Source of the DNA: an uncultured beta proteobacterium
GTDB lineage: Bacteria; Pseudomonadota; Gammaproteobacteria; Burkholderiales; SG8-39
Assembly: GCA_903859155.1 (NCBI GenBank)
Contig: CAIOLO010000019.1
Coordinates: 138,472 to 202,471 of the forward strand
Direction of reading: 5' to 3'
Length of the DNA stretch: 64,000 nt
Shown: positions 1 to 64,000 of the stretch, in pieces
Layout of the letters: each line of letters opens with the position of its first letter
Position numbering within the stretch: the first letter of the stretch is position 1
Notes under the pieces: model-generated
What the model was told of the DNA's origin: nothing
Seen by the model: only the letters and a program-made list of their open reading frames with translations
Databases searched by the model: none
Translations under genes and position numbers: made by a program

Positions 1-51
1 AAATGCCGCCCTGCGGCTGGCTGACCGGCCGCGCATCGCTGTGCCATGGCT

Positions 52-57
52 TATACT
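52..57 (+). promoter_or_regulatory. Candidate -10 box upstream of etfB
   Basis: A TATACT hexamer lies about 33 bases before the GTG start of etfB. No good -35 hexamer is visible at 16-18 bases upstream, so this rests on the -10 match and its position alone. Confidence 0.3.
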
Positions 58-89
58 TTCCATTCCCTTAACAGACAGATAGGTTCGCG

Positions 90-842
90 GTGAAAATTCT
101 AGTCGCAGTCAAGCGCGTTGTTGATTACAACGTCAAGGTGCGGGTAAAGACCGATGGCACCGGCGTGGAAACCGCCAATGTGAAAATGTCCATGAACCCC
201 TTCGACGAAATCGCGCTGGAGGAAGCGCTGCGCATGAAGGAGGCGGGCATTGCCACGGAAATCGTCGCGATTTCCTGCGGCGCCGCCACCTGTCAGGAGA
301 CATTGCGCACGGCGCTGGCGTTCGGAGCCGATCGCGCCATTCTGGTCGAGAGCGACACCGAACTTCAGCCGCTGGCGGTGGCCAAGCTGCTGGCGGCGAT
401 CGTGAAGAAGGAATCACCCGGCATGGTGATACTGGGCAAGCAGGCCATCGACGACGATTGCAACCAGACCGGCCAGATGCTGGCGGCGCTGCTCGGATGG
501 CCCCAGGGAGCGTTTGCCTCCAAGCTCGCGCGCGATGGCGACAAGCTCGCGGTAACGCGCGAGGTCGACGGCGGGCTCGAGACGGTGAGCCTTTCCCTGC
601 CCGCGGTGGTTACCGCCGACCTGCGCCTGAACGAACCGCGCTACGTGACGCTGCCCAATATCATGAAGGCGAAGAAGAAGCCGCTCGAAACGATAAAACC
701 CGATGCGCTGGGCGTGGATGCCACGCCGCGCCTCAAGACATTGAAGGTGCAGGAGCCGCCGACGCGCAAGGCCGGCATCAAGGTGCCCGATGCGAAAACG
801 CTGGTCGACAAACTGCGCAACGAAGCCAAGGTGATTTCATGA
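90..842 (+). CDS. etfB: Electron transfer flavoprotein, beta subunit
   Basis: Small subunit of the soluble heterodimeric flavoprotein that takes electrons from acyl-CoA and other dehydrogenases and passes them to ETF-ubiquinone oxidoreductase. The 250 residues match the family's usual length and begin with the typical [12 protein letters not shown], followed by the [18 protein letters not shown] segment characteristic of EtfB. The start is GTG. The stop overlaps the ATG of etfA (ATGA, 839-842), so the two are probably translationally coupled. The acyl-CoA dehydrogenase immediately downstream is a likely electron donor, and the ETF-QO acceptor is encoded at 17982-19628. Confidence 0.95.
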
Positions 843-1771
843 GCATTCTCGTCATTGCCGAACACGATAATCAGAAGGTTTTTACATCGACGCGCAACAC
901 CGTGGCCGCGGCCGCGAAGCTGGGCGGCGATGTCTGTGTGCTGGTCGCGGGCAGCAGTTGCGCCGCGGCTGTTAAGGGCGCCGCAGCGATCGCGGGCGTG
1001 GCCAAAGTGCTGGTTGCCGACGCGCCGCACTACGGCGATCATCTGGCCGAGAACCTCGCGGCGCTGGTGGTGGGAATGGCGCCGGGCTACAGCCATATCC
1101 TCGCGCCTGCCACCAGCTTCGGCAAGAACGTCGCGCCGCGGATTGCCGCCTTGCTGGATGTGGCGCAGGTCTCGGACATCATAGAAGTCGTGAGCGCCGA
1201 TACCTTCGTGCGGCCGATATATGCCGGCAATGCTCTGGCAACGGTGCAGTCGGGCGACAAGATCAAGGTCATCACCGTGCGTACCACCGGATTCGACGCC
1301 GTGGCAGAAAGCGGTGGTGCCGCCACGGTGGAAACCATCGCGGCGGCGGCCGATGCCGGATTGTCGAGTTTCGTCGCTCGTGATGTGACCAAGTCCGAGC
1401 GCCCCGAACTGACTGCGGCCAAAGCGATCGTCTCCGGCGGGCGCGGCATGGGTTCGGGGGAGAATTTCAAACTCCTGGAACCCCTTGCCGACAAGCTCAA
1501 TGCGGCCATGGGTGCGTCGCGCGCGGCGGTGGACGCCGGCTTCGTCCCCAACGACTGGCAGGTTGGACAGACCGGCAAGATTGTCGCGCCCGACCTGTAT
1601 ATCGCGGTCGGCATCTCGGGCGCCATCCAGCATCTGGCGGGCATGAAGGACAGCAGGGTGATCGTCGCCATCAACAAAGACGAGGAAGCGCCGATATTCC
1701 AGGTGGCCGATTACGGCATCGTCGGTGATTTGTTCCAGATCGTGCCGGAGCTGATCAAAGAACTGGGATAG
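839..1771 (+). CDS. etfA: Electron transfer flavoprotein, alpha subunit
   Basis: FAD-binding large subunit of ETF, 310 residues. The start is ATG at 839, overlapping the etfB stop; the open frame extends upstream but only as an out-of-frame shadow of etfB. The N-terminal domain begins [11 protein letters not shown]. The C-terminal FAD domain has [12 protein letters not shown], then [23 protein letters not shown] and [20 protein letters not shown], all classical EtfA signatures. It acts with EtfB in the cytoplasm as the electron shuttle for beta-oxidation-type dehydrogenases. Sequence completeness and synteny with etfB leave little doubt. Confidence 0.96.
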
Positions 1772-1863
1772 ACGCAGCGGCGCTCGGGTCGGGCAGCGCT
1801 TGGCGGCGCCCGACAGGCCGCCAAATTGCAAAATGCTTCTGGCTTCGCTACGCTTGTGCGACC

Positions 1864-1879
1864 GGCGCCTTTTGGCGCC
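1864..1879 (+). repeat. Short hairpin upstream of the acyl-CoA dehydrogenase start
   Basis: GGCGCC, TTTT and GGCGCC form a six-base-pair GC hairpin that ends about five bases before the GGAGAGG ribosome-binding site of the gene at 1894. It could affect ribosome access or be incidental; there is no T-run, so it is not a standard terminator. Confidence 0.35.
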
Positions 1880-1893
1880 TCTGGAGAGGCCCT

Positions 1894-3687
1894 GTGAGCG
1901 AATACAAAGCACCCCTCAATGACATGCTGTTCGTTCTCCGGGAGCTTGCCGGCCTCGATCAGGTCGCGAAACTTCCCGGTTGCGAAGATGTCAGCGACGA
2001 CCTGGTGCAGCAGATTCTGGAGGAAAACGGACGCTTTTCTTCCGAGGTTCTTGCGCCGCTGAACCAGAGCGGTGACAAGGAGGGCTCGGTACTCAAGGAC
2101 GGCGCCGTCGTCACGCCAAGGGGGTTCAAGGAGGCCTACCGCCAGTTCGTCGAGGGTGGCTGGAACGCCCTTCAGTTCCCGGCCGAATACGGCGGACAGG
2201 GCCTGCCGAAGCTGGTTTCCACGCCGGTCATGGAAATGTGGAAATCGGCCAATATGGCGTTTTCACTGTGTCCCCTGCTGACCACCGGCGCCATCGAGGC
2301 GCTGATGCTGCGCGGCACCGAGGCGCAGAAGAAAACCTATTTGCCGAAGATGGTCGAGGGCACCTGGACTGGCACCATGAACCTGACCGAGTCGCAGGCG
2401 GGTTCCGACCTGGGGCTGATCAAGACCCGCGCCGAGCGCCAGCCCGACGGCACCTACCGGATCCGCGGCGAGAAGATATTCATCACCTGGGGCGAGCAGG
2501 ATTTCACCGCGAACATCGTGCACCTGGTTCTGGCGCGTACGCCCGACGCCCCCGAAGGCGTGCGCGGCATTTCGCTGTTCATCGTGCCGAAATTCCTGGT
2601 GAACGCCGATGGGTCCGCGGGTGAGCGCAATGACGCCCGTTGCGCCTCGCTGGAACACAAGCTGGGCATCCATGCCAGTCCCACCGCGGTGATGATCTAC
2701 GGCGAGAAGGGCGGGGCCATCGGCACTCTGGTGGGCGAGGAGAACCGCGGGCTCGAATACATGTTCATCATGATGAATGCGGCGCGCTTTGCCGTGGGTC
2801 TCGAAGGCGTGGCGATCGCCGAACGCGCCTACCAGCGGGCGCTTGCCTATGCGCGTGAGCGCATCCAGAGCCGCGATCTGGCCGGCGGCGCGGCATCGGT
2901 ACCCATCATCCGCCAGCCCGACGTGCGGCGCATGCTGATGAGCATGAAAGCGCAGACCGAGGCGATGCGCGCGCTCGCCTACGTGGTGGCCGCGGCGATG
3001 GATGCGGCGCACCGGCATCCGGATAAAACCGAGCGCGCGAAGCAACAGGCGTTCGTCGACCTGATGATTCCGGTGGTCAAGGGCTGGAGTACCGAGACCG
3101 GCATCGAAGTGGCCTCGACCGGGCTGCAGGTTCACGGCGGCATGGGATTCATCGAGGAGACCGGCGCCGCGCAGCATCTGCGCGACGCGCGCATCACCTC
3201 CATCTACGAAGGCACCACCGGCATCCAGGCCAACGACCTCATCGGCCGCAAGATCGCGCGCGATGGCGGCGCCGCCGCCCGTGCCCTGATCGGCATGATG
3301 CGCGGCACCGAAGCCGACCTGGCAAGTACGGCCGGCGAGGACTTCACCGCCATCCGCGAGTCGCTCGGTGAGGGCATCACCGCCGTGGCCGAATGCGCCG
3401 ACTGGATGGCGGCAGCGTACACCGCCGATATCAAGGCCGCACATGCCGGCGCGGTGCCGTTCCTGAAACTCACGGGGTTGGTTTGCGGCGGCTGGCAGAT
3501 GGCGCGCGCCGCGCTCGCTGCGAAAAAACGCCTGTCTTCGGGCGTGGCGGACAGGGCATTCTGCGAGGCCAAGATCATATCCGCGCGCTTCTACGCCGAC
3601 CATGTGCTCAGCCAGGCGTGCGGCTTGCGCGATACCGTGGTGAACGGCGCCAGGGGCGTGATGGCGCTCTCCGAGGAGCAGTTCTAG
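1894..3687 (+). CDS. Acyl-CoA dehydrogenase, ~600-residue type with C-terminal extension
   Basis: FAD-dependent alpha,beta-dehydrogenation of an acyl-CoA thioester, with electrons passed to ETF. The protein has 597 residues, longer than the roughly 380-residue classical enzymes, and fits the group that carries an extra C-terminal dehydrogenase domain (as in FadE/DmdC-type proteins). Visible motifs are MNLTESQAGSDLGLIKTRA (flavin and substrate region), GLQVHGGMGFIEETGAAQHLRDARI, and IYEGTTGIQANDL, which contains the likely catalytic glutamate. It starts at GTG after a GGAGAGG site. Its position behind etfBA supports direct electron coupling. The chain-length specificity cannot be read from the sequence. 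Confidence 0.92.
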   Translation: MSEYKAPLNDMLFVLRELAGLDQVAKLPGCEDVSDDLVQQILEENGRFSSEVLAPLNQSGDKEGSVLKDGAVVTPRGFKEAYRQFVEGGWNALQFPAEYGGQGLPKLVSTPVMEMWKSANMAFSLCPLLTTGAIEALMLRGTEAQKKTYLPKMVEGTWTGTMNLTESQAGSDLGLIKTRAERQPDGTYRIRGEKIFITWGEQDFTANIVHLVLARTPDAPEGVRGISLFIVPKFLVNADGSAGERNDARCASLEHKLGIHASPTAVMIYGEKGGAIGTLVGEENRGLEYMFIMMNAARFAVGLEGVAIAERAYQRALAYARERIQSRDLAGGAASVPIIRQPDVRRMLMSMKAQTEAMRALAYVVAAAMDAAHRHPDKTERAKQQAFVDLMIPVVKGWSTETGIEVASTGLQVHGGMGFIEETGAAQHLRDARITSIYEGTTGIQANDLIGRKIARDGGAAARALIGMMRGTEADLASTAGEDFTAIRESLGEGITAVAECADWMAAAYTADIKAAHAGAVPFLKLTGLVCGGWQMARAALAAKKRLSSGVADRAFCEAKIISARFYADHVLSQACGLRDTVVNGARGVMALSEEQF

Positions 3688-3926
3688 CGGTCCCCGACGA
3701 CCGCGTCGCATCGCCCTCGAGGGCGCCAGGCGAGCGACCGGGGTCGGATAGGTTTGATGCAAGTCAATACAGGCGCAAATTTGTGCGTTTGGTCCGTTTA
3801 TCCGCGGATTGATTGGCGCTCGATGCGAGTACCGTCATTGGAATCATTGCTCGACGAGGCCCGTCAAGTCTCTTTGTTGCCTTGGAGATTTTTCACGGGG
3901 CAGCGTGATAGACGGGAAAGGTCCAT
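3688..3926. other. Intergenic leader before the signalling operon
   Basis: This stretch separates the acyl-CoA dehydrogenase from the sensor-kinase run. It holds an FNR-like box at 3754-3767 and no convincing gene. No clear sigma-70 promoter was seen, although the operon must start here or within the small frame at 3927-4130. Confidence 0.5.
3754..3767 (+). promoter_or_regulatory. FNR/Anr-like box upstream of the signalling operon
   Basis: TTGATGCAAGTCAA matches the FNR consensus TTGAT-N4-ATCAA at nine of ten defined positions. It is in the only intergenic region upstream of the sensor-kinase genes, about 360 bases before the first confident start. Similar boxes occur at 19688 and 52549. A clear -10 at the class II distance is not visible. 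Confidence 0.45.
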
Positions 3927-4130
3927 ATGAACTGGATGCTTTTTAGGTGGCGGTCGCTGCATGCCGGGTCGACCGCTTATGCACCGGCCAATCCCGATAT
4001 TGGCAGGCCCAGGATGACCGCCTGCGCATGCCGCCGCCGTATTGTTCGCCTGCTGGCCGTTGGCGCATTTTTTGCGATGCCCTGTTCCTCGTGTGGTGTG
4101 GCGCTGCCGTTGATGCAGGAGGCGTCATGA
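3927..4130 (+). other. Small frame ending in a kinase C-terminus relic
   Basis: A 67-codon frame whose last residues, VALPLMQEAS, resemble the last residues of the kinase at 4127-6619 (VALPLTQEAP). The DNA there, GTGGCGCTGCCG followed by GCAGGAGGCG, also matches the 6587-6613 junction except at a few positions. The rest has no recognisable domain. The stop overlaps the ATG of the next gene. It is most simply the fossil end of a former upstream kinase gene carrying a duplicated ribosome-binding site. It could alternatively be translated as a leader that couples translation into the kinase gene. Confidence 0.45.
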
Positions 4131-6619
4131 CGCGAAATGCGCTTGGCAGCCTGTCCGCGCTGAAGCATGAACCGGCGCTAGCCCAATGGCTGATCCTCGC
4201 GCTTGCGCTGCTGGTCATCGGCGGCATTATCGGCTTGGGGCTTTACAACGAACATCGAGCCATTGATGCGATGGAGCGACAGCGGCTGGGAGTCGAGGCC
4301 AGGATCATCGATGAAAATCTCTCGCGGCAACTGCATGCAATAAATCTTGCACTGGACTCGATTCGCAGCGAACTGCCGGACCTGAAGGCGCATAAGGACG
4401 GCAAGGCGATGCTCAATCGGCGTCTGCGGGCAATGAGCGGCGCCATGCCGGGCCTGCGCACCCTGGGAATACTGGATGCCGGCGGCACGATGAGCATGGC
4501 GAACCGGGAGGAACTTGTCGGGCGCAATTTCCGTGAGCGGGAATATTTTCAAGGCACCCGGCAGAGCCTCGATCCGGCCCTGCTGCATGTGTCGGGGCCC
4601 TTCAGGACGATACTCGGGGTCCTCGGCGTCAATCTGAGCAAGGTGATCCTTGATGAACGCGGCGAGTTCGGCGGTGTCGTCACCGCCACTTTGGACCCGG
4701 AATATTTGAATCAACTGCTGGGGTCGGTTCGCTATGCGCCGGACGTCTGGAGCCATCTGGTCCACGGCAACGGCAAGTTGTTCCTGACGGTACCTGCGCA
4801 GCCTGGCATGGAGGGGGCCGATGTGGACAAGCCCGGCAGTTTCCGCAATCGCCATCTTGAAAGCGGGCAATCTGCCACGGTGATGAGCGGTATTACCCTG
4901 ACCACGGGCGAGGAGCGCCTGATGGCCCAGCGGACCATCAACCCTGCCTATCTGCGCCAGGACAAACCCATGACGCTGGCGGTTTCGCGCGATCTTGCCA
5001 GCATCTTTGCCGTTTGGCGCCGGGATTCGGCCATCCGGGCGGGTTTGTTCGCGTTGCTGGTGCTCGCCTCCGCCCTGGGACTTTTTTTCTATCAGCAGCG
5101 ACAGCGCGCCTACGCCCGGCTTGTGGCAGACCAGGCGGCCGAGCGCAAGCGCGCGCAGACGGAATTGCAGGCAAGCGAATTGCGCTTTCGCACCGTGCTG
5201 CAGGAAATTGCCTCGGTGGCGGTGCAGGGCTACGGCCCTGACGGCACCACTCTCTACTGGAACAAGGCCTCGGCGCTGCTGTACGGCTACGGCGCCGAGG
5301 AGGCGATTGGAAAAAATCTGCTCGATCTCATCATCCCCCCGGAAATGCGAGTGGGCGTCGGCGAGGCCATAGCGCAGATGTTCGCAAGCGGGCGGCCCAT
5401 CCCGGCGGGAGAACTCTCGCTCATGCGCAAGGACGGCTCGCGAGTGAGTGTTTTTTCCAGCCACGCCTATGTGCAGGTTCCCGGAAAAGCAGCCGAAATG
5501 TTCTGCGTGGATATCGATCTCACCGAGCAAAAGCAGGCCGAGCAACGGCTCGAGCGCCTGCTGGCCGAACAAAGGGCCATGCTCGACAATGAGCTCATCG
5601 GCATCGTTACGTTACGGGATCTCAAGTTCGTCTGGGCCAATCCGGCAGCTGAAAAGATGCTCGGTTGGGGGCACGGAGAACTGGCGGGAATCAGTATCCG
5701 CCAATGCTATTCGAGCGATGCGGACTATCAGGCCTTGGTCGCCGCCGCGTATCCGGTTTTCGAAAAAGGCGGACTGTTCCGTTCGCGTGTGGAATTTGTC
5801 CGCAAGGACGGCGGGCGCATCTGGGTGGATGTGAGCGGCGGCCTGCTGGACCGCAGCACCGGGGAAACCCTGTGGGGAATTTCCAATGTTACCGACCAGG
5901 TCAAGGCGCTGAAAGCGCTCGAACGCTCCAATGCCGAACTGCAGCAGTTCACCTATACCGTCTCGCACGACCTGCGCCAGCCCCTGCGCATGATCTCGAG
6001 CTACCTGCAGTTGCTCGAGAGGGCGCTGGCCGACAAACTCGACGCGGAAAAGCGCGAATACCTCAATTTCGCCGTTGATGGCGCGAAGCGTCTTGACCAG
6101 ATGCTGGTGTCACTGCTCGAGTACTCGCGCGTCGGGCGCAGCGGCGAACCGTCAGTCTCGGTGGAGTGCCGCGCGGTGCTTGACGAGGCGCTGTTGTTCC
6201 TGCAACCGGTGGTTGCCGAGGCGCAAGCCGAGATACGTATCGAGGGCGAGTGGCCGCGCATTGTCGTCAGCCGCGACGAAATCCTGCGCCTGCTGCAGAA
6301 CCTGATCGGCAACGCCGTCAAGTTCCGCATCCCCGGGCGCGCACCGGAAATTGTCGTCACCGGCGAAATTGTCGGCCGCGAGTGGCGCGTGTGCGTAACC
6401 GATAACGGCGCCGGTATCGACCCCGACCAGATTGGTCGTTTGTTTCAGGTGTTCCAGCGTCTTCACAGCCGCGCCGACTATGAAGGCAGCGGCGTAGGCC
6501 TGGCGCTTTGCCGCAAGATTGCCGAGCGCCACCACGGGCGCATCTGGGTGGAGTCGGCGGGTAAAGGTCAGGGCAGCCGTTTTTGCGTGGCGCTGCCGCT
6601 GACGCAGGAGGCGCCGTGA
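4127..6619 (+). CDS. Membrane sensor histidine kinase (PDC/dCache-PAS-PAS-HisKA-HATPase)
   Basis: 830-residue sensor kinase. The ATG at 4127 was chosen because GCAGGAGG precedes it and the first membrane segment (about residues 19-40) follows directly; an in-frame extension to 3947 lacks support. A periplasmic PDC/dCache-like region (about 45-295) is followed by a second membrane segment (about 305-325), two PAS domains (about 350-590), a HisKA domain with phosphoacceptor His614 in VSHDLRQPLRMISSYLQ, and an ATPase domain with N-box NLIGNAVKF and G-box DNGAGID. The kinase core is the bacteriophytochrome-like type that usually phosphorylates single-domain receivers such as those at 8781 and 9236. 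The ligand is unknown. Confidence 0.88.
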   Translation: MTRNALGSLSALKHEPALAQWLILALALLVIGGIIGLGLYNEHRAIDAMERQRLGVEARIIDENLSRQLHAINLALDSIRSELPDLKAHKDGKAMLNRRLRAMSGAMPGLRTLGILDAGGTMSMANREELVGRNFREREYFQGTRQSLDPALLHVSGPFRTILGVLGVNLSKVILDERGEFGGVVTATLDPEYLNQLLGSVRYAPDVWSHLVHGNGKLFLTVPAQPGMEGADVDKPGSFRNRHLESGQSATVMSGITLTTGEERLMAQRTINPAYLRQDKPMTLAVSRDLASIFAVWRRDSAIRAGLFALLVLASALGLFFYQQRQRAYARLVADQAAERKRAQTELQASELRFRTVLQEIASVAVQGYGPDGTTLYWNKASALLYGYGAEEAIGKNLLDLIIPPEMRVGVGEAIAQMFASGRPIPAGELSLMRKDGSRVSVFSSHAYVQVPGKAAEMFCVDIDLTEQKQAEQRLERLLAEQRAMLDNELIGIVTLRDLKFVWANPAAEKMLGWGHGELAGISIRQCYSSDADYQALVAAAYPVFEKGGLFRSRVEFVRKDGGRIWVDVSGGLLDRSTGETLWGISNVTDQVKALKALERSNAELQQFTYTVSHDLRQPLRMISSYLQLLERALADKLDAEKREYLNFAVDGAKRLDQMLVSLLEYSRVGRSGEPSVSVECRAVLDEALLFLQPVVAEAQAEIRIEGEWPRIVVSRDEILRLLQNLIGNAVKFRIPGRAPEIVVTGEIVGREWRVCVTDNGAGIDPDQIGRLFQVFQRLHSRADYEGSGVGLALCRKIAERHHGRIWVESAGKGQGSRFCVALPLTQEAP

Positions 6620-8784
6620 CCGGTGCAGCTGCCAGCGGCAATGAGAATCCGGATAGTTCCTGGAAAACCTGGCCTGCATGGGTAATGCTCGGCCTAGGAC
6701 TGCTGGTTACGGTCATTTCCGGCCTGCAGATCAGGCAAAACATCGATCAGGACGCACTGCGTCAGTTTGCTTTCGCCTGCGACCAAGTCACGCTCGAAAT
6801 CAGGGAGCGCCTTGGTGCCCATGCATTGATTCTGCGAGGCGCTGCCGGCCTTTTTGCCGCCTCAAAGGCCGTGGATCGTCAGCAATGGAGCGCCTATGTC
6901 GAGACCTTGCGCGCGGAACAAAGCGTACCCGGCGCGCAGGGCATCGGTTTTGCCCAGGTGATCGCGCCGGGTCAGCTGGCTGCCCATGTGAGCCGTGTCC
7001 GCGGAGAAGGATTCCCGCAATACGAAGTGCGTCCGGCCGGAGTGCGCGAACTCTACACCTCGATTGTCTACCTCGAACCGTTTCGCGACCGCAATCTGCG
7101 CGCGTTCGGATTCGACATGCACTCCGAGCCGGTCCGGCGCGCCGCGATGGAACGGGCGCGCGACAGCGGCGAAGCGGCGCTGTCGGGGAAGGTGGTGCTG
7201 GTGCAGGAGACCGGCAGCGATGTCCAGGCCGGGACCCTCATGTACGTTCCCGTCTATCGCAATGGCATGCCGCGCGACAGTGTCGCGCAGAGGCGGGCGG
7301 CGCTGTTCGGCTGGACCTACAGCCCTTACCGCATGAACGACCTGATGGCCGGCATTCTGGGCCAATGGGAAAGGGACGAGGGCCGAGCAGTAGTCCTGCA
7401 AATTTACGATGGCCTTCAGGCAACGGCCGCCACACTGATGTTCTCCAACAAAGCCGCCGAAGCGGACGGAACGCAGTCATTGTTCAGGCGCCAGCGGATG
7501 TTGAGCATCAACGGCCAGCAGTGGTTGCTGGTTTTCGATCGCACCCGCGCGGCAGCCGGGGGCGGCTATGCGGACCTTTGGTCAGCGCTGCTCGGCGGTC
7601 TGGCGATCAGCGGCCTGCTGTTCGGGCTGATGCGATCGGTGATCAATACGCGCGCCAATGCCGCCCGCATCGCCACCGGGCTGACCGAAAAAATGAGAAA
7701 TCGCGAAGAGTCCTTTCAGGCGGCCGCGCAGTACGCGCGCAGCCTGCTCGAAGCGAGCCTGGACCCACTGGTGACCATCAGCGCAGCCGGCAAGATCATC
7801 GATGTCAACGTGGCCACGGAACAGGCGACGGGCCTCGACAGGGAGCAACTGATCGGCAGCGATTTCGCCGACTATTTCACCGATCCGGCGAAAGCGCATG
7901 AAGGCTATCTGAGGGTATTTTCACAGGGGTCCGTGACCGATTACCCGTTGGCCATCCGCCATGTGTCCGGCCGGATTACCGAGGTGCTCTACAACGCCAG
8001 CCTGTACCGCGACGCGGGCGGCAAGGTTCAGGGCGTTTTTGCCGCGGCGCGTGATATTACCCAGCGCAAACTCGCCGAAGATGCGCTGCGGCGTTCCAAT
8101 GCCGATCTGCAGCGCTTTGCCGAAGTCACCGCGCATCACCTGCAGGAACCGGCGCGGCGCATAGCCACTTACGCCGCGCGGCTGAGAGAACAACTGGGCG
8201 ACCTGCGCGACGATTCCGAAGCCCGGTTGTCACTCGAATTCATCGGGCAGCAGGCGCACCGCCAGCAGCAACTGTTGCTCGATGTCGAGCGCTACCTGGC
8301 CTCCGCCCACCCGCGCGGCGAGGTCGGATTGGCCGACGCGAACCGTGCGCTCGCCGCAATCCTGGCAAGATCGCAACAGCGGATCAGCGCTGCCGGCGCC
8401 CAAATCACGCTGGGCCATCTGCCGCCCGCCCGCATCGACATGCCGCGCCTGGATGAGGTATTTTCGGTGGCACTGGACAACGCCCTTGCCCACGGTTGTG
8501 GCGGCCAGTCCTTGCGGATCATCATCGAGGGCGAGCGCCAGGCAGACAAAGTGCGCTACAGCGTGAGCGACAACGGTCCCGGCATCGAAGAGCAGTATCG
8601 CGACCGGGTGTTCCGAATCTTCGAACGCTTGTCCTCAAGCCAGGCAGCCACCGGCATCGGGCTCGCGATCCTGCGTCGCGTCACGGAAAGTTGCGGCGGT
8701 CGCGCCTGGCTGGAAGAAGCACCGGGTGGCGGCTGCCGCCTGTTGTTTGAATTGCCCGCCGTTGATATAGGAGAACCCCATTGA
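6616..8784 (+). CDS. CHASE-domain sensor kinase with an altered H-box
   Basis: 722-residue protein starting at a GTG that overlaps the previous stop (GTGA), with GCAGGAGG upstream. It has one membrane segment at about residues 20-37, a periplasmic CHASE-like domain (about 75-290, including PVYRNGMP), a second membrane segment (about 320-342), a PAS domain (about 374-485), and a HisKA/HATPase core. The H-box reads AHHLQEPARR at 506-515 instead of the usual SHDLQEPLR: His507 is kept, but the acidic residue after it is replaced by His508. That acid normally assists phosphotransfer, so catalysis may be altered. The ATPase motifs DNALAHG and SDNGPGIEE are intact. Confidence 0.85.
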   Translation: MTGAAASGNENPDSSWKTWPAWVMLGLGLLVTVISGLQIRQNIDQDALRQFAFACDQVTLEIRERLGAHALILRGAAGLFAASKAVDRQQWSAYVETLRAEQSVPGAQGIGFAQVIAPGQLAAHVSRVRGEGFPQYEVRPAGVRELYTSIVYLEPFRDRNLRAFGFDMHSEPVRRAAMERARDSGEAALSGKVVLVQETGSDVQAGTLMYVPVYRNGMPRDSVAQRRAALFGWTYSPYRMNDLMAGILGQWERDEGRAVVLQIYDGLQATAATLMFSNKAAEADGTQSLFRRQRMLSINGQQWLLVFDRTRAAAGGGYADLWSALLGGLAISGLLFGLMRSVINTRANAARIATGLTEKMRNREESFQAAAQYARSLLEASLDPLVTISAAGKIIDVNVATEQATGLDREQLIGSDFADYFTDPAKAHEGYLRVFSQGSVTDYPLAIRHVSGRITEVLYNASLYRDAGGKVQGVFAAARDITQRKLAEDALRRSNADLQRFAEVTAHHLQEPARRIATYAARLREQLGDLRDDSEARLSLEFIGQQAHRQQQLLLDVERYLASAHPRGEVGLADANRALAAILARSQQRISAAGAQITLGHLPPARIDMPRLDEVFSVALDNALAHGCGGQSLRIIIEGERQADKVRYSVSDNGPGIEEQYRDRVFRIFERLSSSQAATGIGLAILRRVTESCGGRAWLEEAPGGGCRLLFELPAVDIGEPH

Positions 8785-9227
8785 ATGCCACGGCACAATT
8801 GTTTGCCATACTGCTGGTCGAGGATGAAGCGGCGGATGCCCATCTGGTCAAAGCCGCGTTGGCTGAAAACCATATTCTGGCGGACCTGCACCATGTGCTG
8901 GACGGCCGCGAGGCGCTCGAATACCTGCGACGCCAGGGGCCGCGCTACGCGACGGCGCGGCGCCCGAACCTGATCCTGCTCGATCTCAACATGCCGCGCA
9001 TGGACGGGCGCGAATGTCTCGTCGCACTAAAGTCGGATCCGGATCTGGCCGATATACCAGTGGTGGTACTGACTACTTCCGCGGTTGAACGTGACGTGCT
9101 CGCCTCCTACAAGCTTGGCGCCGCGGGATTCATTACCAAGCCGCTGGATGCGCTCCAGTTTATTGCCGCCATCCGCGAACTTGGCGAGTACTGGTTCGAC
9201 CTGGTGCGACTGCCGCAACGAAAGTAG
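8781..9227 (+). CDS. Single-domain response regulator (Rcp1-like)
   Basis: A receiver domain of 148 residues with no output domain. It starts at TTG, overlapping the stop of the CHASE kinase gene, with AGGAG upstream. The acidic pocket is at Glu14-Asp15, the phosphoacceptor is Asp68 in ILLDLNMPRMDG, and the conserved Lys lies in FITKPLD. The C-terminal YWFDLVRLP tail is typical of receivers paired with phytochrome-like kinases. It probably receives phosphate from one or more kinases of this operon and acts by protein contact or as a phosphate carrier. Confidence 0.9.
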   Translation: MNATAQLFAILLVEDEAADAHLVKAALAENHILADLHHVLDGREALEYLRRQGPRYATARRPNLILLDLNMPRMDGRECLVALKSDPDLADIPVVVLTTSAVERDVLASYKLGAAGFITKPLDALQFIAAIRELGEYWFDLVRLPQRK

Positions 9228-9235
9228 GCCTGGCC

Positions 9236-9682
9236 ATGAGCGAGCAGAGGGACCTGCGTGTACTGATAGTGGAGGACGAGGCGGGGGACGCACGCCTGAC
9301 GCAGCTGGCGCTGCAGAAATGCGGCTTTGCCGTCGACACGAGCGTTGCCCTCGAGGGCCTTGAGGCGCTGCAGTTGTTGCGCCGCCAGGGTGAGCGCTTT
9401 CGCCACGCGCAGCGCCCCGACCTGATCCTGCTCGATCTCAAGATGACCGGCCTGGGCGGCCTGGGTTTCCTGGTCGCGGTGAAAGAGGACGATCAGCTGT
9501 GCTCCATTCCGGTTGTCATCGTCACCAGCTCGCAGCTCGACGCCGACGTGCTCGACGCCTATCGTTGCGGTGCTGCGGGCTATGTGCGCAAGTCGGCGGA
9601 CTTCGGCGAATTCCTGGCAGGCATCAGGATCCTGGGGCAGTACTGGTTCCATCTGGCGCGATTGCCGGTGAATCTGGGGTGA
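9236..9682 (+). CDS. Second single-domain response regulator, divergent active-site loop
   Basis: 148-residue receiver, evidently a tandem paralogue of the preceding gene (same length and the same YWFHLARLP tail). The acidic pair Glu13-Asp14 and phosphoacceptor Asp67 in LILLDLKMTGLGG are present, and the Lys is in YVRKSAD. The loop after the aspartate reads MTGLGG instead of the usual MPxMDG, so partner choice or kinetics may differ from the first receiver. It starts at ATG nine bases after the previous stop, and its own stop overlaps the GTG of the next kinase. Confidence 0.88.
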   Translation: MSEQRDLRVLIVEDEAGDARLTQLALQKCGFAVDTSVALEGLEALQLLRRQGERFRHAQRPDLILLDLKMTGLGGLGFLVAVKEDDQLCSIPVVIVTSSQLDADVLDAYRCGAAGYVRKSADFGEFLAGIRILGQYWFHLARLPVNLG

Positions 9683-12117
9683 ACGCAGTGAGCCGTGCAG
9701 CTCGCATCAACACAGTCGAGCCCCTCAGATATGGCGCGGTGTTGTACCTCACCCTGATCGCCGCCGGCCTGGCCGGAAATTATTTCAAGTATCCGATTTT
9801 TCTCAATATCGATTTCCTGTTCGGCAGCCTGTTTGCCATGCTGGCGCTGCAATGCTTCGGCACCGGTCGGGGCGTTGCGGCGGGAGCGCTGATCGCCAGC
9901 TATACCTATGTTCTCTGGAATGAACCCTACGCCTTCGTCATCATGACCGCCGAGGTGGCAATGGTCGGCTGGCTGGTGATTCACCGCAAAACGGGTCTGG
10001 TGCTGGCCGATGCGCTCTACTGGCTCTTCATCGGCATGCCGCTGGGGTACTTTTTCTACAATATCGTGCTGGATGTTTCACCCGGCAGCGAATACATCAT
10101 CATGACCAAGCAGGCGGTCAACGGCATCGCCAATGCTTTGCTTGCGCGGCTGATCTTTACCGGATTCGCGCTTCGATCACGCACCACCCTGATCGGATAT
10201 CGGGATGTCATCTACAACCTGCTTGCCTTTTTCGCGCTGTGCCCGGCGCTGATCCTGCTGGTGATTGCGAGCCGGGTGGATTTCAATGAAACCGACCACA
10301 ATATTCGCGCCAATCTTCACCAGGCCAATCACAGCGTGGCAAGCCGCATCGATGTCTGGGTGCAAAACAGGACAGCCTCCATTGTCAACCTGGCCGGGCT
10401 GGCGGCGACGCTCACGCCGCGCGAAATGCAACCCAGGCTGGAGCAGGCACTCAATAGCGATGTCAATTTTCAGCGTATCGGCATGCGCGACGCGGAGTCG
10501 ACCATCATCGCCTATGCGCCGCCTATCGACGAATTCGGCCAGTCCAATATTGGCAAGAAATTCGCGGAACGGCCCTATATCGCGGAGCTCAGGCGCACCC
10601 GCAAACCGATGCTCGCGGAAGTGGTGATGGGAAGAATAGGCACGCCGGAGCCGGTTGCCATTCTGCTGACGGCGGTTATCAAGCAAGGAGAATTCGCCGG
10701 CTATGTCAACTCCGTCCTGAGGCTTGAACAGGTGCGCGACTATCTGGAGAAGAGCGCCGAGGGCAGCGCCATGCAATACACCCTGCTCGACAAGATCGGC
10801 AACACCATCCTGAGCAATCGCAAGGAGCAGAAGGTGATGAGCCCGCTGCTTCGCGGCGAGGGGAATCTGAATCTCCTGGATAAAGACATTTCACAATGGA
10901 TTCCATCATTGCCGCCCCAGACTTCCATATCGGAGCGCTGGAAATCGTCCTTTTATGTTACCGAGAGCCCGGTCGGCAGTCCGGGCGGATGGACGCTGGT
11001 TCTGGAGCAGCCGGTGGCGCCGTTTCAGAAAATACTTTATGCGCGTTATACCGAAGCGCTGGCGCTGGTGCTGCTGATTTTGTTCGCCGCGCTGGTGCTG
11101 GCCGAATTGCTTAGCCGCCGGGTGGTGGCGAGCAACGAGCAGTTGAGCGAGTTGACGCAGAGTCTGCCGGCTGCTCTGGGCGCGGGCGAAGATTCTGTCT
11201 GGCCGGTCAGCGCCATCGCCGAATCAAACAGGCTGATCGGCAGTTTCAAGGAAATGTCGCGTTCGCTGGAGGCCCAGTTCAGCGCCAACCGGCAGTTGAA
11301 TGCAACGCTGGAGCGGCGAGTCGAGGAGAGGACCCGCGCGCTTGCATTGAGCAACACCGAGCTCAAGCGCTCCAACGCCGACCTGGAGCAGTTCGCCTAC
11401 GCCGCCTCGCACGATATGAGCCAGCCGCTGCGCATGATTTCCAGTTACCTGCAATTGCTGGAGGTGGAACTGGCGCCAACGCTCAACGCCGAAATGCGCC
11501 AGCACTTTCAATTTGCCACCGAAGGCGCGCTACGCATGGACCAGATGCTGAACGCGCTGCTCGAATATTCCCGAATCGGCCGCGTGAACGAAGGAATGGC
11601 ATTGATCGAAAGTCGTGAAGTCGTGAACGAAGCGTTGCACTTTCTGGGCACCGAGATTGCGCAGGCGGCGGCCGAAGTGCGCATCGATGGCGAGTGGCCG
11701 CCGATCTTCGCCTGTCGCGACGAAATCCTGCGCTTGTTGCAGAACCTGATCGAGAATGCGCTGAAATTCCGCCTGGAAGGTCGCAACCCGGATATTGTCC
11801 TGAATTCCCAAGCCAGCGACGGCGAATGGCGTGTTGCGGTGCGCGACAACGGCGTGGGCCTGTTGCCGGGCCAGGAGGAGCGCCTGTTCAAGGTATTCGA
11901 GCGGCTGCAGTCGCGCTCGCGCTATCCCGGAACCGGCATCGGACTGGCCTTGTGCCGCAGGATTGTCGAGCATCATAATGGGCACATTCGGGTAGAGTCG
12001 CCAGGCGAGAATCTGGGCTGTGTGTTTATTTTCAGCCTGCCGGTATTAGGCAAAACGGGTGCTGCGGAGGCCTCCGGCGAAACCGGCAGCCCCGGCGGCA
12101 ATGGGGATACTCCATGA
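9679..12117 (+). CDS. Membrane sensor histidine kinase with multi-span N-terminus and dCache-like domain
   Basis: About 812 residues. The GTG at 9679 overlaps the preceding stop; another in-frame GTG at 9688 is possible. The N-terminal third is hydrophobic with several membrane segments resembling MASE-type modules. It is followed by a periplasmic dCache-like region, another membrane segment (around DNA 11050-11105), a linker, HisKA with ASHDMSQPLRMISSYLQ, and an ATPase domain with NLIENALKF and RDNGVGL. The kinase core is closely similar to that of the first kinase (the same EYSRxGR and DEILRLLQNLI segments), indicating an internal duplication. It ends by overlapping the next ATG. Confidence 0.86.
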   Translation: MNAVSRAARINTVEPLRYGAVLYLTLIAAGLAGNYFKYPIFLNIDFLFGSLFAMLALQCFGTGRGVAAGALIASYTYVLWNEPYAFVIMTAEVAMVGWLVIHRKTGLVLADALYWLFIGMPLGYFFYNIVLDVSPGSEYIIMTKQAVNGIANALLARLIFTGFALRSRTTLIGYRDVIYNLLAFFALCPALILLVIASRVDFNETDHNIRANLHQANHSVASRIDVWVQNRTASIVNLAGLAATLTPREMQPRLEQALNSDVNFQRIGMRDAESTIIAYAPPIDEFGQSNIGKKFAERPYIAELRRTRKPMLAEVVMGRIGTPEPVAILLTAVIKQGEFAGYVNSVLRLEQVRDYLEKSAEGSAMQYTLLDKIGNTILSNRKEQKVMSPLLRGEGNLNLLDKDISQWIPSLPPQTSISERWKSSFYVTESPVGSPGGWTLVLEQPVAPFQKILYARYTEALALVLLILFAALVLAELLSRRVVASNEQLSELTQSLPAALGAGEDSVWPVSAIAESNRLIGSFKEMSRSLEAQFSANRQLNATLERRVEERTRALALSNTELKRSNADLEQFAYAASHDMSQPLRMISSYLQLLEVELAPTLNAEMRQHFQFATEGALRMDQMLNALLEYSRIGRVNEGMALIESREVVNEALHFLGTEIAQAAAEVRIDGEWPPIFACRDEILRLLQNLIENALKFRLEGRNPDIVLNSQASDGEWRVAVRDNGVGLLPGQEERLFKVFERLQSRSRYPGTGIGLALCRRIVEHHNGHIRVESPGENLGCVFIFSLPVLGKTGAAEASGETGSPGGNGDTP

Positions 12118-13739
12118 GCGACCTGTTAGAGCAATCGATGTCGATACTGGTGGTCGAGGACGATCCGGGCGATTTCGGCCTGATCCGGGTTCACCTGGGC
12201 GCTCCGGGGTGGCGGCATGAGGGCGCCGGGAAAGCCGTGCTCTGGGCAACGTCGCTGGCCGAAGGCGTGGCCATGGCCCGGCGCGACAAGCCCGATGTGA
12301 TGATCCTCGATCTGACTTTGCCGGACTCTTCGGGCCTCGCCACGGTGAGGGCCATGCGCGCCGCGCTGCCGGATGTGCCCGTGGTGGTGCTCACCGGGCG
12401 GGATGACAACGAGCTTGCACTGGCCGCCTTGCAGGCGGGAGCGCAGGATTATCTGATCAAGGGACAGTTCGAGCACGATGCGCTGGGCCGCGCCGTGCGC
12501 CATGCGCTGGTGCGCGCCAGGCTCGAGGGGCAGCTGCGCGAATCGCAGAAGATGCAGGCCATCGGCACGCTGGCCGGCGGAATAGCACGGGAATTCAACA
12601 ACGCGGTGGCGACCATACTGGGTAATGTCGAACTGGCGCGCGAGGATGTGGGCAGCAATACCCTGGCGCTGGAGAGCCTGGAGGAAATCCGCAAAGCCGG
12701 CACCCGTGCGCGCGACCTGGTGCAGCAGATACTTGCCGTCAGCCGCAGGCAACCTACCGAACGCAAGCTGACGGCGCTCGGCCCTGTCCTAGAGGAGACG
12801 GCGCAACTGCTGCGCGCGGCGTTGCCCTCGCGCCTGGCGCTGGAGGTGCGCTGTGCCCCCGGGGTGCCAGCAGTGCTGGCCGATGCCTCGCAGATAAAGC
12901 AAATCCTCCTCAATCTTGCTACCAACGCCATGCAGGCGATCCAGGGCGGCCCCGGGCACATCGCCATTCGGCTCGACACCGTGGTGCTCGATGCTGCCGC
13001 GGTGAAATCCAATCCCGCGTTGCATGATTTGCAGTCCCGGCATGCGAGGCACCTGGCGCGAGCCGCGCGGATTACCATGAGCGACGACGGGCCGGGCATC
13101 GATCCGGCCACTGTGGGGCGCCTGTTCGAGCCGTTTTTCAGCACCAAAAAAGGGGATCACGCCACCGGGCTGGGTTTGGCCGTGGTGCGTGGCATCGTGC
13201 TGGGACACGATGGCGCAATTGCGGTGGAGAGCACGCCCGGCAAGGGCGCGACCTTCACGATTTACCTGCCCGAAGGCGAGGCGCTCGCGGGCGCGCAGGC
13301 CTCCGCAAAAGGCACACCGATTGCGGCGCCGGTATCGTCACCGGGTGCCAGCGCGCGCATCCTATATATTGACGACGATGATTCGCTGGTACTGCTGGTC
13401 AAGCGCCTGCTGGAGCGGCGCGGTTTGCGCGTTACGGGCTACACCGAACCGGCTGACGCACTGGCCGCGCTGCGCGCAGATCCTGCGGGATTCGACCTGG
13501 TGGTGAGCGACTACAATATGCCGGGCATGTCGGGCCTGGACGTGGCTCGCGAAGTGCGCGCGATCCGTGCCGATCTGGCGGTGGCGATAGCCTCGGGATT
13601 CATCGACGAGGATTTGCGGGCCCAGGCCTTCGGAGTGGGCGTGCGGGAACTGGTCTTTAAGGCCGATACGGCGGAAGATTTGTGCGAAGCGCTCGTCCGG
13701 CTGGCGCAGATGGTCGGGGTAGCATCGGGGTCTCATTGA
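12114..13739 (+). CDS. REC-HisKA-HATPase-REC hybrid lacking the phosphoacceptor histidine
   Basis: 541 residues, cytoplasmic. An N-terminal receiver (Asp in MILDLTLPDSSG, Lys in YLIKGQ) is followed by a dimerisation/phosphotransfer region, an ATPase domain (NLATNAMQAI, SDDGPGID, GLGLAVV) and a C-terminal receiver (VVSDYNMPGMSG). In the H-box the expected HDFNN reads REFNN: Arg159 (CGG at 12588-12590) replaces the histidine and Glu160 the aspartate. The paralogue at 13766 keeps HDFNN at the same place. It probably cannot autophosphorylate, so it may act as a phosphatase, scaffold or phosphate sink between its two receivers. ATG overlaps the upstream stop. Confidence 0.88.
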   Translation: MSDLLEQSMSILVVEDDPGDFGLIRVHLGAPGWRHEGAGKAVLWATSLAEGVAMARRDKPDVMILDLTLPDSSGLATVRAMRAALPDVPVVVLTGRDDNELALAALQAGAQDYLIKGQFEHDALGRAVRHALVRARLEGQLRESQKMQAIGTLAGGIAREFNNAVATILGNVELAREDVGSNTLALESLEEIRKAGTRARDLVQQILAVSRRQPTERKLTALGPVLEETAQLLRAALPSRLALEVRCAPGVPAVLADASQIKQILLNLATNAMQAIQGGPGHIAIRLDTVVLDAAAVKSNPALHDLQSRHARHLARAARITMSDDGPGIDPATVGRLFEPFFSTKKGDHATGLGLAVVRGIVLGHDGAIAVESTPGKGATFTIYLPEGEALAGAQASAKGTPIAAPVSSPGASARILYIDDDDSLVLLVKRLLERRGLRVTGYTEPADALAALRADPAGFDLVVSDYNMPGMSGLDVAREVRAIRADLAVAIASGFIDEDLRAQAFGVGVRELVFKADTAEDLCEALVRLAQMVGVASGSH

Positions 13740-13765
13740 AAATATTTGCCTTTTAAGTTCTGCCG

Positions 13766-16060
13766 ATGAAATTCAACTACCGCAGCCTGTCGGTCCGGGC
13801 GTACTTGTTGATACTGGTGCTCTCGGTCATCCTGCCGTCGGTCGGGGTTTTCGCCTGGCACGTGGCTCAGGAACAGCAGGCTGCGCTCAAGGGGGCCGCC
13901 GACAGGTTGAAGGATCTGGCCGACCAGGCGGCAGGTGAACTCGGCGACCTTATTCGCGACAATGAGAGGGTGCTCGGTCGGCTGGCCGCACGGCCCCAGG
14001 TCAGGGCGCTGGACGCGAAAAAATGCGACCCGATTCTTCCCGATTACGTCAGCCTGCACCCGGAGTTCAGCACGCTCGCGATACGCGACGTGCATGCCAA
14101 TATTGTCTGCACCCTGCTGAACAATCCCCCCACCGCGGAACAGATCAGGCAAACCGCCTGGTTCCAGGATGCCACGCGCAGCGGCAAATTTACGCTGGGC
14201 GATGCGACGCAGAACCTCAGGACGAACCGCTGGGTGTCCATTTCCGCGTTTCCGGTATTGGACAGCAGGGAGAGGCTGTCCGGGTTTGTTTTCTTTTCCA
14301 TGGATTTGCTCAAACTGGGCCAGCAGTTGTTCCGCGCCGTCCCCAGAAACATCCTCATCGATGTCGTCGATCGCCAGGGCAATTTCCTGCTGCGCTCGGG
14401 CGGTCCCGGAAACTGGCTCGGCCACGCCGTGGCCCCGGGGGATGCCGCCGCGATCAAGGGGCAACGCGAAGGCTTCTTTGCCTCGAGCGGCGTCGACGGC
14501 GTGCTCAGCCAGGTCGCTTTTGCCGCCGTTCCCGACACCGAGTGGCATGTGCTGGCCAGGCTGCCCGAGGCGGAAATTTTCGCCGCGACACGGGCGCGGC
14601 TGTTTGGCAGCATCGTTGTCGGAATCGCCGTTCTGGGGCTGGTGCTGGCGCTCGCGTTCTGGATCGGCACGGCGATTGTCAATCCGGTAATTCAACTGGC
14701 GGGCGCCGCCGAAAGAATCGCCCTGGGTGACAGCCATACTCGGGCTCCGGTCACCGGACCGGTGGAAGTGGCCGCGGTCGCGCAGCAATTCAACCATATG
14801 CTCAATGTGCGCGAGCGCGCCGAAGTCGCGCGTGCCTCGCTCGAGGAGCAATTGCGCGAATCGCAAAAAATGCAGGCCATCGGCACGCTGGCCGGGGGCA
14901 TCGCGCACGATTTCAACAATATCATTGCCACCATCCTGGGCAATGTGGAACTCGCGCGCCAGGACGCGCAGGCCAATCCACTGGCGCTGCAGAGCATTGA
15001 AGAAATAGAAAAGGCCGGCGGGCGCGCGCGCGATCTGGTGCGGCAGATCCTGTCCTTCAGCCGACGCCAGCCCACCGAGCGCAAGCCGACCGCGCTTGGC
15101 CCTGTTGTCAAGGAATCCGCGCGCCTGTTGCAATCCGCGCTGCCGGCGCGCGTGGTCCTCGAGGTACAGTGCGGCACCGACGTGCCCGCGGTTCTCGCCG
15201 ATGTCACGCAGATCGAGCAGGTGCTGATCAACCTGGCCACCAATGCCATGCAGGCGATGGCCGGCGCGCCCGGGCGCATCGTCATACGGCTGGACACGGT
15301 GATGCTTGACCAGCCCCAGGCGGGTTCGGGTGCCGGACTTCCGGGTTCCTCCGGGAGAGCGGCGGCACCCACGGTGCGCCTGTCGGTCAGTGACGACGGA
15401 CCGGGTATGGATGCGGCCACGGCCGATCGGATCTTCGAGCCGTTTTTCACCACCAAGCCGGTCAATGAGGGTACCGGCCTGGGTCTATCGGTGGTGCACG
15501 GCATAGCGCAGAGTCACGATGGCTCGATTGAAGTCGACACCGCGCCGGGCAAAGGGGCAACCTTTACACTTTATCTGCCAGCGGCCAAGGCGGAGGAAAT
15601 TCGGTTCGGCATACCAGAGCGCCAGCAGCGCGAATTGGCCGCGGTCGGGGATCCGGCTGCGGCACCGCGTTCGGCTACCGGAGTGCGCATCCTCTGCATC
15701 GACGATGATGAATCGCTGGTGCTGTTGGTCAAGCGCATGCTGGAGCGGCGCGGCTTCCAGGTCAGCGGTTACACCGACCAGGGCGAAGCGCTGGCCGCGC
15801 TGCGCGCCGACCCCGATTCGATCGATCTGGTGGTGAGCGACTACAACATGCCGGGCATGTCGGGGTTGGACGTGGCGCGTGAAGTGCACGCGATCCGTGC
15901 CGACCTGCCGGTGGCTATCGCCTCGGGGTTCATCGACGAGGCCTTGAGCACCCAGGCCAGTGGAGCCGGCGTGCGGGAACTGATTTTCAAGGCGGATGCG
16001 GCGGAAGACCTGTGCGACGCGTTCGAGCGCCTGGCCAGTGCAATCGGTAGAAAAATGTGA
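13766..16060 (+). CDS. Membrane hybrid sensor kinase (dCache-HAMP-HisKA-HATPase-REC)
   Basis: 764 residues. The first membrane segment is at about residues 9-29, a periplasmic dCache-like sensor follows, the second membrane segment is at about 279-302, and HAMP at about 303-355. HisKA has His381 in GGIAHDFNNIIATILGN, the ATPase domain has NLATNAMQAM and SDDGPGMD, and a receiver follows from about 640 (VVSDYNMPGMSG, FKADAAEDL). The kinase-receiver half is a close paralogue of the hybrid at 12114, but with an intact H-box. It could supply phosphate to the receivers of that degenerate neighbour. It starts with ATG 26 bases after the previous stop, the largest gap in the operon. Confidence 0.88.
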   Translation: MKFNYRSLSVRAYLLILVLSVILPSVGVFAWHVAQEQQAALKGAADRLKDLADQAAGELGDLIRDNERVLGRLAARPQVRALDAKKCDPILPDYVSLHPEFSTLAIRDVHANIVCTLLNNPPTAEQIRQTAWFQDATRSGKFTLGDATQNLRTNRWVSISAFPVLDSRERLSGFVFFSMDLLKLGQQLFRAVPRNILIDVVDRQGNFLLRSGGPGNWLGHAVAPGDAAAIKGQREGFFASSGVDGVLSQVAFAAVPDTEWHVLARLPEAEIFAATRARLFGSIVVGIAVLGLVLALAFWIGTAIVNPVIQLAGAAERIALGDSHTRAPVTGPVEVAAVAQQFNHMLNVRERAEVARASLEEQLRESQKMQAIGTLAGGIAHDFNNIIATILGNVELARQDAQANPLALQSIEEIEKAGGRARDLVRQILSFSRRQPTERKPTALGPVVKESARLLQSALPARVVLEVQCGTDVPAVLADVTQIEQVLINLATNAMQAMAGAPGRIVIRLDTVMLDQPQAGSGAGLPGSSGRAAAPTVRLSVSDDGPGMDAATADRIFEPFFTTKPVNEGTGLGLSVVHGIAQSHDGSIEVDTAPGKGATFTLYLPAAKAEEIRFGIPERQQRELAAVGDPAAAPRSATGVRILCIDDDESLVLLVKRMLERRGFQVSGYTDQGEALAALRADPDSIDLVVSDYNMPGMSGLDVAREVHAIRADLPVAIASGFIDEALSTQASGAGVRELIFKADAAEDLCDAFERLASAIGRKM

Positions 16061-17421
16061 ACGACCTCTTCAAGCAGGCGATCAAAATACTGGTGCTCGA
16101 GGACGATCCCGGGGACTTCGGCTTGATCCATGCCCACTTGCGCCGCGCGGGTTTTGATCACGAGGAGGCTGAGAGTGACGCTGGCGGCCGCGGGGAAACG
16201 GTTGTCTGGGCCAAGACGCTGGCACAGGGCCTGGACCTTGCCAGGGGCGGCAAGCCCGATGTGGTGCTGCTCGACCTTTCTTTGCCGGATTCAACCGGGC
16301 TTGCCACGGTGCGGGCAATGCGTGCTGCGCTTCCCGATGCGCCATTGGTGGTGCTTACCGGGAACGATGACAACAACCAGGCCCTGGCCGCGCTCCAGGC
16401 GGGCGCCCAGGATTATCTGATCAAGGGACGCTTCGATCACGATGCGCTGGGGCGCGCGGTTCGCCACGCGCTGGTGCGCGCGAGTCTGGAGGCCCGGTTG
16501 CGCCTGTTCGAGGTGGCCTTGAATTCCGCGGCCAACGCGATACTGATTACCGACATCGATGCCCGCATTGAATGGGCCAACCCGGCGTTCGTGCAGTTGA
16601 CGGGATACTCGCTGGAGGAGTCGCTGGGCCTCAGTCCGGGATTTTTGATGAATTCCGGCAGGCAGAGTCCGCCGTTCTTCCGGGAAATGTGGGAAGCCAT
16701 ACTGTCCGGCCGGGTCTGGCGCGGCGAACTGGTCAACCAGCGCAAGGACGGATCTCTCTATGACGCTTCGCTGATCATCTCCCCGGTTATCGACGGCGAC
16801 GGCGCCACCCGTCATTTCGTCGCCATCCTGCAGGACATCACCGAACGCAAGCAGATTGAAGACCAGATTCACCAGATGGCGTTTTCCGATCCGCTCACCC
16901 GGCTGCCCAACCGCCGCCTGCTCATAGACCGCCTGAGCCAGGTCATGGCGGCGAGCCAGCGAAGCGGTTTGCATGGCGCGCTGATGTTTCTCGACCTGGA
17001 CAATTTCAAGGCGCTGAATGACGCCCATGGGCATGATGTCGGCGATCTGCTGCTGATCGTCGCGGCGGACCGGCTGAAAAAATGCGTGCGCGCGATGGAT
17101 ACCGTGGCGCGCTTCGGTGGCGATGAATTCGTGGTGATGCTCAGCGAGCTGGATGTGAACCGGGACGAATCGGTCAACCAGGCGGGCCTCGTGGCCGAGA
17201 AGATACGCGTGGCCCTGGCCGATCCCTATCAGCTGACCATCAGGCGCGAGGGCAAGTCGGAAGTACTGGTCGAACACCGCTGCACGGCCAGCATCGGCGT
17301 GACTTTGTTCTTGGATCATGAGGCCGGTCAGGAGGACATCCTCAAATGGGCGGACACGGCGATGTATCGGGCCAAAGAGGCCGGCCGCGATACCATCCGT
17401 TTTCATGAACCCGGACCATGA
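16057..17421 (+). CDS. Diguanylate cyclase response regulator (REC-PAS-GGDEF)
   Basis: 454 residues, the apparent output protein of the operon. The receiver is close to the N-terminal receiver of the 12114 hybrid (EDDPGDFGLI, LLDLSLPDSTG, YLIKGRF). A PAS domain spans about 150-265 and the GGDEF domain about 275-445. The active-site GGDEF is intact at 354-358, and RAMD at 345-348, five residues before it, is a typical I-site for product inhibition. It should make cyclic di-GMP from GTP when phosphorylated. GTG start overlaps the previous stop. No EAL or HD-GYP phosphodiesterase is encoded nearby. Confidence 0.93.
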   Translation: MNDLFKQAIKILVLEDDPGDFGLIHAHLRRAGFDHEEAESDAGGRGETVVWAKTLAQGLDLARGGKPDVVLLDLSLPDSTGLATVRAMRAALPDAPLVVLTGNDDNNQALAALQAGAQDYLIKGRFDHDALGRAVRHALVRASLEARLRLFEVALNSAANAILITDIDARIEWANPAFVQLTGYSLEESLGLSPGFLMNSGRQSPPFFREMWEAILSGRVWRGELVNQRKDGSLYDASLIISPVIDGDGATRHFVAILQDITERKQIEDQIHQMAFSDPLTRLPNRRLLIDRLSQVMAASQRSGLHGALMFLDLDNFKALNDAHGHDVGDLLLIVAADRLKKCVRAMDTVARFGGDEFVVMLSELDVNRDESVNQAGLVAEKIRVALADPYQLTIRREGKSEVLVEHRCTASIGVTLFLDHEAGQEDILKWADTAMYRAKEAGRDTIRFHEPGP

Positions 17422-17453
17422 CGGCGGGGGCTCTTCGAGCATCGGCCGGCCGG

Positions 17454-17951
17454 CTACGACATTTCCTGGATCGGAAAAATCATCATGGTGGTGCTGCCAT
17501 GCGCGTACAGCCTGCCCGAGGCGTCCGTGATGCGCCCGTCGGCGGTGGCGATGCGTTTGCCGGGATGGATCACCCTGCCTTCACAGCGCAATTTCCCGGT
17601 TTCCACGGTGATGGCGCGCACGTAGTTGATTTTCAGCTCCAGCGTGGCCGCGCCATAGCCGGCGGGCATGGTCACCTGCACCGCGCCGCCCATGCAGGTA
17701 TCGAGCAGGGTGCTGGCCAGCCCGCCATGGGTGGAGCCGAGCACGTTGTAATGCTGTTCTCCGGGCATGCATTCGACCACGATGGAGCCGTCGCCGATCT
17801 CGGTGGTGACGAATCCCATCAGCCGGGACATCGGCGAGGCCTGGATCTTGCCCGACATGGTGGCCTCGATGTACTCGCGGCCGCTCATGTGCTGGACTGT
17901 CTGGCGGTTGGTGGAGGCGTCCCAGGATATTGTCAGACTGCGTGTTGCCAA
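17454..17951 (-). CDS. PaaI-type hotdog-fold acyl-CoA thioesterase
   Basis: 165 residues with the hotdog thioesterase signature HGGLASTLLDTCMGGAV and a preceding loop HYNVLGSTHGG, as in the PaaI/YdiI group that hydrolyses aromatic or short acyl-CoA thioesters. It is convergent with the diguanylate cyclase (about 30 bases between them) and lies about 30 bases downstream of the ETF-QO gene on the same strand, so the two probably share a transcript. The substrate cannot be assigned, but the setting with ETF-QO and the CoA-transferase suggests acyl-CoA turnover. Confidence 0.82.
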   Translation of the reverse strand: MATRSLTISWDASTNRQTVQHMSGREYIEATMSGKIQASPMSRLMGFVTTEIGDGSIVVECMPGEQHYNVLGSTHGGLASTLLDTCMGGAVQVTMPAGYGAATLELKINYVRAITVETGKLRCEGRVIHPGKRIATADGRITDASGRLYAHGSTTMMIFPIQEMS

Positions 17952-17981
17952 GCGGATTCCTTTCGGTGACGGGTCACACTC

Positions 17982-19628
17982 TTACATGTTCGGGTAATTG
18001 GGTCCGCCGCCGCCTTCCGGCGCCACCCACACGATGTTCTGTGTCGGGTCCTTGATGTCGCAGGTCTTGCAATGCACGCAGTTCTGCGAATTGATCTGCA
18101 GCCGATCCGTATTGTCGTCGTTCTTCACGAATTCATAGACGCCGGCGGGACAATAGCGCGCTTCCGGCCCGGCGTATTTCGCCAGGTTGATCGCTACCGG
18201 CACCGAGGCATCGCGCAGTGTCAGGTGGATGGGCTGGTCTTCCTCGTGGTTGGTATTGGAGATGAACACCGAGGACAGGCGGTCGAAGGTGAGTTTGCCG
18301 TCGGGCTTGGGGTATTCGATGGGCGTGCATTCCGCGGCGGGACGAAGTGTTTCGTTGTCGGTATGCTGGTGGTGCAGGGTCCACGGGAATTTGCCACCCA
18401 GCAGGAACTGCTCGATCCCCACCATCAGCGACCCGGCATACAGGCCTTTGGCCATCCACTGCTTGAAATTGCGCGCGCGCCACAATTCGTCGAACAGCCA
18501 CGACTTGCGGAAGGCATCCGGATAGGCGGCCAGTTCGTCGCGCGCACGGCCTGCGCCGAGTGCGTCGACGGCCGCCGCCGCGGCCAGCATGCCCGACTTG
18601 ATCGCGGCGTGCGCGCCCTTGATGCGCGAGGCGTTGAGGAAGCCGGCATCGTCCCCGACCAGGCAGCCTCCTGGAAAAGCGAGTTTGGGCAGCGAAAGCA
18701 CGCCGCCCGAAGCAATCGCCCGCGCACCGTAACTGACGCGCTTGCCGCCTTCGAAAAAGGTGCGAATGGCCGGATGGGTCTTGTAGCGCTGAAACTCCTC
18801 GAAAGGACTCAGATAGGGATTGGTGTAGCCAAGGCCGACCACGAATCCGACCGAAACCAGGTTGTTGTCCATGTGGTACAGAAATGATCCGCCATAGGTG
18901 TCCGATTTCATCGGCCAGCCGGCCGAGTGGACCACCAGTCCGGGCTGGTGCCTTGCCGGATCGATTTCCCACAGTTCCTTCAGGCCGATGCCGTGGACCT
19001 GGGGGTCGCTACCCTCGCGCAGCTTGAACCGGTCCAACAGCTGCCGGCCCAGTTGGCCGCGGCAGCCTTCGGCGAAAATGGTGTACTTGGCGTGCAGTTC
19101 GATGCCCTGCTGGTGACGGGCGGCCGGCTTGCCGTCGCGGCCTATGCCCATATCGCCGGTGGCTACGCCGCGCACTGCGCCAGACTCGTCGAACAGCAGT
19201 TCGGCCGCCGCGAAACCCGGATACAGTTCCACGCCCAGTTCTTCGGCCTTCTTTCCCAGCCAGCGGCAGACGTTGCCGACGCTCACCACATAGTTGCCGT
19301 GGTTCTGGAAGCAGGCGGGGAGCAGGGCATTGGGGATGCGCGTGGAGCCGCTCTCGCTCAGGATCAGGAAGCGGTCCTCGGATACCGCCACATCGAGCGG
19401 CGCGCCCAGGGCCTTCCAGTCGGGAAACAGTTCGTCGATGGCGCGCGGGTCCATGACCGCGCCGGAGAGGATGTGCGCGCCGATTTCGGATCCCTTTTCA
19501 AGCACGCAGACACTGAGTTCGCGGCCGTCACGTGCCGCCAGTTGCCGGGCGTGGATGGCGGTGGCAAGCCCTGCCGGTCCGCCACCGACGATGACGAGGT
19601 CGTACTCCATTACGTCACGATCAGCCAT
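17982..19628 (-). CDS. etfD: Electron transfer flavoprotein-ubiquinone oxidoreductase
   Basis: 548 residues, the usual length. It carries electrons from reduced ETF into the quinone pool at the membrane. The N-terminal FAD motif is VIVGGGPAGLATAIHARQ, and the C-terminal 4Fe-4S ferredoxin-like domain has NCVHCKTCDIKDPTQNI, the family hallmark. It is the partner of EtfBA at 90-1771 but is separated from it by the signalling operon. It is transcribed towards the thioesterase gene. An FNR-like box lies in its upstream region, shared with the divergent CoA-transferase gene. Confidence 0.95.
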   Translation of the reverse strand: MADRDVMEYDLVIVGGGPAGLATAIHARQLAARDGRELSVCVLEKGSEIGAHILSGAVMDPRAIDELFPDWKALGAPLDVAVSEDRFLILSESGSTRIPNALLPACFQNHGNYVVSVGNVCRWLGKKAEELGVELYPGFAAAELLFDESGAVRGVATGDMGIGRDGKPAARHQQGIELHAKYTIFAEGCRGQLGRQLLDRFKLREGSDPQVHGIGLKELWEIDPARHQPGLVVHSAGWPMKSDTYGGSFLYHMDNNLVSVGFVVGLGYTNPYLSPFEEFQRYKTHPAIRTFFEGGKRVSYGARAIASGGVLSLPKLAFPGGCLVGDDAGFLNASRIKGAHAAIKSGMLAAAAAVDALGAGRARDELAAYPDAFRKSWLFDELWRARNFKQWMAKGLYAGSLMVGIEQFLLGGKFPWTLHHQHTDNETLRPAAECTPIEYPKPDGKLTFDRLSSVFISNTNHEEDQPIHLTLRDASVPVAINLAKYAGPEARYCPAGVYEFVKNDDNTDRLQINSQNCVHCKTCDIKDPTQNIVWVAPEGGGGPNYPNM

Positions 19629-19687
19629 GGTCTGTCCGTTCGAGGATTTGGAAAACGCTAACTTTGCCCTTGCGAGCGGCTGTTCTT

Positions 19688-19701
19688 TTGATTTGGATCA
19701 C
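19688..19701 (+). promoter_or_regulatory. FNR-like box between ETF-QO and CoA-transferase genes
   Basis: TTGATTTGGATCAC matches TTGAT-N4-ATCAA at nine of ten positions. It lies in the divergent intergenic region, so it could act on either gene. It is centred about 54 bases upstream of the TATAAT at 19749 on the plus strand. Confidence 0.5.
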
Positions 19702-19748
19702 GTGCCTGGCGGAAAAGCTTTGCGCTGCGGCCGGTTCATGGGGGATTA

Positions 19749-19754
19749 TATAAT
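19749..19754 (+). promoter_or_regulatory. Consensus -10 box upstream of the CoA-transferase
   Basis: A perfect TATAAT in an AT-rich patch about 115 bases before the ATG at 19871. No -35 hexamer with 16-18 base spacing is evident, which is compatible with an activator-dependent promoter and the FNR-like box upstream. Confidence 0.5.
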
Positions 19755-19870
19755 GCGCTTCGATTTGCAGCCGCTGCCCGGACGGGCCGTGACAGCTGCG
19801 CCGGCACACTGCAACCGAGTCCATGACCGCGGACAGTTTTCGTTTCCACTCATTTTTAGGTGATGCTCCG

Positions 19871-21220
<1,350 letters not shown>

Positions 21221-21264
21221 ATGGCATTTTGCAGGGCGGTCGTCGCATGCCCGGGGTGAGCGCT

Positions 21265-21282
21265 GCGAACCCCGGGGTTCGC
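21265..21282. terminator. 18-base palindrome between convergent genes
   Basis: GCGAACCCCGGGGTTCGC is a perfect palindrome in the gap between the convergent CoA-transferase and HutF genes. There is no T-run on either side, so a terminator role is only suggested by its position. Confidence 0.3.
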
Positions 21283-21371
21283 TGATCGCAGGCCCGGGGG
21301 GGCGGCGTCGGTGCAGGCGCCCGGCGGTCGCCGGGTTGCGAGTGCCGGCGCAATCCTCGCCCGAAATGTCC

Positions 21372-22745
21372 TCAGGCGAGCAGCAGCTTCTGGACCTTGC
21401 GGAAACGCGATTCGACGTCGGCTTCATGGTGGTGCCGTTTTTCGCGCACCACCCATTTCCCGGCCACCATGACGTTTTTCACAGCGCAACTGGCGCTGTT
21501 GAATATAAGCGCGTCCATCATCGATTCACCGTGGCGGTCGGCCAGATCGAGATGCGTGTCATCGAGCACCACCAGGTCTGCGCGCAGTCCCGGCGCAATC
21601 GCGCCCATGCGCCGCCCCAGCGCCTGCGCGCCGCCGCTGGCCGCTTCGCGCCATAAATTGGTTCCCACCGAGGGCTGCGAAGGCGTGGCGCTGATATTGC
21701 GCCGGCGCAAGGTCAGGCGCTGCACGTATTCCAGCCAGCGCAGTTCCTCCACCGGCGAGCGCGAGACATTGCTGTCGGTGCCGATGCCGAAGCGGCCGCC
21801 TTTTTCACGGTAGCGCAAAAACGGAAAAATACCATCGCCGAGGTTGCCTTCGGTGGTCGGACACAATCCCGTGATCGCGCCCGATTGCGCCAGGCGCTCG
21901 GCTTCGGTCATCGATACATGGGTGCAATGCACCAGGCACCAGCGTGAATTGACCGGCATGTTGTCCAGCAGCCATTGCACCGGCCGCTGGTCGCCCCAGG
22001 ACAGGCAGTCGTTGACTTCCTTGACCTGTTCGGAGACATGCATGTGGACCGGGGCGCCGGGATCCAGCACATCCAGGCCGGCGAGCAGATCGCGCAGCAT
22101 CGCCGGACTGACTGCGCGCAGCGAATGCGGCGCAACTCCCAGGCGCAGGTCGTGATTGTCGGGATAGGCGGCACGAATTTCGCCCAGCATCGACAGGATC
22201 ATGTCCGGAGTGGAGGCAAACCTTTTCTGGCCGGATTCCAGCGGCACTTCGCCGAAATTGGCGTAGGCATACAGGGAGGGCAGCACGGTAAGCGCGATCC
22301 CGGTGCTGCGCGCGGCCTGCACCATGGCCAGCGCCATTTCTGCGCGGTGCGCATAGGGCTTGCCGTCCGGTTTGTGGTGCAGGTAGTGGAACTCGGCCAC
22401 CGCGGTATAGCCGTTCTTGAGCATTTCGACGTAGAGCTGCGCGGCGATTGCCTCGACCTCTTCCGGGCCGACGCGCTTCAAGAACGAATACATGACCTCG
22501 CGCCAGGTCCAGAAACTGTCGTCGGGCGATCCCATGCGCTCTGCCAGGCCCGCCATGGCGCGCTGGAAAGAGTGGGTGTGCACGCTTGCCATGCCGGGCA
22601 GGACGGGGCCGCCCAACGGTTCGGCGTCGGCCGGTGCCTTGCCGCTGCTTACCTTGGCGATATTTCCGTCGTCGCCGACTTCAATCAGCACGTCGCGTGC
22701 CCAGCCGTCGGGGAGCAGGGCGTCAGGCGAAAAATAGGTTTTCAT
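21372..22745 (-). CDS. hutF: Formimidoylglutamate deiminase
   Basis: 457-residue amidohydrolase. It converts N-formimidoyl-glutamate to N-formyl-glutamate in the five-step histidine degradation route. The metal motif lies in VHTHSFQRAMAGLAERMG, which is characteristic of HutF, and further ligands are expected in VAEFHYLHH, GVAPHSLRAV and GIGTDSNVSRSPVEELR. No other hut gene is in the window, so it is an isolated member of the pathway here. The related guanine and cytosine deaminases are less likely because of the HTHSFQRAMAG signature. Confidence 0.85.
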   Translation of the reverse strand: MKTYFSPDALLPDGWARDVLIEVGDDGNIAKVSSGKAPADAEPLGGPVLPGMASVHTHSFQRAMAGLAERMGSPDDSFWTWREVMYSFLKRVGPEEVEAIAAQLYVEMLKNGYTAVAEFHYLHHKPDGKPYAHRAEMALAMVQAARSTGIALTVLPSLYAYANFGEVPLESGQKRFASTPDMILSMLGEIRAAYPDNHDLRLGVAPHSLRAVSPAMLRDLLAGLDVLDPGAPVHMHVSEQVKEVNDCLSWGDQRPVQWLLDNMPVNSRWCLVHCTHVSMTEAERLAQSGAITGLCPTTEGNLGDGIFPFLRYREKGGRFGIGTDSNVSRSPVEELRWLEYVQRLTLRRRNISATPSQPSVGTNLWREAASGGAQALGRRMGAIAPGLRADLVVLDDTHLDLADRHGESMMDALIFNSASCAVKNVMVAGKWVVREKRHHHEADVESRFRKVQKLLLA

Positions 22746-22898
22746 GAATTCATCAGTTGCGCCCGGCCGGAGCGGCCGGGCGCACCATTTTAGTACCTAT
22801 CATCGGCATGGCATTTTTTTAGGCGCGCGCTAACGGCGTGCTAACTGCGTTGAGATCGTTCGCCAATTACTGTAACATCGCTTATCCCAGCCCCATAA

Positions 22899-24554
<1,656 letters not shown>

Positions 24555-24559
24555 TCCCG

Positions 24560-25396
24560 ATGGACCTGTGCGGCTTCCGGATCGGGCTGGATCGCCCGCT
24601 GTTCCTGATTGCCGGGCCGTGCGTGGTCGAGTCGCGCCAGCTCGCCCTTGACACCGCGGGCACGCTAAAGGAGATCACTGCTGAACTGGGCATCCCGTTC
24701 ATTTTCAAATCCTCCTATGACAAGGCCAACCGCAGTTCCGGCAAATCCTACCGCGGCCTGGGGATGGACAAGGGGCTGGAGATTCTTGCCGAGGTCCGCA
24801 GGCAAATCGGCGTTCCGGTGCTGACCGATGTGCATGCCGAGAACGAAATCGCCGCGGTGGCCGGCTGCGTCGACGTCTTGCAGACCCCGGCGTTTCTGTG
24901 CCGGCAGACCGATTTCATCCACGCGGTCGCAGCGGCGGGACTTCCCGTGAACATCAAGAAGGGCCAGTTCCTCGCCCCCGGGGACATGAAGAACGTGGTC
25001 GACAAGGCGCGCGAGGCCAGCGGCCGCGACAACATCATGGTGTGCGAGCGCGGCGCCTCGTTCGGCTACAACAATCTGATTTCCGACATGCGTTCGCTGG
25101 CGATCATGCGCGAAACCGGCTGCCCGGTGGTGTTCGATGCCACCCATTCGGTGCAATTGCCGGGAGGGCAGGGAACATCCTCCGGCGGGCAGCGCGAGTT
25201 CGTTCCGGTGCTGGCACGCGCGGCGGTGGCCGCCGGGATAGCGGGCTTGTTCATGGAAACGCATCCGGATCCCGCCAAAGCGCTTTCCGACGGCCCCAAT
25301 GCCTGGCCGCTGGGAATGATGAAAGAATTGCTGCAGACCCTGAAAGGTCTGGACGACATGGTAAAACGCAGCGGCTTTGCCGAATCAAAACTTTGA
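24560..25396 (+). CDS. kdsA: 3-deoxy-8-phosphooctulonate synthase
   Basis: 278 residues; ATG at 24560, five bases after pyrG. It condenses phosphoenolpyruvate with arabinose 5-phosphate to KDO 8-phosphate for lipid A-core synthesis, marking the host as Gram-negative. Motifs: [12 protein letters not shown] near the start, [28 protein letters not shown], and [30 protein letters not shown]. The larger open frame upstream is only a shadow of pyrG. It probably shares a transcript with pyrG and eno. Confidence 0.95.
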
Positions 25397-25420
25397 AAAA
25401 ATGCCGGTGAACGGGAGTAA

Positions 25421-26713
<1,293 letters not shown>

Positions 26714-26733
26714 AAGCGCCGCTAGAGGCTGCG

Positions 26734-27036
26734 ATGCGTGCGCTAGCGCTGGTACTCGGTGCCCTGATCGTGCTGATCCAGTATCCGCTCTGGTTCGGCA
26801 AGGGTGGCTGGATGCGCGTCTGGGACATCGACCGCCAGGTGATCGCGCAACGGGAGAACAACAGAAAATTTCAGACGCGCAACCGCGCGCTCGATGCCGA
26901 AGTGCGCGATCTCAAGCAGGGGACCGACGCGGTCGAGGAACGCGCCCGCTACGAACTGGGCATGGTGAAGCAGGATGAAATATTTTTTCAGGTATTGCAG
27001 CCAACTGCCGCCCTACCCGAAAAAGCCGTAAAGTAA
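26734..27036 (+). CDS. ftsB: Cell division protein FtsB
   Basis: 100 residues: one N-terminal membrane segment ([17 protein letters not shown]), then the typical [13 protein letters not shown] segment and a coiled coil (about 35-70), with a short periplasmic tail containing [18 protein letters not shown]. FtsB is part of the FtsQLB divisome complex. It sits directly behind eno, as in many proteobacteria, which supports the call despite the short length. Confidence 0.92.
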
Positions 27037-27366
27037 GCGGCGCGACGCGGGCGTCGCTGCTCCTTCGGGTGAAACATAAGAACGGGGCAAGGGAAAGCTC
27101 CTTCCCTTGCCCCGTTACCCCCAATCCTTCCGGAGAGCAATGAACCCATAAGGGTCGTTGTTTTATCGCGCTGCGATTTTCACGCGCCATCGGGGCGGTG
27201 CGGATAATGCGAAAGGGGAGCTGGTGTTTTCGCTGTCCCGCGGCGTTTTCCGCAGGGGTTTTGCACCACTCGCATCGCTGCGTCTCCTGACGTAGACTAC
27301 GCCTCCGCTGGCGCGGCCGCCGCGCCCTGAACCACAATTTACCTTACGACAATCTGGGGAATCGCC
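27037..27366. other. 330-base intergenic gap between ftsB and the molybdenum hydroxylase genes
   Basis: It contains a perfect inverted repeat at 27081-27116 and no credible gene. No clear promoter for the gene at 27367 was recognised, although transcription must restart somewhere here if the hairpin terminates. Confidence 0.5.
27081..27116. terminator. 15-base-pair perfect hairpin after ftsB
   Basis: AACGGGGCAAGGGAA and its exact reverse complement are separated by a six-base loop, 45 bases after the ftsB stop. There is no T-run directly after the stem on the plus strand, so it is a likely but non-classical terminator of the pyrG-ftsB block. Confidence 0.6.
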
Positions 27367-28170
27367 TTGTACTCATTCACTTACACTCGCGCAAAATCGC
27401 TCGCAGAAGCCCGCGCCATGCTTGCCAAGGACCACGATGCCAAGCTGCTCTCGGGCGGGATGACGCTGATCCCGACGCTGAAGCAACGCCTGGCATCGCC
27501 CTCGCAACTGATCGACATCAGCCGGCTCGCCGAACTGCGCGGCATCGCCGACAAGGGTGATTGCGTGGAAATCGGTGCGGCCACCCGGCACGTCGAGACC
27601 TCGCGTTCCGACGTGGTCAGGCAAAAGATTCCCGCGCTGGCCCACCTCGCCTCGCAGATCGGTGATCCGCAGGTGCGCAATCGCGGCACCATGGGCGGCT
27701 CGGTCGCCAACAACGATCCGGTGGCCGACTATCCGGCCGCGGTGCTCGGGCTCGGGGCGATCGTGAAGACTTCGCAGCGGGAAATCGCCGCCGACAATTT
27801 TTTTAAGGGCATGTTTGAAACCGCGCTCGAGGCCGGCGAGATCGTCACCGGCTTTTCCTATCCGGTGCCGAAACGTGCTGCCTACGCCAAATTTCCGCAT
27901 CCGGTTTCAGGCTATGCGATGGCCGGTTCATTTGTGGCCGATACCGGCGCCGGTATCCGTGTTGCCATCGTCGGCGCCGGACCGGGCGTGTTCCGCTGGA
28001 AGGAAGCCGAAGCCGCGCTGAGCAAGAGCTTTTCGGTCGCCGCGTTGAAGGGACTGGCCATGCCCTCCGCGGGGCTGAGCAACGATCTGCACGCGACCGC
28101 CGAATATCGCGCCAATCTGGTTGAAGTGATGACGCGCCGGGCCGTGGCGTCGTTGACCGGGGAAAAATAA
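27367..28170 (+). CDS. CoxM-like FAD subunit of a molybdenum hydroxylase
   Basis: 267 residues starting at TTG. This is the medium subunit, which relays electrons between the iron-sulfur subunit and the acceptor. FAD-binding motifs are AKLLSGGMTLIPTLKQRL near the start and IGDPQVRNRGTMGGSVANNDPVADYP in the middle. It forms a medium-small-large gene order with the next two genes, as in cox clusters. Length and order match CO-dehydrogenase/xanthine-dehydrogenase family members. The substrate is discussed at the large subunit. Confidence 0.9.
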   Translation: MYSFTYTRAKSLAEARAMLAKDHDAKLLSGGMTLIPTLKQRLASPSQLIDISRLAELRGIADKGDCVEIGAATRHVETSRSDVVRQKIPALAHLASQIGDPQVRNRGTMGGSVANNDPVADYPAAVLGLGAIVKTSQREIAADNFFKGMFETALEAGEIVTGFSYPVPKRAAYAKFPHPVSGYAMAGSFVADTGAGIRVAIVGAGPGVFRWKEAEAALSKSFSVAALKGLAMPSAGLSNDLHATAEYRANLVEVMTRRAVASLTGEK

Positions 28171-28240
28171 CGATGTGGCACGCCATTCGGCCGGCAGGCA
28201 AATAAAAAACTCCACTGAACACTGAAAACAAGGTACTGAA

Positions 28241-28705
28241 ATGGCAAAAATTGAAATGACGGTCAACGGCAAAAAGGTCTCCCATGAGGTGGAGGACAGG
28301 ACCTTGCTGGCAAATTTCCTGCGCGACCAGCTCGGGCTGACAGGCACGCACATCGGCTGCGATACCAGCCAGTGCGGCTGCTGCACCGTGCATGTCGATG
28401 GCTTGGCGGTGAAATCCTGCAGCATGGTGGTGGGGCAGGCGAACGGCGCCGAGGTCCTGACCATCGAGGGACTGGCCAATGGTGAAACGCTGCACCCGGT
28501 GCAGCAGGCTTTCAGCGAATGCCATGCGCTGCAGTGCGGTTTCTGCACGCCGGGCATGATCATGGCGGTGAGCGGATTGCTCAAGGACAATCCTGCGCCC
28601 AATGACGAGGAAATCATCCAGGGTCTCGAAGGTAATCTTTGCCGCTGCACCGGTTACATCAATATCATCAAGGCCGTCAAACATGCCGCTGTCGCGATGA
28701 AGTAG
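28241..28705 (+). CDS. CoxS-like 2Fe-2S subunit of a molybdenum hydroxylase
   Basis: 154 residues with the two iron-sulfur binding regions of this family. The plant-ferredoxin type motif is in [16 protein letters not shown]. The second cluster motif is in [12 protein letters not shown] and [13 protein letters not shown]. It transfers electrons from the molybdenum site in the large subunit to the FAD subunit. It lies 70 bases after the CoxM-like gene. Confidence 0.93.
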
Positions 28706-28747
28706 TCGCAACGCGAAGAGCTGCCTGTTACTTGGCGGACGGCTTCA

Positions 28748-28792
28748 TAACTGAGGAAGAGGGGGCGCATTTTCGTGACTGCGCCTCAGTTA
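28748..28792. repeat. Imperfect hairpin between the small and large subunit genes
   Basis: TAACTGA pairs with TCAGTTA and, inside it, GGCGCA pairs with TGCGCC, with a nine-base bulge on the left arm. It lies in the 165-base gap between the CoxS-like and CoxL-like genes and may stabilise or attenuate the transcript. Confidence 0.45.
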
Positions 28793-28870
28793 CCGCCAAC
28801 GCCCCGAGCCGATTTCGGCATTTCGCGCTGTATTGCGCGCGTGAAGTTTGCTATTGAATGTGGAGACACC

Positions 28871-31174
28871 ATGAGTACAGAATTCAAAGGCCGGCGTGAA
28901 GACCGGCGCCTGATCACCGGCACCGGACGTTACACCGCCGACTGGAACCAGCCGGGTCAGCTCTACGCGGTTTTCCTGCGCAGCGATCGCGCCCATGCGC
29001 GCATCCTTTCGGTCGACACCGCGGCGGCATCGGCCATTCCCGGCGTGCATGCCATCATGACCGGTGACGATGCGGACATCGCCGCGATGAAGAATCCTCC
29101 CAGCAACGTCACCTGGGAGGGTCGCGGCGGCATGAAGATGAACCAGCCCGATCGCCCGGTGATGGCGCGCGGCAAGGTGCTGTACGTGGGCGAACCGGTG
29201 GCCATGGTGGTGGCGCAAAGCGCGCACGCGGCCCAGGACGCCGCAGAGGCTATCGTCGTCGATTACGAGGATCTGCCTGCGGTGATCGACCTCGAAGAGG
29301 CGCTGGCTCCGGGCGCCCCGCAATTGCACCAAAGCGTGCCCGGCAACCTGCCGTTCGATTACGAGTGGGGCGATCCCGCCAGGGTCGCGGAAATATTCTC
29401 CGCTGCTGCGCACGTGGTGAGGCTCAAACACGTCGACCAGCGCCTGGTGGGCAATCCCATGGAACCCAAGGCTTTCCTCGCGGTCTATGACGCGACCAGG
29501 GATATCTATGACGTCTGGTCCAGCACCCAGGGCATGACGATGATGAAAGGCAGCCTCGCGGCCACTACCGGCGTGCCGCCGCAGAAAATCCGGGTGCATG
29601 CGCAGGACGTCGGCGGCGGATTCGGCATCCGCAGCAATGCCTATCCGGAGTACTGCGCGGTATTTGCCGCGGCCAGGCGCACCGGCAAGCCGGTGAAATG
29701 GGTGGCGACCCGCGCCGAGTGCTTTGTCTCGGACTGGCATGGGCGTGATTTCGTGATGAGCGGAGAAATGGCTTTTGACCGCGACGGCAGGATCCTTGCG
29801 GCGCGCTACGACTGGATTGCCGCGATGGGCGCCTATTGCAGCCCCACCGGCGCCAACGTCCACACGCTGACGCCGGCGACCACTTCGGTGGGTACGTATG
29901 CGATGGCGGCGGTCCATGGACGCATCCGCTGTGCCCTGACCAACACCACTTCGGTAACCGCCTATCGCGGTGCCGGGCGGCCGGATATCGCCTACATGGT
30001 GGAGCGGCTGGTGGACGAGGCCGCCCTGCAGCTCGGGATCGATCCGATCGAGCTGCGCCGCAAGAATTTCATTTCCAAGGATGCATTTCCCTACACCACG
30101 CCCAACAAGGTCACCTACGACAGCGGCGATTACGCCGGCATGCTCGAGGACGTGATCAAGGTCTCGGACTGGAGCGGCTTCGAGAAGCGGCGCTCCGAAT
30201 CGAAGGCGCGCGGCAAACTGCGCGGCATCGGCCTGGCGGTGTTTGTCGAGCCCTCAGGGGGCGGGCGCGGCACCGATCCGAATCAGGCGATGATCAAGTT
30301 CGGCAGTTCCGGAAACATTGAGCTGTTCAGCATCGCCGGGCCGACCGGACAGGGGCACGAAACGGTCTTCCCGGAAATTGTCGGCCGCGAACTGGGCATC
30401 GATCCCTCGCTGATCACGGCGCGCATCGGCGATCCGGACGGCCCGCCGCTCACCGGCCTGGGAACCATCGGCTCGCGCTCCATGATCCACCACGGCAGCG
30501 CGTCGATGCTCGCCGCGCGCGAAGTCATCAGGAAGGGCATGGACCACGCGGCCCGGGAACTGGAGGTTGCCGCACAGGACGTGGAGTACGCCCAGGGCAA
30601 CTACCGCATCAAGGGGACGGACCGCGCCATCTCACTGGTCAATCTTGCGAAGAAACTGGGGGGCGTGGCCGGTGTGCATCCCCTGGATGCCGGCGCCGGC
30701 ATGGCGCACACCAGTGCGTTCCCAGGTGGCGCGCACGTGGCCGAGGTCGAGATCGACCCGGCCACCGGCGTGACCGAGGTGTTGAAGTATTACGCGGTGG
30801 ATGATTGCGGCAACATCGTCAATCACACCCTGCTCGAAGGCCAGATGCACGGCGGCATCATGCAGGGCGCGGGGCAGGTGTTCGGCGAGCACGGCATGTA
30901 CGACAAGGAGAGCGGGCAGCTGCTCACCGGCAGTTTCATGGATTACTTCATGCCCAAGGCCGGCTTGCTGCGCGACATCTATCTTGGCGATCATCCGATG
31001 CCCAGTCCGACCAATCCGCTTGGCGTCAAAGGGGCGGGCGAGGCGGGTACCACCGGCGCCTTGCCCACGCTGATGAACGCGATACTCAATGCACTGCGAC
31101 CGGCAGGCGTCACCCATCTGGACATGCCCGCGACACCCAGCCGGGTGTGGGAGGCGTTGCGCAAGGCGCGTTGA
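28871..31174 (+). CDS. CoxL-like molybdopterin subunit, form II
   Basis: 767 residues, starting at ATG 28871 (GGAGACACC precedes it); the open frame to 28775 has no support. It is the catalytic large subunit with the molybdenum-cytosine-dinucleotide cofactor. The active-site loop reads TAYRGAGRPDIAYM, i.e. the AYRGAGR signature of form II, not the AYRCSFR of true CO dehydrogenase (form I). GGGFGIRSN and GVKGAGEAGTTGALP near the ends are cofactor and catalytic-glutamate regions. Form II members oxidise mostly unknown aldehydes, purines or heteroaromatics; CO oxidation should not be assumed. No maturation genes (coxDEFG-like) follow. Confidence 0.88.
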   Translation: MSTEFKGRREDRRLITGTGRYTADWNQPGQLYAVFLRSDRAHARILSVDTAAASAIPGVHAIMTGDDADIAAMKNPPSNVTWEGRGGMKMNQPDRPVMARGKVLYVGEPVAMVVAQSAHAAQDAAEAIVVDYEDLPAVIDLEEALAPGAPQLHQSVPGNLPFDYEWGDPARVAEIFSAAAHVVRLKHVDQRLVGNPMEPKAFLAVYDATRDIYDVWSSTQGMTMMKGSLAATTGVPPQKIRVHAQDVGGGFGIRSNAYPEYCAVFAAARRTGKPVKWVATRAECFVSDWHGRDFVMSGEMAFDRDGRILAARYDWIAAMGAYCSPTGANVHTLTPATTSVGTYAMAAVHGRIRCALTNTTSVTAYRGAGRPDIAYMVERLVDEAALQLGIDPIELRRKNFISKDAFPYTTPNKVTYDSGDYAGMLEDVIKVSDWSGFEKRRSESKARGKLRGIGLAVFVEPSGGGRGTDPNQAMIKFGSSGNIELFSIAGPTGQGHETVFPEIVGRELGIDPSLITARIGDPDGPPLTGLGTIGSRSMIHHGSASMLAAREVIRKGMDHAARELEVAAQDVEYAQGNYRIKGTDRAISLVNLAKKLGGVAGVHPLDAGAGMAHTSAFPGGAHVAEVEIDPATGVTEVLKYYAVDDCGNIVNHTLLEGQMHGGIMQGAGQVFGEHGMYDKESGQLLTGSFMDYFMPKAGLLRDIYLGDHPMPSPTNPLGVKGAGEAGTTGALPTLMNAILNALRPAGVTHLDMPATPSRVWEALRKAR

Positions 31175-31255
31175 CTGTAGATTCCCGTCCTGGTTCCCCG
31201 CGTTCAGTCTTTTTCGCCCTCTGAAATCAGCAGAAACAGCCTGTCCGGCATCACA

Positions 31256-31284
31256 TTGATTCCCGATAGGCTGGTCTATATACT
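31256..31284 (+). promoter_or_regulatory. Sigma-70-type promoter of the Phd/PIN module
   Basis: TTGATT and TATACT are separated by exactly 17 bases, and the -10 ends 33 bases before the antitoxin ATG at 31318. The CTAGTCTGATTAAG stretch following it may hold the autoregulatory operator. Confidence 0.6.
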
Positions 31285-31317
31285 AGTCTGATTAAGTTTG
31301 TGCTGAAAGGGGCGGTC

Positions 31318-31560
31318 ATGAAAATTGAAATTGGTTCTTATGAAGCCAAAACAAAGCTTCCTGAATTGCTGCGGCAGGTAAAAAACGGCCGGAGTTTCAC
31401 CATCACCAATCGCGGCGAAGCGATCGCCGATCTGGTGCCCAGCTCCGGATCCAGGTCCAAGGACAAAAATGCCGCGGCGGAAAAGCTCAAGACCTTCATG
31501 GGAGCCGACCCGGTGCGTGGGGTGGACATCAAGGCGCTCATTGCGGAGGGGCGTGCGTGA
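31318..31560 (+). CDS. Phd/YefM-type antitoxin
   Basis: 80 residues with the typical Phd N-terminus MKIEIGSYEAKTKLPELLRQV and the ITNRGEAIADLVP hairpin region, which bind operator DNA. The C-terminal half (KNAAAEKLKTFMG) should neutralise the toxin. The ATG at 31318 was chosen because of homology and GGGGCGG upstream. Its stop overlaps the GTG of the PIN toxin gene (GTGA), the normal arrangement for co-translated antitoxin and toxin. It probably represses the promoter at 31256-31284. Confidence 0.85.
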   Translation: MKIEIGSYEAKTKLPELLRQVKNGRSFTITNRGEAIADLVPSSGSRSKDKNAAAEKLKTFMGADPVRGVDIKALIAEGRA

Positions 31561-31976
31561 GCTTTGTGCTGGATACCTCGGTCACCATGCGGTGGTTTTT
31601 CGGCGACGGCAAGCCTCAGGAACTCGCTTATGCCGGCAGGGTGCTTGATGCAATGAAAAAGGCTGAAGCCCATGTGCCCGTGACGTGGGGGCTGGAGGTG
31701 GCAAATGTCATCGCCAGGGCGGAAGCCAAAGGTCTGGTGGCTGAAGCCCGCAGCGGCGCGTTTGTTGAAATGCTGGAAGGTGTGGACATCGTGGTGGACG
31801 AGGCAACCTTCGCGCACGCGCTGTCCGATACCCTGCAACTTTCGCGGCGCTACAAATTATCAGCCTACGATGCCTCTTACCTGGAACTGGCTTTGCGATC
31901 AGGCATGCCGCTTGCGACACTCGACGATGATTTGCAGAAGGCCGCAAAAAAAGCGGGCGTCAAGTTGTTGGCGTAA
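31557..31976 (+). CDS. PIN-domain toxin (VapC-like ribonuclease)
   Basis: 139 residues. The PIN acidic residues are visible: Asp6 in FVLDTSV, Glu47 in GLEVANV, an Asp in SAYDASYLELA and another in LATLDDDLQ, which should coordinate magnesium for RNA cleavage. The target RNA is unknown; many VapC proteins cut tRNA or rRNA. Its antitoxin is of the Phd type instead of VapB, a known but less usual pairing. Confidence 0.86.
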   Translation: MSFVLDTSVTMRWFFGDGKPQELAYAGRVLDAMKKAEAHVPVTWGLEVANVIARAEAKGLVAEARSGAFVEMLEGVDIVVDEATFAHALSDTLQLSRRYKLSAYDASYLELALRSGMPLATLDDDLQKAAKKAGVKLLA

Positions 31977-32052
31977 GCCGTCGAGTCATCAATGACTGTA
32001 GGGCAAGGAAGATCCGGTTCTCGGCCAACACGCGAGGGGGCGGCGTTATTAT

Positions 32053-33306
32053 TTATCGGATTTGCAGATACGACGGCCGCGTATTGACGCTCTCGCTGTC
32101 GAAACCCGCCGAGCGTTTGTAGTTCTCGGTGATCGCCGCCATTTCTTCGCGGGAGATCACCTCTTCGACCTTGTTGAATCCGCCGGGCGCCCGGTCCTCG
32201 GCGATCTGCATCGCCAGCTCCGGACCCAGCTCGCGATTTTTCAGAGTGATTGCGGCCATCGGTTTGAGGCGCTGGGTCTCATAGCTTTTCAATGCTGCCT
32301 CCACCGAGGGCTCGGTGATCAATGCCTGCGCCAGCACCCGCGCATCGACCACCGCCTGCGAACCCGCCTGCGATCCGGTGGGCAGCATCGGATGCGCCGC
32401 GTCGCCGAGCAGCGTGACACGGCCGAAGGTCCAGCGATCCACGGGATTGCGGTCGCACTTGGGGAATTCGAAAATCTCCGCTGTTGCGTCGATCAGGGCG
32501 GGGACATCCAGCCACGGGAAGCGCCAGCCGGCAAAAGCGCCGGCGAAAACCTCCTTCGATACTTTGCGGTCCCAGTCCGGACGCGAAGTCTCGGGCATGC
32601 GGATTTCACAGATCCAGTTCACCAGCACGCGATCGCGCTGCAGGGCCTCCTGGCTCATCGAATAGCCGACCAGGCGCTGGTTGCGGTTGCCGACGATGAT
32701 CTGCGTTTTTCCATCGAGGAAGGAATCGATTTCCACCGATGCGCGCCACTGCATTTCGCCGCTGTAGTGAATGGGGCCTTCATCGGGATAGTAGTTCGCG
32801 CGCACCGCAGAGTGAATGCCGTCGGCGCCGATCAGCAGGTCGGCGCGCTCGCTGTGCACGGGTTTGCCGCTTGCCCGGTCGATGAAGTGCGCTGTCACGC
32901 CATGGGCATCCTGCTCGAACGAGGCAAGGTGATGCCCGGTGAGCACGTTGGCCGCGCCGATGCGCTCGAGCGTCGCCTGCAGCAACAGCAGCAGCAACTG
33001 GCCGCGATGGATCGAATACTGCGGCCACCTGTAGCCGGCGGCGATGCCGCGCGGCTCCGACCAGATCAGCTGGCCGTGCTTGTTGTAGCAGCTCCATTGC
33101 TGCGTTGCGACCCCGGTGGCGGCGAGCGCGCCACCCAGGCCCATCTCGTCGAGTTCCCGCACCGCATTGGGTTGCAGGTTGATGCCGGCGCCGGCCGCGC
33201 CGATTGTCTTGATGGATTCGAACACTTTCGCTTCGATGCCCGCCTGGTGCAGGCTGAGGGCCATCGACAGACCGCCGATGCCACCGCCGATGATGATTGC
33301 TTTCAT
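32053..33306 (-). CDS. FAD-dependent monooxygenase (salicylate hydroxylase-like)
   Basis: 417 residues from the ATG at 33306, where the FAD motif MKAIIIGGGIGGLSMALSLHQ starts; an extension to 33402 is unlikely. The GD motif region DLLIGADGIHSAVR and the second FAD motif VTLLGDAAHPMLPTGSQAGSQAVVDA are those of class A aromatic hydroxylases, related to salicylate, 3-hydroxybenzoate and nicotinate-derivative hydroxylases. It should use NAD(P)H and oxygen to hydroxylate an aromatic ring. No ring-cleavage genes accompany it, so the substrate is open. Confidence 0.83.
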   Translation of the reverse strand: MKAIIIGGGIGGLSMALSLHQAGIEAKVFESIKTIGAAGAGINLQPNAVRELDEMGLGGALAATGVATQQWSCYNKHGQLIWSEPRGIAAGYRWPQYSIHRGQLLLLLLQATLERIGAANVLTGHHLASFEQDAHGVTAHFIDRASGKPVHSERADLLIGADGIHSAVRANYYPDEGPIHYSGEMQWRASVEIDSFLDGKTQIIVGNRNQRLVGYSMSQEALQRDRVLVNWICEIRMPETSRPDWDRKVSKEVFAGAFAGWRFPWLDVPALIDATAEIFEFPKCDRNPVDRWTFGRVTLLGDAAHPMLPTGSQAGSQAVVDARVLAQALITEPSVEAALKSYETQRLKPMAAITLKNRELGPELAMQIAEDRAPGGFNKVEEVISREEMAAITENYKRSAGFDSESVNTRPSYLQIR

Positions 33307-33423
33307 GCCATCCAGTTTCGAGGGGGATTGAGGGGATTTGGCGCGCCGCTGGTTGCCGTCGCTGCCGGATGTTTGTTCCCGGTATAGTATGCCGTAAGGC
33401 ATCTTTTGAGGGAAAGTGCGGCC

Positions 33424-33507
33424 ATGAAAATTAGTCGGGTGGAGTCGCTGGTCTGTGGCGTCGGCTTGCGGTTCGTGAGCGGCGTGGCGCCTCAGCGGGC
33501 GGCCTGA
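33424..33507 (+). pseudogene. Start fragment of an enolase-superfamily-like gene
   Basis: A 27-codon frame that begins MKISRVESLVCGVGLRF and stops. The opening resembles the first beta strand of mandelate racemase/muconate cycloisomerase family proteins (MKIxRVExLV). It has a possible GAGGGAAAG ribosome-binding site and a TATAGT box upstream, but nothing of the rest of such a gene follows; the protease gene begins 30 bases later. Probably a truncated remnant left by a deletion; could be a chance frame. Confidence 0.35.
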
Positions 33508-33537
33508 GACTCATTGCGCCGGCCGGATTCCGCAGCC

Positions 33538-34965
33538 ATGCATGAAAGGCATCCCTTCCCCGGCGCGCTGACTTTCGCGGCGGCATGGCTGATGGCCGCC
33601 TGCGGCGCGACGCTTGCCGTTGCGGCGGAGGATCCGCTGGCGCCGCTCACTTCGGCCTATGTTCGCGCGGTCAAGCCCGGTGAGCAGGTGGAGACCTATC
33701 GCGAATTGTTCGGCACCGTGATGCAGCGGGTACAGCGCGGCTACGCCCAGGAAGTGGAACTGCCGCCGCTGATCGCCGCCGCGTTGAAGGTGATCGAGCT
33801 CCTCAAGCCGGAGTCCGGCGAGCCGGCGGCGGTGTTCAAGTCGGCCATCAACGCCGCGCTCGCCGCGCTCGACCCGCATTCGAGCTACCTCGATGCGCGC
33901 GAGCAGCGCGAGCAGCGCAGCTCGATCTCCGGAAGCTTTGGCGGGCTGGGGATTGAGGTGGACATGACCGACGGGCTGGTGCGCGTGGTCGCGCCCATCG
34001 AGGATTCGCCGGCGGCGCGCGCCGGCCTCAAAAACGGCGACCTGATCGTGCGCTTTGACAACCAGCCGGTGCTGGGCATGACGCTGGCCGATGCCGTGTC
34101 GCGGATGCGAGGCCAGCCGGGAACCCCGATCACGCTGATCATCCGCCGTCCGGGGCGCGACGACGAATTCACCGTGTCGCTGGTGCGCGAGACCATCCGC
34201 ACCAAGGCGCTGCGCTGGAGCATGGAAGGCGATGTGCTGCTGTTGCGCCTGGCAGGCTTTACCAGCTCGGTCGGGGTGCTGCTCGATAACGCGATCGTCG
34301 AGGTCACGGCGAAGCGCGTCCCGCGCGCGGTCATTCTCGACATGCGCGGCAATCCGGGCGGACTGCTCAATCAGGCGGTGGCGACCGCGGACATTTTTCT
34401 GAGGCAGGGGGAGATTGTGTCCCTGCGCGGACGCACCGCAGGCAGCCGCCGCAGCTGGAAGGCCGATCCGGCTGAGCGTCTGGCCGGCGTGCCCATGGTG
34501 GTGCTGCTCGACGGCGCCTCGGCCTCGGCGGCGGAGCTGGTGGCCGCTGCGCTGCAGGACAACGGCCGTGCCACGGTGATGGGCCAGCGCAGTTTCGGCA
34601 AGGGCAGCGTGCAATCGGTCATTTCGCTGGGAGCGGAAAAGGGCGCGTTGCGCCTGACCACGGCGCTGTATCACTCGCCCTCGGGGCGCACGGTGCAGCG
34701 CACCGGCGTCGGCCCCGATATTGAACTGGTGGCCCCCGGCGCGCCGGTGGGGCGCGGTGGACGCCGTGAAGCCGACCGTGCCCATGCGCTGCCCGGGGCC
34801 GACGAACCGGTGCCGCCCAAGGCACGGGTGGAGCAATCGCGTTGTGCGCTGCCAAAACCCGGCGGGGATCAGGCGCTGGCCTGCGCGCTGGCCTATCTCA
34901 AGGCCGGCGGCATCGAAACCTTTCTCGCGGAACTTGCGCCGGCGGGACCGACCACACCGCAATGA
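33538..34965 (+). CDS. Carboxyl-terminal processing protease (S41 family)
   Basis: About 475 residues from ATG 33538, giving an N-terminal signal-like segment (TFAAAWLMAACGATLAVAAED); a TTG at 33514 is also open. A PDZ domain (about 120-195: GLGIEVDMTDGLVRVVAPIEDSPAARAGLKNGD) precedes the protease core. The catalytic serine is in DGASASAAELVAAAL and the lysine 25 residues later in GQRSFGKGSVQ, giving the Ser-Lys dyad of CtpA/Prc. It acts in the periplasm on C-terminal tails of envelope proteins. The substrate is not predictable from context. Confidence 0.9.
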   Translation: MHERHPFPGALTFAAAWLMAACGATLAVAAEDPLAPLTSAYVRAVKPGEQVETYRELFGTVMQRVQRGYAQEVELPPLIAAALKVIELLKPESGEPAAVFKSAINAALAALDPHSSYLDAREQREQRSSISGSFGGLGIEVDMTDGLVRVVAPIEDSPAARAGLKNGDLIVRFDNQPVLGMTLADAVSRMRGQPGTPITLIIRRPGRDDEFTVSLVRETIRTKALRWSMEGDVLLLRLAGFTSSVGVLLDNAIVEVTAKRVPRAVILDMRGNPGGLLNQAVATADIFLRQGEIVSLRGRTAGSRRSWKADPAERLAGVPMVVLLDGASASAAELVAAALQDNGRATVMGQRSFGKGSVQSVISLGAEKGALRLTTALYHSPSGRTVQRTGVGPDIELVAPGAPVGRGGRREADRAHALPGADEPVPPKARVEQSRCALPKPGGDQALACALAYLKAGGIETFLAELAPAGPTTPQ

Positions 34966-35052
34966 TATTTCACCCAAGAATAAAAATATTCAGGAAATAT
35001 CCGCCAATCCTGAATAAGCCATCATGAATTTCTGCAAATTGGAAAAAACACC

Positions 35053-36012
35053 ATGCTCGAAAGACTGACTCTCGCCGCTGCGCTCGGCCTCACCGCCACG
35101 CTCGCTGCGGCGCAAACTTTTCCCGCCAGGCCGCTCACCCTGGTGGTGCCCTTCGCCGCGGGCGGTCCCTCCGATGCGCACATGCGCCAGTTCGCCGCGG
35201 CGCTGGGCCGGCAGTTGCACCAGCCGGTCATCATCGAGAACGTCGGTGGCGGTGCCGGCAACATCGGGCCGGCGCGCGTGGCGCGTTCGCCGGCCGACGG
35301 CTACACCATCATGCAGCACAACCTCGGAATAGCCACGGCACCGGCCTTGTACAAGAACCTGGAGTTCAATCCGCTCACCGATTTCGATTACCTGGGCACG
35401 CTGGTATTCGATCCGAGCCTGATGATGGCGCGCAGCGACTTTCCGGGCGGCAATTTCAAGGAGGTCATCGCCTATATCAAGGCCAACCAGGACAAGGTCA
35501 CCATCGGCACCTCTGGGCCTTCGCACCTCTCGGCGCTGCTGTTCATGGAGGCCACCGGCACCAAGCTCACCACCGTGCCCTACAAGGGCGGCGGTCCGGC
35601 GATGAACGATCTGGTGGCCAAGCACATCGACCTGCTGTCCAATTCGGCTTCCATCGTCGGTCCGTTGATCAAGGCGGGCAAGGTCAGGGCCATCGGTGTC
35701 ACCGGCAGGCAACGCGTGGCCAATCTTCCCGAGGTGCCCACGCTGGATGAGCAGGGACTGAGCGGATTCGAGATGGTGGTGTGGACCAGCATGTTCGCGC
35801 CGAAGAACCTTCCCCGCCCGGTGCTCGAGCGCCTGGTCGCCGGACTGCAGGGAACCTTGACCGACCCTGACCTGGTGGCGCATTTCAATCGTACCGGCGG
35901 GCAGATCGCCACGCGCGAGCAGGCGACGCCGGCAGCATTGCAGGCGCTGGTGCGCTCGGAGGTCGAGAAGTGGGGGCGTGTCCTCAAGAACGCGGGCATT
36001 CAGCCGGAATGA
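35053..36012 (+). CDS. Bug/TTT periplasmic substrate-binding receptor
   Basis: 319 residues with a signal peptide (LTLAAALGLTATLAAAQTFPARP) and the Bug signatures LVVPFAAGGPSDAHMRQFAAALG, VGGGAGNIGPARVARSPADGYT and VPYKGGGPAMNDLVAKHIDL. Bug proteins bind carboxylates or related small molecules and feed tripartite tricarboxylate transporters. No membrane components (TctA/TctB) are nearby, as is common for this expanded family. It lies 67 bases before the selenoprotein-like gene and may be co-transcribed with it, suggesting a functional link that cannot be proven here. Confidence 0.9.
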   Translation: MLERLTLAAALGLTATLAAAQTFPARPLTLVVPFAAGGPSDAHMRQFAAALGRQLHQPVIIENVGGGAGNIGPARVARSPADGYTIMQHNLGIATAPALYKNLEFNPLTDFDYLGTLVFDPSLMMARSDFPGGNFKEVIAYIKANQDKVTIGTSGPSHLSALLFMEATGTKLTTVPYKGGGPAMNDLVAKHIDLLSNSASIVGPLIKAGKVRAIGVTGRQRVANLPEVPTLDEQGLSGFEMVVWTSMFAPKNLPRPVLERLVAGLQGTLTDPDLVAHFNRTGGQIATREQATPAALQALVRSEVEKWGRVLKNAGIQPE

Positions 36013-36013
36013 C

Positions 36014-36058
36014 AACCGCAGCAACGACAGCCGCCGCAACGAGAGCCGCCGCAATGAC
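36014..36058 (+). repeat. Three tandem 15-base units
   Basis: AACCGCAGCAACGAC, AGCCGCCGCAACGAG and AGCCGCCGCAATGAC follow each other directly behind the Bug gene stop, with a partial copy overlapping the end of that gene. They fill most of the spacer before the selenoprotein-like gene. A slippage-prone spacer is the simplest reading. Confidence 0.6.
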
Positions 36059-36079
36059 ATCAAATGCAGGGAGCAAGGC

Positions 36080-37822
36080 ATGAACCATCCCGGATATGAG
36101 GTCGTCAGCCCATTGGGCGACGCACGCGATGCGCAGGACGCGGTGAAGCAAGCCTCTTCAGCCGCGCCGCTCGCCGAGCTGCAGGGAAAGAGAATCGGAC
36201 TGTGCTGGACCGCGTTCAGCAATGGCGACATCGTGGTGCGCGCTTTTCAGGAGCATCTGGGCAAACGCTATCCGGACCTCGAATTTGTCGACCTGATGCC
36301 CGGGCGCGGCCTGCGCTGGGGCGAGCACCCGGACCCGAGCATCGCCGAACTGGCCCGCGAGCAGCGCCTCGATGCGGCGCTGATCAGCGCAGGCTGTTGA
36401 GGCACTTGTGCGCCCGCCGTGTCGCGGGCTACAGCGTGGATAGAAGCCGCCGGCATTCCGGCGGTCGGGGTGACCTGTCGCGGTTTCTCGCCGCCCGCAA
36501 GGCTGGTCGGACGCGCCGAAGGCGTGCCCAATATGCGGCTCCTGGAATTTCCGCCGCCGAACATCGGTGCCATGCGCAAGGACGATCTCTACGCCGCTGC
36601 GCTTGAGCGTCTGGACGAACTGGTCGCCCTGCTGATGCAGCCGGCGCCGGGCGCCGTTGCGGCCGCTGCAACGACAGCGGCCGCCGCACCGGAGGCGACC
36701 TCTCGCGACATCGTTTTTCGCGGCGACCTGCGCGAGGTCAACGATTACTTCCTGGCAAATGTCTGGTCTGACGGACTGCCCATCGTTCCGCCGACGCCGG
36801 AAGAAGTCGAGGCAATGCTCGGGTTCACCGATCGCGCACCCGGCGAAGTCATCGGTCTGCTGCCGCCGACGCGCCTGCCCGCCACGGTGTGGAAGGTGGC
36901 GGTCAACGGCGTCATGGCCGGTTGCCGCCCGGAGTACCTGCCGGTGCTGCTGGCCATCGCCGAGGCGGTGGCCGACACGCGTTTCGGCATTGAAAACGTC
37001 GGCAGCACCGTGGGGCTCACGCCGCTCATCATCCTCAACGGTCCCCTCATCAAGGAGCTGAATTTCAATTCCGGGCAGGGCGTGTTGCGTCCGCAGGCGC
37101 AGGCAAACATTTCGGTCAGCCGCTTCCTGCGCCTGCTGATGGTGAACATCGCCGGGTATCGCCTGGGCGAGAGCGACATGGCCACCTTCGGGCGCAATTA
37201 CTATCCGGTGCTGGCCGAAGCCGAGGACGAGAGTCCCTGGGCGCCGCTGTCGGTCGATCGCGGCTTTGCCGCGGGCACCAACCTGATCACCGTGCAATCG
37301 GCGGATTCCACCGGGCACAGTTTTCTGACCGAAGGCCCCGCGGAGAGCCATCTGCGCGTCATTGCCCGCGAGATGGTCCGCGAGCTGGGCGGCAATCTGC
37401 TGGTGGCCATGGAACATTTCGGCGGGCATGTCTCGCCCGTGGTGGGGCTGACGCCGCTGGTCGCGGGCATCCTTTCCAAGGCCGGATATGCCAAGCCCGA
37501 CGTGAAGCGCTGGCTGTATGAGCATGCGCTGGTGCCGGCGCGCCTGTTCGACGAACAGCTCGCGCGGGTGGAGCAGGGCTACACGCTTCACAGCGCGGTG
37601 GCGCGCGGCTCGCTCGAGCGGCGCTTCGCCCTGAACGACGATCCGGAGCGCCTGGTGCCGTTGTTGCACCACCCCGAAGAACTGCAAATCGTGGTCTGCG
37701 GCGCTCCCAACCGGAATCGAACTTTCATCGCCGGCCAATTCGGGAAATACGGTGGCGATGTCTCGCGCGAGGTTCGCCTGCCGGCAGGGTGGAAGGAAAA
37801 GCTTGCGAAGGTTCGCCGTTGA
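36080..37822 (+). CDS. Putative UGSC-type selenoprotein fused to a large domain, with in-frame TGA as selenocysteine
   Basis: Read through the TGA at 36398-36400, this is one frame of 580 residues from ATG 36080 (GGGAGCAAG upstream). Selenocysteine would be residue 107 in C106-U-G-T-C110. The preceding GKRIGLCWTAFSNGDIVVRAF and the following AWIEAAGIPAVGVTCRGF fit what I recall of the UGSC selenoprotein family around its Sec-Gly-Ser-Cys motif. From about residue 190 a second domain begins (VNDYFLANVWSDGLPIVPPTPEEV; NVGSTVGLTPLIILNGP; EHFGGHVSPVVG) whose function I do not know. The frame after the TGA stays open for 474 codons with no good start of its own. A candidate bSECIS hairpin follows. 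The Sec machinery genes are not in the window. The alternative is a nonsense mutation. Confidence 0.78.
36403..36438 (+). promoter_or_regulatory. Candidate bacterial SECIS element
   Basis: GCCCGC (36412-36417) pairs perfectly with GCGGGC (36424-36429) around the six-base loop CGTGTC. TGT/ACA and CAC/GTG pairs extend the stem below an internal loop. The loop starts 17 bases after the TGA and its second base is G, both within the loose bacterial SECIS rules (loop 16-37 bases away, G among the first two loop bases). The SelB-binding function is inferred. Confidence 0.6.
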
Positions 37823-37864
37823 CGGTTTTCGCGATTCTGGTAAACTTTGTAAAACATTGTTTTA
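37819..37864 (+). promoter_or_regulatory. Promoter and inverted repeat of the AbrB/Doc module
   Basis: TTGACG, a 16-base spacer and TAAACT form a plausible sigma-70 promoter overlapping the end of the previous gene. TAAAAC-ATT-GTTTTA at 37850-37864 is a perfect inverted repeat just after the -10, in the position of an autoregulatory operator. Confidence 0.5.
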
Positions 37865-37938
37865 TACCGCGCCAGTTTCGCTCGGAAACGCCCCGCGTCC
37901 GGGCCGTGGTGTCGCGATCTTAATAGGGAGAAGCAGAC

Positions 37939-38166
37939 ATGCTGAAAACCATCACCAAGGTTGGCAATTCCCAGGGATTGATTCTGGATGCGGCGCTGCG
38001 CGAACTCACCGGCTTGCGACTGGGTGATCAGTTGAATGTGACGGTCGATTCCGGAGGGTCGATTATTCTTACGCCGATTCGAAAGGCGGCATCTGAAAAA
38101 GTCGTCAGCGCAACTATTGGCAAAACGGTCAAGGATTACGGCAAGACGCTTCGCAGACTGGCATGA
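37939..38166 (+). CDS. AbrB/SpoVT-type antitoxin of Doc
   Basis: 75 residues with the swapped-hairpin AbrB fold pattern: KTITKVGNSQGLILDAALRE, then GDQLNVTVDSGGSIILTPI. AGGGAGAAG precedes the ATG. The C-terminal tail, TIGKTVKDYGKTLRRLA, is the likely toxin-binding part. The stop overlaps the ATG of the Doc-like toxin (ATGA, 38163-38166). It probably binds the inverted repeat upstream and represses the module. Confidence 0.85.
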   Translation: MLKTITKVGNSQGLILDAALRELTGLRLGDQLNVTVDSGGSIILTPIRKAASEKVVSATIGKTVKDYGKTLRRLA

Positions 38167-38570
38167 GTGCCGGGCCGCAGGATTGCATCCACCTGACGGT
38201 TGAAATAGTCCATGAAATTCACACCGCGGTGGTGGATGCGTTCGGTGGAATGCCTGGCGTGCGCGATGTGGGGCTGCTGGAATCCGCGGTGGCCGCGCCC
38301 CAGGCAAGCTCTGGCGGCAAATCGCCTTTCAATGATCTGATTGAACTCGCCGCCGCCTATCTTTTTTATCTTTGCCGAAATCATCCGTATTTGGACGGTA
38401 ACAAGCGCACCGCGATGACGGCGGCAATTGTGTTTTTGCGCCTGAACGACCTTGAGCCCACGCCGGACAGCGATGAGTGGGAGCAACTGGTGCTCGATGT
38501 CGCGGCCGGAAAGTGGGATCGCGAGCAAACGACCAAGGGAATGCGCAAGCTCCTGCGCAAGCGCCGCTGA
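38163..38570 (+). CDS. Doc/Fic-family toxin
   Basis: 135 residues. The Fic active-site motif is complete as HPYLDGNKR at 74-82, followed by TAMTAAIVFL. Doc toxins phosphorylate elongation factor Tu and stop translation, while canonical Fic proteins transfer AMP. The short length and the Asp at the fifth motif position (HPYLDGNKR) favour a Doc-type enzyme. Coupled to an AbrB-like antitoxin instead of Phd. Confidence 0.88.
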   Translation: MSAGPQDCIHLTVEIVHEIHTAVVDAFGGMPGVRDVGLLESAVAAPQASSGGKSPFNDLIELAAAYLFYLCRNHPYLDGNKRTAMTAAIVFLRLNDLEPTPDSDEWEQLVLDVAAGKWDREQTTKGMRKLLRKRR

Positions 38571-38637
38571 GAAGGTGCTGTGCTACAGATCCTGCCTGGG
38601 GTAATCTCAGCGTATTGCTTGTGGAGGAAGACACGGC

Positions 38638-39627
38638 ATGAACACCTTTGGCCGGCTGTGTGCCATGAAGTCGCTGCCGGTTTTGCTTGCCGCGTTTGCG
38701 TTCGCGGCTCCGCTCCAGGCCCAGGACTATCCGGTGAAAAATGTGCGTCTGGTCGTGGAGGTGCCGCCAGGCGGCCTGCAGGACACCATTGCGCGCGCCA
38801 CCGCGCAGGAGTTGTCGATGCTCTGGGGACACGCGATGATCGTCGAGAACCGGCCTTCCGCGGGCGGCATCGCCGCGGCCGAGTCGGTGTCCCACGCCGC
38901 ACCCGACGGCCACACGCTGATGCAGACCGGCGGCAGCACCATCCTGGCCAATGAATTCCTGCGCAAGAACCTGCCCTTCGACTGGAACCGGGACTTCATG
39001 CCGGTCACCATTCTGATCGGCTCCAACAACATCCTCGTAGGCAGTCCGAAGTTTCCGGCCAACACATTGCAGGAGATTATCGCGCTGGCGCGGGCCAAGC
39101 CGGGCTCGCTCAACTACGGCAGCCTGGGCATAGGCCACGCCACCCATGTCGATGTGGAGTGGATCCTGCGCGAGTCTGGGGTACAGGTGACGCATGTGCC
39201 CTACAAGGGCGGGGCGCAGGCGCTGCAATCGCTTGCCAGCGGTGAAATTGCGTTTGCCATTACCGGCATTACCGCCGCGATACCGATGGTCAAGGGCGGG
39301 CGCCTCAAGGGCATCGCCTATGCGGGACTCAAACGCAGCGAACTCTTCCCGGATATGCCCACCGTGGTCGAAGCCGGTTTCCCGGGGTTCGAATCGGGCA
39401 GTTGGTTCGGCTGGTTCGCTCCCTCCGGCACGCCGCGCTCGACCATCGAGAGGATTGCCGCCGACGTAAAACGGGTGATCAGCGTGCCGGCATTCAAGGA
39501 GAAGTTCATCACCGCCGGCGGCCATGAACTGATGGCCACGCCCAGTGTGGAATTCGCCCCCATCATGGAACGCCAGCGCAAGGCGTTTGCGGCGAAGATC
39601 AAGCCGCTCAATCTGAAGATGGAATGA
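38638..39627 (+). CDS. Bug/TTT periplasmic substrate-binding receptor
   Basis: 329 residues from ATG 38638; an internal ATG at 38665 gives a tighter signal peptide (MKSLPVLLAAFAFAAPLQAQ). Bug signatures: VRLVVEVPPGGLQDTIARATAQEL, VENRPSAGGIAAAESV, APDGHTLMQTG and VPYKGGAQALQSLASGEI. It should bind a small carboxylate-like ligand in the periplasm. Its last 20 bases overlap the end of the convergent DUF2252 gene. No transporter membrane genes are adjacent. Confidence 0.9.
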   Translation: MNTFGRLCAMKSLPVLLAAFAFAAPLQAQDYPVKNVRLVVEVPPGGLQDTIARATAQELSMLWGHAMIVENRPSAGGIAAAESVSHAAPDGHTLMQTGGSTILANEFLRKNLPFDWNRDFMPVTILIGSNNILVGSPKFPANTLQEIIALARAKPGSLNYGSLGIGHATHVDVEWILRESGVQVTHVPYKGGAQALQSLASGEIAFAITGITAAIPMVKGGRLKGIAYAGLKRSELFPDMPTVVEAGFPGFESGSWFGWFAPSGTPRSTIERIAADVKRVISVPAFKEKFITAGGHELMATPSVEFAPIMERQRKAFAAKIKPLNLKME

Positions 39628-40804
39628 TCCATTCCTTCCAGGCGCGCTCGTTCTTGTCGGCGCAACCGGCGGCGATGTCGAGCATTTCATCGATCCAGCG
39701 CGGCTTGCTGCCAAAGGCGATCAGCGCGTCGGCATTGGCGGCACCCTGCCGCCCGCTGGCGCGCAGCTGATCCCAGGCGGTGAGCCGGCCCAGTTCGCCG
39801 GCAAGGGTCTCCAGCAAGGCCTGGCTGCCACGAGCGTCCTCCAGGTGGATCCGGTCCTGATCCGGCTGCAGGCCTTTCAAGACGTAGCTGGTGGCGCCGA
39901 GCGTGACTGCGTGCAGAAAGGCGGGCGACACCGCCTGCATGCGATGCTGGATGGCAACCACGCGTTCGGCCTGCGTGCGCCACGCCGGTTGCGGCGTGGA
40001 GAGAAAGGGAGCGAGGGCCGAAGGCAGCGCCTGCTTGAGATCGAGCAGGTAATGCCCTTCGGGGCCGCCCTTGCCATGGATCAGGATGACATAGCGTTCG
40101 ATGCCCAGGCTGCCCAGGCCGGCGATGCGGCGCGCCACGTCAATCACGCGGTAGAACCCGGGGTCGTCCCGGGCGGCTGCGAATTGCCGCATGAAGGCGG
40201 TCACTTTTGCGCGTTGCGCTGCCGCCACCGGCAGGGCTTTGCGCCCGTCGGTGTTGAGCGTCATTTTGCCCTTGTGCAGCAGCGTGCGGCTGGCAATGAA
40301 ATCGGCGCGCTTGCGCTCACGGACGTTGTCGAACAGTTTCGCGAGCAGGCCGGTCGCCGCATCGCGGTCGATCCAGCGCGCCTTGCCGCCTGCCAGTGTC
40401 TCGGCGTATGCGCTCAGGTAGCGCCGGCACAACGCGGTGGCGGCATCGGTGGCCAGGCCGATGGGCTTGCTGGCCACAAGAATGCTGGTTGCCGCGCGCG
40501 CAATCTCCCAGGTGCAGGGGGCGAGCGCGGCTTCGTCGAAATCGTTGATGTCGAAATACACCAGGCGGTTGTCGCCCTTGTAGGTGCCGAAATTCTCCAG
40601 ATGCAGGTCAGCGCAGATCCAGGCCGCAGGCGCATTGCGCAACAACGCCCGAGCGGGCAGGTCGGCATGGAAAAGGTGACAGGTTCCGCGCAGGAATGCG
40701 AACGGGTCGGCGCGCATGGCGCGATACTTGAGCGCGAGCCGCTCGCTTTCACGTCCGCGGTTGTAGAGGGCGATGCGCGCTGATAGCGAAGATGCTTTCA
40801 TCAT
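39608..40804 (-). CDS. DUF2252 protein
   Basis: About 398 residues from the ATG at 40804; the codons upstream to 40984 overlap the promoter-like region and are unlikely to be translated. Family features: RESERLALKYRAMRADPFAFLRGTCHLFHADL near the start, then ICADLHLENFGTYKGDNRLVYFDINDFDEA, which resembles the catalytic loop and metal site of aminoglycoside-phosphotransferase-type kinases. The family's role is unknown; a small-molecule kinase activity is an inference from that fold resemblance. Monocistronic here. Confidence 0.8.
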   Translation of the reverse strand: MMKASSLSARIALYNRGRESERLALKYRAMRADPFAFLRGTCHLFHADLPARALLRNAPAAWICADLHLENFGTYKGDNRLVYFDINDFDEAALAPCTWEIARAATSILVASKPIGLATDAATALCRRYLSAYAETLAGGKARWIDRDAATGLLAKLFDNVRERKRADFIASRTLLHKGKMTLNTDGRKALPVAAAQRAKVTAFMRQFAAARDDPGFYRVIDVARRIAGLGSLGIERYVILIHGKGGPEGHYLLDLKQALPSALAPFLSTPQPAWRTQAERVVAIQHRMQAVSPAFLHAVTLGATSYVLKGLQPDQDRIHLEDARGSQALLETLAGELGRLTAWDQLRASGRQGAANADALIAFGSKPRWIDEMLDIAAGCADKNERAWKEWIIPSSD

Positions 40805-40832
40805 GGAGCAGCCCTCGGGCATTCGTGCTTTG

Positions 40833-40861
40833 TTGATCTTCAACGGGATATCGGCTATAAA
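40833..40861 (+). promoter_or_regulatory. Strong sigma-70-type promoter in the DUF2252/SulP gap
   Basis: TTGATC and TATAAA with exactly 17 bases between them. Transcription should start near 40868. The next feature downstream on this strand is the terminator at 40918-40955, then the SulP gene at 41054. Confidence 0.6.
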
Positions 40862-40867
40862 GCCTTT

Positions 40868-40955
40868 TATACGCCGAGTTGATTCAGCTTGCGGGGCGTG
40901 ATCCACGAAAATGAATGAAGCCCGGTTTCGGCGTGATTGCCAGCCGGGCTTTTTG
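40868..40955 (+). ncRNA. Candidate small RNA or attenuated leader of the SulP gene
   Basis: A consensus-like promoter and an intrinsic terminator bracket about 88 bases with no open frame of note. A short hairpin CGTG-ATC-CACG lies in the middle. It could be a free-standing small RNA, or a leader controlling the sulP-like gene 100 bases further on by attenuation. I recognise no known family. Confidence 0.4.
40918..40955 (+). terminator. Intrinsic terminator upstream of the SulP gene
   Basis: AAGCCCGG pairs with CCGGGCTT over eight base pairs, with an inner GGC/GCC extension, and is followed by TTTT (five T in a row from 40950). There is no upstream gene on this strand, so it must end the transcript from the promoter at 40833. 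Confidence 0.7.
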
Positions 40956-41053
40956 CTTCTGTTTGGGTGCGACGGTTCCGTCATTCGCGACGCTGCGGAA
41001 CCCCCGCGCTTCTGCCTCGGGCGTTAAATGTGCAATTCTGTCGGGCCCTGTGA

Positions 41054-43264
41054 ATGATGACTGACGCCGCGCGGACAGATGGCGGACTCGCAGGCGATTT
41101 CTGGGGCGGGCTCGCGTCGATGCTGGTCGCGCTGCCCTCGGCGATTGCATTCGGCGTGCTGGTCTACAGCGCGATCGGCCCGGAATACGCCGGTGCCGGC
41201 GCGCTCTCGGGCATCCTTGGCGCCGCGGCACTGGGCATGGTCGCGCCGCTGGTCGGGCGCAACGGCGGATTCATCACGGCGCCTTGCGCACCGGCCGCCG
41301 CGGTGCTCGCCGCGATGGCCATCGAACTGTCCGGGCATGGCGACATGTCCGCTGAGCGTCTGCTCTCGCTGCTGGCACTCACCGCGCTGCTCTCGGCGCT
41401 GTTCCAGCTGGTCTTGGGCATTGTGCGCGCCGGGCGCCTGATCAAGTTCATTCCCTATCAGGTGGTGACCGGCTATCTTTCAGGGGTGGCCCTGATCATC
41501 GCGGTCGGGCAACTGCCCAAGCTGCTGGGGCTGCCCAAGGAGATGAGCCTCGCGCACGGCGTGCTCGCGCCCGAGGCGTGGAACTGGACCGGCATCGGCG
41601 TGGGGCTGGTGACCATCGCGGTCATGGTGGGCGCCTCGCGGATCACGCAGAAGGTGCCCGGCGCAATCCTCGGCCTGGCGGCGGGCATTGCGGCTTATTT
41701 TGCGGCGTCGCTGCTCGATCCGGGGCTGCTGCAGTTGGCGCACAATGCCCTGGTGATCGGGCCGATCGACACCTCCGGTTCGATCGTCGACGCGGTTACG
41801 CAGCGGGCCGTTTCCCTCATCGGGATCCGACCCGAGGACGTGGGCATGGTGCTCGCCTCGGCGCTGACGCTGGCGGTGCTGCTGTCCATCGATACGCTCA
41901 AGACCGGGGTGGTGCTCGATGCGATGATGCACAGCCGGCACAATTCGAATCGCGAACTGCTTGCGCAGGGTTCGGCCAATTTTGCGGCGTTCATGATCGG
42001 GGGCTTGCCCGGCGCCGGCACCATGGGCGCGACGCTGGTCAATTTTTCAAGCGGCGGCCGCTCTTACTGGTCCGGTGTGGCCGAAGGCGTGCTGGTGGTC
42101 GCCGCTTACGTGCTGCTGGGCCGCTTGATTGCCTGGGTGCCGATCGGGGCTCTGGCGGGCATCCTGCTGGTGGTGGCGTTTCGCATGTTCGATCGCGGCA
42201 TGTTCCTGCTGCTCATGCATCCGGCGACGCGCGTCGATTTCATCGTCATCGCAACCGTCGTCGTGGTCGCGCAGTTCGGGCTGATCGCCGCCTCCGCGGT
42301 CGGCATCGCCATTGCGATCCTGCTTTTCATCCGCGACCAGATCCGCGGCACGGTGCTCATCGCCAAGCACGACCTGCGCAGCGCCCATTCCAAGCGCCGG
42401 CGCCTGGAGGACGAGCGCGACGTGCTCAACGTGGCTGGCGAGCGCGCGGCGGTGGCGCAGTTGCAGGGCAACCTGTTCTTCGGCACCACCGATCACTTAT
42501 TTTCGCAGCTGGAGCCGGACCTGGCGCGCCTGCGCTACCTGTTGCTCGATCTGCGCCGGGTGCAGTCGATGGATTACACCGCTGCGCACCTGGTCGAGCA
42601 GATGCGGCACCGGCTGCAGGAGCGGGGCGGGGAGTTGCTGTTCAGCGGCATGCCTTCGAGCCTGCCCACGACCCCGGACTTCGAGCGCTACCTGGAGGAT
42701 CTGGGCATGGTCAGCAGCAGCGGCGGAATCCGTGTTTTCGACACGCGCGACAGTGCGATCGAATGGATGGAGGATCGCCTGCTCGAGGCGGCCGGGGTGA
42801 CGCCGCAGGAGGACGGGCTTGCGCTGAACCTGGGCGAGATCGACCTGCTCTCCGAACTCGACGCCGCGTCGCTGGCAGAATTGAGCAAGATGGCGCACGA
42901 ACTTTCGGTTCCCGCCGGCGGCCGCATCTGTTCGCGCGGCGAGGAGGGCAACGAGATGTTCCTGCTGCGCCGCGGCCGGGTGCACGTGCTGCTCCCGCTG
43001 GAGGGCAACCGGCGGCACCATCTGGCCACATTCTGCCAGGGGGATTTTTTCGGCGAGATGGCGTTTCTGGACCGCGAGCGGCGTTCCGCCGACATCGAGG
43101 CAGCCACGCCGACCGAGCTCTACGTGCTGTCGCGCGAGAATTTCGACGCGATGGTCAAGGCCAATCCGGCGCTGGGCGGGCGGCTGTTCGAGCAACTCGC
43201 GCTGGCGGTCGCCTTGCGCCTGCGCACCGCCGACAGCGAGCTGCGCATGCTCGAGGAGCGCTGA
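41054..43264 (+). CDS. SulP-family anion transporter with STAS and cyclic-nucleotide-binding domains
   Basis: 736 residues. The membrane part (about 1-420) begins DFWGGLASMLVALPSAIAFG and resembles SulP/SLC26 carriers of sulfate, bicarbonate or organic anions. A STAS domain follows (about 460-580: LLDLRRVQSMDYTAAHLVEQM). The C-terminal domain (about 600-725) has the Crp-like phosphate-binding cassette GDFFGEMAFLDRERRSADIE, with Gly-Glu and Arg-Ser-Ala all present. Transport may therefore respond to cAMP or another cyclic nucleotide. The ion is not predictable. The start follows a leader with promoter and terminator. Confidence 0.88.
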   Translation: MMTDAARTDGGLAGDFWGGLASMLVALPSAIAFGVLVYSAIGPEYAGAGALSGILGAAALGMVAPLVGRNGGFITAPCAPAAAVLAAMAIELSGHGDMSAERLLSLLALTALLSALFQLVLGIVRAGRLIKFIPYQVVTGYLSGVALIIAVGQLPKLLGLPKEMSLAHGVLAPEAWNWTGIGVGLVTIAVMVGASRITQKVPGAILGLAAGIAAYFAASLLDPGLLQLAHNALVIGPIDTSGSIVDAVTQRAVSLIGIRPEDVGMVLASALTLAVLLSIDTLKTGVVLDAMMHSRHNSNRELLAQGSANFAAFMIGGLPGAGTMGATLVNFSSGGRSYWSGVAEGVLVVAAYVLLGRLIAWVPIGALAGILLVVAFRMFDRGMFLLLMHPATRVDFIVIATVVVVAQFGLIAASAVGIAIAILLFIRDQIRGTVLIAKHDLRSAHSKRRRLEDERDVLNVAGERAAVAQLQGNLFFGTTDHLFSQLEPDLARLRYLLLDLRRVQSMDYTAAHLVEQMRHRLQERGGELLFSGMPSSLPTTPDFERYLEDLGMVSSSGGIRVFDTRDSAIEWMEDRLLEAAGVTPQEDGLALNLGEIDLLSELDAASLAELSKMAHELSVPAGGRICSRGEEGNEMFLLRRGRVHVLLPLEGNRRHHLATFCQGDFFGEMAFLDRERRSADIEAATPTELYVLSRENFDAMVKANPALGGRLFEQLALAVALRLRTADSELRMLEER

Positions 43265-43301
43265 GGCCTATCTTCAACCGCTGCCGCGGCAGCAGGCGGT
43301 T

Positions 43302-44189
43302 TCAATAAACCCGGGGCACGAAGCGCTGGCTCGACATCTTCGGCCGCTTGTAGCCGATGTCGCCCTGCCGCGGCGGAACTTCGATCTCCACCGGCGTCAG
43401 GTTTTCGTAGGGGATCTGCTTGAGCATATGCGCAATGCAGTTGAGGCGTGCCTTCTTCTTGTTGTCCGCTTCGACAACGCACCACGGGGATTTGGCCTTG
43501 TCGGTTGCCGCAAACATGACGTCCTTCGCCTTGGAATATTCCATCCAGTGCTTGCGCGACTCCATGTCCATGGGGCTGAGCTTCCAGCGCTTGGTGGGAT
43601 TGTGGATCCGTTCCTGGAAGCGCTTTTCCTGCTCCTCGTCATTCACCGAGAACCAGTATTTGAGCAGGTAGATGCCGGAGCGGATCAGCATTTCTTCGAA
43701 CAGCGGACAGGATCGCAGGAACTCCCTGTATTCCTCGTCGCTGCAAAAACCCATCACGTGTTCCACCCCGGCGCGGTTGTACCAGCTGCGGTCGAAGAGA
43801 ACGATTTCCCCCGCCGCCGGCAGGTGGGGAACGTAGCGCTGGAAGTACCACTGGCCGCGCTCGCGCTCGGTGGGCGTGCCCAGCGCGACGATGCGGCAAA
43901 TGCGGGGATTCAGGCTCTCTGCGATGCGCTTGATGACGCCCCCCTTGCCGGCGGCATCGCGTCCTTCGAAGACCACTGCGACCTTCAATCCCCTCATGCG
44001 CACCCATTCCTGAAGCTTGATGAGTTCGACCTGCAGGTGCGCAAGTTCGTCGACATATTTGTATTTCCGGGGCGGTTTGCGCAACTTGGGACGGCCCGCG
44101 GATTTCCAGTGCTGCTCTATGGCGGAGGTTTCCCTGGCATCGGCCAGGACCTCGTCGCCGTTACGTTTCACAGGTTTCTTCTTTGCCAT
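43302..44189 (-). CDS. ppk2: Polyphosphate kinase 2
   Basis: 295 residues. It uses polyphosphate to phosphorylate nucleoside mono- or diphosphates. Walker A is GRDAAGKGG, Walker B is VLFDRSWYNRAGVEHVMGF, and the lid region has TPTERERGQWYFQRYVPHLP. These are the PPK2 hallmarks. An arginine-rich C-terminus (RPKMSSQRFVPRVY) is also typical. The class cannot be fixed from reading, although the single-domain length suits class I. A ribosome-binding site GGAGGATAA precedes the ATG. No phosphate regulon genes are nearby. Confidence 0.93.
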   Translation of the reverse strand: MAKKKPVKRNGDEVLADARETSAIEQHWKSAGRPKLRKPPRKYKYVDELAHLQVELIKLQEWVRMRGLKVAVVFEGRDAAGKGGVIKRIAESLNPRICRIVALGTPTERERGQWYFQRYVPHLPAAGEIVLFDRSWYNRAGVEHVMGFCSDEEYREFLRSCPLFEEMLIRSGIYLLKYWFSVNDEEQEKRFQERIHNPTKRWKLSPMDMESRKHWMEYSKAKDVMFAATDKAKSPWCVVEADNKKKARLNCIAHMLKQIPYENLTPVEIEVPPRQGDIGYKRPKMSSQRFVPRVY

Positions 44190-44381
44190 TATTTATCCTC
44201 CGCAAATCGATTGGGAACGCAATCCTGATTTGTTCGCGCCTGGCCGGCGGTGTGGCGCTCATGTGGCGCCACCGGGGAAGGCACGGCTGACATGTTGCAC
44301 CTGCGCCTGGCCGAACGCAATACCGGCCGCGGGAACGCTGCGGGAACCCGGTCCCAACTGAAATGATTGGCGGTCAGTTGG

Positions 44382-45362
44382 CTACTGGCGCGGAATGTTG
44401 AAATTGCGCACCACCTCTGCCGCCATGGCGCGATCCTGCTTCATGTAGTCGGCAAACTCCTCCGGGGTGCCGGCCATGTTATCCACGCCCTGTGCCACCA
44501 GGAATTCGCCGAACTGCGGCTCGCGATACAGGCGCAGCACTTCGCTGTTTAACCGGCGGATCAGGGCATCGGGGGTGCCCCCCGGTGCCGCAAGCCCCTG
44601 CCAGGAGGTCATCGGCGCGTCGGCGATGCCCACTTCGGTGAAGGTGGGGACATCCGGAAATGTCGGGTAGCGCTTCAGGCTGCTGATCGCCAGCATCTTC
44701 ACTTTCTTCGCCTGGATCTGCCCCAGTGCATTGAAAAAGCCGATCCACACGAAGTGCACATCGCCGGCCAGCAACGCGGCAATCATCGCGGTGCCGTCCT
44801 TGTAGCCGATACCCACCATGTCGCTCTTCCAGCGTTCGTTCAGCCAGCGGCGGTAGATATCGGTGGGTGTGTTGGATCCATGGGTGGAGAAGTTGATGGC
44901 GCCGGGGCGGGCCTTGGTGTAGGTCTCGAACTCCTTCATGGTGTTTGGCGCCAGCGCCGCGCTGATGAATATGCCGCTCACCAGCGAATACAGGTTGGTG
45001 ATCGGCCGGAAATCCCTGTCCACGTCGTAGGACAGTTTGGCCATCACATGCGGATTGACCGACATTTGCGTGCTGTTGATGTGGCACAGGGTATAGCCGT
45101 CGGGCGTGGCGCGCGCGCAGGCTTCGGCGCCGATCACGAAATTGCCGCCCGGACGGTTTTCAATGACCAGCGGCTGACCGAGGCGCGGCAAAAGATCATT
45201 GCCGGTGCGGCGCATGATGACATCTGGCCCGCCGCCGGCGGGGAAGGGCAGGATGAGGCGTATCGGCTTGGCGGGATAGGGCGCTTGCGCGAGCACCGAT
45301 GCCGGAAGAATCACAGCAGCGCCAAGCAGCGCCAGGACCAGCGTTTGTAATGAAATTTTCAT
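44382..45362 (-). CDS. Bug/TTT periplasmic substrate-binding receptor
   Basis: 326 residues from ATG 45362, chosen because GGAGG lies five bases upstream; a GTG two codons earlier falls into that site. Signal peptide: LVLALLGAAVILPASVLAQ. Bug signatures: IRLILPFPAGGGPDVIMRR, IENRPGGNFVIGAEACARATPDGYT, VGIGYKDGTAMIAALLAGDV. The second half of the motif departs from the usual VPYKG (here IGYKDG), so ligand contacts may differ. No transporter genes are adjacent. Confidence 0.88.
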   Translation of the reverse strand: MKISLQTLVLALLGAAVILPASVLAQAPYPAKPIRLILPFPAGGGPDVIMRRTGNDLLPRLGQPLVIENRPGGNFVIGAEACARATPDGYTLCHINSTQMSVNPHVMAKLSYDVDRDFRPITNLYSLVSGIFISAALAPNTMKEFETYTKARPGAINFSTHGSNTPTDIYRRWLNERWKSDMVGIGYKDGTAMIAALLAGDVHFVWIGFFNALGQIQAKKVKMLAISSLKRYPTFPDVPTFTEVGIADAPMTSWQGLAAPGGTPDALIRRLNSEVLRLYREPQFGEFLVAQGVDNMAGTPEEFADYMKQDRAMAAEVVRNFNIPRQ

Positions 45363-45395
45363 GCGCACCTCCGGTGAATAAAATGGATCCGAATC

Positions 45396-45812
45396 TCAGT
45401 CTTTTTTCTTCGCTGCCTGCGGCAACAGCATCCGGATTGATTTGCGAAGGCGCTTCGCCGCGGCGACCGCATAGCGCGCTTCGGATAACGGGATCTCCTC
45501 TGCGCCGGGATAGCGCGTGACAGTTGCATATCGCTTCAGGCGCGCAATGTCATCCAGCGATAGTCCGAGGCTTTTTCCATTGCCGAGACGCACGACCAAT
45601 GCCTCGAGATCGTGTGTCTTCGGAAAGTCGAGTCCGCGCAAAACAAGGAGTGCCTTGAGGTATTTTTCCGTGCATTGCTGCGCGTGAAAGCAAACCGTGT
45701 CGGTAGGGCATCGAGGCCCGAGTTTGAGCGTGTGCGTTGCGGTCAGGAGGTCGTTCTCCGCTTTCGCGAGCCACTCGCGAACCACCAAAATGGTGGCTTC
45801 AGCCTTTTTCAT
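45396..45812 (-). CDS. HEPN-domain toxin candidate of an MNT/HEPN pair
   Basis: 138 residues from ATG 45812. HEPN features: VREWLAKAENDLLTATHTL near the start and CFHAQQCTEKYLKALLVLRG in the middle, followed by THDLEALVVRLG. HEPN proteins of this kind are the ribonuclease toxins of HepT/MntA (type VII) systems. The gene overlaps the end of the MNT gene by 14 bases, in the order MNT then HEPN on the minus strand. An exact RX4-6H catalytic motif was not clear to me, so activity is less certain than the pairing. Confidence 0.8.
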   Translation of the reverse strand: MKKAEATILVVREWLAKAENDLLTATHTLKLGPRCPTDTVCFHAQQCTEKYLKALLVLRGLDFPKTHDLEALVVRLGNGKSLGLSLDDIARLKRYATVTRYPGAEEIPLSEARYAVAAAKRLRKSIRMLLPQAAKKKD

Positions 45813-46122
45813 ACAGGACGCGGCCCGCGCGCGCGGCAGGGCGCTCGATCGTCCCGGGAATTTTTCTGCGCCACGCAAAATCCTCCGGCGTAGTTACGAT
45901 GATATCTTTCGGCACGCGATAGCGGCGCAGAGCTTTGAGGATATCGAGTTCCTGTTCCGCTTTCGACCGGTTCGGGGTCATGACGATGAGCAAGTCCACG
46001 TCGCTGTCAGGCCCCGCGCGTCCAGTGGCGTGGGAGCCGAAAAGAATAATTTTTTCCGGCGCAAAACGTTTCACTATGCGCTCGACCATTTGCCCGAGAG
46101 TTCGCTCTTCACTGGCTTGCAT
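45799..46122 (-). CDS. MNT-type minimal nucleotidyltransferase antitoxin
   Basis: 107 residues from ATG 46122. The nucleotidyltransferase signature is complete: Gly29-Ser30 in LFGSHATGRAGPDSDVDLLIV with Asp41 and Asp43. In MntA/HepT systems this protein neutralises the HEPN partner by adding AMP residues to it. The arrangement directly upstream of and overlapping the HEPN gene supports this. The open frame extends to 46224, but without homology. Confidence 0.82.
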   Translation of the reverse strand: MQASEERTLGQMVERIVKRFAPEKIILFGSHATGRAGPDSDVDLLIVMTPNRSKAEQELDILKALRRYRVPKDIIVTTPEDFAWRRKIPGTIERPAARAGRVLYEKG

Positions 46123-46330
46123 GCTATCGGCCCATTCACACGTATCCGGTGCAAAGCATAGCACTGCGTGGTGTGCCGCCGCTGGAGGGCGGCGTGGGCG
46201 CCGGGCAGGGGATAAGCCCGTCACGATAGTAGCCGTTGACTGGTAAAGTCAGGTGCAATTGGAAATTAACCTCGGGAATTGAGGCGTGAGAGACTTGTCC
46301 GCTAAAGAACTGTGGCGCCGCCTTGAGATT

Positions 46331-46584
46331 ATGAAGAGCATTTCCCCATCTCTGACCCTTTTCGCGACAGCCGCGGCCTTATCCGGTGCCGCGCCCGATC
46401 CTGTCCTGCCAAGCCGGTGCGCCGGTTGACCATTTTCGCCGCAGGCAGCAGCGGTGACCGGTTCGCGCGCGTGTTCGCGCCCGGGCTCACCGAGAGCCTG
46501 GGGCAGCTGGCGATCGTCGCCAACGTCACCGGTGCGGGCGGCGTGGCTGCCGCTAAACGCATGGTGCGTTCGGCAGCGGATTGA
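46331..46584 (+). pseudogene. Decayed Bug receptor gene
   Basis: ATG 46331 opens a signal-peptide-like stretch (SLTLFATAAALSGAAPDP) that stops after 32 codons. A one-base shift restores KPVRRLTIFAAGSSGDRFARV, then LTESLGQLAIVANVTGAGG and AAAKRMVRSAAD, ending at TGA 46582-46584. This is the N-terminal third of a Bug receptor (compare IRLILPFPAGGGPD and VVENRVGAGG in intact copies). One frameshift and a truncation mark it as dead. The rest of the gene is missing; the hydrolase gene begins 57 bases on. Confidence 0.72.
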
Positions 46585-46640
46585 TCAGGCCTGGCCGTGA
46601 AGCGCACAACCAGACTGAACTGCATCGGCGCGCGCCGTTG

Positions 46641-47471
46641 ATGGATACGCTGATCATTCTGATCAAGGTGCTGGTGTCAGCGTACGCCGCGCTGCTGGTG
46701 CTGGCCTATTTTTACCAGGACGGTTTGATTTTCCTGCCGCAGCAGCTCAGCGGACTCGAATTGCAGGCCATCGCTTCCCGCCATGCGCAGGCCGAGCAGG
46801 TGCATCTGCCCGCGGACGACGGCGTGACGCTGCACGGCTGGTTCCTTGGCGCCGGCGGCACGCAAGCCTCGAGAGCGCCGCTGCTGGTCTACTACGGCGG
46901 CAATGCCGAGGAAGTCTCGTGGCTGCTGGACGAGGCGGGGCGCTTTGCCGGCTACTCTCTGCTGCTCATGAATTACCGCGGCTACGGCGGCAGCAGCGGC
47001 AAGCCGGGTGAATCGGTCCTGTACGCCGATGCACTGCGCGTCTTCGACTATGCGGCCTCCCGCGCCGATGTCGATGCCAGGCGCATAGTGATCATGGGGC
47101 GCAGCCTCGGCACTGCCATGGCGGTGCGCGTGGCCGCGCGCCGCGCGGTTCGCGCGGTGCTGCTGGTATCGCCCTACGACAGCATGGTGGAACTGGGCCG
47201 GCGCCATCATGCCTACCTGCCGGTATCGCTGCTCCTGCGCCATCGCTTTGATGCGAGCGCCGATGCGCCTAAAGCCAAGGCGCCGCTGCAGGTGCTGGTT
47301 GCCTCGCGCGACAGTATCGTCCCCCTGGAACATTCGCGCCGCCTGGCGGGCGCCTGGGGCGGGCCGCACAGCTGGCGCGAGATCGCCGACGCCGATCACA
47401 TCGACATTACGAGTTCGCCGGCATACTGGAAGGCGATTGCGGAGTTTCTGGCGCAGATGCGCGGTACCTAG
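46641..47471 (+). CDS. Membrane-anchored alpha/beta hydrolase
   Basis: 276 residues from ATG 46641. An N-terminal membrane segment (LIILIKVLVSAYAALLVLAYFY) is followed by a hydrolase domain of the BEM46/YfhR-like type. The nucleophile elbow is IMGRSLGTAMAV, the acid is probably in VASRDSIVPLEHS, and the histidine in DADHIDI. MNYRGYGGSSGKPGE forms the oxyanion region. Substrate unknown. The open frame to 46581 runs into the Bug relic and is not counted. Confidence 0.82.
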   Translation: MDTLIILIKVLVSAYAALLVLAYFYQDGLIFLPQQLSGLELQAIASRHAQAEQVHLPADDGVTLHGWFLGAGGTQASRAPLLVYYGGNAEEVSWLLDEAGRFAGYSLLLMNYRGYGGSSGKPGESVLYADALRVFDYAASRADVDARRIVIMGRSLGTAMAVRVAARRAVRAVLLVSPYDSMVELGRRHHAYLPVSLLLRHRFDASADAPKAKAPLQVLVASRDSIVPLEHSRRLAGAWGGPHSWREIADADHIDITSSPAYWKAIAEFLAQMRGT

Positions 47472-47494
47472 GCATTTTCACGACACTGCGGTGT

Positions 47495-47980
47495 TCAGGC
47501 GACGGATTCTTTTTTGGGTGTCAGGCGGGAACGCCCCTGCTGTGCGGCGCTGGGCACCTTGTCCGGAGCGGCGACTCCATCCAGTCCCACCGATCCCGGC
47601 CAGGGTACATCGGTAATGTCGAAGACGATGTCATCCGGTCCCTGATACTTGATTTCGTATTGCGCGTTGGGCGGAATCTCCGCCTCGCCCACGATGAGCG
47701 GCACGCCCTGCGCTTCGAGCTTTTTCGCCCAGGCGGCGACGTCATCGACCACCACGCCCATGTGATGGAAACCCTCGTAGTCCAGGCCCTTGTTGATCTG
47801 GTCCGTGGCGAATTTGAGGATGGTGATGTTGATGGAGCCGTCGGAGAGGATCACGCCGGTCGGGTTGTCCGGGTCCTTGCCGCCGCGGCTGACTTCTCGC
47901 CAGCCAAAGGTCTTTTTGTAGAACTCTGCGGACTGGCCGGGATTCTGGCTGGAAAAGGCAATGTGGCGGATTTTGTTCAT
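47495..47980 (-). CDS. VOC/glyoxalase-fold protein
   Basis: 161 residues. Begins MNKIRHIAFSSQNPGQSAEFYKKTFGW, the standard first module of vicinal-oxygen-chelate proteins, with a second module EGFHHMGVVVDDVAAWAKKLEAQG and a late GPDDIVFDITDVPW. Metal ligands could be His6, His in HHMGVVV and the late acidic residue. Members include glyoxalase I, dioxygenases and epimerases, so the reaction stays open. Convergent with the hydrolase gene upstream. A GGAGCGCC ribosome-binding site precedes the ATG. Confidence 0.8.
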   Translation of the reverse strand: MNKIRHIAFSSQNPGQSAEFYKKTFGWREVSRGGKDPDNPTGVILSDGSINITILKFATDQINKGLDYEGFHHMGVVVDDVAAWAKKLEAQGVPLIVGEAEIPPNAQYEIKYQGPDDIVFDITDVPWPGSVGLDGVAAPDKVPSAAQQGRSRLTPKKESVA

Positions 47981-48206
47981 GGCGGCGCTCCTCAGCGGCG
48001 GATATGAGCGCCTAGGATACTACCGCGCTGCGATGCCGTGGAGGCCTCGGTACCGCTGCGCATAAAAATTGCCCGGCATGTTTGTCCGCGGCAGTGCCGG
48101 CCAGCGCAACCGGTTGCCTATCGCGCCAAGTCACGAGCGGCCGCGAAAACCGGCTGTGTGCAAGGCGTGGCATCATCGCCTGCCCCCCTTTCAGGAGTCG
48201 CAGGTG

Positions 48207-49127
48207 ATGCAGAATTTCGTCCCGCCGGGCATCGTGCCCGGCCCCAAGGGAGCGCGCGTGTTTCTCGACTACGACAAGGCGGAACTCGACTGGGCCTATG
48301 ATCAGGCGCCGTGGTCGCCGAATCAGGCCGAAATCGCAAAACGCAACGCGCAGAAAAGCGCAGCGGCGCTGGCGCGCCTCGGTCCGCCGCGACGCGTGGC
48401 CTACGGACCCGGGGACATCGAACAACTCGATATCTACACCACGCGCGAGCCCAACGCGCCGATCAACGTATTCATCCATGGCGGGGCGTGGCGCGTCGGC
48501 GATGCCAGGGCTGCAGCCTACATGGCCGAAACTTACGTGGATGCGGGCGGCATTTTCGTTTCCGTCGATTTCAATAACGTCGGCGACGTCGACGGTGATC
48601 TGCTGGTCATGGCCGATCAGGTGCGCCGCGCGGTCGCCTGGGTGAGGCGCAATGCCGCGAGCTTCGGCGGCGACCCGCAGAAGGTCTTTATCTCTGGCAC
48701 TTCCTCGGGTGCGCACCTCGCGGGCGTGGTGCTCACCACCGACTGGCCGAAGGATTACGGCCTGCCCATGGATACCCTCAAAGGCGGCCTGTGCTGCAGC
48801 GGCATGTACGAACTCTATCCGGTGAGCCTCTCGGCGCGCGCGGGCTACGTGAAATTTACCCCGCGGATGATCGAAGAACTCAGTTCACTGCGGCATCTGG
48901 ACAAGCTGGTCGCGCCGGTGGTGGTGGCGCACGGCACGCTGGAGACCCCCGAGTTCCAGCGGCAGAACCGCGAGTTCGCCGCCGCAATCAAGGCGGCAGG
49001 CAAGCCGGTGAGCTTTCTGCTGGGGCAGGGGTACAACCACTTCGAGATGTTCGAGACGCTGGGGAATCCTTATGGGTTGCTGGGGAGGGCGATGCTCGAA
49101 TTGATGAAGCTAAAGCCAGGTTGTTGA
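48207..49127 (+). CDS. Alpha/beta hydrolase, kynurenine-formamidase-like
   Basis: 306 residues from ATG 48207 (CAGGAG upstream); the open frame to 48069 has no homology. The oxyanion motif INVFIHGGAWRVG, the nucleophile elbow ISGTSSGAHLAG and the late histidine in QGYNHFEMFE are those of the esterase/lipase group to which bacterial kynurenine formamidase-like and carboxylesterase-like enzymes belong. Cytoplasmic, with no signal peptide. No tryptophan catabolism genes are nearby, so the name indicates fold similarity only. Confidence 0.8.
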   Translation: MQNFVPPGIVPGPKGARVFLDYDKAELDWAYDQAPWSPNQAEIAKRNAQKSAAALARLGPPRRVAYGPGDIEQLDIYTTREPNAPINVFIHGGAWRVGDARAAAYMAETYVDAGGIFVSVDFNNVGDVDGDLLVMADQVRRAVAWVRRNAASFGGDPQKVFISGTSSGAHLAGVVLTTDWPKDYGLPMDTLKGGLCCSGMYELYPVSLSARAGYVKFTPRMIEELSSLRHLDKLVAPVVVAHGTLETPEFQRQNREFAAAIKAAGKPVSFLLGQGYNHFEMFETLGNPYGLLGRAMLELMKLKPGC

Positions 49128-49271
49128 CTTGTCATCTTGTCCAATTGCAACGCGCACTGGTGTAGACACCGGATATAGTCGCTCAACATGGTGCGCCCGA
49201 ATAGTTGGCTGACGAAATCGCCATCGGCCTGTGCAGGTACTGGAACCTCATGCGTGTCTGCCGGTTGGCCC

Positions 49272-49277
49272 TATAAT
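49272..49277 (+). promoter_or_regulatory. -10 box of the HicBA module
   Basis: A perfect TATAAT 18 bases before the antitoxin start, followed at once by the GGAGG ribosome-binding site. The -35 position shows no clear hexamer. Confidence 0.45.
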
Positions 49278-49295
49278 CAGGTGACGGAGGTGCCT

Positions 49296-49493
49296 ATGAA
49301 ATATCGAATTGCACTGCACAAATCGGAAGAAGGTGTCAGCGTATCCGTTCCCGGACTTCCGGGATGCTGGTCTCAGGGCAGCACAGAACAGGAGGCGGTG
49401 GAAAATATTCGCGATGCCATTCACGAATACCTGGCCGTTGTCGAAGAACAGCTACGCGGCGAGGATATTCGCGAAATAGAAGTTGCAGGTTAG
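49296..49493 (+). CDS. hicB: HicB-type antitoxin
   Basis: 65 residues from ATG 49296 with GGAGG upstream. The partial RNase H-like HicB fold is visible: YRIALHKSEEGVSVSVPGLPGCWSQGSTEQEAVENIRDAI. It is a short HicB without a C-terminal DNA-binding domain. The antitoxin precedes the toxin, the reverse of the more usual hicAB order. Confidence 0.85.
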   Translation: MKYRIALHKSEEGVSVSVPGLPGCWSQGSTEQEAVENIRDAIHEYLAVVEEQLRGEDIREIEVAG

Positions 49494-49495
49494 TC

Positions 49496-49708
49496 TTGCC
49501 GAGCATTCCTGGTGTCAATCACCTTGACGCGGTGCGCGCACTCGAGAAAGCCGGCTTTCGTATCGCGCGTCAAGGCAAGCATATCGTCATGAGCAACGGG
49601 CAACGCATTGTGACCATCCCCAGGCACAATCCCGTCAATGCATTCACCTTGGGTGGTATCGCTCGCGATGCCGGTTTGTCGGTCGAACAGTTTCGCGAAC
49701 TGCTGTAG
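49496..49708 (+). CDS. hicA: HicA-type mRNA interferase toxin
   Basis: 70 residues from a TTG start two bases after the hicB stop; no ATG or GTG is available before the conserved fold. The double-stranded-RNA-binding-like HicA pattern is present: IPGVNHLDAVRALEKAGFRIARQGKHIVMSNG, with the conserved histidine in GKHIVM, and then TIPRHNPVNAFTLGGIARDAGLS. HicA cleaves mRNA and stops translation. A weak start codon for the toxin behind a strong one for the antitoxin would favour antitoxin excess. Confidence 0.85.
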   Translation: MPSIPGVNHLDAVRALEKAGFRIARQGKHIVMSNGQRIVTIPRHNPVNAFTLGGIARDAGLSVEQFRELL

Positions 49709-49949
49709 TAAGCCGGCACAAATCTACGCATTATTGCGCCGCGAGCGCGGCCATCAGGACAGTGTCCCGCCGCAGATTCCTGCCGATGCGGCCATGCCGC
49801 GGGCGTCGTATGATTGCCGGCACACCGCGAAGCAGGACGCCAGCCGCGACCGCGGTGGCTGCTGGTTCCGACCCGCGAGTCGCGGCACGACGGACCGAAA
49901 GGGCCGAGATCCCGTTCGGCAAACCGCATTTCCTTTGGAGGACGCCGCC

Positions 49950-50918
49950 ATGCAAAAAATCCGCCTGCTGTGCAATATCGCTTGCGCCACGCTGTTGCTG
50001 GCCGCCGCGAATGGCTGGGCCCAGGCGCCATCAAAACCGATACGCTGGATCGTGCCCTTCTCCCCGGGCGGGATCACCGACGTGCTGGCGCGGGTGATCT
50101 CGGTGCAGTTGCAGCCGGGCCTGGGGCAATCCGTCGTCGTCGAGAATCGCGTCGGTGCCGGCGGTATGATCGCCGCCGAAATCGTCGCCAAGGGGCCGGC
50201 CGATGGCAGCCTGCTGTTGATCGGCGGGCCGATCATCCCGACCGCGCCTTCGCTGTACAAGTCATTGCCCTTCGATCCGCTGCGCGATCTCGCCCCGGTG
50301 GCGCAGATCGGCAGCGCGGCCAACGTTCTGGTGGTCGCGCCCGAGCATCCGGCCAGGAGCGTCAAGGATCTGGTGGACATGGCGCGGCGCAGTCCGGGCA
50401 AGCTCAATTACGCCTCGACCGGCAATGGCTCGGTGCTGCAGCTGAGCGCCGAGATGTTCAAGAGGGACACCAGGACCTTCATCGTGCAGATTCCCTATCG
50501 CGGCTCGCCGGAGGCGGTGACTGCGGTGCTCAGCGGACAGGTCGACTTCCTGTTCGACAACATGGTGGTTTCGCTGCCGCAGATTCAGGGAGGAAAGCTG
50601 AGGGCGCTGGCGGTGACCTCGCGCGAGCGCGACCCGTCGGTTCCCGGCGTGCCGACGATGCTGGAGGCCGGTTTCCCCGATTTCGTGATTGCCACCTGGA
50701 ACGGCATCTGGACCACCGGCGGCACGCCCGCCGCGCAAGTGGGCCGGCTCGAGGCGGAGGTGCGCAAGGTGCTGGCGATGCCCGATGTCGTGGCGATGAT
50801 CAACAAGACCGGGGTGCGAGTCAATTATCTCGGCTCTGCCGACCTGGCGAAAATCATCAAGGACGAGGCTGCGCACTGGGCCGGAGTGCTCAAATTCGCG
50901 GGCGTCAATCCGGAATAG
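49950..50918 (+). CDS. Bug/TTT periplasmic substrate-binding receptor
   Basis: 322 residues from ATG 49950 (TTTGGAGGAC upstream); the longer open frame is unsupported. Signal peptide: LLCNIACATLLLAAANGWAQ. Bug signatures: IRWIVPFSPGGITDVLARVIS, VENRVGAGGMIAAEIVAKGPADGS and IPYRGSPEAVTAVLSGQV. The ADGS replaces the usual PDGYT turn. The 240-base region before it holds no other gene. Confidence 0.9.
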   Translation: MQKIRLLCNIACATLLLAAANGWAQAPSKPIRWIVPFSPGGITDVLARVISVQLQPGLGQSVVVENRVGAGGMIAAEIVAKGPADGSLLLIGGPIIPTAPSLYKSLPFDPLRDLAPVAQIGSAANVLVVAPEHPARSVKDLVDMARRSPGKLNYASTGNGSVLQLSAEMFKRDTRTFIVQIPYRGSPEAVTAVLSGQVDFLFDNMVVSLPQIQGGKLRALAVTSRERDPSVPGVPTMLEAGFPDFVIATWNGIWTTGGTPAAQVGRLEAEVRKVLAMPDVVAMINKTGVRVNYLGSADLAKIIKDEAAHWAGVLKFAGVNPE

Positions 50919-51047
50919 AACCAAGCCGGATTTAAAGCGGCGAGGTGGTGCGGTTTCGCATGGGCATCGTCGTAGATGCCCATGTGACCGATGCTTCGGC
51001 GACCCAGCGCTGAATCTTTTGCCCCCGACAGACAGGCTTTGCCGGCC

Positions 51048-51911
51048 TCAGAAGCCGGCTATCGCCTCCAGCGTTTTGCCCGCCTGCTCGTGCGCGCGCC
51101 GCGTTGCCGCGATATGCGCCATCACCTCCGGCGGCGAGGCGATTTCCCTGGCGAAATCCGGCCGCGCGGCAAGTTTGCCCATCCAGGCAGCGACGCGCGG
51201 ATGCAGGCGTGCGATCGGATAGCCGCCCAGCGACAGCCGGTGGGCGTAGATGAACCAGGCGATATCGAGCACGCTGAGTGCATCGCCGAGGAGGTAGGGG
51301 CTCGCCGCCAGGCGCTGGTCGATTTCGGCGAACGCCACGCGGAATTTCTGCGCCGATGCGCGCGAGCGCTCGTCGCTGAAGCCTTCCCTGGCGGCGCGCT
51401 CCCAGAACGCGATCTGCGCCGCCTTGTCGGGGTCCGCCGCCCCCTGCACCGTGCCCGAGCCGTTGGCGGCATAGCTTTGCAGGGCTTCGGCCGACTTGGG
51501 CGGTCCCGGCGGATTGAAGACGAAGCGAAAGCTCAGTGTCCGCAAATCCATATGCAGGTCGTCCTCGTGCCTTAGCAGTTTCGCGACTTCGTTTTCGAAC
51601 CCGGCCGGGATCAGCTTCGGCGCTGGAAAGCTCTTTTCCAGGTGGGTGATGATGTCGTTGCTTTCGATATGAACGACGCCATCGTGCACCAGCACCGGCA
51701 CCAGGCCGCGCGGATTGATTCCCAGGAACCAGGGACGGAAATTCTCGTTGGCGTGCAGATCAATCAGATGCGATTCCCAAGCGATTCCTTTTACGCTGAG
51801 AAAGATGCGCAGCTTCTGCGAGCACGAGGACCCGCTCGCGTGCAGCAAATGCACGCCCTTCCAGTCAAGCACCTCGCGGGTCTTGATGTCGCCGTCAACC
51901 AGTTGAACCAT
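51048..51911 (-). CDS. Glutathione S-transferase family protein
   Basis: 287 residues. The N-terminal thioredoxin-like domain has HASGSSCSQKLRIFLSVKGI (active-site region with Ser and Cys), NPRGLVPVLVHDGVVHIESNDIITHLE with the cis-proline and the glutathione-contacting Glu-Ser. The C-terminal helical domain has LGDALSVLDIAWFIYAHRLSL, the usual N-capping region. About 60 residues longer than common GSTs because of an insertion before the helical domain. Substrate unknown. Confidence 0.85.
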   Translation of the reverse strand: MVQLVDGDIKTREVLDWKGVHLLHASGSSCSQKLRIFLSVKGIAWESHLIDLHANENFRPWFLGINPRGLVPVLVHDGVVHIESNDIITHLEKSFPAPKLIPAGFENEVAKLLRHEDDLHMDLRTLSFRFVFNPPGPPKSAEALQSYAANGSGTVQGAADPDKAAQIAFWERAAREGFSDERSRASAQKFRVAFAEIDQRLAASPYLLGDALSVLDIAWFIYAHRLSLGGYPIARLHPRVAAWMGKLAARPDFAREIASPPEVMAHIAATRRAHEQAGKTLEAIAGF

Positions 51912-51959
51912 GTTGCCTCCAGTGTGTCTTGGAATTCCTGTTTGCGCCTTGCGGCGCGC

Positions 51960-52379
51960 CTATTGCACGTCGAGCAGTTCGACGTCGAATATCAGCGTGG
52001 CATCCGGCGGGATCATGCCGTTGCCCGCGCCGCGCGCGCCGTAGGCGAGGTCGCCCGGGATGACGAGGGTGCGCTTGCCGCCGACTTTCATGCCGGCCAC
52101 GCCCTGGTCCCAGCCCTTGATCACCCGCCCTGCGCCCAGCGGAAACGAAAACGGTCCGCGACCCACCGAGCTGTCGAACTGTTTGCCGTGCTGCTTGTCC
52201 GCCTTGAGGTCCTGCAGCCAGCCGGTGTAGTGAACTGCAACCGTCTTGCCGGCCGCGGCTTCCTTGCCTTTGCCGACCACGGTATCGGTCTTGACAAGCG
52301 CTTCGGCGGCGAAGGCGGAGCCGACCGCAGCGACGAGGGTGAAGACCAGGGCAATTAGCGCTGCGTGCAGGGGTTTCAT
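51960..52379 (-). CDS. FKBP-type peptidyl-prolyl isomerase, exported
   Basis: 139 residues from ATG 52379, with a signal peptide (LHAALIALVFTLVAAVGSAFA). The FKBP core has VAVHYTGWLQD, GRGPFSFPLGAGRVIKGWDQG, LVIPGDLAYGARGAG and LIFDVELLDV. Catalyses prolyl cis-trans isomerisation in the periplasm. An open frame continues upstream to 53093 but is the antisense shadow of the cytochrome gene and is not part of this protein. Confidence 0.92.
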   Translation of the reverse strand: MKPLHAALIALVFTLVAAVGSAFAAEALVKTDTVVGKGKEAAAGKTVAVHYTGWLQDLKADKQHGKQFDSSVGRGPFSFPLGAGRVIKGWDQGVAGMKVGGKRTLVIPGDLAYGARGAGNGMIPPDATLIFDVELLDVQ

Positions 52380-52548
52380 GAGAGCTGTCCGATTCGGGAA
52401 ATGGGAAGGACACGGAGCTTGCCTCGTCGTGCCGATGTCTGTCAATGCGACACCATCGGGAGGCGGCGCCGAAATCCGCGCCGGCGACGGGCCTTGGCCG
52501 CTGACCGGGCTTGTTGCGGTTCGGTTTTTTGGATCATCAGCGGCTTTT

Positions 52549-52562
52549 TTGATTCGGATCAA
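52549..52562 (+). promoter_or_regulatory. Consensus FNR box before the multiheme cytochrome
   Basis: TTGATTCGGATCAA matches TTGAT-N4-ATCAA at all ten positions. A weak -10 (CATAGT, 52582-52587) lies about the distance expected for a class II FNR-activated promoter, and the cytochrome ATG follows at 52656. It also lies in the upstream region of the divergent FKBP gene. Confidence 0.7.
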
Positions 52563-52655
52563 ACTGGTTTCAGTGAAGCGGCATAGTGTTGCGGGTGCGC
52601 CGGGAGTCCGGTCTGGGACAGTCCGATGGCCCCCGCCATTTAAAGGAGCCTTGTC

Positions 52656-53765
52656 ATGTCCGTTGCCAGACTGTTCGCATCGCTGATTCTCGCTGTTGTG
52701 CTGCTGCCGTTGCAGGCCCAGGCGCAGCCCAAGCCGGCGCCCTTCGTGTTCCCGCAGGCCTGCGCCGACTGCCATGGCTCGGCGGGCAAGTATCCTGTGC
52801 GCGGCGTGCGCAGCCAGTATCTGACCTCGGGCCACCGCACCCTCCCGGATGCCTCCTATTCGAACGGGGAGGGTTGCCAGAGGTGCCACACCAACGAGGG
52901 CTTCATCGAATACGCCGCCACCGGCAAATCCGATCCCAAGGTAACCATCAAGAATCCCTCGGAGGTCGGCTGTTTCACCTGCCATGCGCCGCACGAGAGG
53001 GGTAATTTCTCGCTGCGCAAGGAAAATCCCGTGAAGCTGGCCAACGGCGTCATGTTCGACATGGGCAAGGGCAACCTGTGCGCCAACTGCCACCAGGCGC
53101 GCGTGATGCCCAAAGATGAAGTCAGGTCACGGGACATCCTGCGCGAACCCTGGGGCGCACACCACGGGCCGCAGTCGGACATGTTGCTCGGGACGAACGC
53201 CTACGAGTTTCCCGGCAAGGCCTATTCCAGCTCCGCGCATGCGAGCCTGAAGGATGCCAATTGCGTCACCTGCCACATGACCCAGCCCACCACTGCGCGT
53301 TACGCGCTGACCCCGGCCATCGGTGGTCACAGCATGAAGCTGGGCGGTGAAGTGCACGAGGTGCCGACGCTCAACGTGGCCGGCTGCAAGACCTGCCACA
53401 AGGACATCAAGCAGGTACCCCGGAGAGAGGTGTTCGACATCAAGGCGAGCGCCGACTACGACGGCGACGGCGCCATCGAACCGGTGCAGGACGAGGTCCA
53501 GGGACTGCTCGAAAAATTCAGCAACAAGCAGGGAACCGGGGCGCTGCAGAAGATCAGCAACCCGATCTTCGATGCCAAGGGCAAGTTCGTCGAGAACAAC
53601 AAAACGCAGCACCCGCTCGAGGTGGTCGCCTCCCTGTACAACTACAAGTTCGTCCTGGAGGACAAGAGCCGCGGCGTGCACAACACCAAGTATGCGGTCC
53701 AGTTGCTGATGGATTCGCTCAAGTCGCTGGATAAAAACTACGACGACTCGCGCCGGCCGAAATAG
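52656..53765 (+). CDS. Exported six-heme c-type cytochrome
   Basis: 369 residues with a signal peptide (LFASLILAVVLLPLQAQAQ) and six CxxCH heme sites: CADCH, CQRCH, CFTCH, CANCH, CVTCH and CKTCH, all in the first two thirds. The last third has DYDGDGAIEPVQDEVQ and no further hemes. Such proteins carry electrons in the periplasm, often to alternative acceptors under low oxygen. AAAGGAGCC precedes the ATG. The consensus FNR box upstream fits anaerobic expression. No oxidoreductase partner or cytochrome maturation gene is adjacent, so the electron acceptor is unknown. Confidence 0.9.
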   Translation: MSVARLFASLILAVVLLPLQAQAQPKPAPFVFPQACADCHGSAGKYPVRGVRSQYLTSGHRTLPDASYSNGEGCQRCHTNEGFIEYAATGKSDPKVTIKNPSEVGCFTCHAPHERGNFSLRKENPVKLANGVMFDMGKGNLCANCHQARVMPKDEVRSRDILREPWGAHHGPQSDMLLGTNAYEFPGKAYSSSAHASLKDANCVTCHMTQPTTARYALTPAIGGHSMKLGGEVHEVPTLNVAGCKTCHKDIKQVPRREVFDIKASADYDGDGAIEPVQDEVQGLLEKFSNKQGTGALQKISNPIFDAKGKFVENNKTQHPLEVVASLYNYKFVLEDKSRGVHNTKYAVQLLMDSLKSLDKNYDDSRRPK

Positions 53766-53793
53766 CGCGCCGGAACAGGGGAGCGGCGCGCCC

Positions 53794-54633
53794 TCAGGGC
53801 GTGGTGAAGAAGCGCCGCTCCATTTCCTCCAGCCCCAGGGTTTTGAGGATTTCATGCAGGCGCCGCGCCGGACGTTCGCGCGGCAGCGCCTTGCGGGTGG
53901 CGATGATGAGTTCATTTTTCATCGAATGTTCCCAACCGACCAGTTCGGTGACGCTCACCTGGTAGCCGTGCGCCTCGAGTTGCAGCCCGCGCAGCACGTT
54001 GGTGACCTGGCTGCCGAATTCCCGGGTATGCAGGGGATGGCGCCACAATTCGGTGAGCGCGGCGTTGGCCAGGGCCTGGCCCTTGTTCTTGCGCAGCACC
54101 GCGGCCACCTCGGCCTGGCAACAGGGTGCCAGCACGATGAAGCGCGCCTCGCGCTCCAGTGCAAAGCGAATCGCGTCATCGGTTGCGGTATCGCAGGCAT
54201 GCAGCGCGGTGACAATGTCCACCCGCGCGGGCAATTGCTCTGTCGCGATCGCATCGGTCACCGCAAGGTTCAGGAACGACATGCCGGGAAAGCCCAGCCG
54301 CTGCGCCAGTTCGCGTGATTTGCGCACCAGATCGTCGCGTACCTCGACGCCGTAGATGTGCGCGCCGCCGTCACCGGCGCCATAGCCCCTGAAGAACCGG
54401 TCGTAGAGCATGAATCCCAGGTAGGACTTGCCGGCACCGTGGTCGACCAGCCGCACGTCGGCATGCTCGGCGCGGATTTCCTCGAGCAGCGGTTCGATGA
54501 AGCGGCACAGGTGGCTCACCTGCTTGAGCTTGCGACGGCTGTCCTGGTTCATCTTGCCGTCGCGCGTGAGGATGTGCAGCTCCTTGAGCAGTTCGGTCGA
54601 TTGCCCCGGCTGAATTTCGTGCACGCCTGTCAT
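53794..54633 (-). CDS. SAM-dependent methyltransferase, Methyltransf_32-like
   Basis: 279 residues. After a helical N-terminus the motif I is VRLVDHGAGKSYLGFMLYD, followed by IYGVEVRDDLVRKSRELAQRLG, VTALHACDTATDDAIRFAL and FIVLAPCCQAEV. The HACDTATD and APCCQ segments are typical of the METTL/GSTCD-like group (Methyltransf_32), with possible RNA substrates. The substrate is not known. It is convergent with the cytochrome gene and divergent from the liv binding-protein gene. Confidence 0.8.
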   Translation of the reverse strand: MTGVHEIQPGQSTELLKELHILTRDGKMNQDSRRKLKQVSHLCRFIEPLLEEIRAEHADVRLVDHGAGKSYLGFMLYDRFFRGYGAGDGGAHIYGVEVRDDLVRKSRELAQRLGFPGMSFLNLAVTDAIATEQLPARVDIVTALHACDTATDDAIRFALEREARFIVLAPCCQAEVAAVLRKNKGQALANAALTELWRHPLHTREFGSQVTNVLRGLQLEAHGYQVSVTELVGWEHSMKNELIIATRKALPRERPARRLHEILKTLGLEEMERRFFTTP

Positions 54634-54746
54634 TTCCTGTCTGCGCCTTCCAAATCACCTGCAAATTGAGGACAATAGCCAGACAAACAAGAACCGCGCC
54701 TGGAAATTGCAGTTTCGCCATTCAATCAGCCCTGCCGAGGAGAGCC

Positions 54747-56048
54747 ATGAATACCATAGAAAAGACCAGCTTAGCCACTTTGGATGTCGGCGTCAGCGAC
54801 GCTACAGAAGGAGGGGCGGACGCGGGGCGGCGTCGTTTTGTCGGCGCGGTGGGTGCGGCCGCCATTGTTTCCAGCAGCTCGCTGATGCGTCCGGCCTGGG
54901 CGCAAAGCGCCAAACTCAAGGTCGGGGTGCTGCTGCCGCGCTCGGGCGTGCAGGCCTTTGTCGGCCAGTCCTGCCAGTTCGGCGCCGATGTGGCGCCGGC
55001 GGTGCTCAAGTCGCTGTTCGGCGTGGACATCGAGCTGATGAATGCCGACACCGAGACCAATGTGGACACCGCCCGCAGCCGCGCCGAGCGCCTTATCTCC
55101 GAGGGCGCGCAGGTGCTGGTGGGTGCATTCGATTCCGGCGCCAGCCTGGCGATCGCGCAGGTAGCCGAACAAAAGGGCGTGCCCTTCGTGATCAATATCG
55201 CCGCCGCGCCGCAGATTACCGAACAGGGCTACAAGTTCACCTTCCGCAATTTCCCGACCAGCGTGGATCTGGTGGTCAACGGACTGGGCCTGGCGCGCGA
55301 CCTGTTCCTCGCCACCGGCACCGCGCCGCGCACCGCGGTGTTCATGCATGTCAACGACACCTTCGGCCAGGCCAACAAGGCGGCCATTGCGTCCATCCTG
55401 CCCAAGCTCGATTACCTGCCGTTCAAGCTGCTCGATACCATCGCCTACGACCCCGCCGCCAAGGACCTGACCGTCGAGGTCGCCAGGGCCAAGGCCACCA
55501 AGGCAGATTTCCTGCTGCTGGTGTGCCGCCTCAACGACGCCATCATCCTGCGCCGCGAAATGGTCAAGCAGCGCTGGAACCCGATGGGCATCATCGGCCC
55601 GGGCAATCCGGGCATGTACGAAGCGCAGTTTTATGCCGCGCTGGGAAAATTGTCGGATCACTGCATCTCGAACGTGCCCTGGTACGACCCCAAGTCGGTC
55701 GTCACCAAGGCCATCGACGCGCAGATGCGCAAGCAGTTTCCCAAGGAGAAGCTGATGTACCACGCGCTGAATGTCGGCTTTACCTTCGAGTCGATCCAGA
55801 TCGTCGCAGATGCCTTCAAGCGCTCGCGCAGCAACGACCCGAAAGTGCTGGCCGAGGCGATACGCCAGACCAACATCGCGAGCCGCATGATGCTGGGCGG
55901 GCCGATCAAGTTCAACGCCAAGGGCCAGGTGGAGGGCATCGCCTCGGCCTGCATACAGAACTTCAACCAGCGCCCGATGGTGGTTCTGCCGGCCGCCTCC
56001 GCGGAAGCCAAGCCGGTGTTTCCGGTGCCCGGGTATGTGAGGGCCTGA
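54747..56048 (+). CDS. Branched-chain-type ABC transporter substrate-binding protein
   Basis: 433 residues from ATG 54747 (GAGGAGAG upstream). The N-terminus has a twin-arginine-like signal (GRRRFVGAVGAAAIVSSSS ending PAWAQ). The LivJ-type periplasmic binding fold shows LKVGVLLPRSGVQAFVGQS, VLVGAFDSGASLAIAQVAEQ, FMHVNDTFGQANKAA and FVINIAAAPQITEQGY. It should deliver an amino acid, amide or aromatic acid to the permease and ATPases encoded at 56255-59634. A 200-base leader with two hairpins separates it from livH. Confidence 0.9.
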   Translation: MNTIEKTSLATLDVGVSDATEGGADAGRRRFVGAVGAAAIVSSSSLMRPAWAQSAKLKVGVLLPRSGVQAFVGQSCQFGADVAPAVLKSLFGVDIELMNADTETNVDTARSRAERLISEGAQVLVGAFDSGASLAIAQVAEQKGVPFVINIAAAPQITEQGYKFTFRNFPTSVDLVVNGLGLARDLFLATGTAPRTAVFMHVNDTFGQANKAAIASILPKLDYLPFKLLDTIAYDPAAKDLTVEVARAKATKADFLLLVCRLNDAIILRREMVKQRWNPMGIIGPGNPGMYEAQFYAALGKLSDHCISNVPWYDPKSVVTKAIDAQMRKQFPKEKLMYHALNVGFTFESIQIVADAFKRSRSNDPKVLAEAIRQTNIASRMMLGGPIKFNAKGQVEGIASACIQNFNQRPMVVLPAASAEAKPVFPVPGYVRA

Positions 56049-56097
56049 AGGCGGCTGGGACGGGGTGAAACTGCTGCTTTGTTTTGGCGTCCAATTT

Positions 56098-56147
56098 TCC
56101 CGCTGATTTTGCAAGTTGCAAAAGCGCAACTTGCAAAATCAGCGGGA
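56098..56147. repeat. 22-base-pair perfect inverted repeat downstream of the binding-protein gene
   Basis: The arms 56098-56119 and 56126-56147 are exact reverse complements around the loop AAAAGC. The arms contain TTGCAAGTTGC. It is 50 bases after the binding-protein stop. There is no T-run; it may protect the 3' end of the mRNA or terminate partially. Confidence 0.8.
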
Positions 56148-56230
56148 CGTATGCAAACCCGGATTCTTTGCCAGATTTGTCAACGCCGGGTTCCTCAGTA
56201 ACGGTAAGTAAAAGGTTTAACTTTACGGAC

Positions 56231-56254
56231 GGGCCGGCCTAGCCGGCCCTTTTT
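56231..56254 (+). terminator. Intrinsic terminator directly before livH
   Basis: GGGCCGGC pairs with GCCGGCCC over a three-base CTA loop, followed by five T. The last T adjoins the ATG of livH, and no Shine-Dalgarno sequence is present. It is a textbook terminator shape in an unusual place, suggesting attenuation between the binding protein and the transporter genes. Confidence 0.75.
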
Positions 56255-57124
56255 ATGTCATTCGAACTGATCGGTAACGTTCTCATCGCCGGAGTGCTCA
56301 GCGGGCTGGTCTACGGGCTGATGGCGCTCGGGCTGTCGGTCATCTTCGGCGTGGTGCGCGTGGTCAATTTTGCGCACGGCGAAATGATGACCGCCGCCAT
56401 GTTTGCCGCCGTGGTTCTGTTCAACACCTGGGGCATCGATCCGTTCATGGCGGTGATTCCGGTGGTGGTGGTGTTCTTCGCGCTGGGCTACCTGCTGCAG
56501 CGGGCCATCATCAACCCGTTCATCACCCGCCCCGAGCATTCCCAGTTCATGCTGCTGGTGGCGGTGGCCATCATCATGGTGAATGCGCTGCTGATCGCAT
56601 TCGGACCCAATGCGCGCAACGTCCAGGTTGACTACCAGCTCGAATCGTTCGAGCTGGGGCCGCTGTTGGTGGATGCGGCGCGCCTGTATGCCGCGGGCGC
56701 GGCGCTGGTGTGCAGCGCGGCGGTGTTTTCCTTTTTCCGCTTTACCATGACCGGCAAGGCGATACGCGCCTGCGCCGACAATCACATGGGCGCCAAGGTG
56801 GTGGGGCTGGATATCCGGCACCTGTATGCGCTGACCTTCGGTCTGGGCTCGGCCTGCGTTGCCGCGGCCGGCTGCATGATGGTGCTGCTGGTGGATGTCA
56901 CCCCGCAGCTCGGTCCTGCCTATACGTTGATGGCCTTCGTGATCGTCATCGTCGGCGGCCTGGGGTCCATGCCCGGCGCGCTGCTGGGCGGGATCCTGAT
57001 CGGCGTATCCGAGGCCGGCGCGGGCCTGTTCATCACCCCCTCGGCCAAGAGCATGGTCAGCTTTGCGCTGCTGGTGGTGGTGCTGCTCTTGCGGCCGCAG
57101 GGCCTGCTCGGCAAAAGGCCGTGA
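56255..57124 (+). CDS. livH: Branched-chain-type ABC transporter permease (LivH)
   Basis: 289 residues, hydrophobic throughout (about eight membrane segments). The family's VYGLMALGLSVIFGVVRVVNFAHGEMM is near the start and GGLGSMPGALLGGILIGVSEA near the end. One half of the membrane channel with LivM. The start ATG 56255 is set by homology; it lacks a ribosome-binding site and abuts an intrinsic terminator, so expression may be conditional. Confidence 0.93.
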   Translation: MSFELIGNVLIAGVLSGLVYGLMALGLSVIFGVVRVVNFAHGEMMTAAMFAAVVLFNTWGIDPFMAVIPVVVVFFALGYLLQRAIINPFITRPEHSQFMLLVAVAIIMVNALLIAFGPNARNVQVDYQLESFELGPLLVDAARLYAAGAALVCSAAVFSFFRFTMTGKAIRACADNHMGAKVVGLDIRHLYALTFGLGSACVAAAGCMMVLLVDVTPQLGPAYTLMAFVIVIVGGLGSMPGALLGGILIGVSEAGAGLFITPSAKSMVSFALLVVVLLLRPQGLLGKRP

Positions 57125-58161
57125 GCGCAATGTTCAGCCAGATAAACCCGCGCGCGCGCGGCCTGCTCGCGGCGCTGGCGCTGCTGCTGCTCATCCTGCC
57201 GTGGATCGCCAACAACTACGTGCTCTCGGTGGCGGTGCTGATTCTCTATTTTGCCTACACCGGCCAGGCCTGGAACGTCATGATGGGGTTCTGCGGGCAA
57301 TTGTCGCTGGGGCATTCGCTCTATGTCGGTATCGGCGGTTACAGCGCCGCCGCGCTGTTCGTTCATTTTGGCATCGGCCCGTGGGGCGGGGCGCTGGTGG
57401 CGGTTGCGGCGAGCATGCTGGTGGGGGCCATCATCGGTTTTCTCGCCTTCCGCTTCGGCATCGGCGGGGTGTATTTCGCGCTGCTGACCATCGCTTTCGC
57501 CGAATTTACGCGCCTGGGTTTTGATCACTGGCAGTGGCTGGGCGCCTCGGGCGGATTCTTCCTGCCGGTGAAGCAGCGCGAATTCAACGACCTGCTGAAC
57601 CTGCGCGGCTCGCCGGTCATGTTCTATTACGTGATGCTGGCGCTCGCCACCGCGGCGCTCGCGTTTTGCACCTGGCTGCTGCGCACGCGCATCGGCTATT
57701 ACTGGCTCGCCATCCGCGAAGACCAGCAGGCGGCGCAGGCCCTGGGCATCAACACCTTTCGCTGCAAGATGATTGCGGTGCTGATCTCCTCGGGCATGAC
57801 CTCGCTGGCCGGGGTGTTCTTCGCGTTCTATTACAACAACCTGTTTCCCGAGCAGATCTTCAACATGGGCCGTTCCATCGAGATCATCCTGGGGCCGATC
57901 ATCGGCGGCATCGGCACGCTGTTCGGGCCGATACTGGGCGCGGCACTGCTGGCGCTGCTAGCCGATGGCATCACCGAACTGATGGCGCAGATCGGCATAG
58001 AACTGCCCGGCATCAAACAGGTGTTCTACGGCAGCTGCCTGCTGCTGGTGACCATGTTCCTGCCCAACGGCGTCTGGCCCGCATTGGCGCGCCGCCTGGG
58101 GCTGGTATCGGCGCCAGGCCCGGACCCGGCCGGCAACACGGTGAGGCACCCCGATGGCTGA
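57121..58161 (+). CDS. livM: Branched-chain-type ABC transporter permease (LivM)
   Basis: 346 residues from the GTG at 57121, which overlaps the livH stop; ATG 57130 is an alternative. Membrane segments throughout, with YTGQAWNVMMGFCGQLSLGHSLYVGIGGY near the start and the LivM signature INTFRCKMIAVLISSGMTSLAGVFF, then GGIGTLFGPILGAALLALL. Forms the channel with LivH. The end overlaps livG by eight bases. Confidence 0.93.
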   Translation: MSAMFSQINPRARGLLAALALLLLILPWIANNYVLSVAVLILYFAYTGQAWNVMMGFCGQLSLGHSLYVGIGGYSAAALFVHFGIGPWGGALVAVAASMLVGAIIGFLAFRFGIGGVYFALLTIAFAEFTRLGFDHWQWLGASGGFFLPVKQREFNDLLNLRGSPVMFYYVMLALATAALAFCTWLLRTRIGYYWLAIREDQQAAQALGINTFRCKMIAVLISSGMTSLAGVFFAFYYNNLFPEQIFNMGRSIEIILGPIIGGIGTLFGPILGAALLALLADGITELMAQIGIELPGIKQVFYGSCLLLVTMFLPNGVWPALARRLGLVSAPGPDPAGNTVRHPDG

Positions 58162-58882
58162 GCCGCTGCTGGAGGTGGTCGCCATTGCCAAGCGCTTTCG
58201 CGGATTGAAAGCGGTCTCCTCGGTGTCCTTTGCCATCGAAGCAGGGCATATCGTGGCGCTGATCGGCCCCAATGGCGCCGGCAAGACCACCCTGTTCAAC
58301 ATGATCGCCGGCGTCTACGCGCCCGACGCCGGGGAGATCCGCTTTGCCGGGCAGCGCATCCAGGGCTTGCGCCCCGATGAAATCTGCGTGGCCGGCATCG
58401 GCCGCACCTTCCAGCTGGTCAGGCCGTTTGCCGGCCTGTCGGTGCTGGACAACGTGGTGATCGGCGCGCTGCGCCGCTCGCCGCGCATCGCCGAGGCACG
58501 ACGCAAGGCCGGCCTCATCCTGGAGCGGCTCGGTATCGCCGAGAAGCGCGACCTGCCGGCCGCCTCGCTCACGCTGCCAGACCGCAAGCGCCTCGAGGTG
58601 GCGCGCGCGCTGGCCACCGAGCCGCGCCTGCTGCTGCTCGACGAGGTGATGGCCGGATTGCGCCCCACCGAAACCGACCGCATGGTGGAGGTGTTCCGCG
58701 AACTGAACCGGGAGACCGGCCTCACCATCCTCCTGATCGAGCACGTGATGCGCGCCGTGATGGCCTTGTCGCGGGAGATTCATGTGCTGCACCACGGTGA
58801 ACTCATCGCCAGCGGCGCGCCCGACGAGGTGGTGCGCAATCCCGCGGTCCTCGAGTGCTATCTGGGCGAGGACGCGGCCTGA
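58154..58882 (+). CDS. livG: Branched-chain-type ABC transporter ATP-binding protein (LivG)
   Basis: 242 residues. Walker A is GPNGAGKTT, Walker B is LLLLDEVMAGL, and the LivG-type C-terminal extension is present (HVMRAVMALSREIHVLHHGELIASG). The ABC signature reads LTLPDRKRLEVARAL instead of the usual LSxGxQR, i.e. the Ser-Gly-Gly core is degenerate (LPDRKR). This is seen in some LivG proteins but may reduce hydrolysis. Works with LivF. Confidence 0.92.
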   Translation: MAEPLLEVVAIAKRFRGLKAVSSVSFAIEAGHIVALIGPNGAGKTTLFNMIAGVYAPDAGEIRFAGQRIQGLRPDEICVAGIGRTFQLVRPFAGLSVLDNVVIGALRRSPRIAEARRKAGLILERLGIAEKRDLPAASLTLPDRKRLEVARALATEPRLLLLDEVMAGLRPTETDRMVEVFRELNRETGLTILLIEHVMRAVMALSREIHVLHHGELIASGAPDEVVRNPAVLECYLGEDAA

Positions 58883-58884
58883 GC

Positions 58885-59634
58885 ATGAACCGCCTTGACG
58901 ACATGCCAGGCGCCGCTCCGGCGCGGCCCATCCTGAGCATCCGCAATCTGGATCTTTATTACGGTGATGCGCAGGCGCTCGACGATGTTTCGATTGAAGT
59001 TGGCGAGGGGCAGATCGTCGCCATCATCGGCGCCAACGGGGCCGGCAAGACCAGCCTGATCCGCGCCGTGGCCGGCATCGAGAAACCGCGCGCCGGGCGC
59101 ATCGTTTTTCGCGGCCAGGATGTGACCGGCCTGGAGAGTTTTGCCACCTGCAACCTGGGGCTGGGGCAGGTGGCCGAAGGGCGCCAGATATTCCCGACCC
59201 TGAGCGTGCTGGAGAACCTCCAGGTGGGCGCGATGCTGCCGCGCGCGCGCGCCAAGGCGCAGCGCACGCAGGAGGAGGTCTATGCAATGTTCCCGCGCCT
59301 GGCGGAGCGGCGCGGACAGCTGGCCGGGACCCTCTCAGGCGGCGAGCAGCAGATGCTCGCCATCGGACGCTGCCTGATGGGGCAGCCCGAATTCATCATG
59401 TTCGACGAACCGTCGCTGGGCCTGGCGCCCACGGTGGTGCAGGAAGTTTTTCAAACCATACGCAAGCTCAACGCCCGCGGCCTCGCGATCTTGTTGGTTG
59501 AACAGAATGTCGCGCTGTCGCTGAAGCTCGCTGCGCACGCCTATGTGCTGGAGAACGGGCGCGTGGTCATGAGCGGCAGCGGCGCAGCGCTGCTCTCGGA
59601 CGACCGGGTAAGACGGGCTTATCTGGGGCTGTAG
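58885..59634 (+). CDS. livF: Branched-chain-type ABC transporter ATP-binding protein (LivF)
   Basis: 249 residues from ATG 58885, two bases after livG. Walker A is GANGAGKTSLIRAV, the signature is LSGGEQQMLAIGRCL, Walker B is FIMFDEPSLGLAP and the switch His position reads VEQNVALSLK, as is usual for LivF. The N-terminus carries a short extension (NRLDDMPGAAPARP) before the first strand. Last gene of the liv operon. Confidence 0.94.
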   Translation: MNRLDDMPGAAPARPILSIRNLDLYYGDAQALDDVSIEVGEGQIVAIIGANGAGKTSLIRAVAGIEKPRAGRIVFRGQDVTGLESFATCNLGLGQVAEGRQIFPTLSVLENLQVGAMLPRARAKAQRTQEEVYAMFPRLAERRGQLAGTLSGGEQQMLAIGRCLMGQPEFIMFDEPSLGLAPTVVQEVFQTIRKLNARGLAILLVEQNVALSLKLAAHAYVLENGRVVMSGSGAALLSDDRVRRAYLGL

Positions 59635-59663
59635 GGCGGTTCTGGGCGACGGGATTACTGCTG

Positions 59664-59669
59664 TAGAAT
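59664..59669 (+). promoter_or_regulatory. Extended -10 candidate for the superoxide dismutase gene
   Basis: TAGAAT lies 85 bases before the ATG, but the TG dinucleotide sits directly beside it, so the extended form is imperfect. There is no clear -35. Confidence 0.3.
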
Positions 59670-59754
59670 TGCCCACGCCCGTTCACCCGGGCTGATCAAT
59701 AATCTGTCCCCATTTGAGGTGGGGGCGTATCCAAGATAACCGAATGGAGTTGCC

Positions 59755-60351
59755 ATGACTGTTTTCGCCCAAGTAGCGCTTCCCTATGCAAAAGATGCAC
59801 TGGTGCCGCACATTTCCGTCGAGACCATCGATTTTCATTACGGCAAGCACCACGCCACCTATGTGACCAATCTGAACAACATGGCCAAGGGCACCGAGTT
59901 CGAAAACCTGACGCTCGAGGAAGTGGTCAGGAAAGCCCCGGCCGGGCCGATCTTCAACAACGCCGCGCAGATCTGGAACCACGACTTCTATTTCCTCGGC
60001 TTCAAGCCGGCCGGCAATGGCGGTGGCGGCAAACCCGCCGGCGCGCTGGCGGCGGCCATCGACAAGCAGTTCGGCTCGTTTGACGAGTTCCAGAAGCAGT
60101 TCGACGCCAAGGCCGCCGGCACCTTCGGCTCCGGCTGGGCATGGCTGTGCAAGAAGGCCGATGGTTCGCTGTCGATCGAGAGCACCAGCAACGCCGCCAC
60201 GCCGCTGACGCAGGGCATGACCCCGCTTTTGACCTGCGACGTCTGGGAGCACGCCTATTACATCGACTATCGCAACAGCCGCCCGAACTACCTCAAGGGC
60301 TTCTGGGCGATCGTCAACTGGGACTTCGTCGCCGCCAATTTCGCGAAGTAG
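59755..60351 (+). CDS. sodB: Iron superoxide dismutase
   Basis: 198 residues. Dismutates superoxide to hydrogen peroxide and oxygen in the cytoplasm. Metal ligands are His28 in [12 protein letters not shown], the histidine in [11 protein letters not shown], and Asp and His in [12 protein letters not shown]. The [11 protein letters not shown] context with Gln and the [14 protein letters not shown] segment are those of iron enzymes instead of manganese ones. GGAG precedes the ATG. A strong terminator follows. Confidence 0.95.
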
Positions 60352-60640
60352 TTTCAGGGAAATAACCAAAAAAGGGGGCCTGTGCCCCCTTTTTTTGTGT
60401 CCCGCGTGCAGATGGAAATGCGGGTCGGGCTTGGCCGGATGCAACGTGCGCTATACCTTGGAATCGTAGAACGTCAGGCCTTCGATCCGGTCCGCCACTG
60501 CGCCCGAAATGAACAGCGGATGTGGTGGCAGTATTTGGAATAACGCGCGGGAAAAGAGATTTGGCCAAAAAATCTTGCTGCATCCACATGCCGGCTCGAT
60601 TGAGCGACATCGGCTATAGAAAGATATTGCCTTGCTGAGC
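60352..60640. other. Intergenic gap after sodB
   Basis: Apart from the terminator at 60368-60396 I see no gene here. The place where a HigB/RelE-type toxin would be expected upstream of the antitoxin-like gene holds no such frame. Confidence 0.5.
60368..60396. terminator. Bidirectional intrinsic terminator after sodB
   Basis: AAAAAAGGGGGC and GCCCCCTTTTTTT form a long perfect stem around the loop CTGT, giving a T-run on both strands. It begins 17 bases after the sodB stop. Confidence 0.88.
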
Positions 60641-60657
60641 ATACGCAATTTGCGTAT
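60641..60657. promoter_or_regulatory. Palindromic operator of the HTH regulator
   Basis: ATACGCAA-T-TTGCGTAT is an exact 8+1+8 inverted repeat, 27 bases before the GTG-preceded ATG region of the gene at 60684. The position suits autoregulation by the encoded protein. Confidence 0.6.
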
Positions 60658-60683
60658 CTTTAACTGAACTCCAGGAGATAGCC

Positions 60684-60995
60684 GTGAAACGTAACGTATT
60701 CGCCGAACTGACCGAAGGCTTCGACGCGCTGAAAGCGCAGCACGAAGGCAAACTCACTCTGCGCACGCATGCAGTCGAGAAAAAACCGGCGCCCGTCGTG
60801 ACCGCGAAGGAACTCGTGCGCGTTCGGGAAAAGTTGAATCTTTCACGGTCCGTTTTTGCCCGTTATCTGCGCACCAACGAGCGCACGCTGGAAAACTGGG
60901 AGCAGGGCCGCGCCAAGCCGAATGCCCAAGCGGCGTTGCTGATCCGCCTGGTTGCGCGCTATCCGGATACGGTCCAGCGGCTGGCGGCTGTATAA
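60684..60995 (+). CDS. HTH antitoxin-like regulator without partner toxin
   Basis: 103 residues starting at GTG 60684, with CAGGAGATAGCC upstream. The C-terminal helix-turn-helix (LVRVREKLNLSRSVFARYLRTNERTLENWEQGRAKPNA split over residues 44-80) is of the MqsA/HigA2-type antitoxin group. These usually follow a RelE/HigB-like toxin gene, but none is present upstream or downstream. It may be an orphan antitoxin or a plain regulator, probably binding the palindrome at 60641. Confidence 0.8.
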   Translation: MKRNVFAELTEGFDALKAQHEGKLTLRTHAVEKKPAPVVTAKELVRVREKLNLSRSVFARYLRTNERTLENWEQGRAKPNAQAALLIRLVARYPDTVQRLAAV

Positions 60996-61339
60996 ATTGG
61001 ATATCAGGGGTGTGCATCAGTGTCCCAAGAAACAATTCCAATATTGATATTTAAATGGCCCAATTACGATCGCCAGTTATGGTGATAGAACAACAATTGT
61101 ATTAAATTATTGAGCGTAACCGCCGTGCTTGGTTCGCCGATTGGAAGTCCAGCTTCGCCGTCATTTCAGTCCAGAACGTCACTTCGCGGTGTATGCGTTC
61201 GGTCATTTTCTTAGGTGTCGAGCGCAGCGGCGCCGTCGGCTGCGAATGCTGGCTGGGCCGACCGGCTCGGAAAGAAACGTACCCTAATTTTTCCGGCTGC
61301 TGCATCATAGTGAATCACTGATGTTTTTAGTGCGCTCTG
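60996..61339. other. AT-richer gap holding a Bug gene relic
   Basis: The first half (about 61000-61130) is markedly AT-rich compared with the window. The second half contains the minus-strand Bug remnant at 61140-61236. No complete gene is visible. Confidence 0.55.
61140..61236 (-). pseudogene. C-terminal relic of a Bug receptor gene
   Basis: On the minus strand the frame reads APLRSTPKKMTERIHREVTFWTEMTAKL. The intact receptor gene 1.1 kb away ends VPLRTTPEEMTERVRREVAFWTEM and then ITKLGIKPEN. The match fades at both ends and the frame then runs into unrelated codons. It is the leftover of a duplicated or replaced Bug gene, and lies on the far side of the nuclease gene at 61340. Confidence 0.7.
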
Positions 61340-62257
61340 ATGGTTCGAAGAAGAAAAACAACCGGAATCGATGTCTTCTTGGCTGCACCATGGTGGGTGT
61401 CAGCGATAGTCGCTATTGCGGGTTTTATTGCGTTCCAGTGGATTGTTCCTGCCCTCACCGCGCACAGCCCGATCCTGCGGGTTTTTGGCCTGACCTTTAA
61501 GCCCGTTGGGTACTTCATTGGGGGGATTTTCGGTGTGATTGCAGCGGTGAATCTTTTCCGGCATCGACCTACGCACAGAATTGCTTCATCTGAGTCCGTG
61601 AGGGAATATGTTCCTTTCCCAATACCGCCAGACACGCCGACTACGGACCAAGTTGGCAGGAGCTGGGAAGAGATGATGGCGAGGGTTTCTGAGCCAGAAT
61701 TTATACCTTCAACATGGTCGCTCGAACTCTTGCGACGAATAGAGTGGAAACGATTTGAGGAACTCTCCGCTGCTTTTTATCGCGAAATTGGACTCCGATC
61801 GGAAACCATTCGATGCGGCGCCGACGGGGGCATCGACGCCAAACTATTCAAAGGAGACTCGTCCGAGCCGGTTGCCATTGTCCAATGCAAGGCTTGGAAC
61901 TCTCGGCCTGTCGGGGTCAAGCCTGTGCGTGAATTGCTCGGGGTTATGACGCACCAAAATATTCCCGAAGGTATTTTTGTCGCTACCGGAGACTTTACCA
62001 AGGAGGCAATTGAGTTCGCTAAGTCGAATCCCATTGATCTGGTCAGTGGCTCGACCTTCATGGGAATGATCCAGAAGCTATCTGCCGAACAGCAAGAAAA
62101 ATTGTTGGCTGTTGCCACGGAGGGGGATTTCACTACCCCTACATGCCCGTCCTGTGGAATAAAAATGGTATGGCGCAAATCTGAGCGAGGCGACTTTTGG
62201 GGGTGCAGCAGCTACCCTCGGTGCAGGCAAGTGTTTCACGTGGCGACTACAAAGTAA
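61340..62257 (+). CDS. Membrane-anchored Mrr-like restriction endonuclease with zinc ribbon
   Basis: 305 residues. Two N-terminal membrane segments (VSAIVAIAGFIAFQWIVPAL and VGYFIGGIFGVIAAVNLF) precede a PD-(D/E)XK domain of Mrr type, with the catalytic pattern CGADGGIDAKLF and then VAIVQCKAW. The C-terminus is a topoisomerase-type zinc finger with CPSCG, GDFWGCSSYPRC. It may cut modified or foreign DNA, although membrane anchoring is unusual. Codon use is AT-richer than the neighbours, and Bug gene sequences flank it, suggesting acquisition. Confidence 0.82.
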   Translation: MVRRRKTTGIDVFLAAPWWVSAIVAIAGFIAFQWIVPALTAHSPILRVFGLTFKPVGYFIGGIFGVIAAVNLFRHRPTHRIASSESVREYVPFPIPPDTPTTDQVGRSWEEMMARVSEPEFIPSTWSLELLRRIEWKRFEELSAAFYREIGLRSETIRCGADGGIDAKLFKGDSSEPVAIVQCKAWNSRPVGVKPVRELLGVMTHQNIPEGIFVATGDFTKEAIEFAKSNPIDLVSGSTFMGMIQKLSAEQQEKLLAVATEGDFTTPTCPSCGIKMVWRKSERGDFWGCSSYPRCRQVFHVATTK

Positions 62258-62265
62258 GGTCGCGC

Positions 62266-63237
62266 TCAGTTCTCCGGCTTGATGCCCAGTTTGGTGATCA
62301 TCTCGGTCCAGAAGGCGACTTCGCGGCGCACGCGTTCGGTCATCTCCTCGGGCGTGGTGCGCAGCGGCACCATGGTCATGGCGTCGTAGGCCTTGGCCAT
62401 TTCCGGGCGCTGGCTCACCTTGTTCACCGCCTGGTTGATGCGCATGACAATTGCGCGCGGCAGTTTGGCCGGCCCCGAAAAGCCTCCCCAGCCCGATACG
62501 CCCAGGTTGCCGACGCCCAGTTCCTCAAAGGTCGGTGTATCCGGCAGGGCGGCGAGGCGTTTGTCGCTCATCGCCGCCACCGGGCGGATGTTCCCGGACT
62601 TGATGCGGTCCAGGATCAGGGGTGTCGGCGGATAAAACATCATCAGCAGGCGCCCGGCGAAAAAATCCTGCAGCGCCAGGGGCGTGCCTTTGTAGGGAAC
62701 GTGGACCATGTCGGTGCCGGTGCGCAGCCTAACCATCTCGCCTGCCAGGTGGAAGGTCTGGCCGATGCCGGAGGATCCGAAGGCGACCTTGCCCGGGTTG
62801 GCCCTGGCATAGTCGACCAGCCCCTTGAAATTGGCGGCGTGCATCGACTCGTGCACGTACAGGCCCATGGTCAGCTCGCCCATCATGCCGATGTAGCTGA
62901 AATCACGCACCGTGTCGTAGGGCACCTTGCCGACGAACAGGGGATTCAGGATGGCCTGGCTCACGCCTATCTGCAGCAGCGTGTAACCGTCGGGTTCGGC
63001 GCGTGCGACCGCCTCCAGGCCGACCACGCCGCCGCCGCCGGCGCGGGTCTCGAGCACGATCGACTGGCCCAGTTCCTCGAGCAGCAACGGCTGCATGGCC
63101 CTTGCAATGGAGTCATAGGCGCCGCCTGAGGTGGGCACGATCATGCGTATCGGTTTGAGCGGATAACTCTGCGCGCACGCCGGCAATGCAAGGCACAACG
63201 CTGTTGCGGCAAGCACAAGCTGATGCTGGATTTTCAT
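62266..63237 (-). CDS. Bug/TTT periplasmic substrate-binding receptor
   Basis: 323 residues with a signal peptide (LVLAATALCLALPACAQ) and Bug signatures IRMIVPTSGGAYDSIARAM, LETRAGGGGVVGLEAVARAEPDGYT and VPYKGTPLALQDFFAGRL. Transcribed with the quinone reductase gene upstream of it, 18 bases apart. It is nearly abutting the nuclease gene on its 3' side. Ligand unknown. Confidence 0.9.
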   Translation of the reverse strand: MKIQHQLVLAATALCLALPACAQSYPLKPIRMIVPTSGGAYDSIARAMQPLLLEELGQSIVLETRAGGGGVVGLEAVARAEPDGYTLLQIGVSQAILNPLFVGKVPYDTVRDFSYIGMMGELTMGLYVHESMHAANFKGLVDYARANPGKVAFGSSGIGQTFHLAGEMVRLRTGTDMVHVPYKGTPLALQDFFAGRLLMMFYPPTPLILDRIKSGNIRPVAAMSDKRLAALPDTPTFEELGVGNLGVSGWGGFSGPAKLPRAIVMRINQAVNKVSQRPEMAKAYDAMTMVPLRTTPEEMTERVRREVAFWTEMITKLGIKPEN

Positions 63238-63255
63238 GGTGCCCTCCGAAGTTCC

Positions 63256-64000
63256 TCAGTTGATCTTCAATACAATTTTGCCGACCTGCGAATTCGATTC
63301 CATGAACTCGCGTGCCTTGGGCAGGTCCGCGAGAGCGAAGACCTTGTCCACCAGCGGCACGATGCGGCCCTCGGCCAGCAGGGGCAGCAGGTCGCGGCGG
63401 AAATTGGGCAGCATGGCGGCGCGTTCGGCGACGGGGCGGTGCTTGGCCGATACGCCGAACAGGTGCAGGCGCTGCGCGTGCAGCTTGGCCAGGTCGATCT
63501 CGGCGCTGAAGGTCTTGTCCAGATAGCCCACCGTGGCAAGGCGCCCCTGGAACGCCATGCACTTGACGCACTCGGCAAACACCGAGCCGCCGACATTGTT
63601 GACCACCAGGTTGGCCCCCTTGCCGCCGGTGGCGTCGAGGACCGCTGCGGCAAAGTCGGGCTGGCGCGTTTCAACGCCGATATCCAGGCCGAGCGCCTTG
63701 AGCCGCTCGAGCTTGGCGCGCGAGCCCGAGGTGCCGATCACTTTGGCGCCGATGGCTTTGGCCGCCTGCAGGCAGGCCACGCCCACCCCTGATGACACGC
63801 CGGTGATGAGCAGCCATTCGCCGGACTTGAGATGTCCCTGGGCCCAGAGCATGTCGTGCGTGACCATGAAGGTGATGGGTGCGGCGGCGGCCTGTTCCCA
63901 GGAGAGCTTCTCCGGCGCCGGATTGGCCAGGCGCGCATCGAAGATGGCGTACTCGGCATAGGCGCCGCGCGCCGTGCCCATGACGCGATCGCCGAGCTTC
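63256..64000 (-). CDS. Quinone oxidoreductase/MDR-family dehydrogenase, 5' end outside the window
   Basis: Partial; about 248 codons of the C-terminal part are present and the frame runs off the right edge. The NADPH-binding motif is ITGVSSGVGVACLQAAKAIGAKV, followed by NVGGSVFAECVKCM and the tail SQVGKIVLKIN. These mark the zinc-independent quinone oxidoreductase group of the medium-chain dehydrogenases, which reduce quinones or enones with NADPH. Followed by a Bug gene on the same strand. Confidence 0.85.
   Translation of the reverse strand, partial: KLGDRVMGTARGAYAEYAIFDARLANPAPEKLSWEQAAAAPITFMVTHDMLWAQGHLKSGEWLLITGVSSGVGVACLQAAKAIGAKVIGTSGSRAKLERLKALGLDIGVETRQPDFAAAVLDATGGKGANLVVNNVGGSVFAECVKCMAFQGRLATVGYLDKTFSAEIDLAKLHAQRLHLFGVSAKHRPVAERAAMLPNFRRDLLPLLAEGRIVPLVDKVFALADLPKAREFMESNSQVGKIVLKIN

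Follow-up and report, generated by a model that had tools for sequence, protein, structure and literature searches.

The window analyzed here, a stretch of 64,000 nucleotides, contains eight genes (g1 to g8, all on the + strand) at positions 4127-17421. Judged from the activities inferred for their products, these genes probably form a two-component system in which several inputs govern a single cyclic di-GMP output, with kinase-type and phosphatase-type sensors that would act in opposition. Put forward more tentatively is a wider reading, in which the system is one instance of a widespread divided-labour switch. HK1 (g1) would be the dedicated kinase and HK2 (g2, AHH clade) the dedicated sensor phosphatase; with exchangeable sensors, they would control a single REC..GGDEF enzyme through one Rcp1-type receiver. 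The insertion would here have put a resident one-component cyclase in the service of the switch: where one sensor gave the only input, several inputs would now control the enzyme through phosphorylation. The analysis adds to the preliminary description of this DNA that the core genes recur elsewhere, that HK2 is changed at H+1, that a leader open reading frame precedes g1 and that the operon appears to lie within a resident gene.

As that description had it, the eight genes overlap: in the open reading frame and Pfam reading of the window, five of the seven junctions are 4-bp stop/start overlaps (GTGA at g1/g2, g4/g5 and g7/g8, TTGA at g2/g3, ATGA at g5/g6), and g3/g4 and g6/g7 are spaced by +8 and +26. 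A leader open reading frame overlaps g1 by ATGA, which brings the 4-bp overlaps to six. Pfam also confirms the two lone receivers (g3, g4) and the single REC-PAS-GGDEF protein (g8), and g6 is indeed a degenerate hybrid, with Arg replacing the His of its H-box (GGIAREFNN). A phosphorelay in the strict His-Asp-His-Asp sense is not supported, as Pfam finds no Hpt (phosphotransfer) domain in the eight proteins. The set places kinase genes together with a REC-GGDEF protein whose REC and GGDEF motifs are intact, and so belongs to the two-component systems that have a cyclase response regulator (PleD/WspR/CfcR kind). The operon ends with g8; the next open reading frame (17418-17969, +) was rejected as a ninth gene, having no family and overlying a 4HBT thioesterase gene on the opposite strand (17454-17951). 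Promoter-like sites number 4 versus 4.1 in shuffles, terminator-like sites number 21 versus 14.5 (sd 3.7), which is not decisive, and an Rfam search of the window gave nothing at gathering score.

Better evidence for an operon than gene packing is the recurrence of the core order, HK1-HK2-REC-(REC..GGDEF, some with EAL), in other families and orders. Among the loci outside its own genome that carry the g3 receiver (REC3) at 62% identity or more, found in four other families of the order, HK2 lies directly before REC3 in eight of eight (G370 has two HK2 genes), HK1 lies further upstream in all seven that were testable, and REC..GGDEF follows in seven of eight. Outside the order, the core is complete in L154 and L155 and is present with an HK1 fragment in L146. 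One of the core loci, L098, lacks an adjacent cyclase. In G074, REC3 is immediately preceded by an HK1-like kinase, and HK2 is on another contig. An identical HK1 stretch at both ends hints that contigs C232 and C198 of G074 could be one locus, a join that was not adopted and did not enter the counts. A gene order unique to this genome, which by the preliminary description would refute its reading, is seen in half only: the core order is found elsewhere, whereas full-length g6 occurs in its own genome only among 61 genomes, and neither g6 nor g7 is inside any other module read. The stated lack of a phosphodiesterase is correct for g1-g8 but not for the module generally, an EAL domain with its motifs being present in 4/11 other core outputs. 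That several inputs converge on a single cyclic di-GMP enzyme, as proposed, finds its support in comparison: transmitters, receiver and REC..GGDEF recur together and the sensor parts vary.

HK1 (4127..6619) is a membrane dCache-PAS-PAS-HisKA-HATPase protein, its dCache match being weak and below the Pfam cut-off. Its H-box, SHDLRQP, is of the kinase type, with Gln at H+4. The transmitter of g5 (HK5, 9679..12117; Pfam dCache, HisKA and HATPase; H-box SHDMSQP) groups with that of HK1 in a tree of 63 rows (branch 96/97) and looks like a duplicate of it. In counts of HK1 H-boxes, HDxRQP accompanies HK2 and HDLQEP is found where HK2 is absent. Repeated independent change was considered and rejected, since the tree places HDxRQP in one group; L154 and L155, where the AHH sensor is paired with HDLQEP kinases, break the pattern. 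The notion that Gln at H+4 deprives HK1 of phosphatase activity was likewise dropped, because a DrBphP E536Q protein is reported to have kept this activity (PMC8292422). HK1 may therefore be bifunctional, and the split between kinase and phosphatase incomplete.

HK2 (6616..8784; Pfam CHASE, PAS and HATPase, no HisKA at E 0.001) has the H-box AHHLQEP, with His at H+1 (codon at 8137, after the phospho-accepting His at 8134) in place of an acidic residue, and Glu at H+4. The His-His pair (H33, H34) is invariant in 11/11 aligned core HK2 sequences, as is P38, and E37 is nearly so; all AHH rows fall on one side of a branch at 100/100 in the 63-row tree. The sensor parts differ among loci (CHASE-PAS, Tll0287-like, LapD_MoxY_N, sCache_3, PAS). 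Around the AHH genes of seven class loci outside the own genome, an HK1-type gene is directly upstream in five (one a fragment), REC3 directly downstream in four and REC..GGDEF in three. One HK2 copy, in L101, reads AHHLIGP and is without Glu at H+4. HK2 matches in plasmid records are all below 60% identity; that on a Paraburkholderia caribensis plasmid belongs to an HK(SHDLQEP)-REC-REC set with no GGDEF by domain comparison. Among open-licence PMC papers, searched with few terms, no title or abstract on the gene order or the AHH clade was found, which is weak evidence of absence.

HK2 matches two bacteriophytochrome structures, 8sgk and 8avv, whose H-boxes likewise read HH..EP and which we take to be DrBphP. 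According to the report on that protein (H-box residues H532, H533 and E536), DrBphP has His at H+1, displays no kinase activity and dephosphorylates DrRR, and Glu or Gln at H+4 supports phosphatase activity (PMC8292422). By this analogy HK2, with a DrBphP-type H-box joined by Pfam to CHASE and PAS and not to a phytochrome photosensory module, is predicted to be a sensor phosphatase without kinase activity. The same report describes DrBphP H533D as not regaining kinase activity, so that His at H+1 is not the sole cause of the DrBphP state (PMC8292422).

That HK1 and HK2 are both ordinary kinases whose inputs sum on the cyclase, the HK2 H-box being unusual but working with the second His perhaps as base, is unlikely, even if HK2 kinase activity is possible given that the phospho-accepting His, N box and G boxes are retained, and even if the two genes remain together across families. 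Most sensor kinases have an acidic residue at H+1, and replacing it with His inactivated Agp1 (D529H), the one protein for which the source reports this disabling effect (PMC8292422). Moreover, the HisKA score of HK2 sequences is below the Pfam cut-off or absent, and His-His is kept in the aligned clade members. Somewhat less likely still is HK2 as a pseudokinase that works by binding, for example as heterodimer partner of HK1 or as allosteric target of phospho-REC3, a part that DivL plays for DivK, and not by enzymatic dephosphorylation. In its favour, HK2 is paired with HK1 in most loci read, their signalling helices start alike, and loci group in matching ways among the HK1 and the HK2 sequences of the tree. 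However, HK2 retains its ATP-site residues, and most members also have Glu at H+4, as would fit a phosphatase dependent on ATP.

REC3 (g3, 8781..9227) is a lone receiver with the usual acidic residues, Asp, Thr and Lys. Its structure matches (5te9 at 1e-35, RcpA at 6e-32, Rcp1 at 9e-30) are far better than that to DivK (5e-12), and residues 9 or 10 to 145 or 146 align to RcpA, Rcp1 and DrRR (6xvu), a relative; REC3 is thus of the Rcp1/RcpA type and not a DivK family member. The second lone receiver, REC4 (g4, 9236..9682), is 51% identical to REC3, of which it is a probable duplicate, and also occurs in G074 and L055. REC3 and the g8 REC, which has the acidic residues, Asp and Lys, are only 34% identical and may have different kinases. 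In g6 (12114..13739; REC, HisKA, HATPase, REC) the H-box Arg, R159, has the codon CGG at 12588. The H-box of g7 (13766..16060; a membrane hybrid kinase with dCache, HAMP, HisKA, HATPase and REC) is intact, GGIAHDFNN with CAC; CAC to CGG needs two base changes, and one sequencing error would not explain the Arg. One g6 receiver is 71% identical to the g8 receiver.

The output protein g8 (16057..17421; REC, PAS, GGDEF) is a two-part chimera. Its REC-PAS part (16057..16832) shares 69% identity with the G074 module cyclase across 262 residues, whereas its matches to the resident cyclase are only short and weak. The latter, intact in the congener G002 (L158), is a one-component membrane dCache-HAMP-PAS-GGDEF protein without EAL. 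The GGDEF part (16833..17421; RFGGDEF and I-site RxxD) shows 77% protein identity to the resident GGDEF, and collinear 84% DNA identity with G002 starts at 16833 and continues to 19755. On the other side of the operon, 3754..3974 (+) aligns to L158 864-1073, the resident 5′ region and first ~16 codons, with a score of 95 versus a maximum of 28 in 200 shuffles of the second sequence; the gap of the congener G001 gives 35. The leader (3927..4130, +, 67 codons) fuses the resident start codon to a kinase-tail sequence, and its stop overlaps the g1 start. This sequence (4098..4131, +) equals the g1 3′ tail at 6587-6620 in 30/34 bases (score 48 versus a maximum of 27 in 300 shuffles; g5 tail 17, g2 tail 22) and probably remains from an upstream HK1 gene that was lost. 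The operon thus appears to be inserted in the resident cyclase gene, with the module probably using the resident 5′ region and fusing its REC-PAS to the resident GGDEF.

A chance stack of unrelated two-component genes, each with its own partners and promoters, is very improbable. It would agree with the full eight-gene order not having been found elsewhere, the membership of g6 and g7 in a different kinase subgroup, and a promoter scan no better than shuffles, which lends no support to a single promoter; against it are the six overlaps, the leader's included, and the recurring core order. Given even slightly less credence is an assembly artefact, in which two genomes were joined at a conserved PAS-GGDEF linker to yield insertion and chimera. 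The source genome is a draft of 172 contigs with 3% contamination, and the junction lies in a conserved motif. Nevertheless, both ends fall within a single resident gene, the remnant on the left is decayed and fused to the kinase-tail copy, there is no clear break in base composition, the reading frame is intact, and the site is deep in a 205-kb contig.

Gene order, H-boxes, co-occurrence, chimera and remnants are read from the sequence, whereas all activities, specificities and ligands named in this text are inferred. REC3/REC4 and/or the g8 REC would receive phosphate from HK1 and from HK5, which derives from it, and HK2, controlled by its own ligand, would remove phosphate from the same receivers; net phosphorylation of g8 would then set cyclic di-GMP synthesis. 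REC3/REC4 may be a shared adaptor, sink or feedback element. A second kinase type would be added by g7, and g6, with no phosphate acceptor at its DHp and two receivers kept, would most likely be a decoy receiver or phosphatase.

In Cph1-Rcp1 type pairs, an HDLQEP-type kinase works with an Rcp1-type receiver. Three-gene HK-REC-GGDEF relatives resemble this pairing; the operon differs in having no phytochrome and in its linked cyclase and AHH sensor. DrBphP-DrRR of Deinococcus radiodurans, as reported, is like HK2-REC3 in H+1 His, H+4 Glu and a receiver of the single-domain group, but DrBphP is a phytochrome, whereas HK2 is a membrane-bound CHASE-PAS protein beside a kinase-type sensor and a cyclase (PMC8292422). 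The DivJ/PleC-DivK-PleD and Agrobacterium PdhS networks are described as having, like the operon, several sensors (kinase/phosphatases), one single-domain receiver and one REC-GGDEF enzyme (PMC10790692, PMC7003649); a PdhS2 allele without the phospho-accepting His is reported to have still complemented (PMC7003649). The operon differs from the DivK network in that REC3 resembles Rcp1/RcpA more closely than DivK and all parts are encoded together. To our knowledge, it has no CtrA branch. The accounts of CfcA-CfcR in Pseudomonas putida also present a sensor kinase, needed for activity, with a REC-PAS-GGDEF-type output (REC-PAS-GGDEF-EAL in CfcR), but CfcA is one hybrid kinase encoded apart from CfcR in KT2440, and the operon adds a phosphatase-type sensor (PMC4951495).

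If the divided-labour reading is true, the H-boxes provide a readable rule for input sign, HK1 sensors raising cyclic di-GMP synthesis and HK2 sensors lowering it. Sensor kinases are usually judged to be kinases from sequence. For in vitro study, the module would stand in for the DivJ/PleC-DivK-PleD network in a compact form encoded by a single operon. The insertion offers a natural comparison: in two congeners the same locus carries orthologous GGDEF domains, one governed by a membrane dCache-PAS sensor and the other by a receiver domain.

The membrane domain of g5 (9721-10272) may have an ECF S-component-like fold. In VIA-align, vitamin or metal transporter components fill rows 1-21, and most of them bear ECF or S-component titles; the best Z is 16.8 (RibU, 2.8 A, 151 aligned) versus 9.1 for the next group, and helical models without relatives can reach ~14. 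The Foldseek E is only 6.5e-3, and Pfam gives no match in the window's domain and a weak ECF_trnsprt in 2/14 rows. Caulobacter HmrC, an S-component-like five-helix membrane protein, has been put forward as a sensor of conditions within a cyclic di-GMP pathway; as described, it is a separate protein (PMC11481889), whereas in g5 the domain is joined to dCache and a kinase. As an operon marker in named genomes, g5 was rejected: among 13 loci, 11 of them annotated (L045-L055), the operon context is seen in L055 alone, and at the other well-matching loci the membrane-dCache sensor sits on other outputs.

The operon on the plus strand at 4127-17421 comprises eight genes, g1 to g8. The coordinates, close packing and domain content given in the preliminary description are borne out, and 4-bp stop/start overlaps are found at five of the seven junctions. 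Membrane sensor transmitters are encoded by g1, g2 and g5 (HK1, HK2 and HK5), single-domain receivers by g3 and g4 (REC3 and REC4, 51% identical), and a REC-PAS-GGDEF cyclase by g8. The g6 product is indeed degenerate, its phospho-accepting His being gone (GGIAREFNN, codon CGG at 12588). An open reading frame at 17418-17969 was ruled out as a ninth gene; it overlies a 4HBT thioesterase gene of the opposite strand, and g8 is therefore the operon end. The earlier reading as a phosphorelay is not supported in the strict sense: Pfam finds no Hpt domain in the eight proteins. A more fitting description of the set is several sensors together with two lone receivers and a single cyclase response regulator. 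The genome has 18 GGDEF match rows including g8 (two of them, on contig C108, belong to a single frame) and six EAL match rows, none on the window's contig, so the operon is one among many inputs into cyclic di-GMP. Another GGDEF protein (L007, G000:C19:1401-1913), 65% identical to the g8 GGDEF, is encoded on the window's contig ∼137 kb before the window. At 41054-43264, the window also encodes a member of the sulfate-permease family that has STAS and, at its C-terminus, a cyclic-nucleotide-binding domain.

The genes for acyl-CoA dehydrogenase and ETF-QO were each searched for in 41 genomes of the family. Both lie on one contig in 20 family genomes, own genome included, and in 18 of these they face each other, 25 to 5438 bp apart. 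The gap is 14300 bp in the source genome and 19808 bp in G024, where both genes are on the same strand. In the congener G001, the 3001 bp gap contains a luciferase-like and a hydrolase-like open reading frame (assigned by eye) and no match to g8. In the congener G002, the dehydrogenase is separated from the thioesterase/ETF-QO pair by a single gene, which encodes a dCache-HAMP-PAS-GGDEF protein of 682 residues. Positions 3754-3974 match the start of this resident cyclase gene, its 5′ region and opening codons (score 95 against the G002 gene; shuffle maximum 28, G001 control 35). A second stretch, at 16833-19755, is 84% identical to G002 in one piece and begins between the PAS and GGDEF domains of g8. 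Among the loci gathered, with three own-genome loci excluded, the nearest relative of the g8 GGDEF is the G002 resident gene (77%; 57% to the operon of G074, a genome of the same family), and that of the g8 REC-PAS is the G074 operon (69%). In a leader open reading frame, the resident start is fused to 34 bases that copy the g1 tail. The simplest reading of these sequences is one insertion that would have replaced the resident sensor and PAS and taken over the resident upstream region. The incoming module may have lost an EAL domain at that step; G074 has one. No description of a whole sensor operon capturing a resident cyclase was found in a limited search of the open-licence PMC literature.

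Recurrence of the gene order elsewhere, a point raised in the preliminary description, holds for the core, HK1-HK2-REC3-(REC..GGDEF), which is also found in other families; beyond the source genome, a complete g5 is found only in G074 among the genomes searched. G074 is the one of 97 other family genomes that has it (64%), and no further one was found at E 1e-100 in 399 genomes drawn from the order, a list without G074. The order on G074 contig C198 is HK1 tail-REC3-REC4-HK5-(REC-PAS-PAS-GGDEF-EAL), and HK2 is on a separate contig, C232. Loci from the two contigs (L043 and L182, respectively) display an identical HK1 stretch at the contig ends (120 bases shown). The G074 locus may thus be HK1-HK2-binding protein-HK1-REC3-REC4-HK5-cyclase, broken in assembly by the repeat. 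L055, a named contig of an uncultured beta proteobacterium, carries HK1-HK2-REC3-REC4 and breaks off within HK5, after its start.

A REC3 search of 399 genomes of the order (E 1e-33) gave 22 rows in 19 genomes including own, 20 of them outside the source genome. All eight outside rows with at least 62% identity were read, and these come from four other families. HK2 lies immediately 5′ of REC3 in all eight, HK1 lies farther upstream in 7/7 (L102 ends first and is not counted), with other genes between HK1 and HK2 in L096, L097, L100 and L101, and a REC..GGDEF gene is 3′ of REC3 in all except L098. Nine of the 12 rows with identity of 54% or less were fetched. A kinase with the motif HDLQEP adjoins the receiver in eight of them, seven of which also have a REC..GGDEF protein; both are missing from L105, and an AHH kinase is found in 0/9. 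Within the family, own and G074 left aside, a REC3 relative (44-51%) occurs in 13 genomes at 14 loci, each with an adjoining kinase (SHDLQEP in 13, SHDLRAP in one); a REC..GGDEF protein is visible in 12 of these short stretches. The comparison indicates that the three-gene HK-REC-cyclase set is common and that the version with HK2 as a fourth gene is a separate one. Neighbourhoods were compared mainly against the window's own domains, so further domain types may be missed.

The H-box of g2 is AHHLQEP, and both His residues are invariant in 11/11 aligned HK2 sequences. HisKA is below the Pfam cut-off or missing in six HK2 proteins; three HK1 proteins of the same comparison pass. When 369 genomes of the class were searched with an HK2 profile, 38 had matches, and loci were available for 30 of the 46 rows listed. 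By phospho-accepting His and next residue (H+1), these are AHH in eight (own included), HD in 21 and HQ in one. Among the listed rows, scores step down from 286 to 217 bits. The five rows on the high side of this step all read AHH, but score alone is no marker of the clade, since the AHH loci L121, L132 and L133 fall below it. Own (357 bits) and G074 (331 bits) are the sole family members above the step, and the next row scores 191. In a transmitter tree of 63 rows (58 different, near copies included), one branch (100/100) sets apart all AHH rows. HK5 groups with the HK1 transmitters, as another branch (96/97) unites HDxRQP rows with two HK5 rows. The seven other AHH loci have an HK1-type gene immediately upstream in five, REC3 immediately downstream in four and REC..GGDEF in three. 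HK1 is only a fragment in L146, HK2 is divided over two frames in L147, L149 has two HK1 and HK2 but no REC3 within the part examined, and both an HK1-type gene and REC3 are missing beside the AHH gene of L150.

Among solved relatives of HK2, ranks 2 and 3 go to 8sgk and 8avv, two bacteriophytochrome entries in which the H-box likewise reads HH..EP. Both are presumably DrBphP, in agreement with the residues named in PMC8292422. REC3 and the single-domain receiver DrRR (6xvu) have one receiver group in common. According to PMC8292422, kinase activity is not detectable in DrBphP, which dephosphorylates DrRR; its H+1 residue is His, at a position that is acidic in the majority of kinases. Agp1 D529H is inactive, and the H533D change does not restore kinase activity to DrBphP. 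At H+4, Ala reduces phosphatase activity, Thr, Asn and Asp abolish it, and Gln keeps it (PMC8292422). In HK2, the H+1 residue is His and the H+4 residue is Glu in most members; one copy of a tandem pair of HK2 genes at L101:12571-15631 lacks this Glu (AHHLIGP). By likeness to DrBphP, HK2 is predicted to be a sensor phosphatase, an analogy short of proof. A lone full-length CHASE-PAS-HK2 gene (L148:8475-10640, genome G681; CHASE 62%, PAS 70% and HK2 48% relative to g2) has no close HK1, REC3 or cyclase within the 16 kb read around it, and possibly encodes a free-standing sensor phosphatase. PMC7003649 supplies a precedent for control led by a phosphatase, from a DivK/PleD network in which a His-less allele still complements; this bears on g6 as well as HK2.

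HK2 has a CHASE-PAS sensor both in the window and in L148. Tll0287-like domains take its place in L055, G074, L149 and one of the two L101 copies, the other of which has sCache_3. The sensor is LapD_MoxY_N-HAMP in L096, L097 and L100, and PAS in L103 and L146. That of L154 is a relative (44%) of the g5 membrane domain. Phosphonate-bd periplasmic binding-protein genes are found between HK1 and HK2 in L096, L100 and L101, and an ABC_sub_bind periplasmic binding-protein gene between HK2 and the second HK1 of G074 (L182). The position of these genes inside the module beside HK2 suggests a binding-protein-fed input. A shared output would select for unchanging transmitters with varying sensors.

The N-terminal membrane domain of g5 (9721-10272) has no Pfam match. 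It is 61-73% identical to 12 of 13 other aligned rows, mostly from beta- and deltaproteobacterial contigs, and 36% to L154. The structures nearest to its model (pLDDT 82, pTM 0.78) are ECF S-components, and HmrC of Caulobacter (PMC11481889) is a precedent for such an S-component-like sensor. Fusions of this domain type to dCache and various outputs are found in Geobacteraceae, Desulfobacteraceae and betaproteobacterial contigs.
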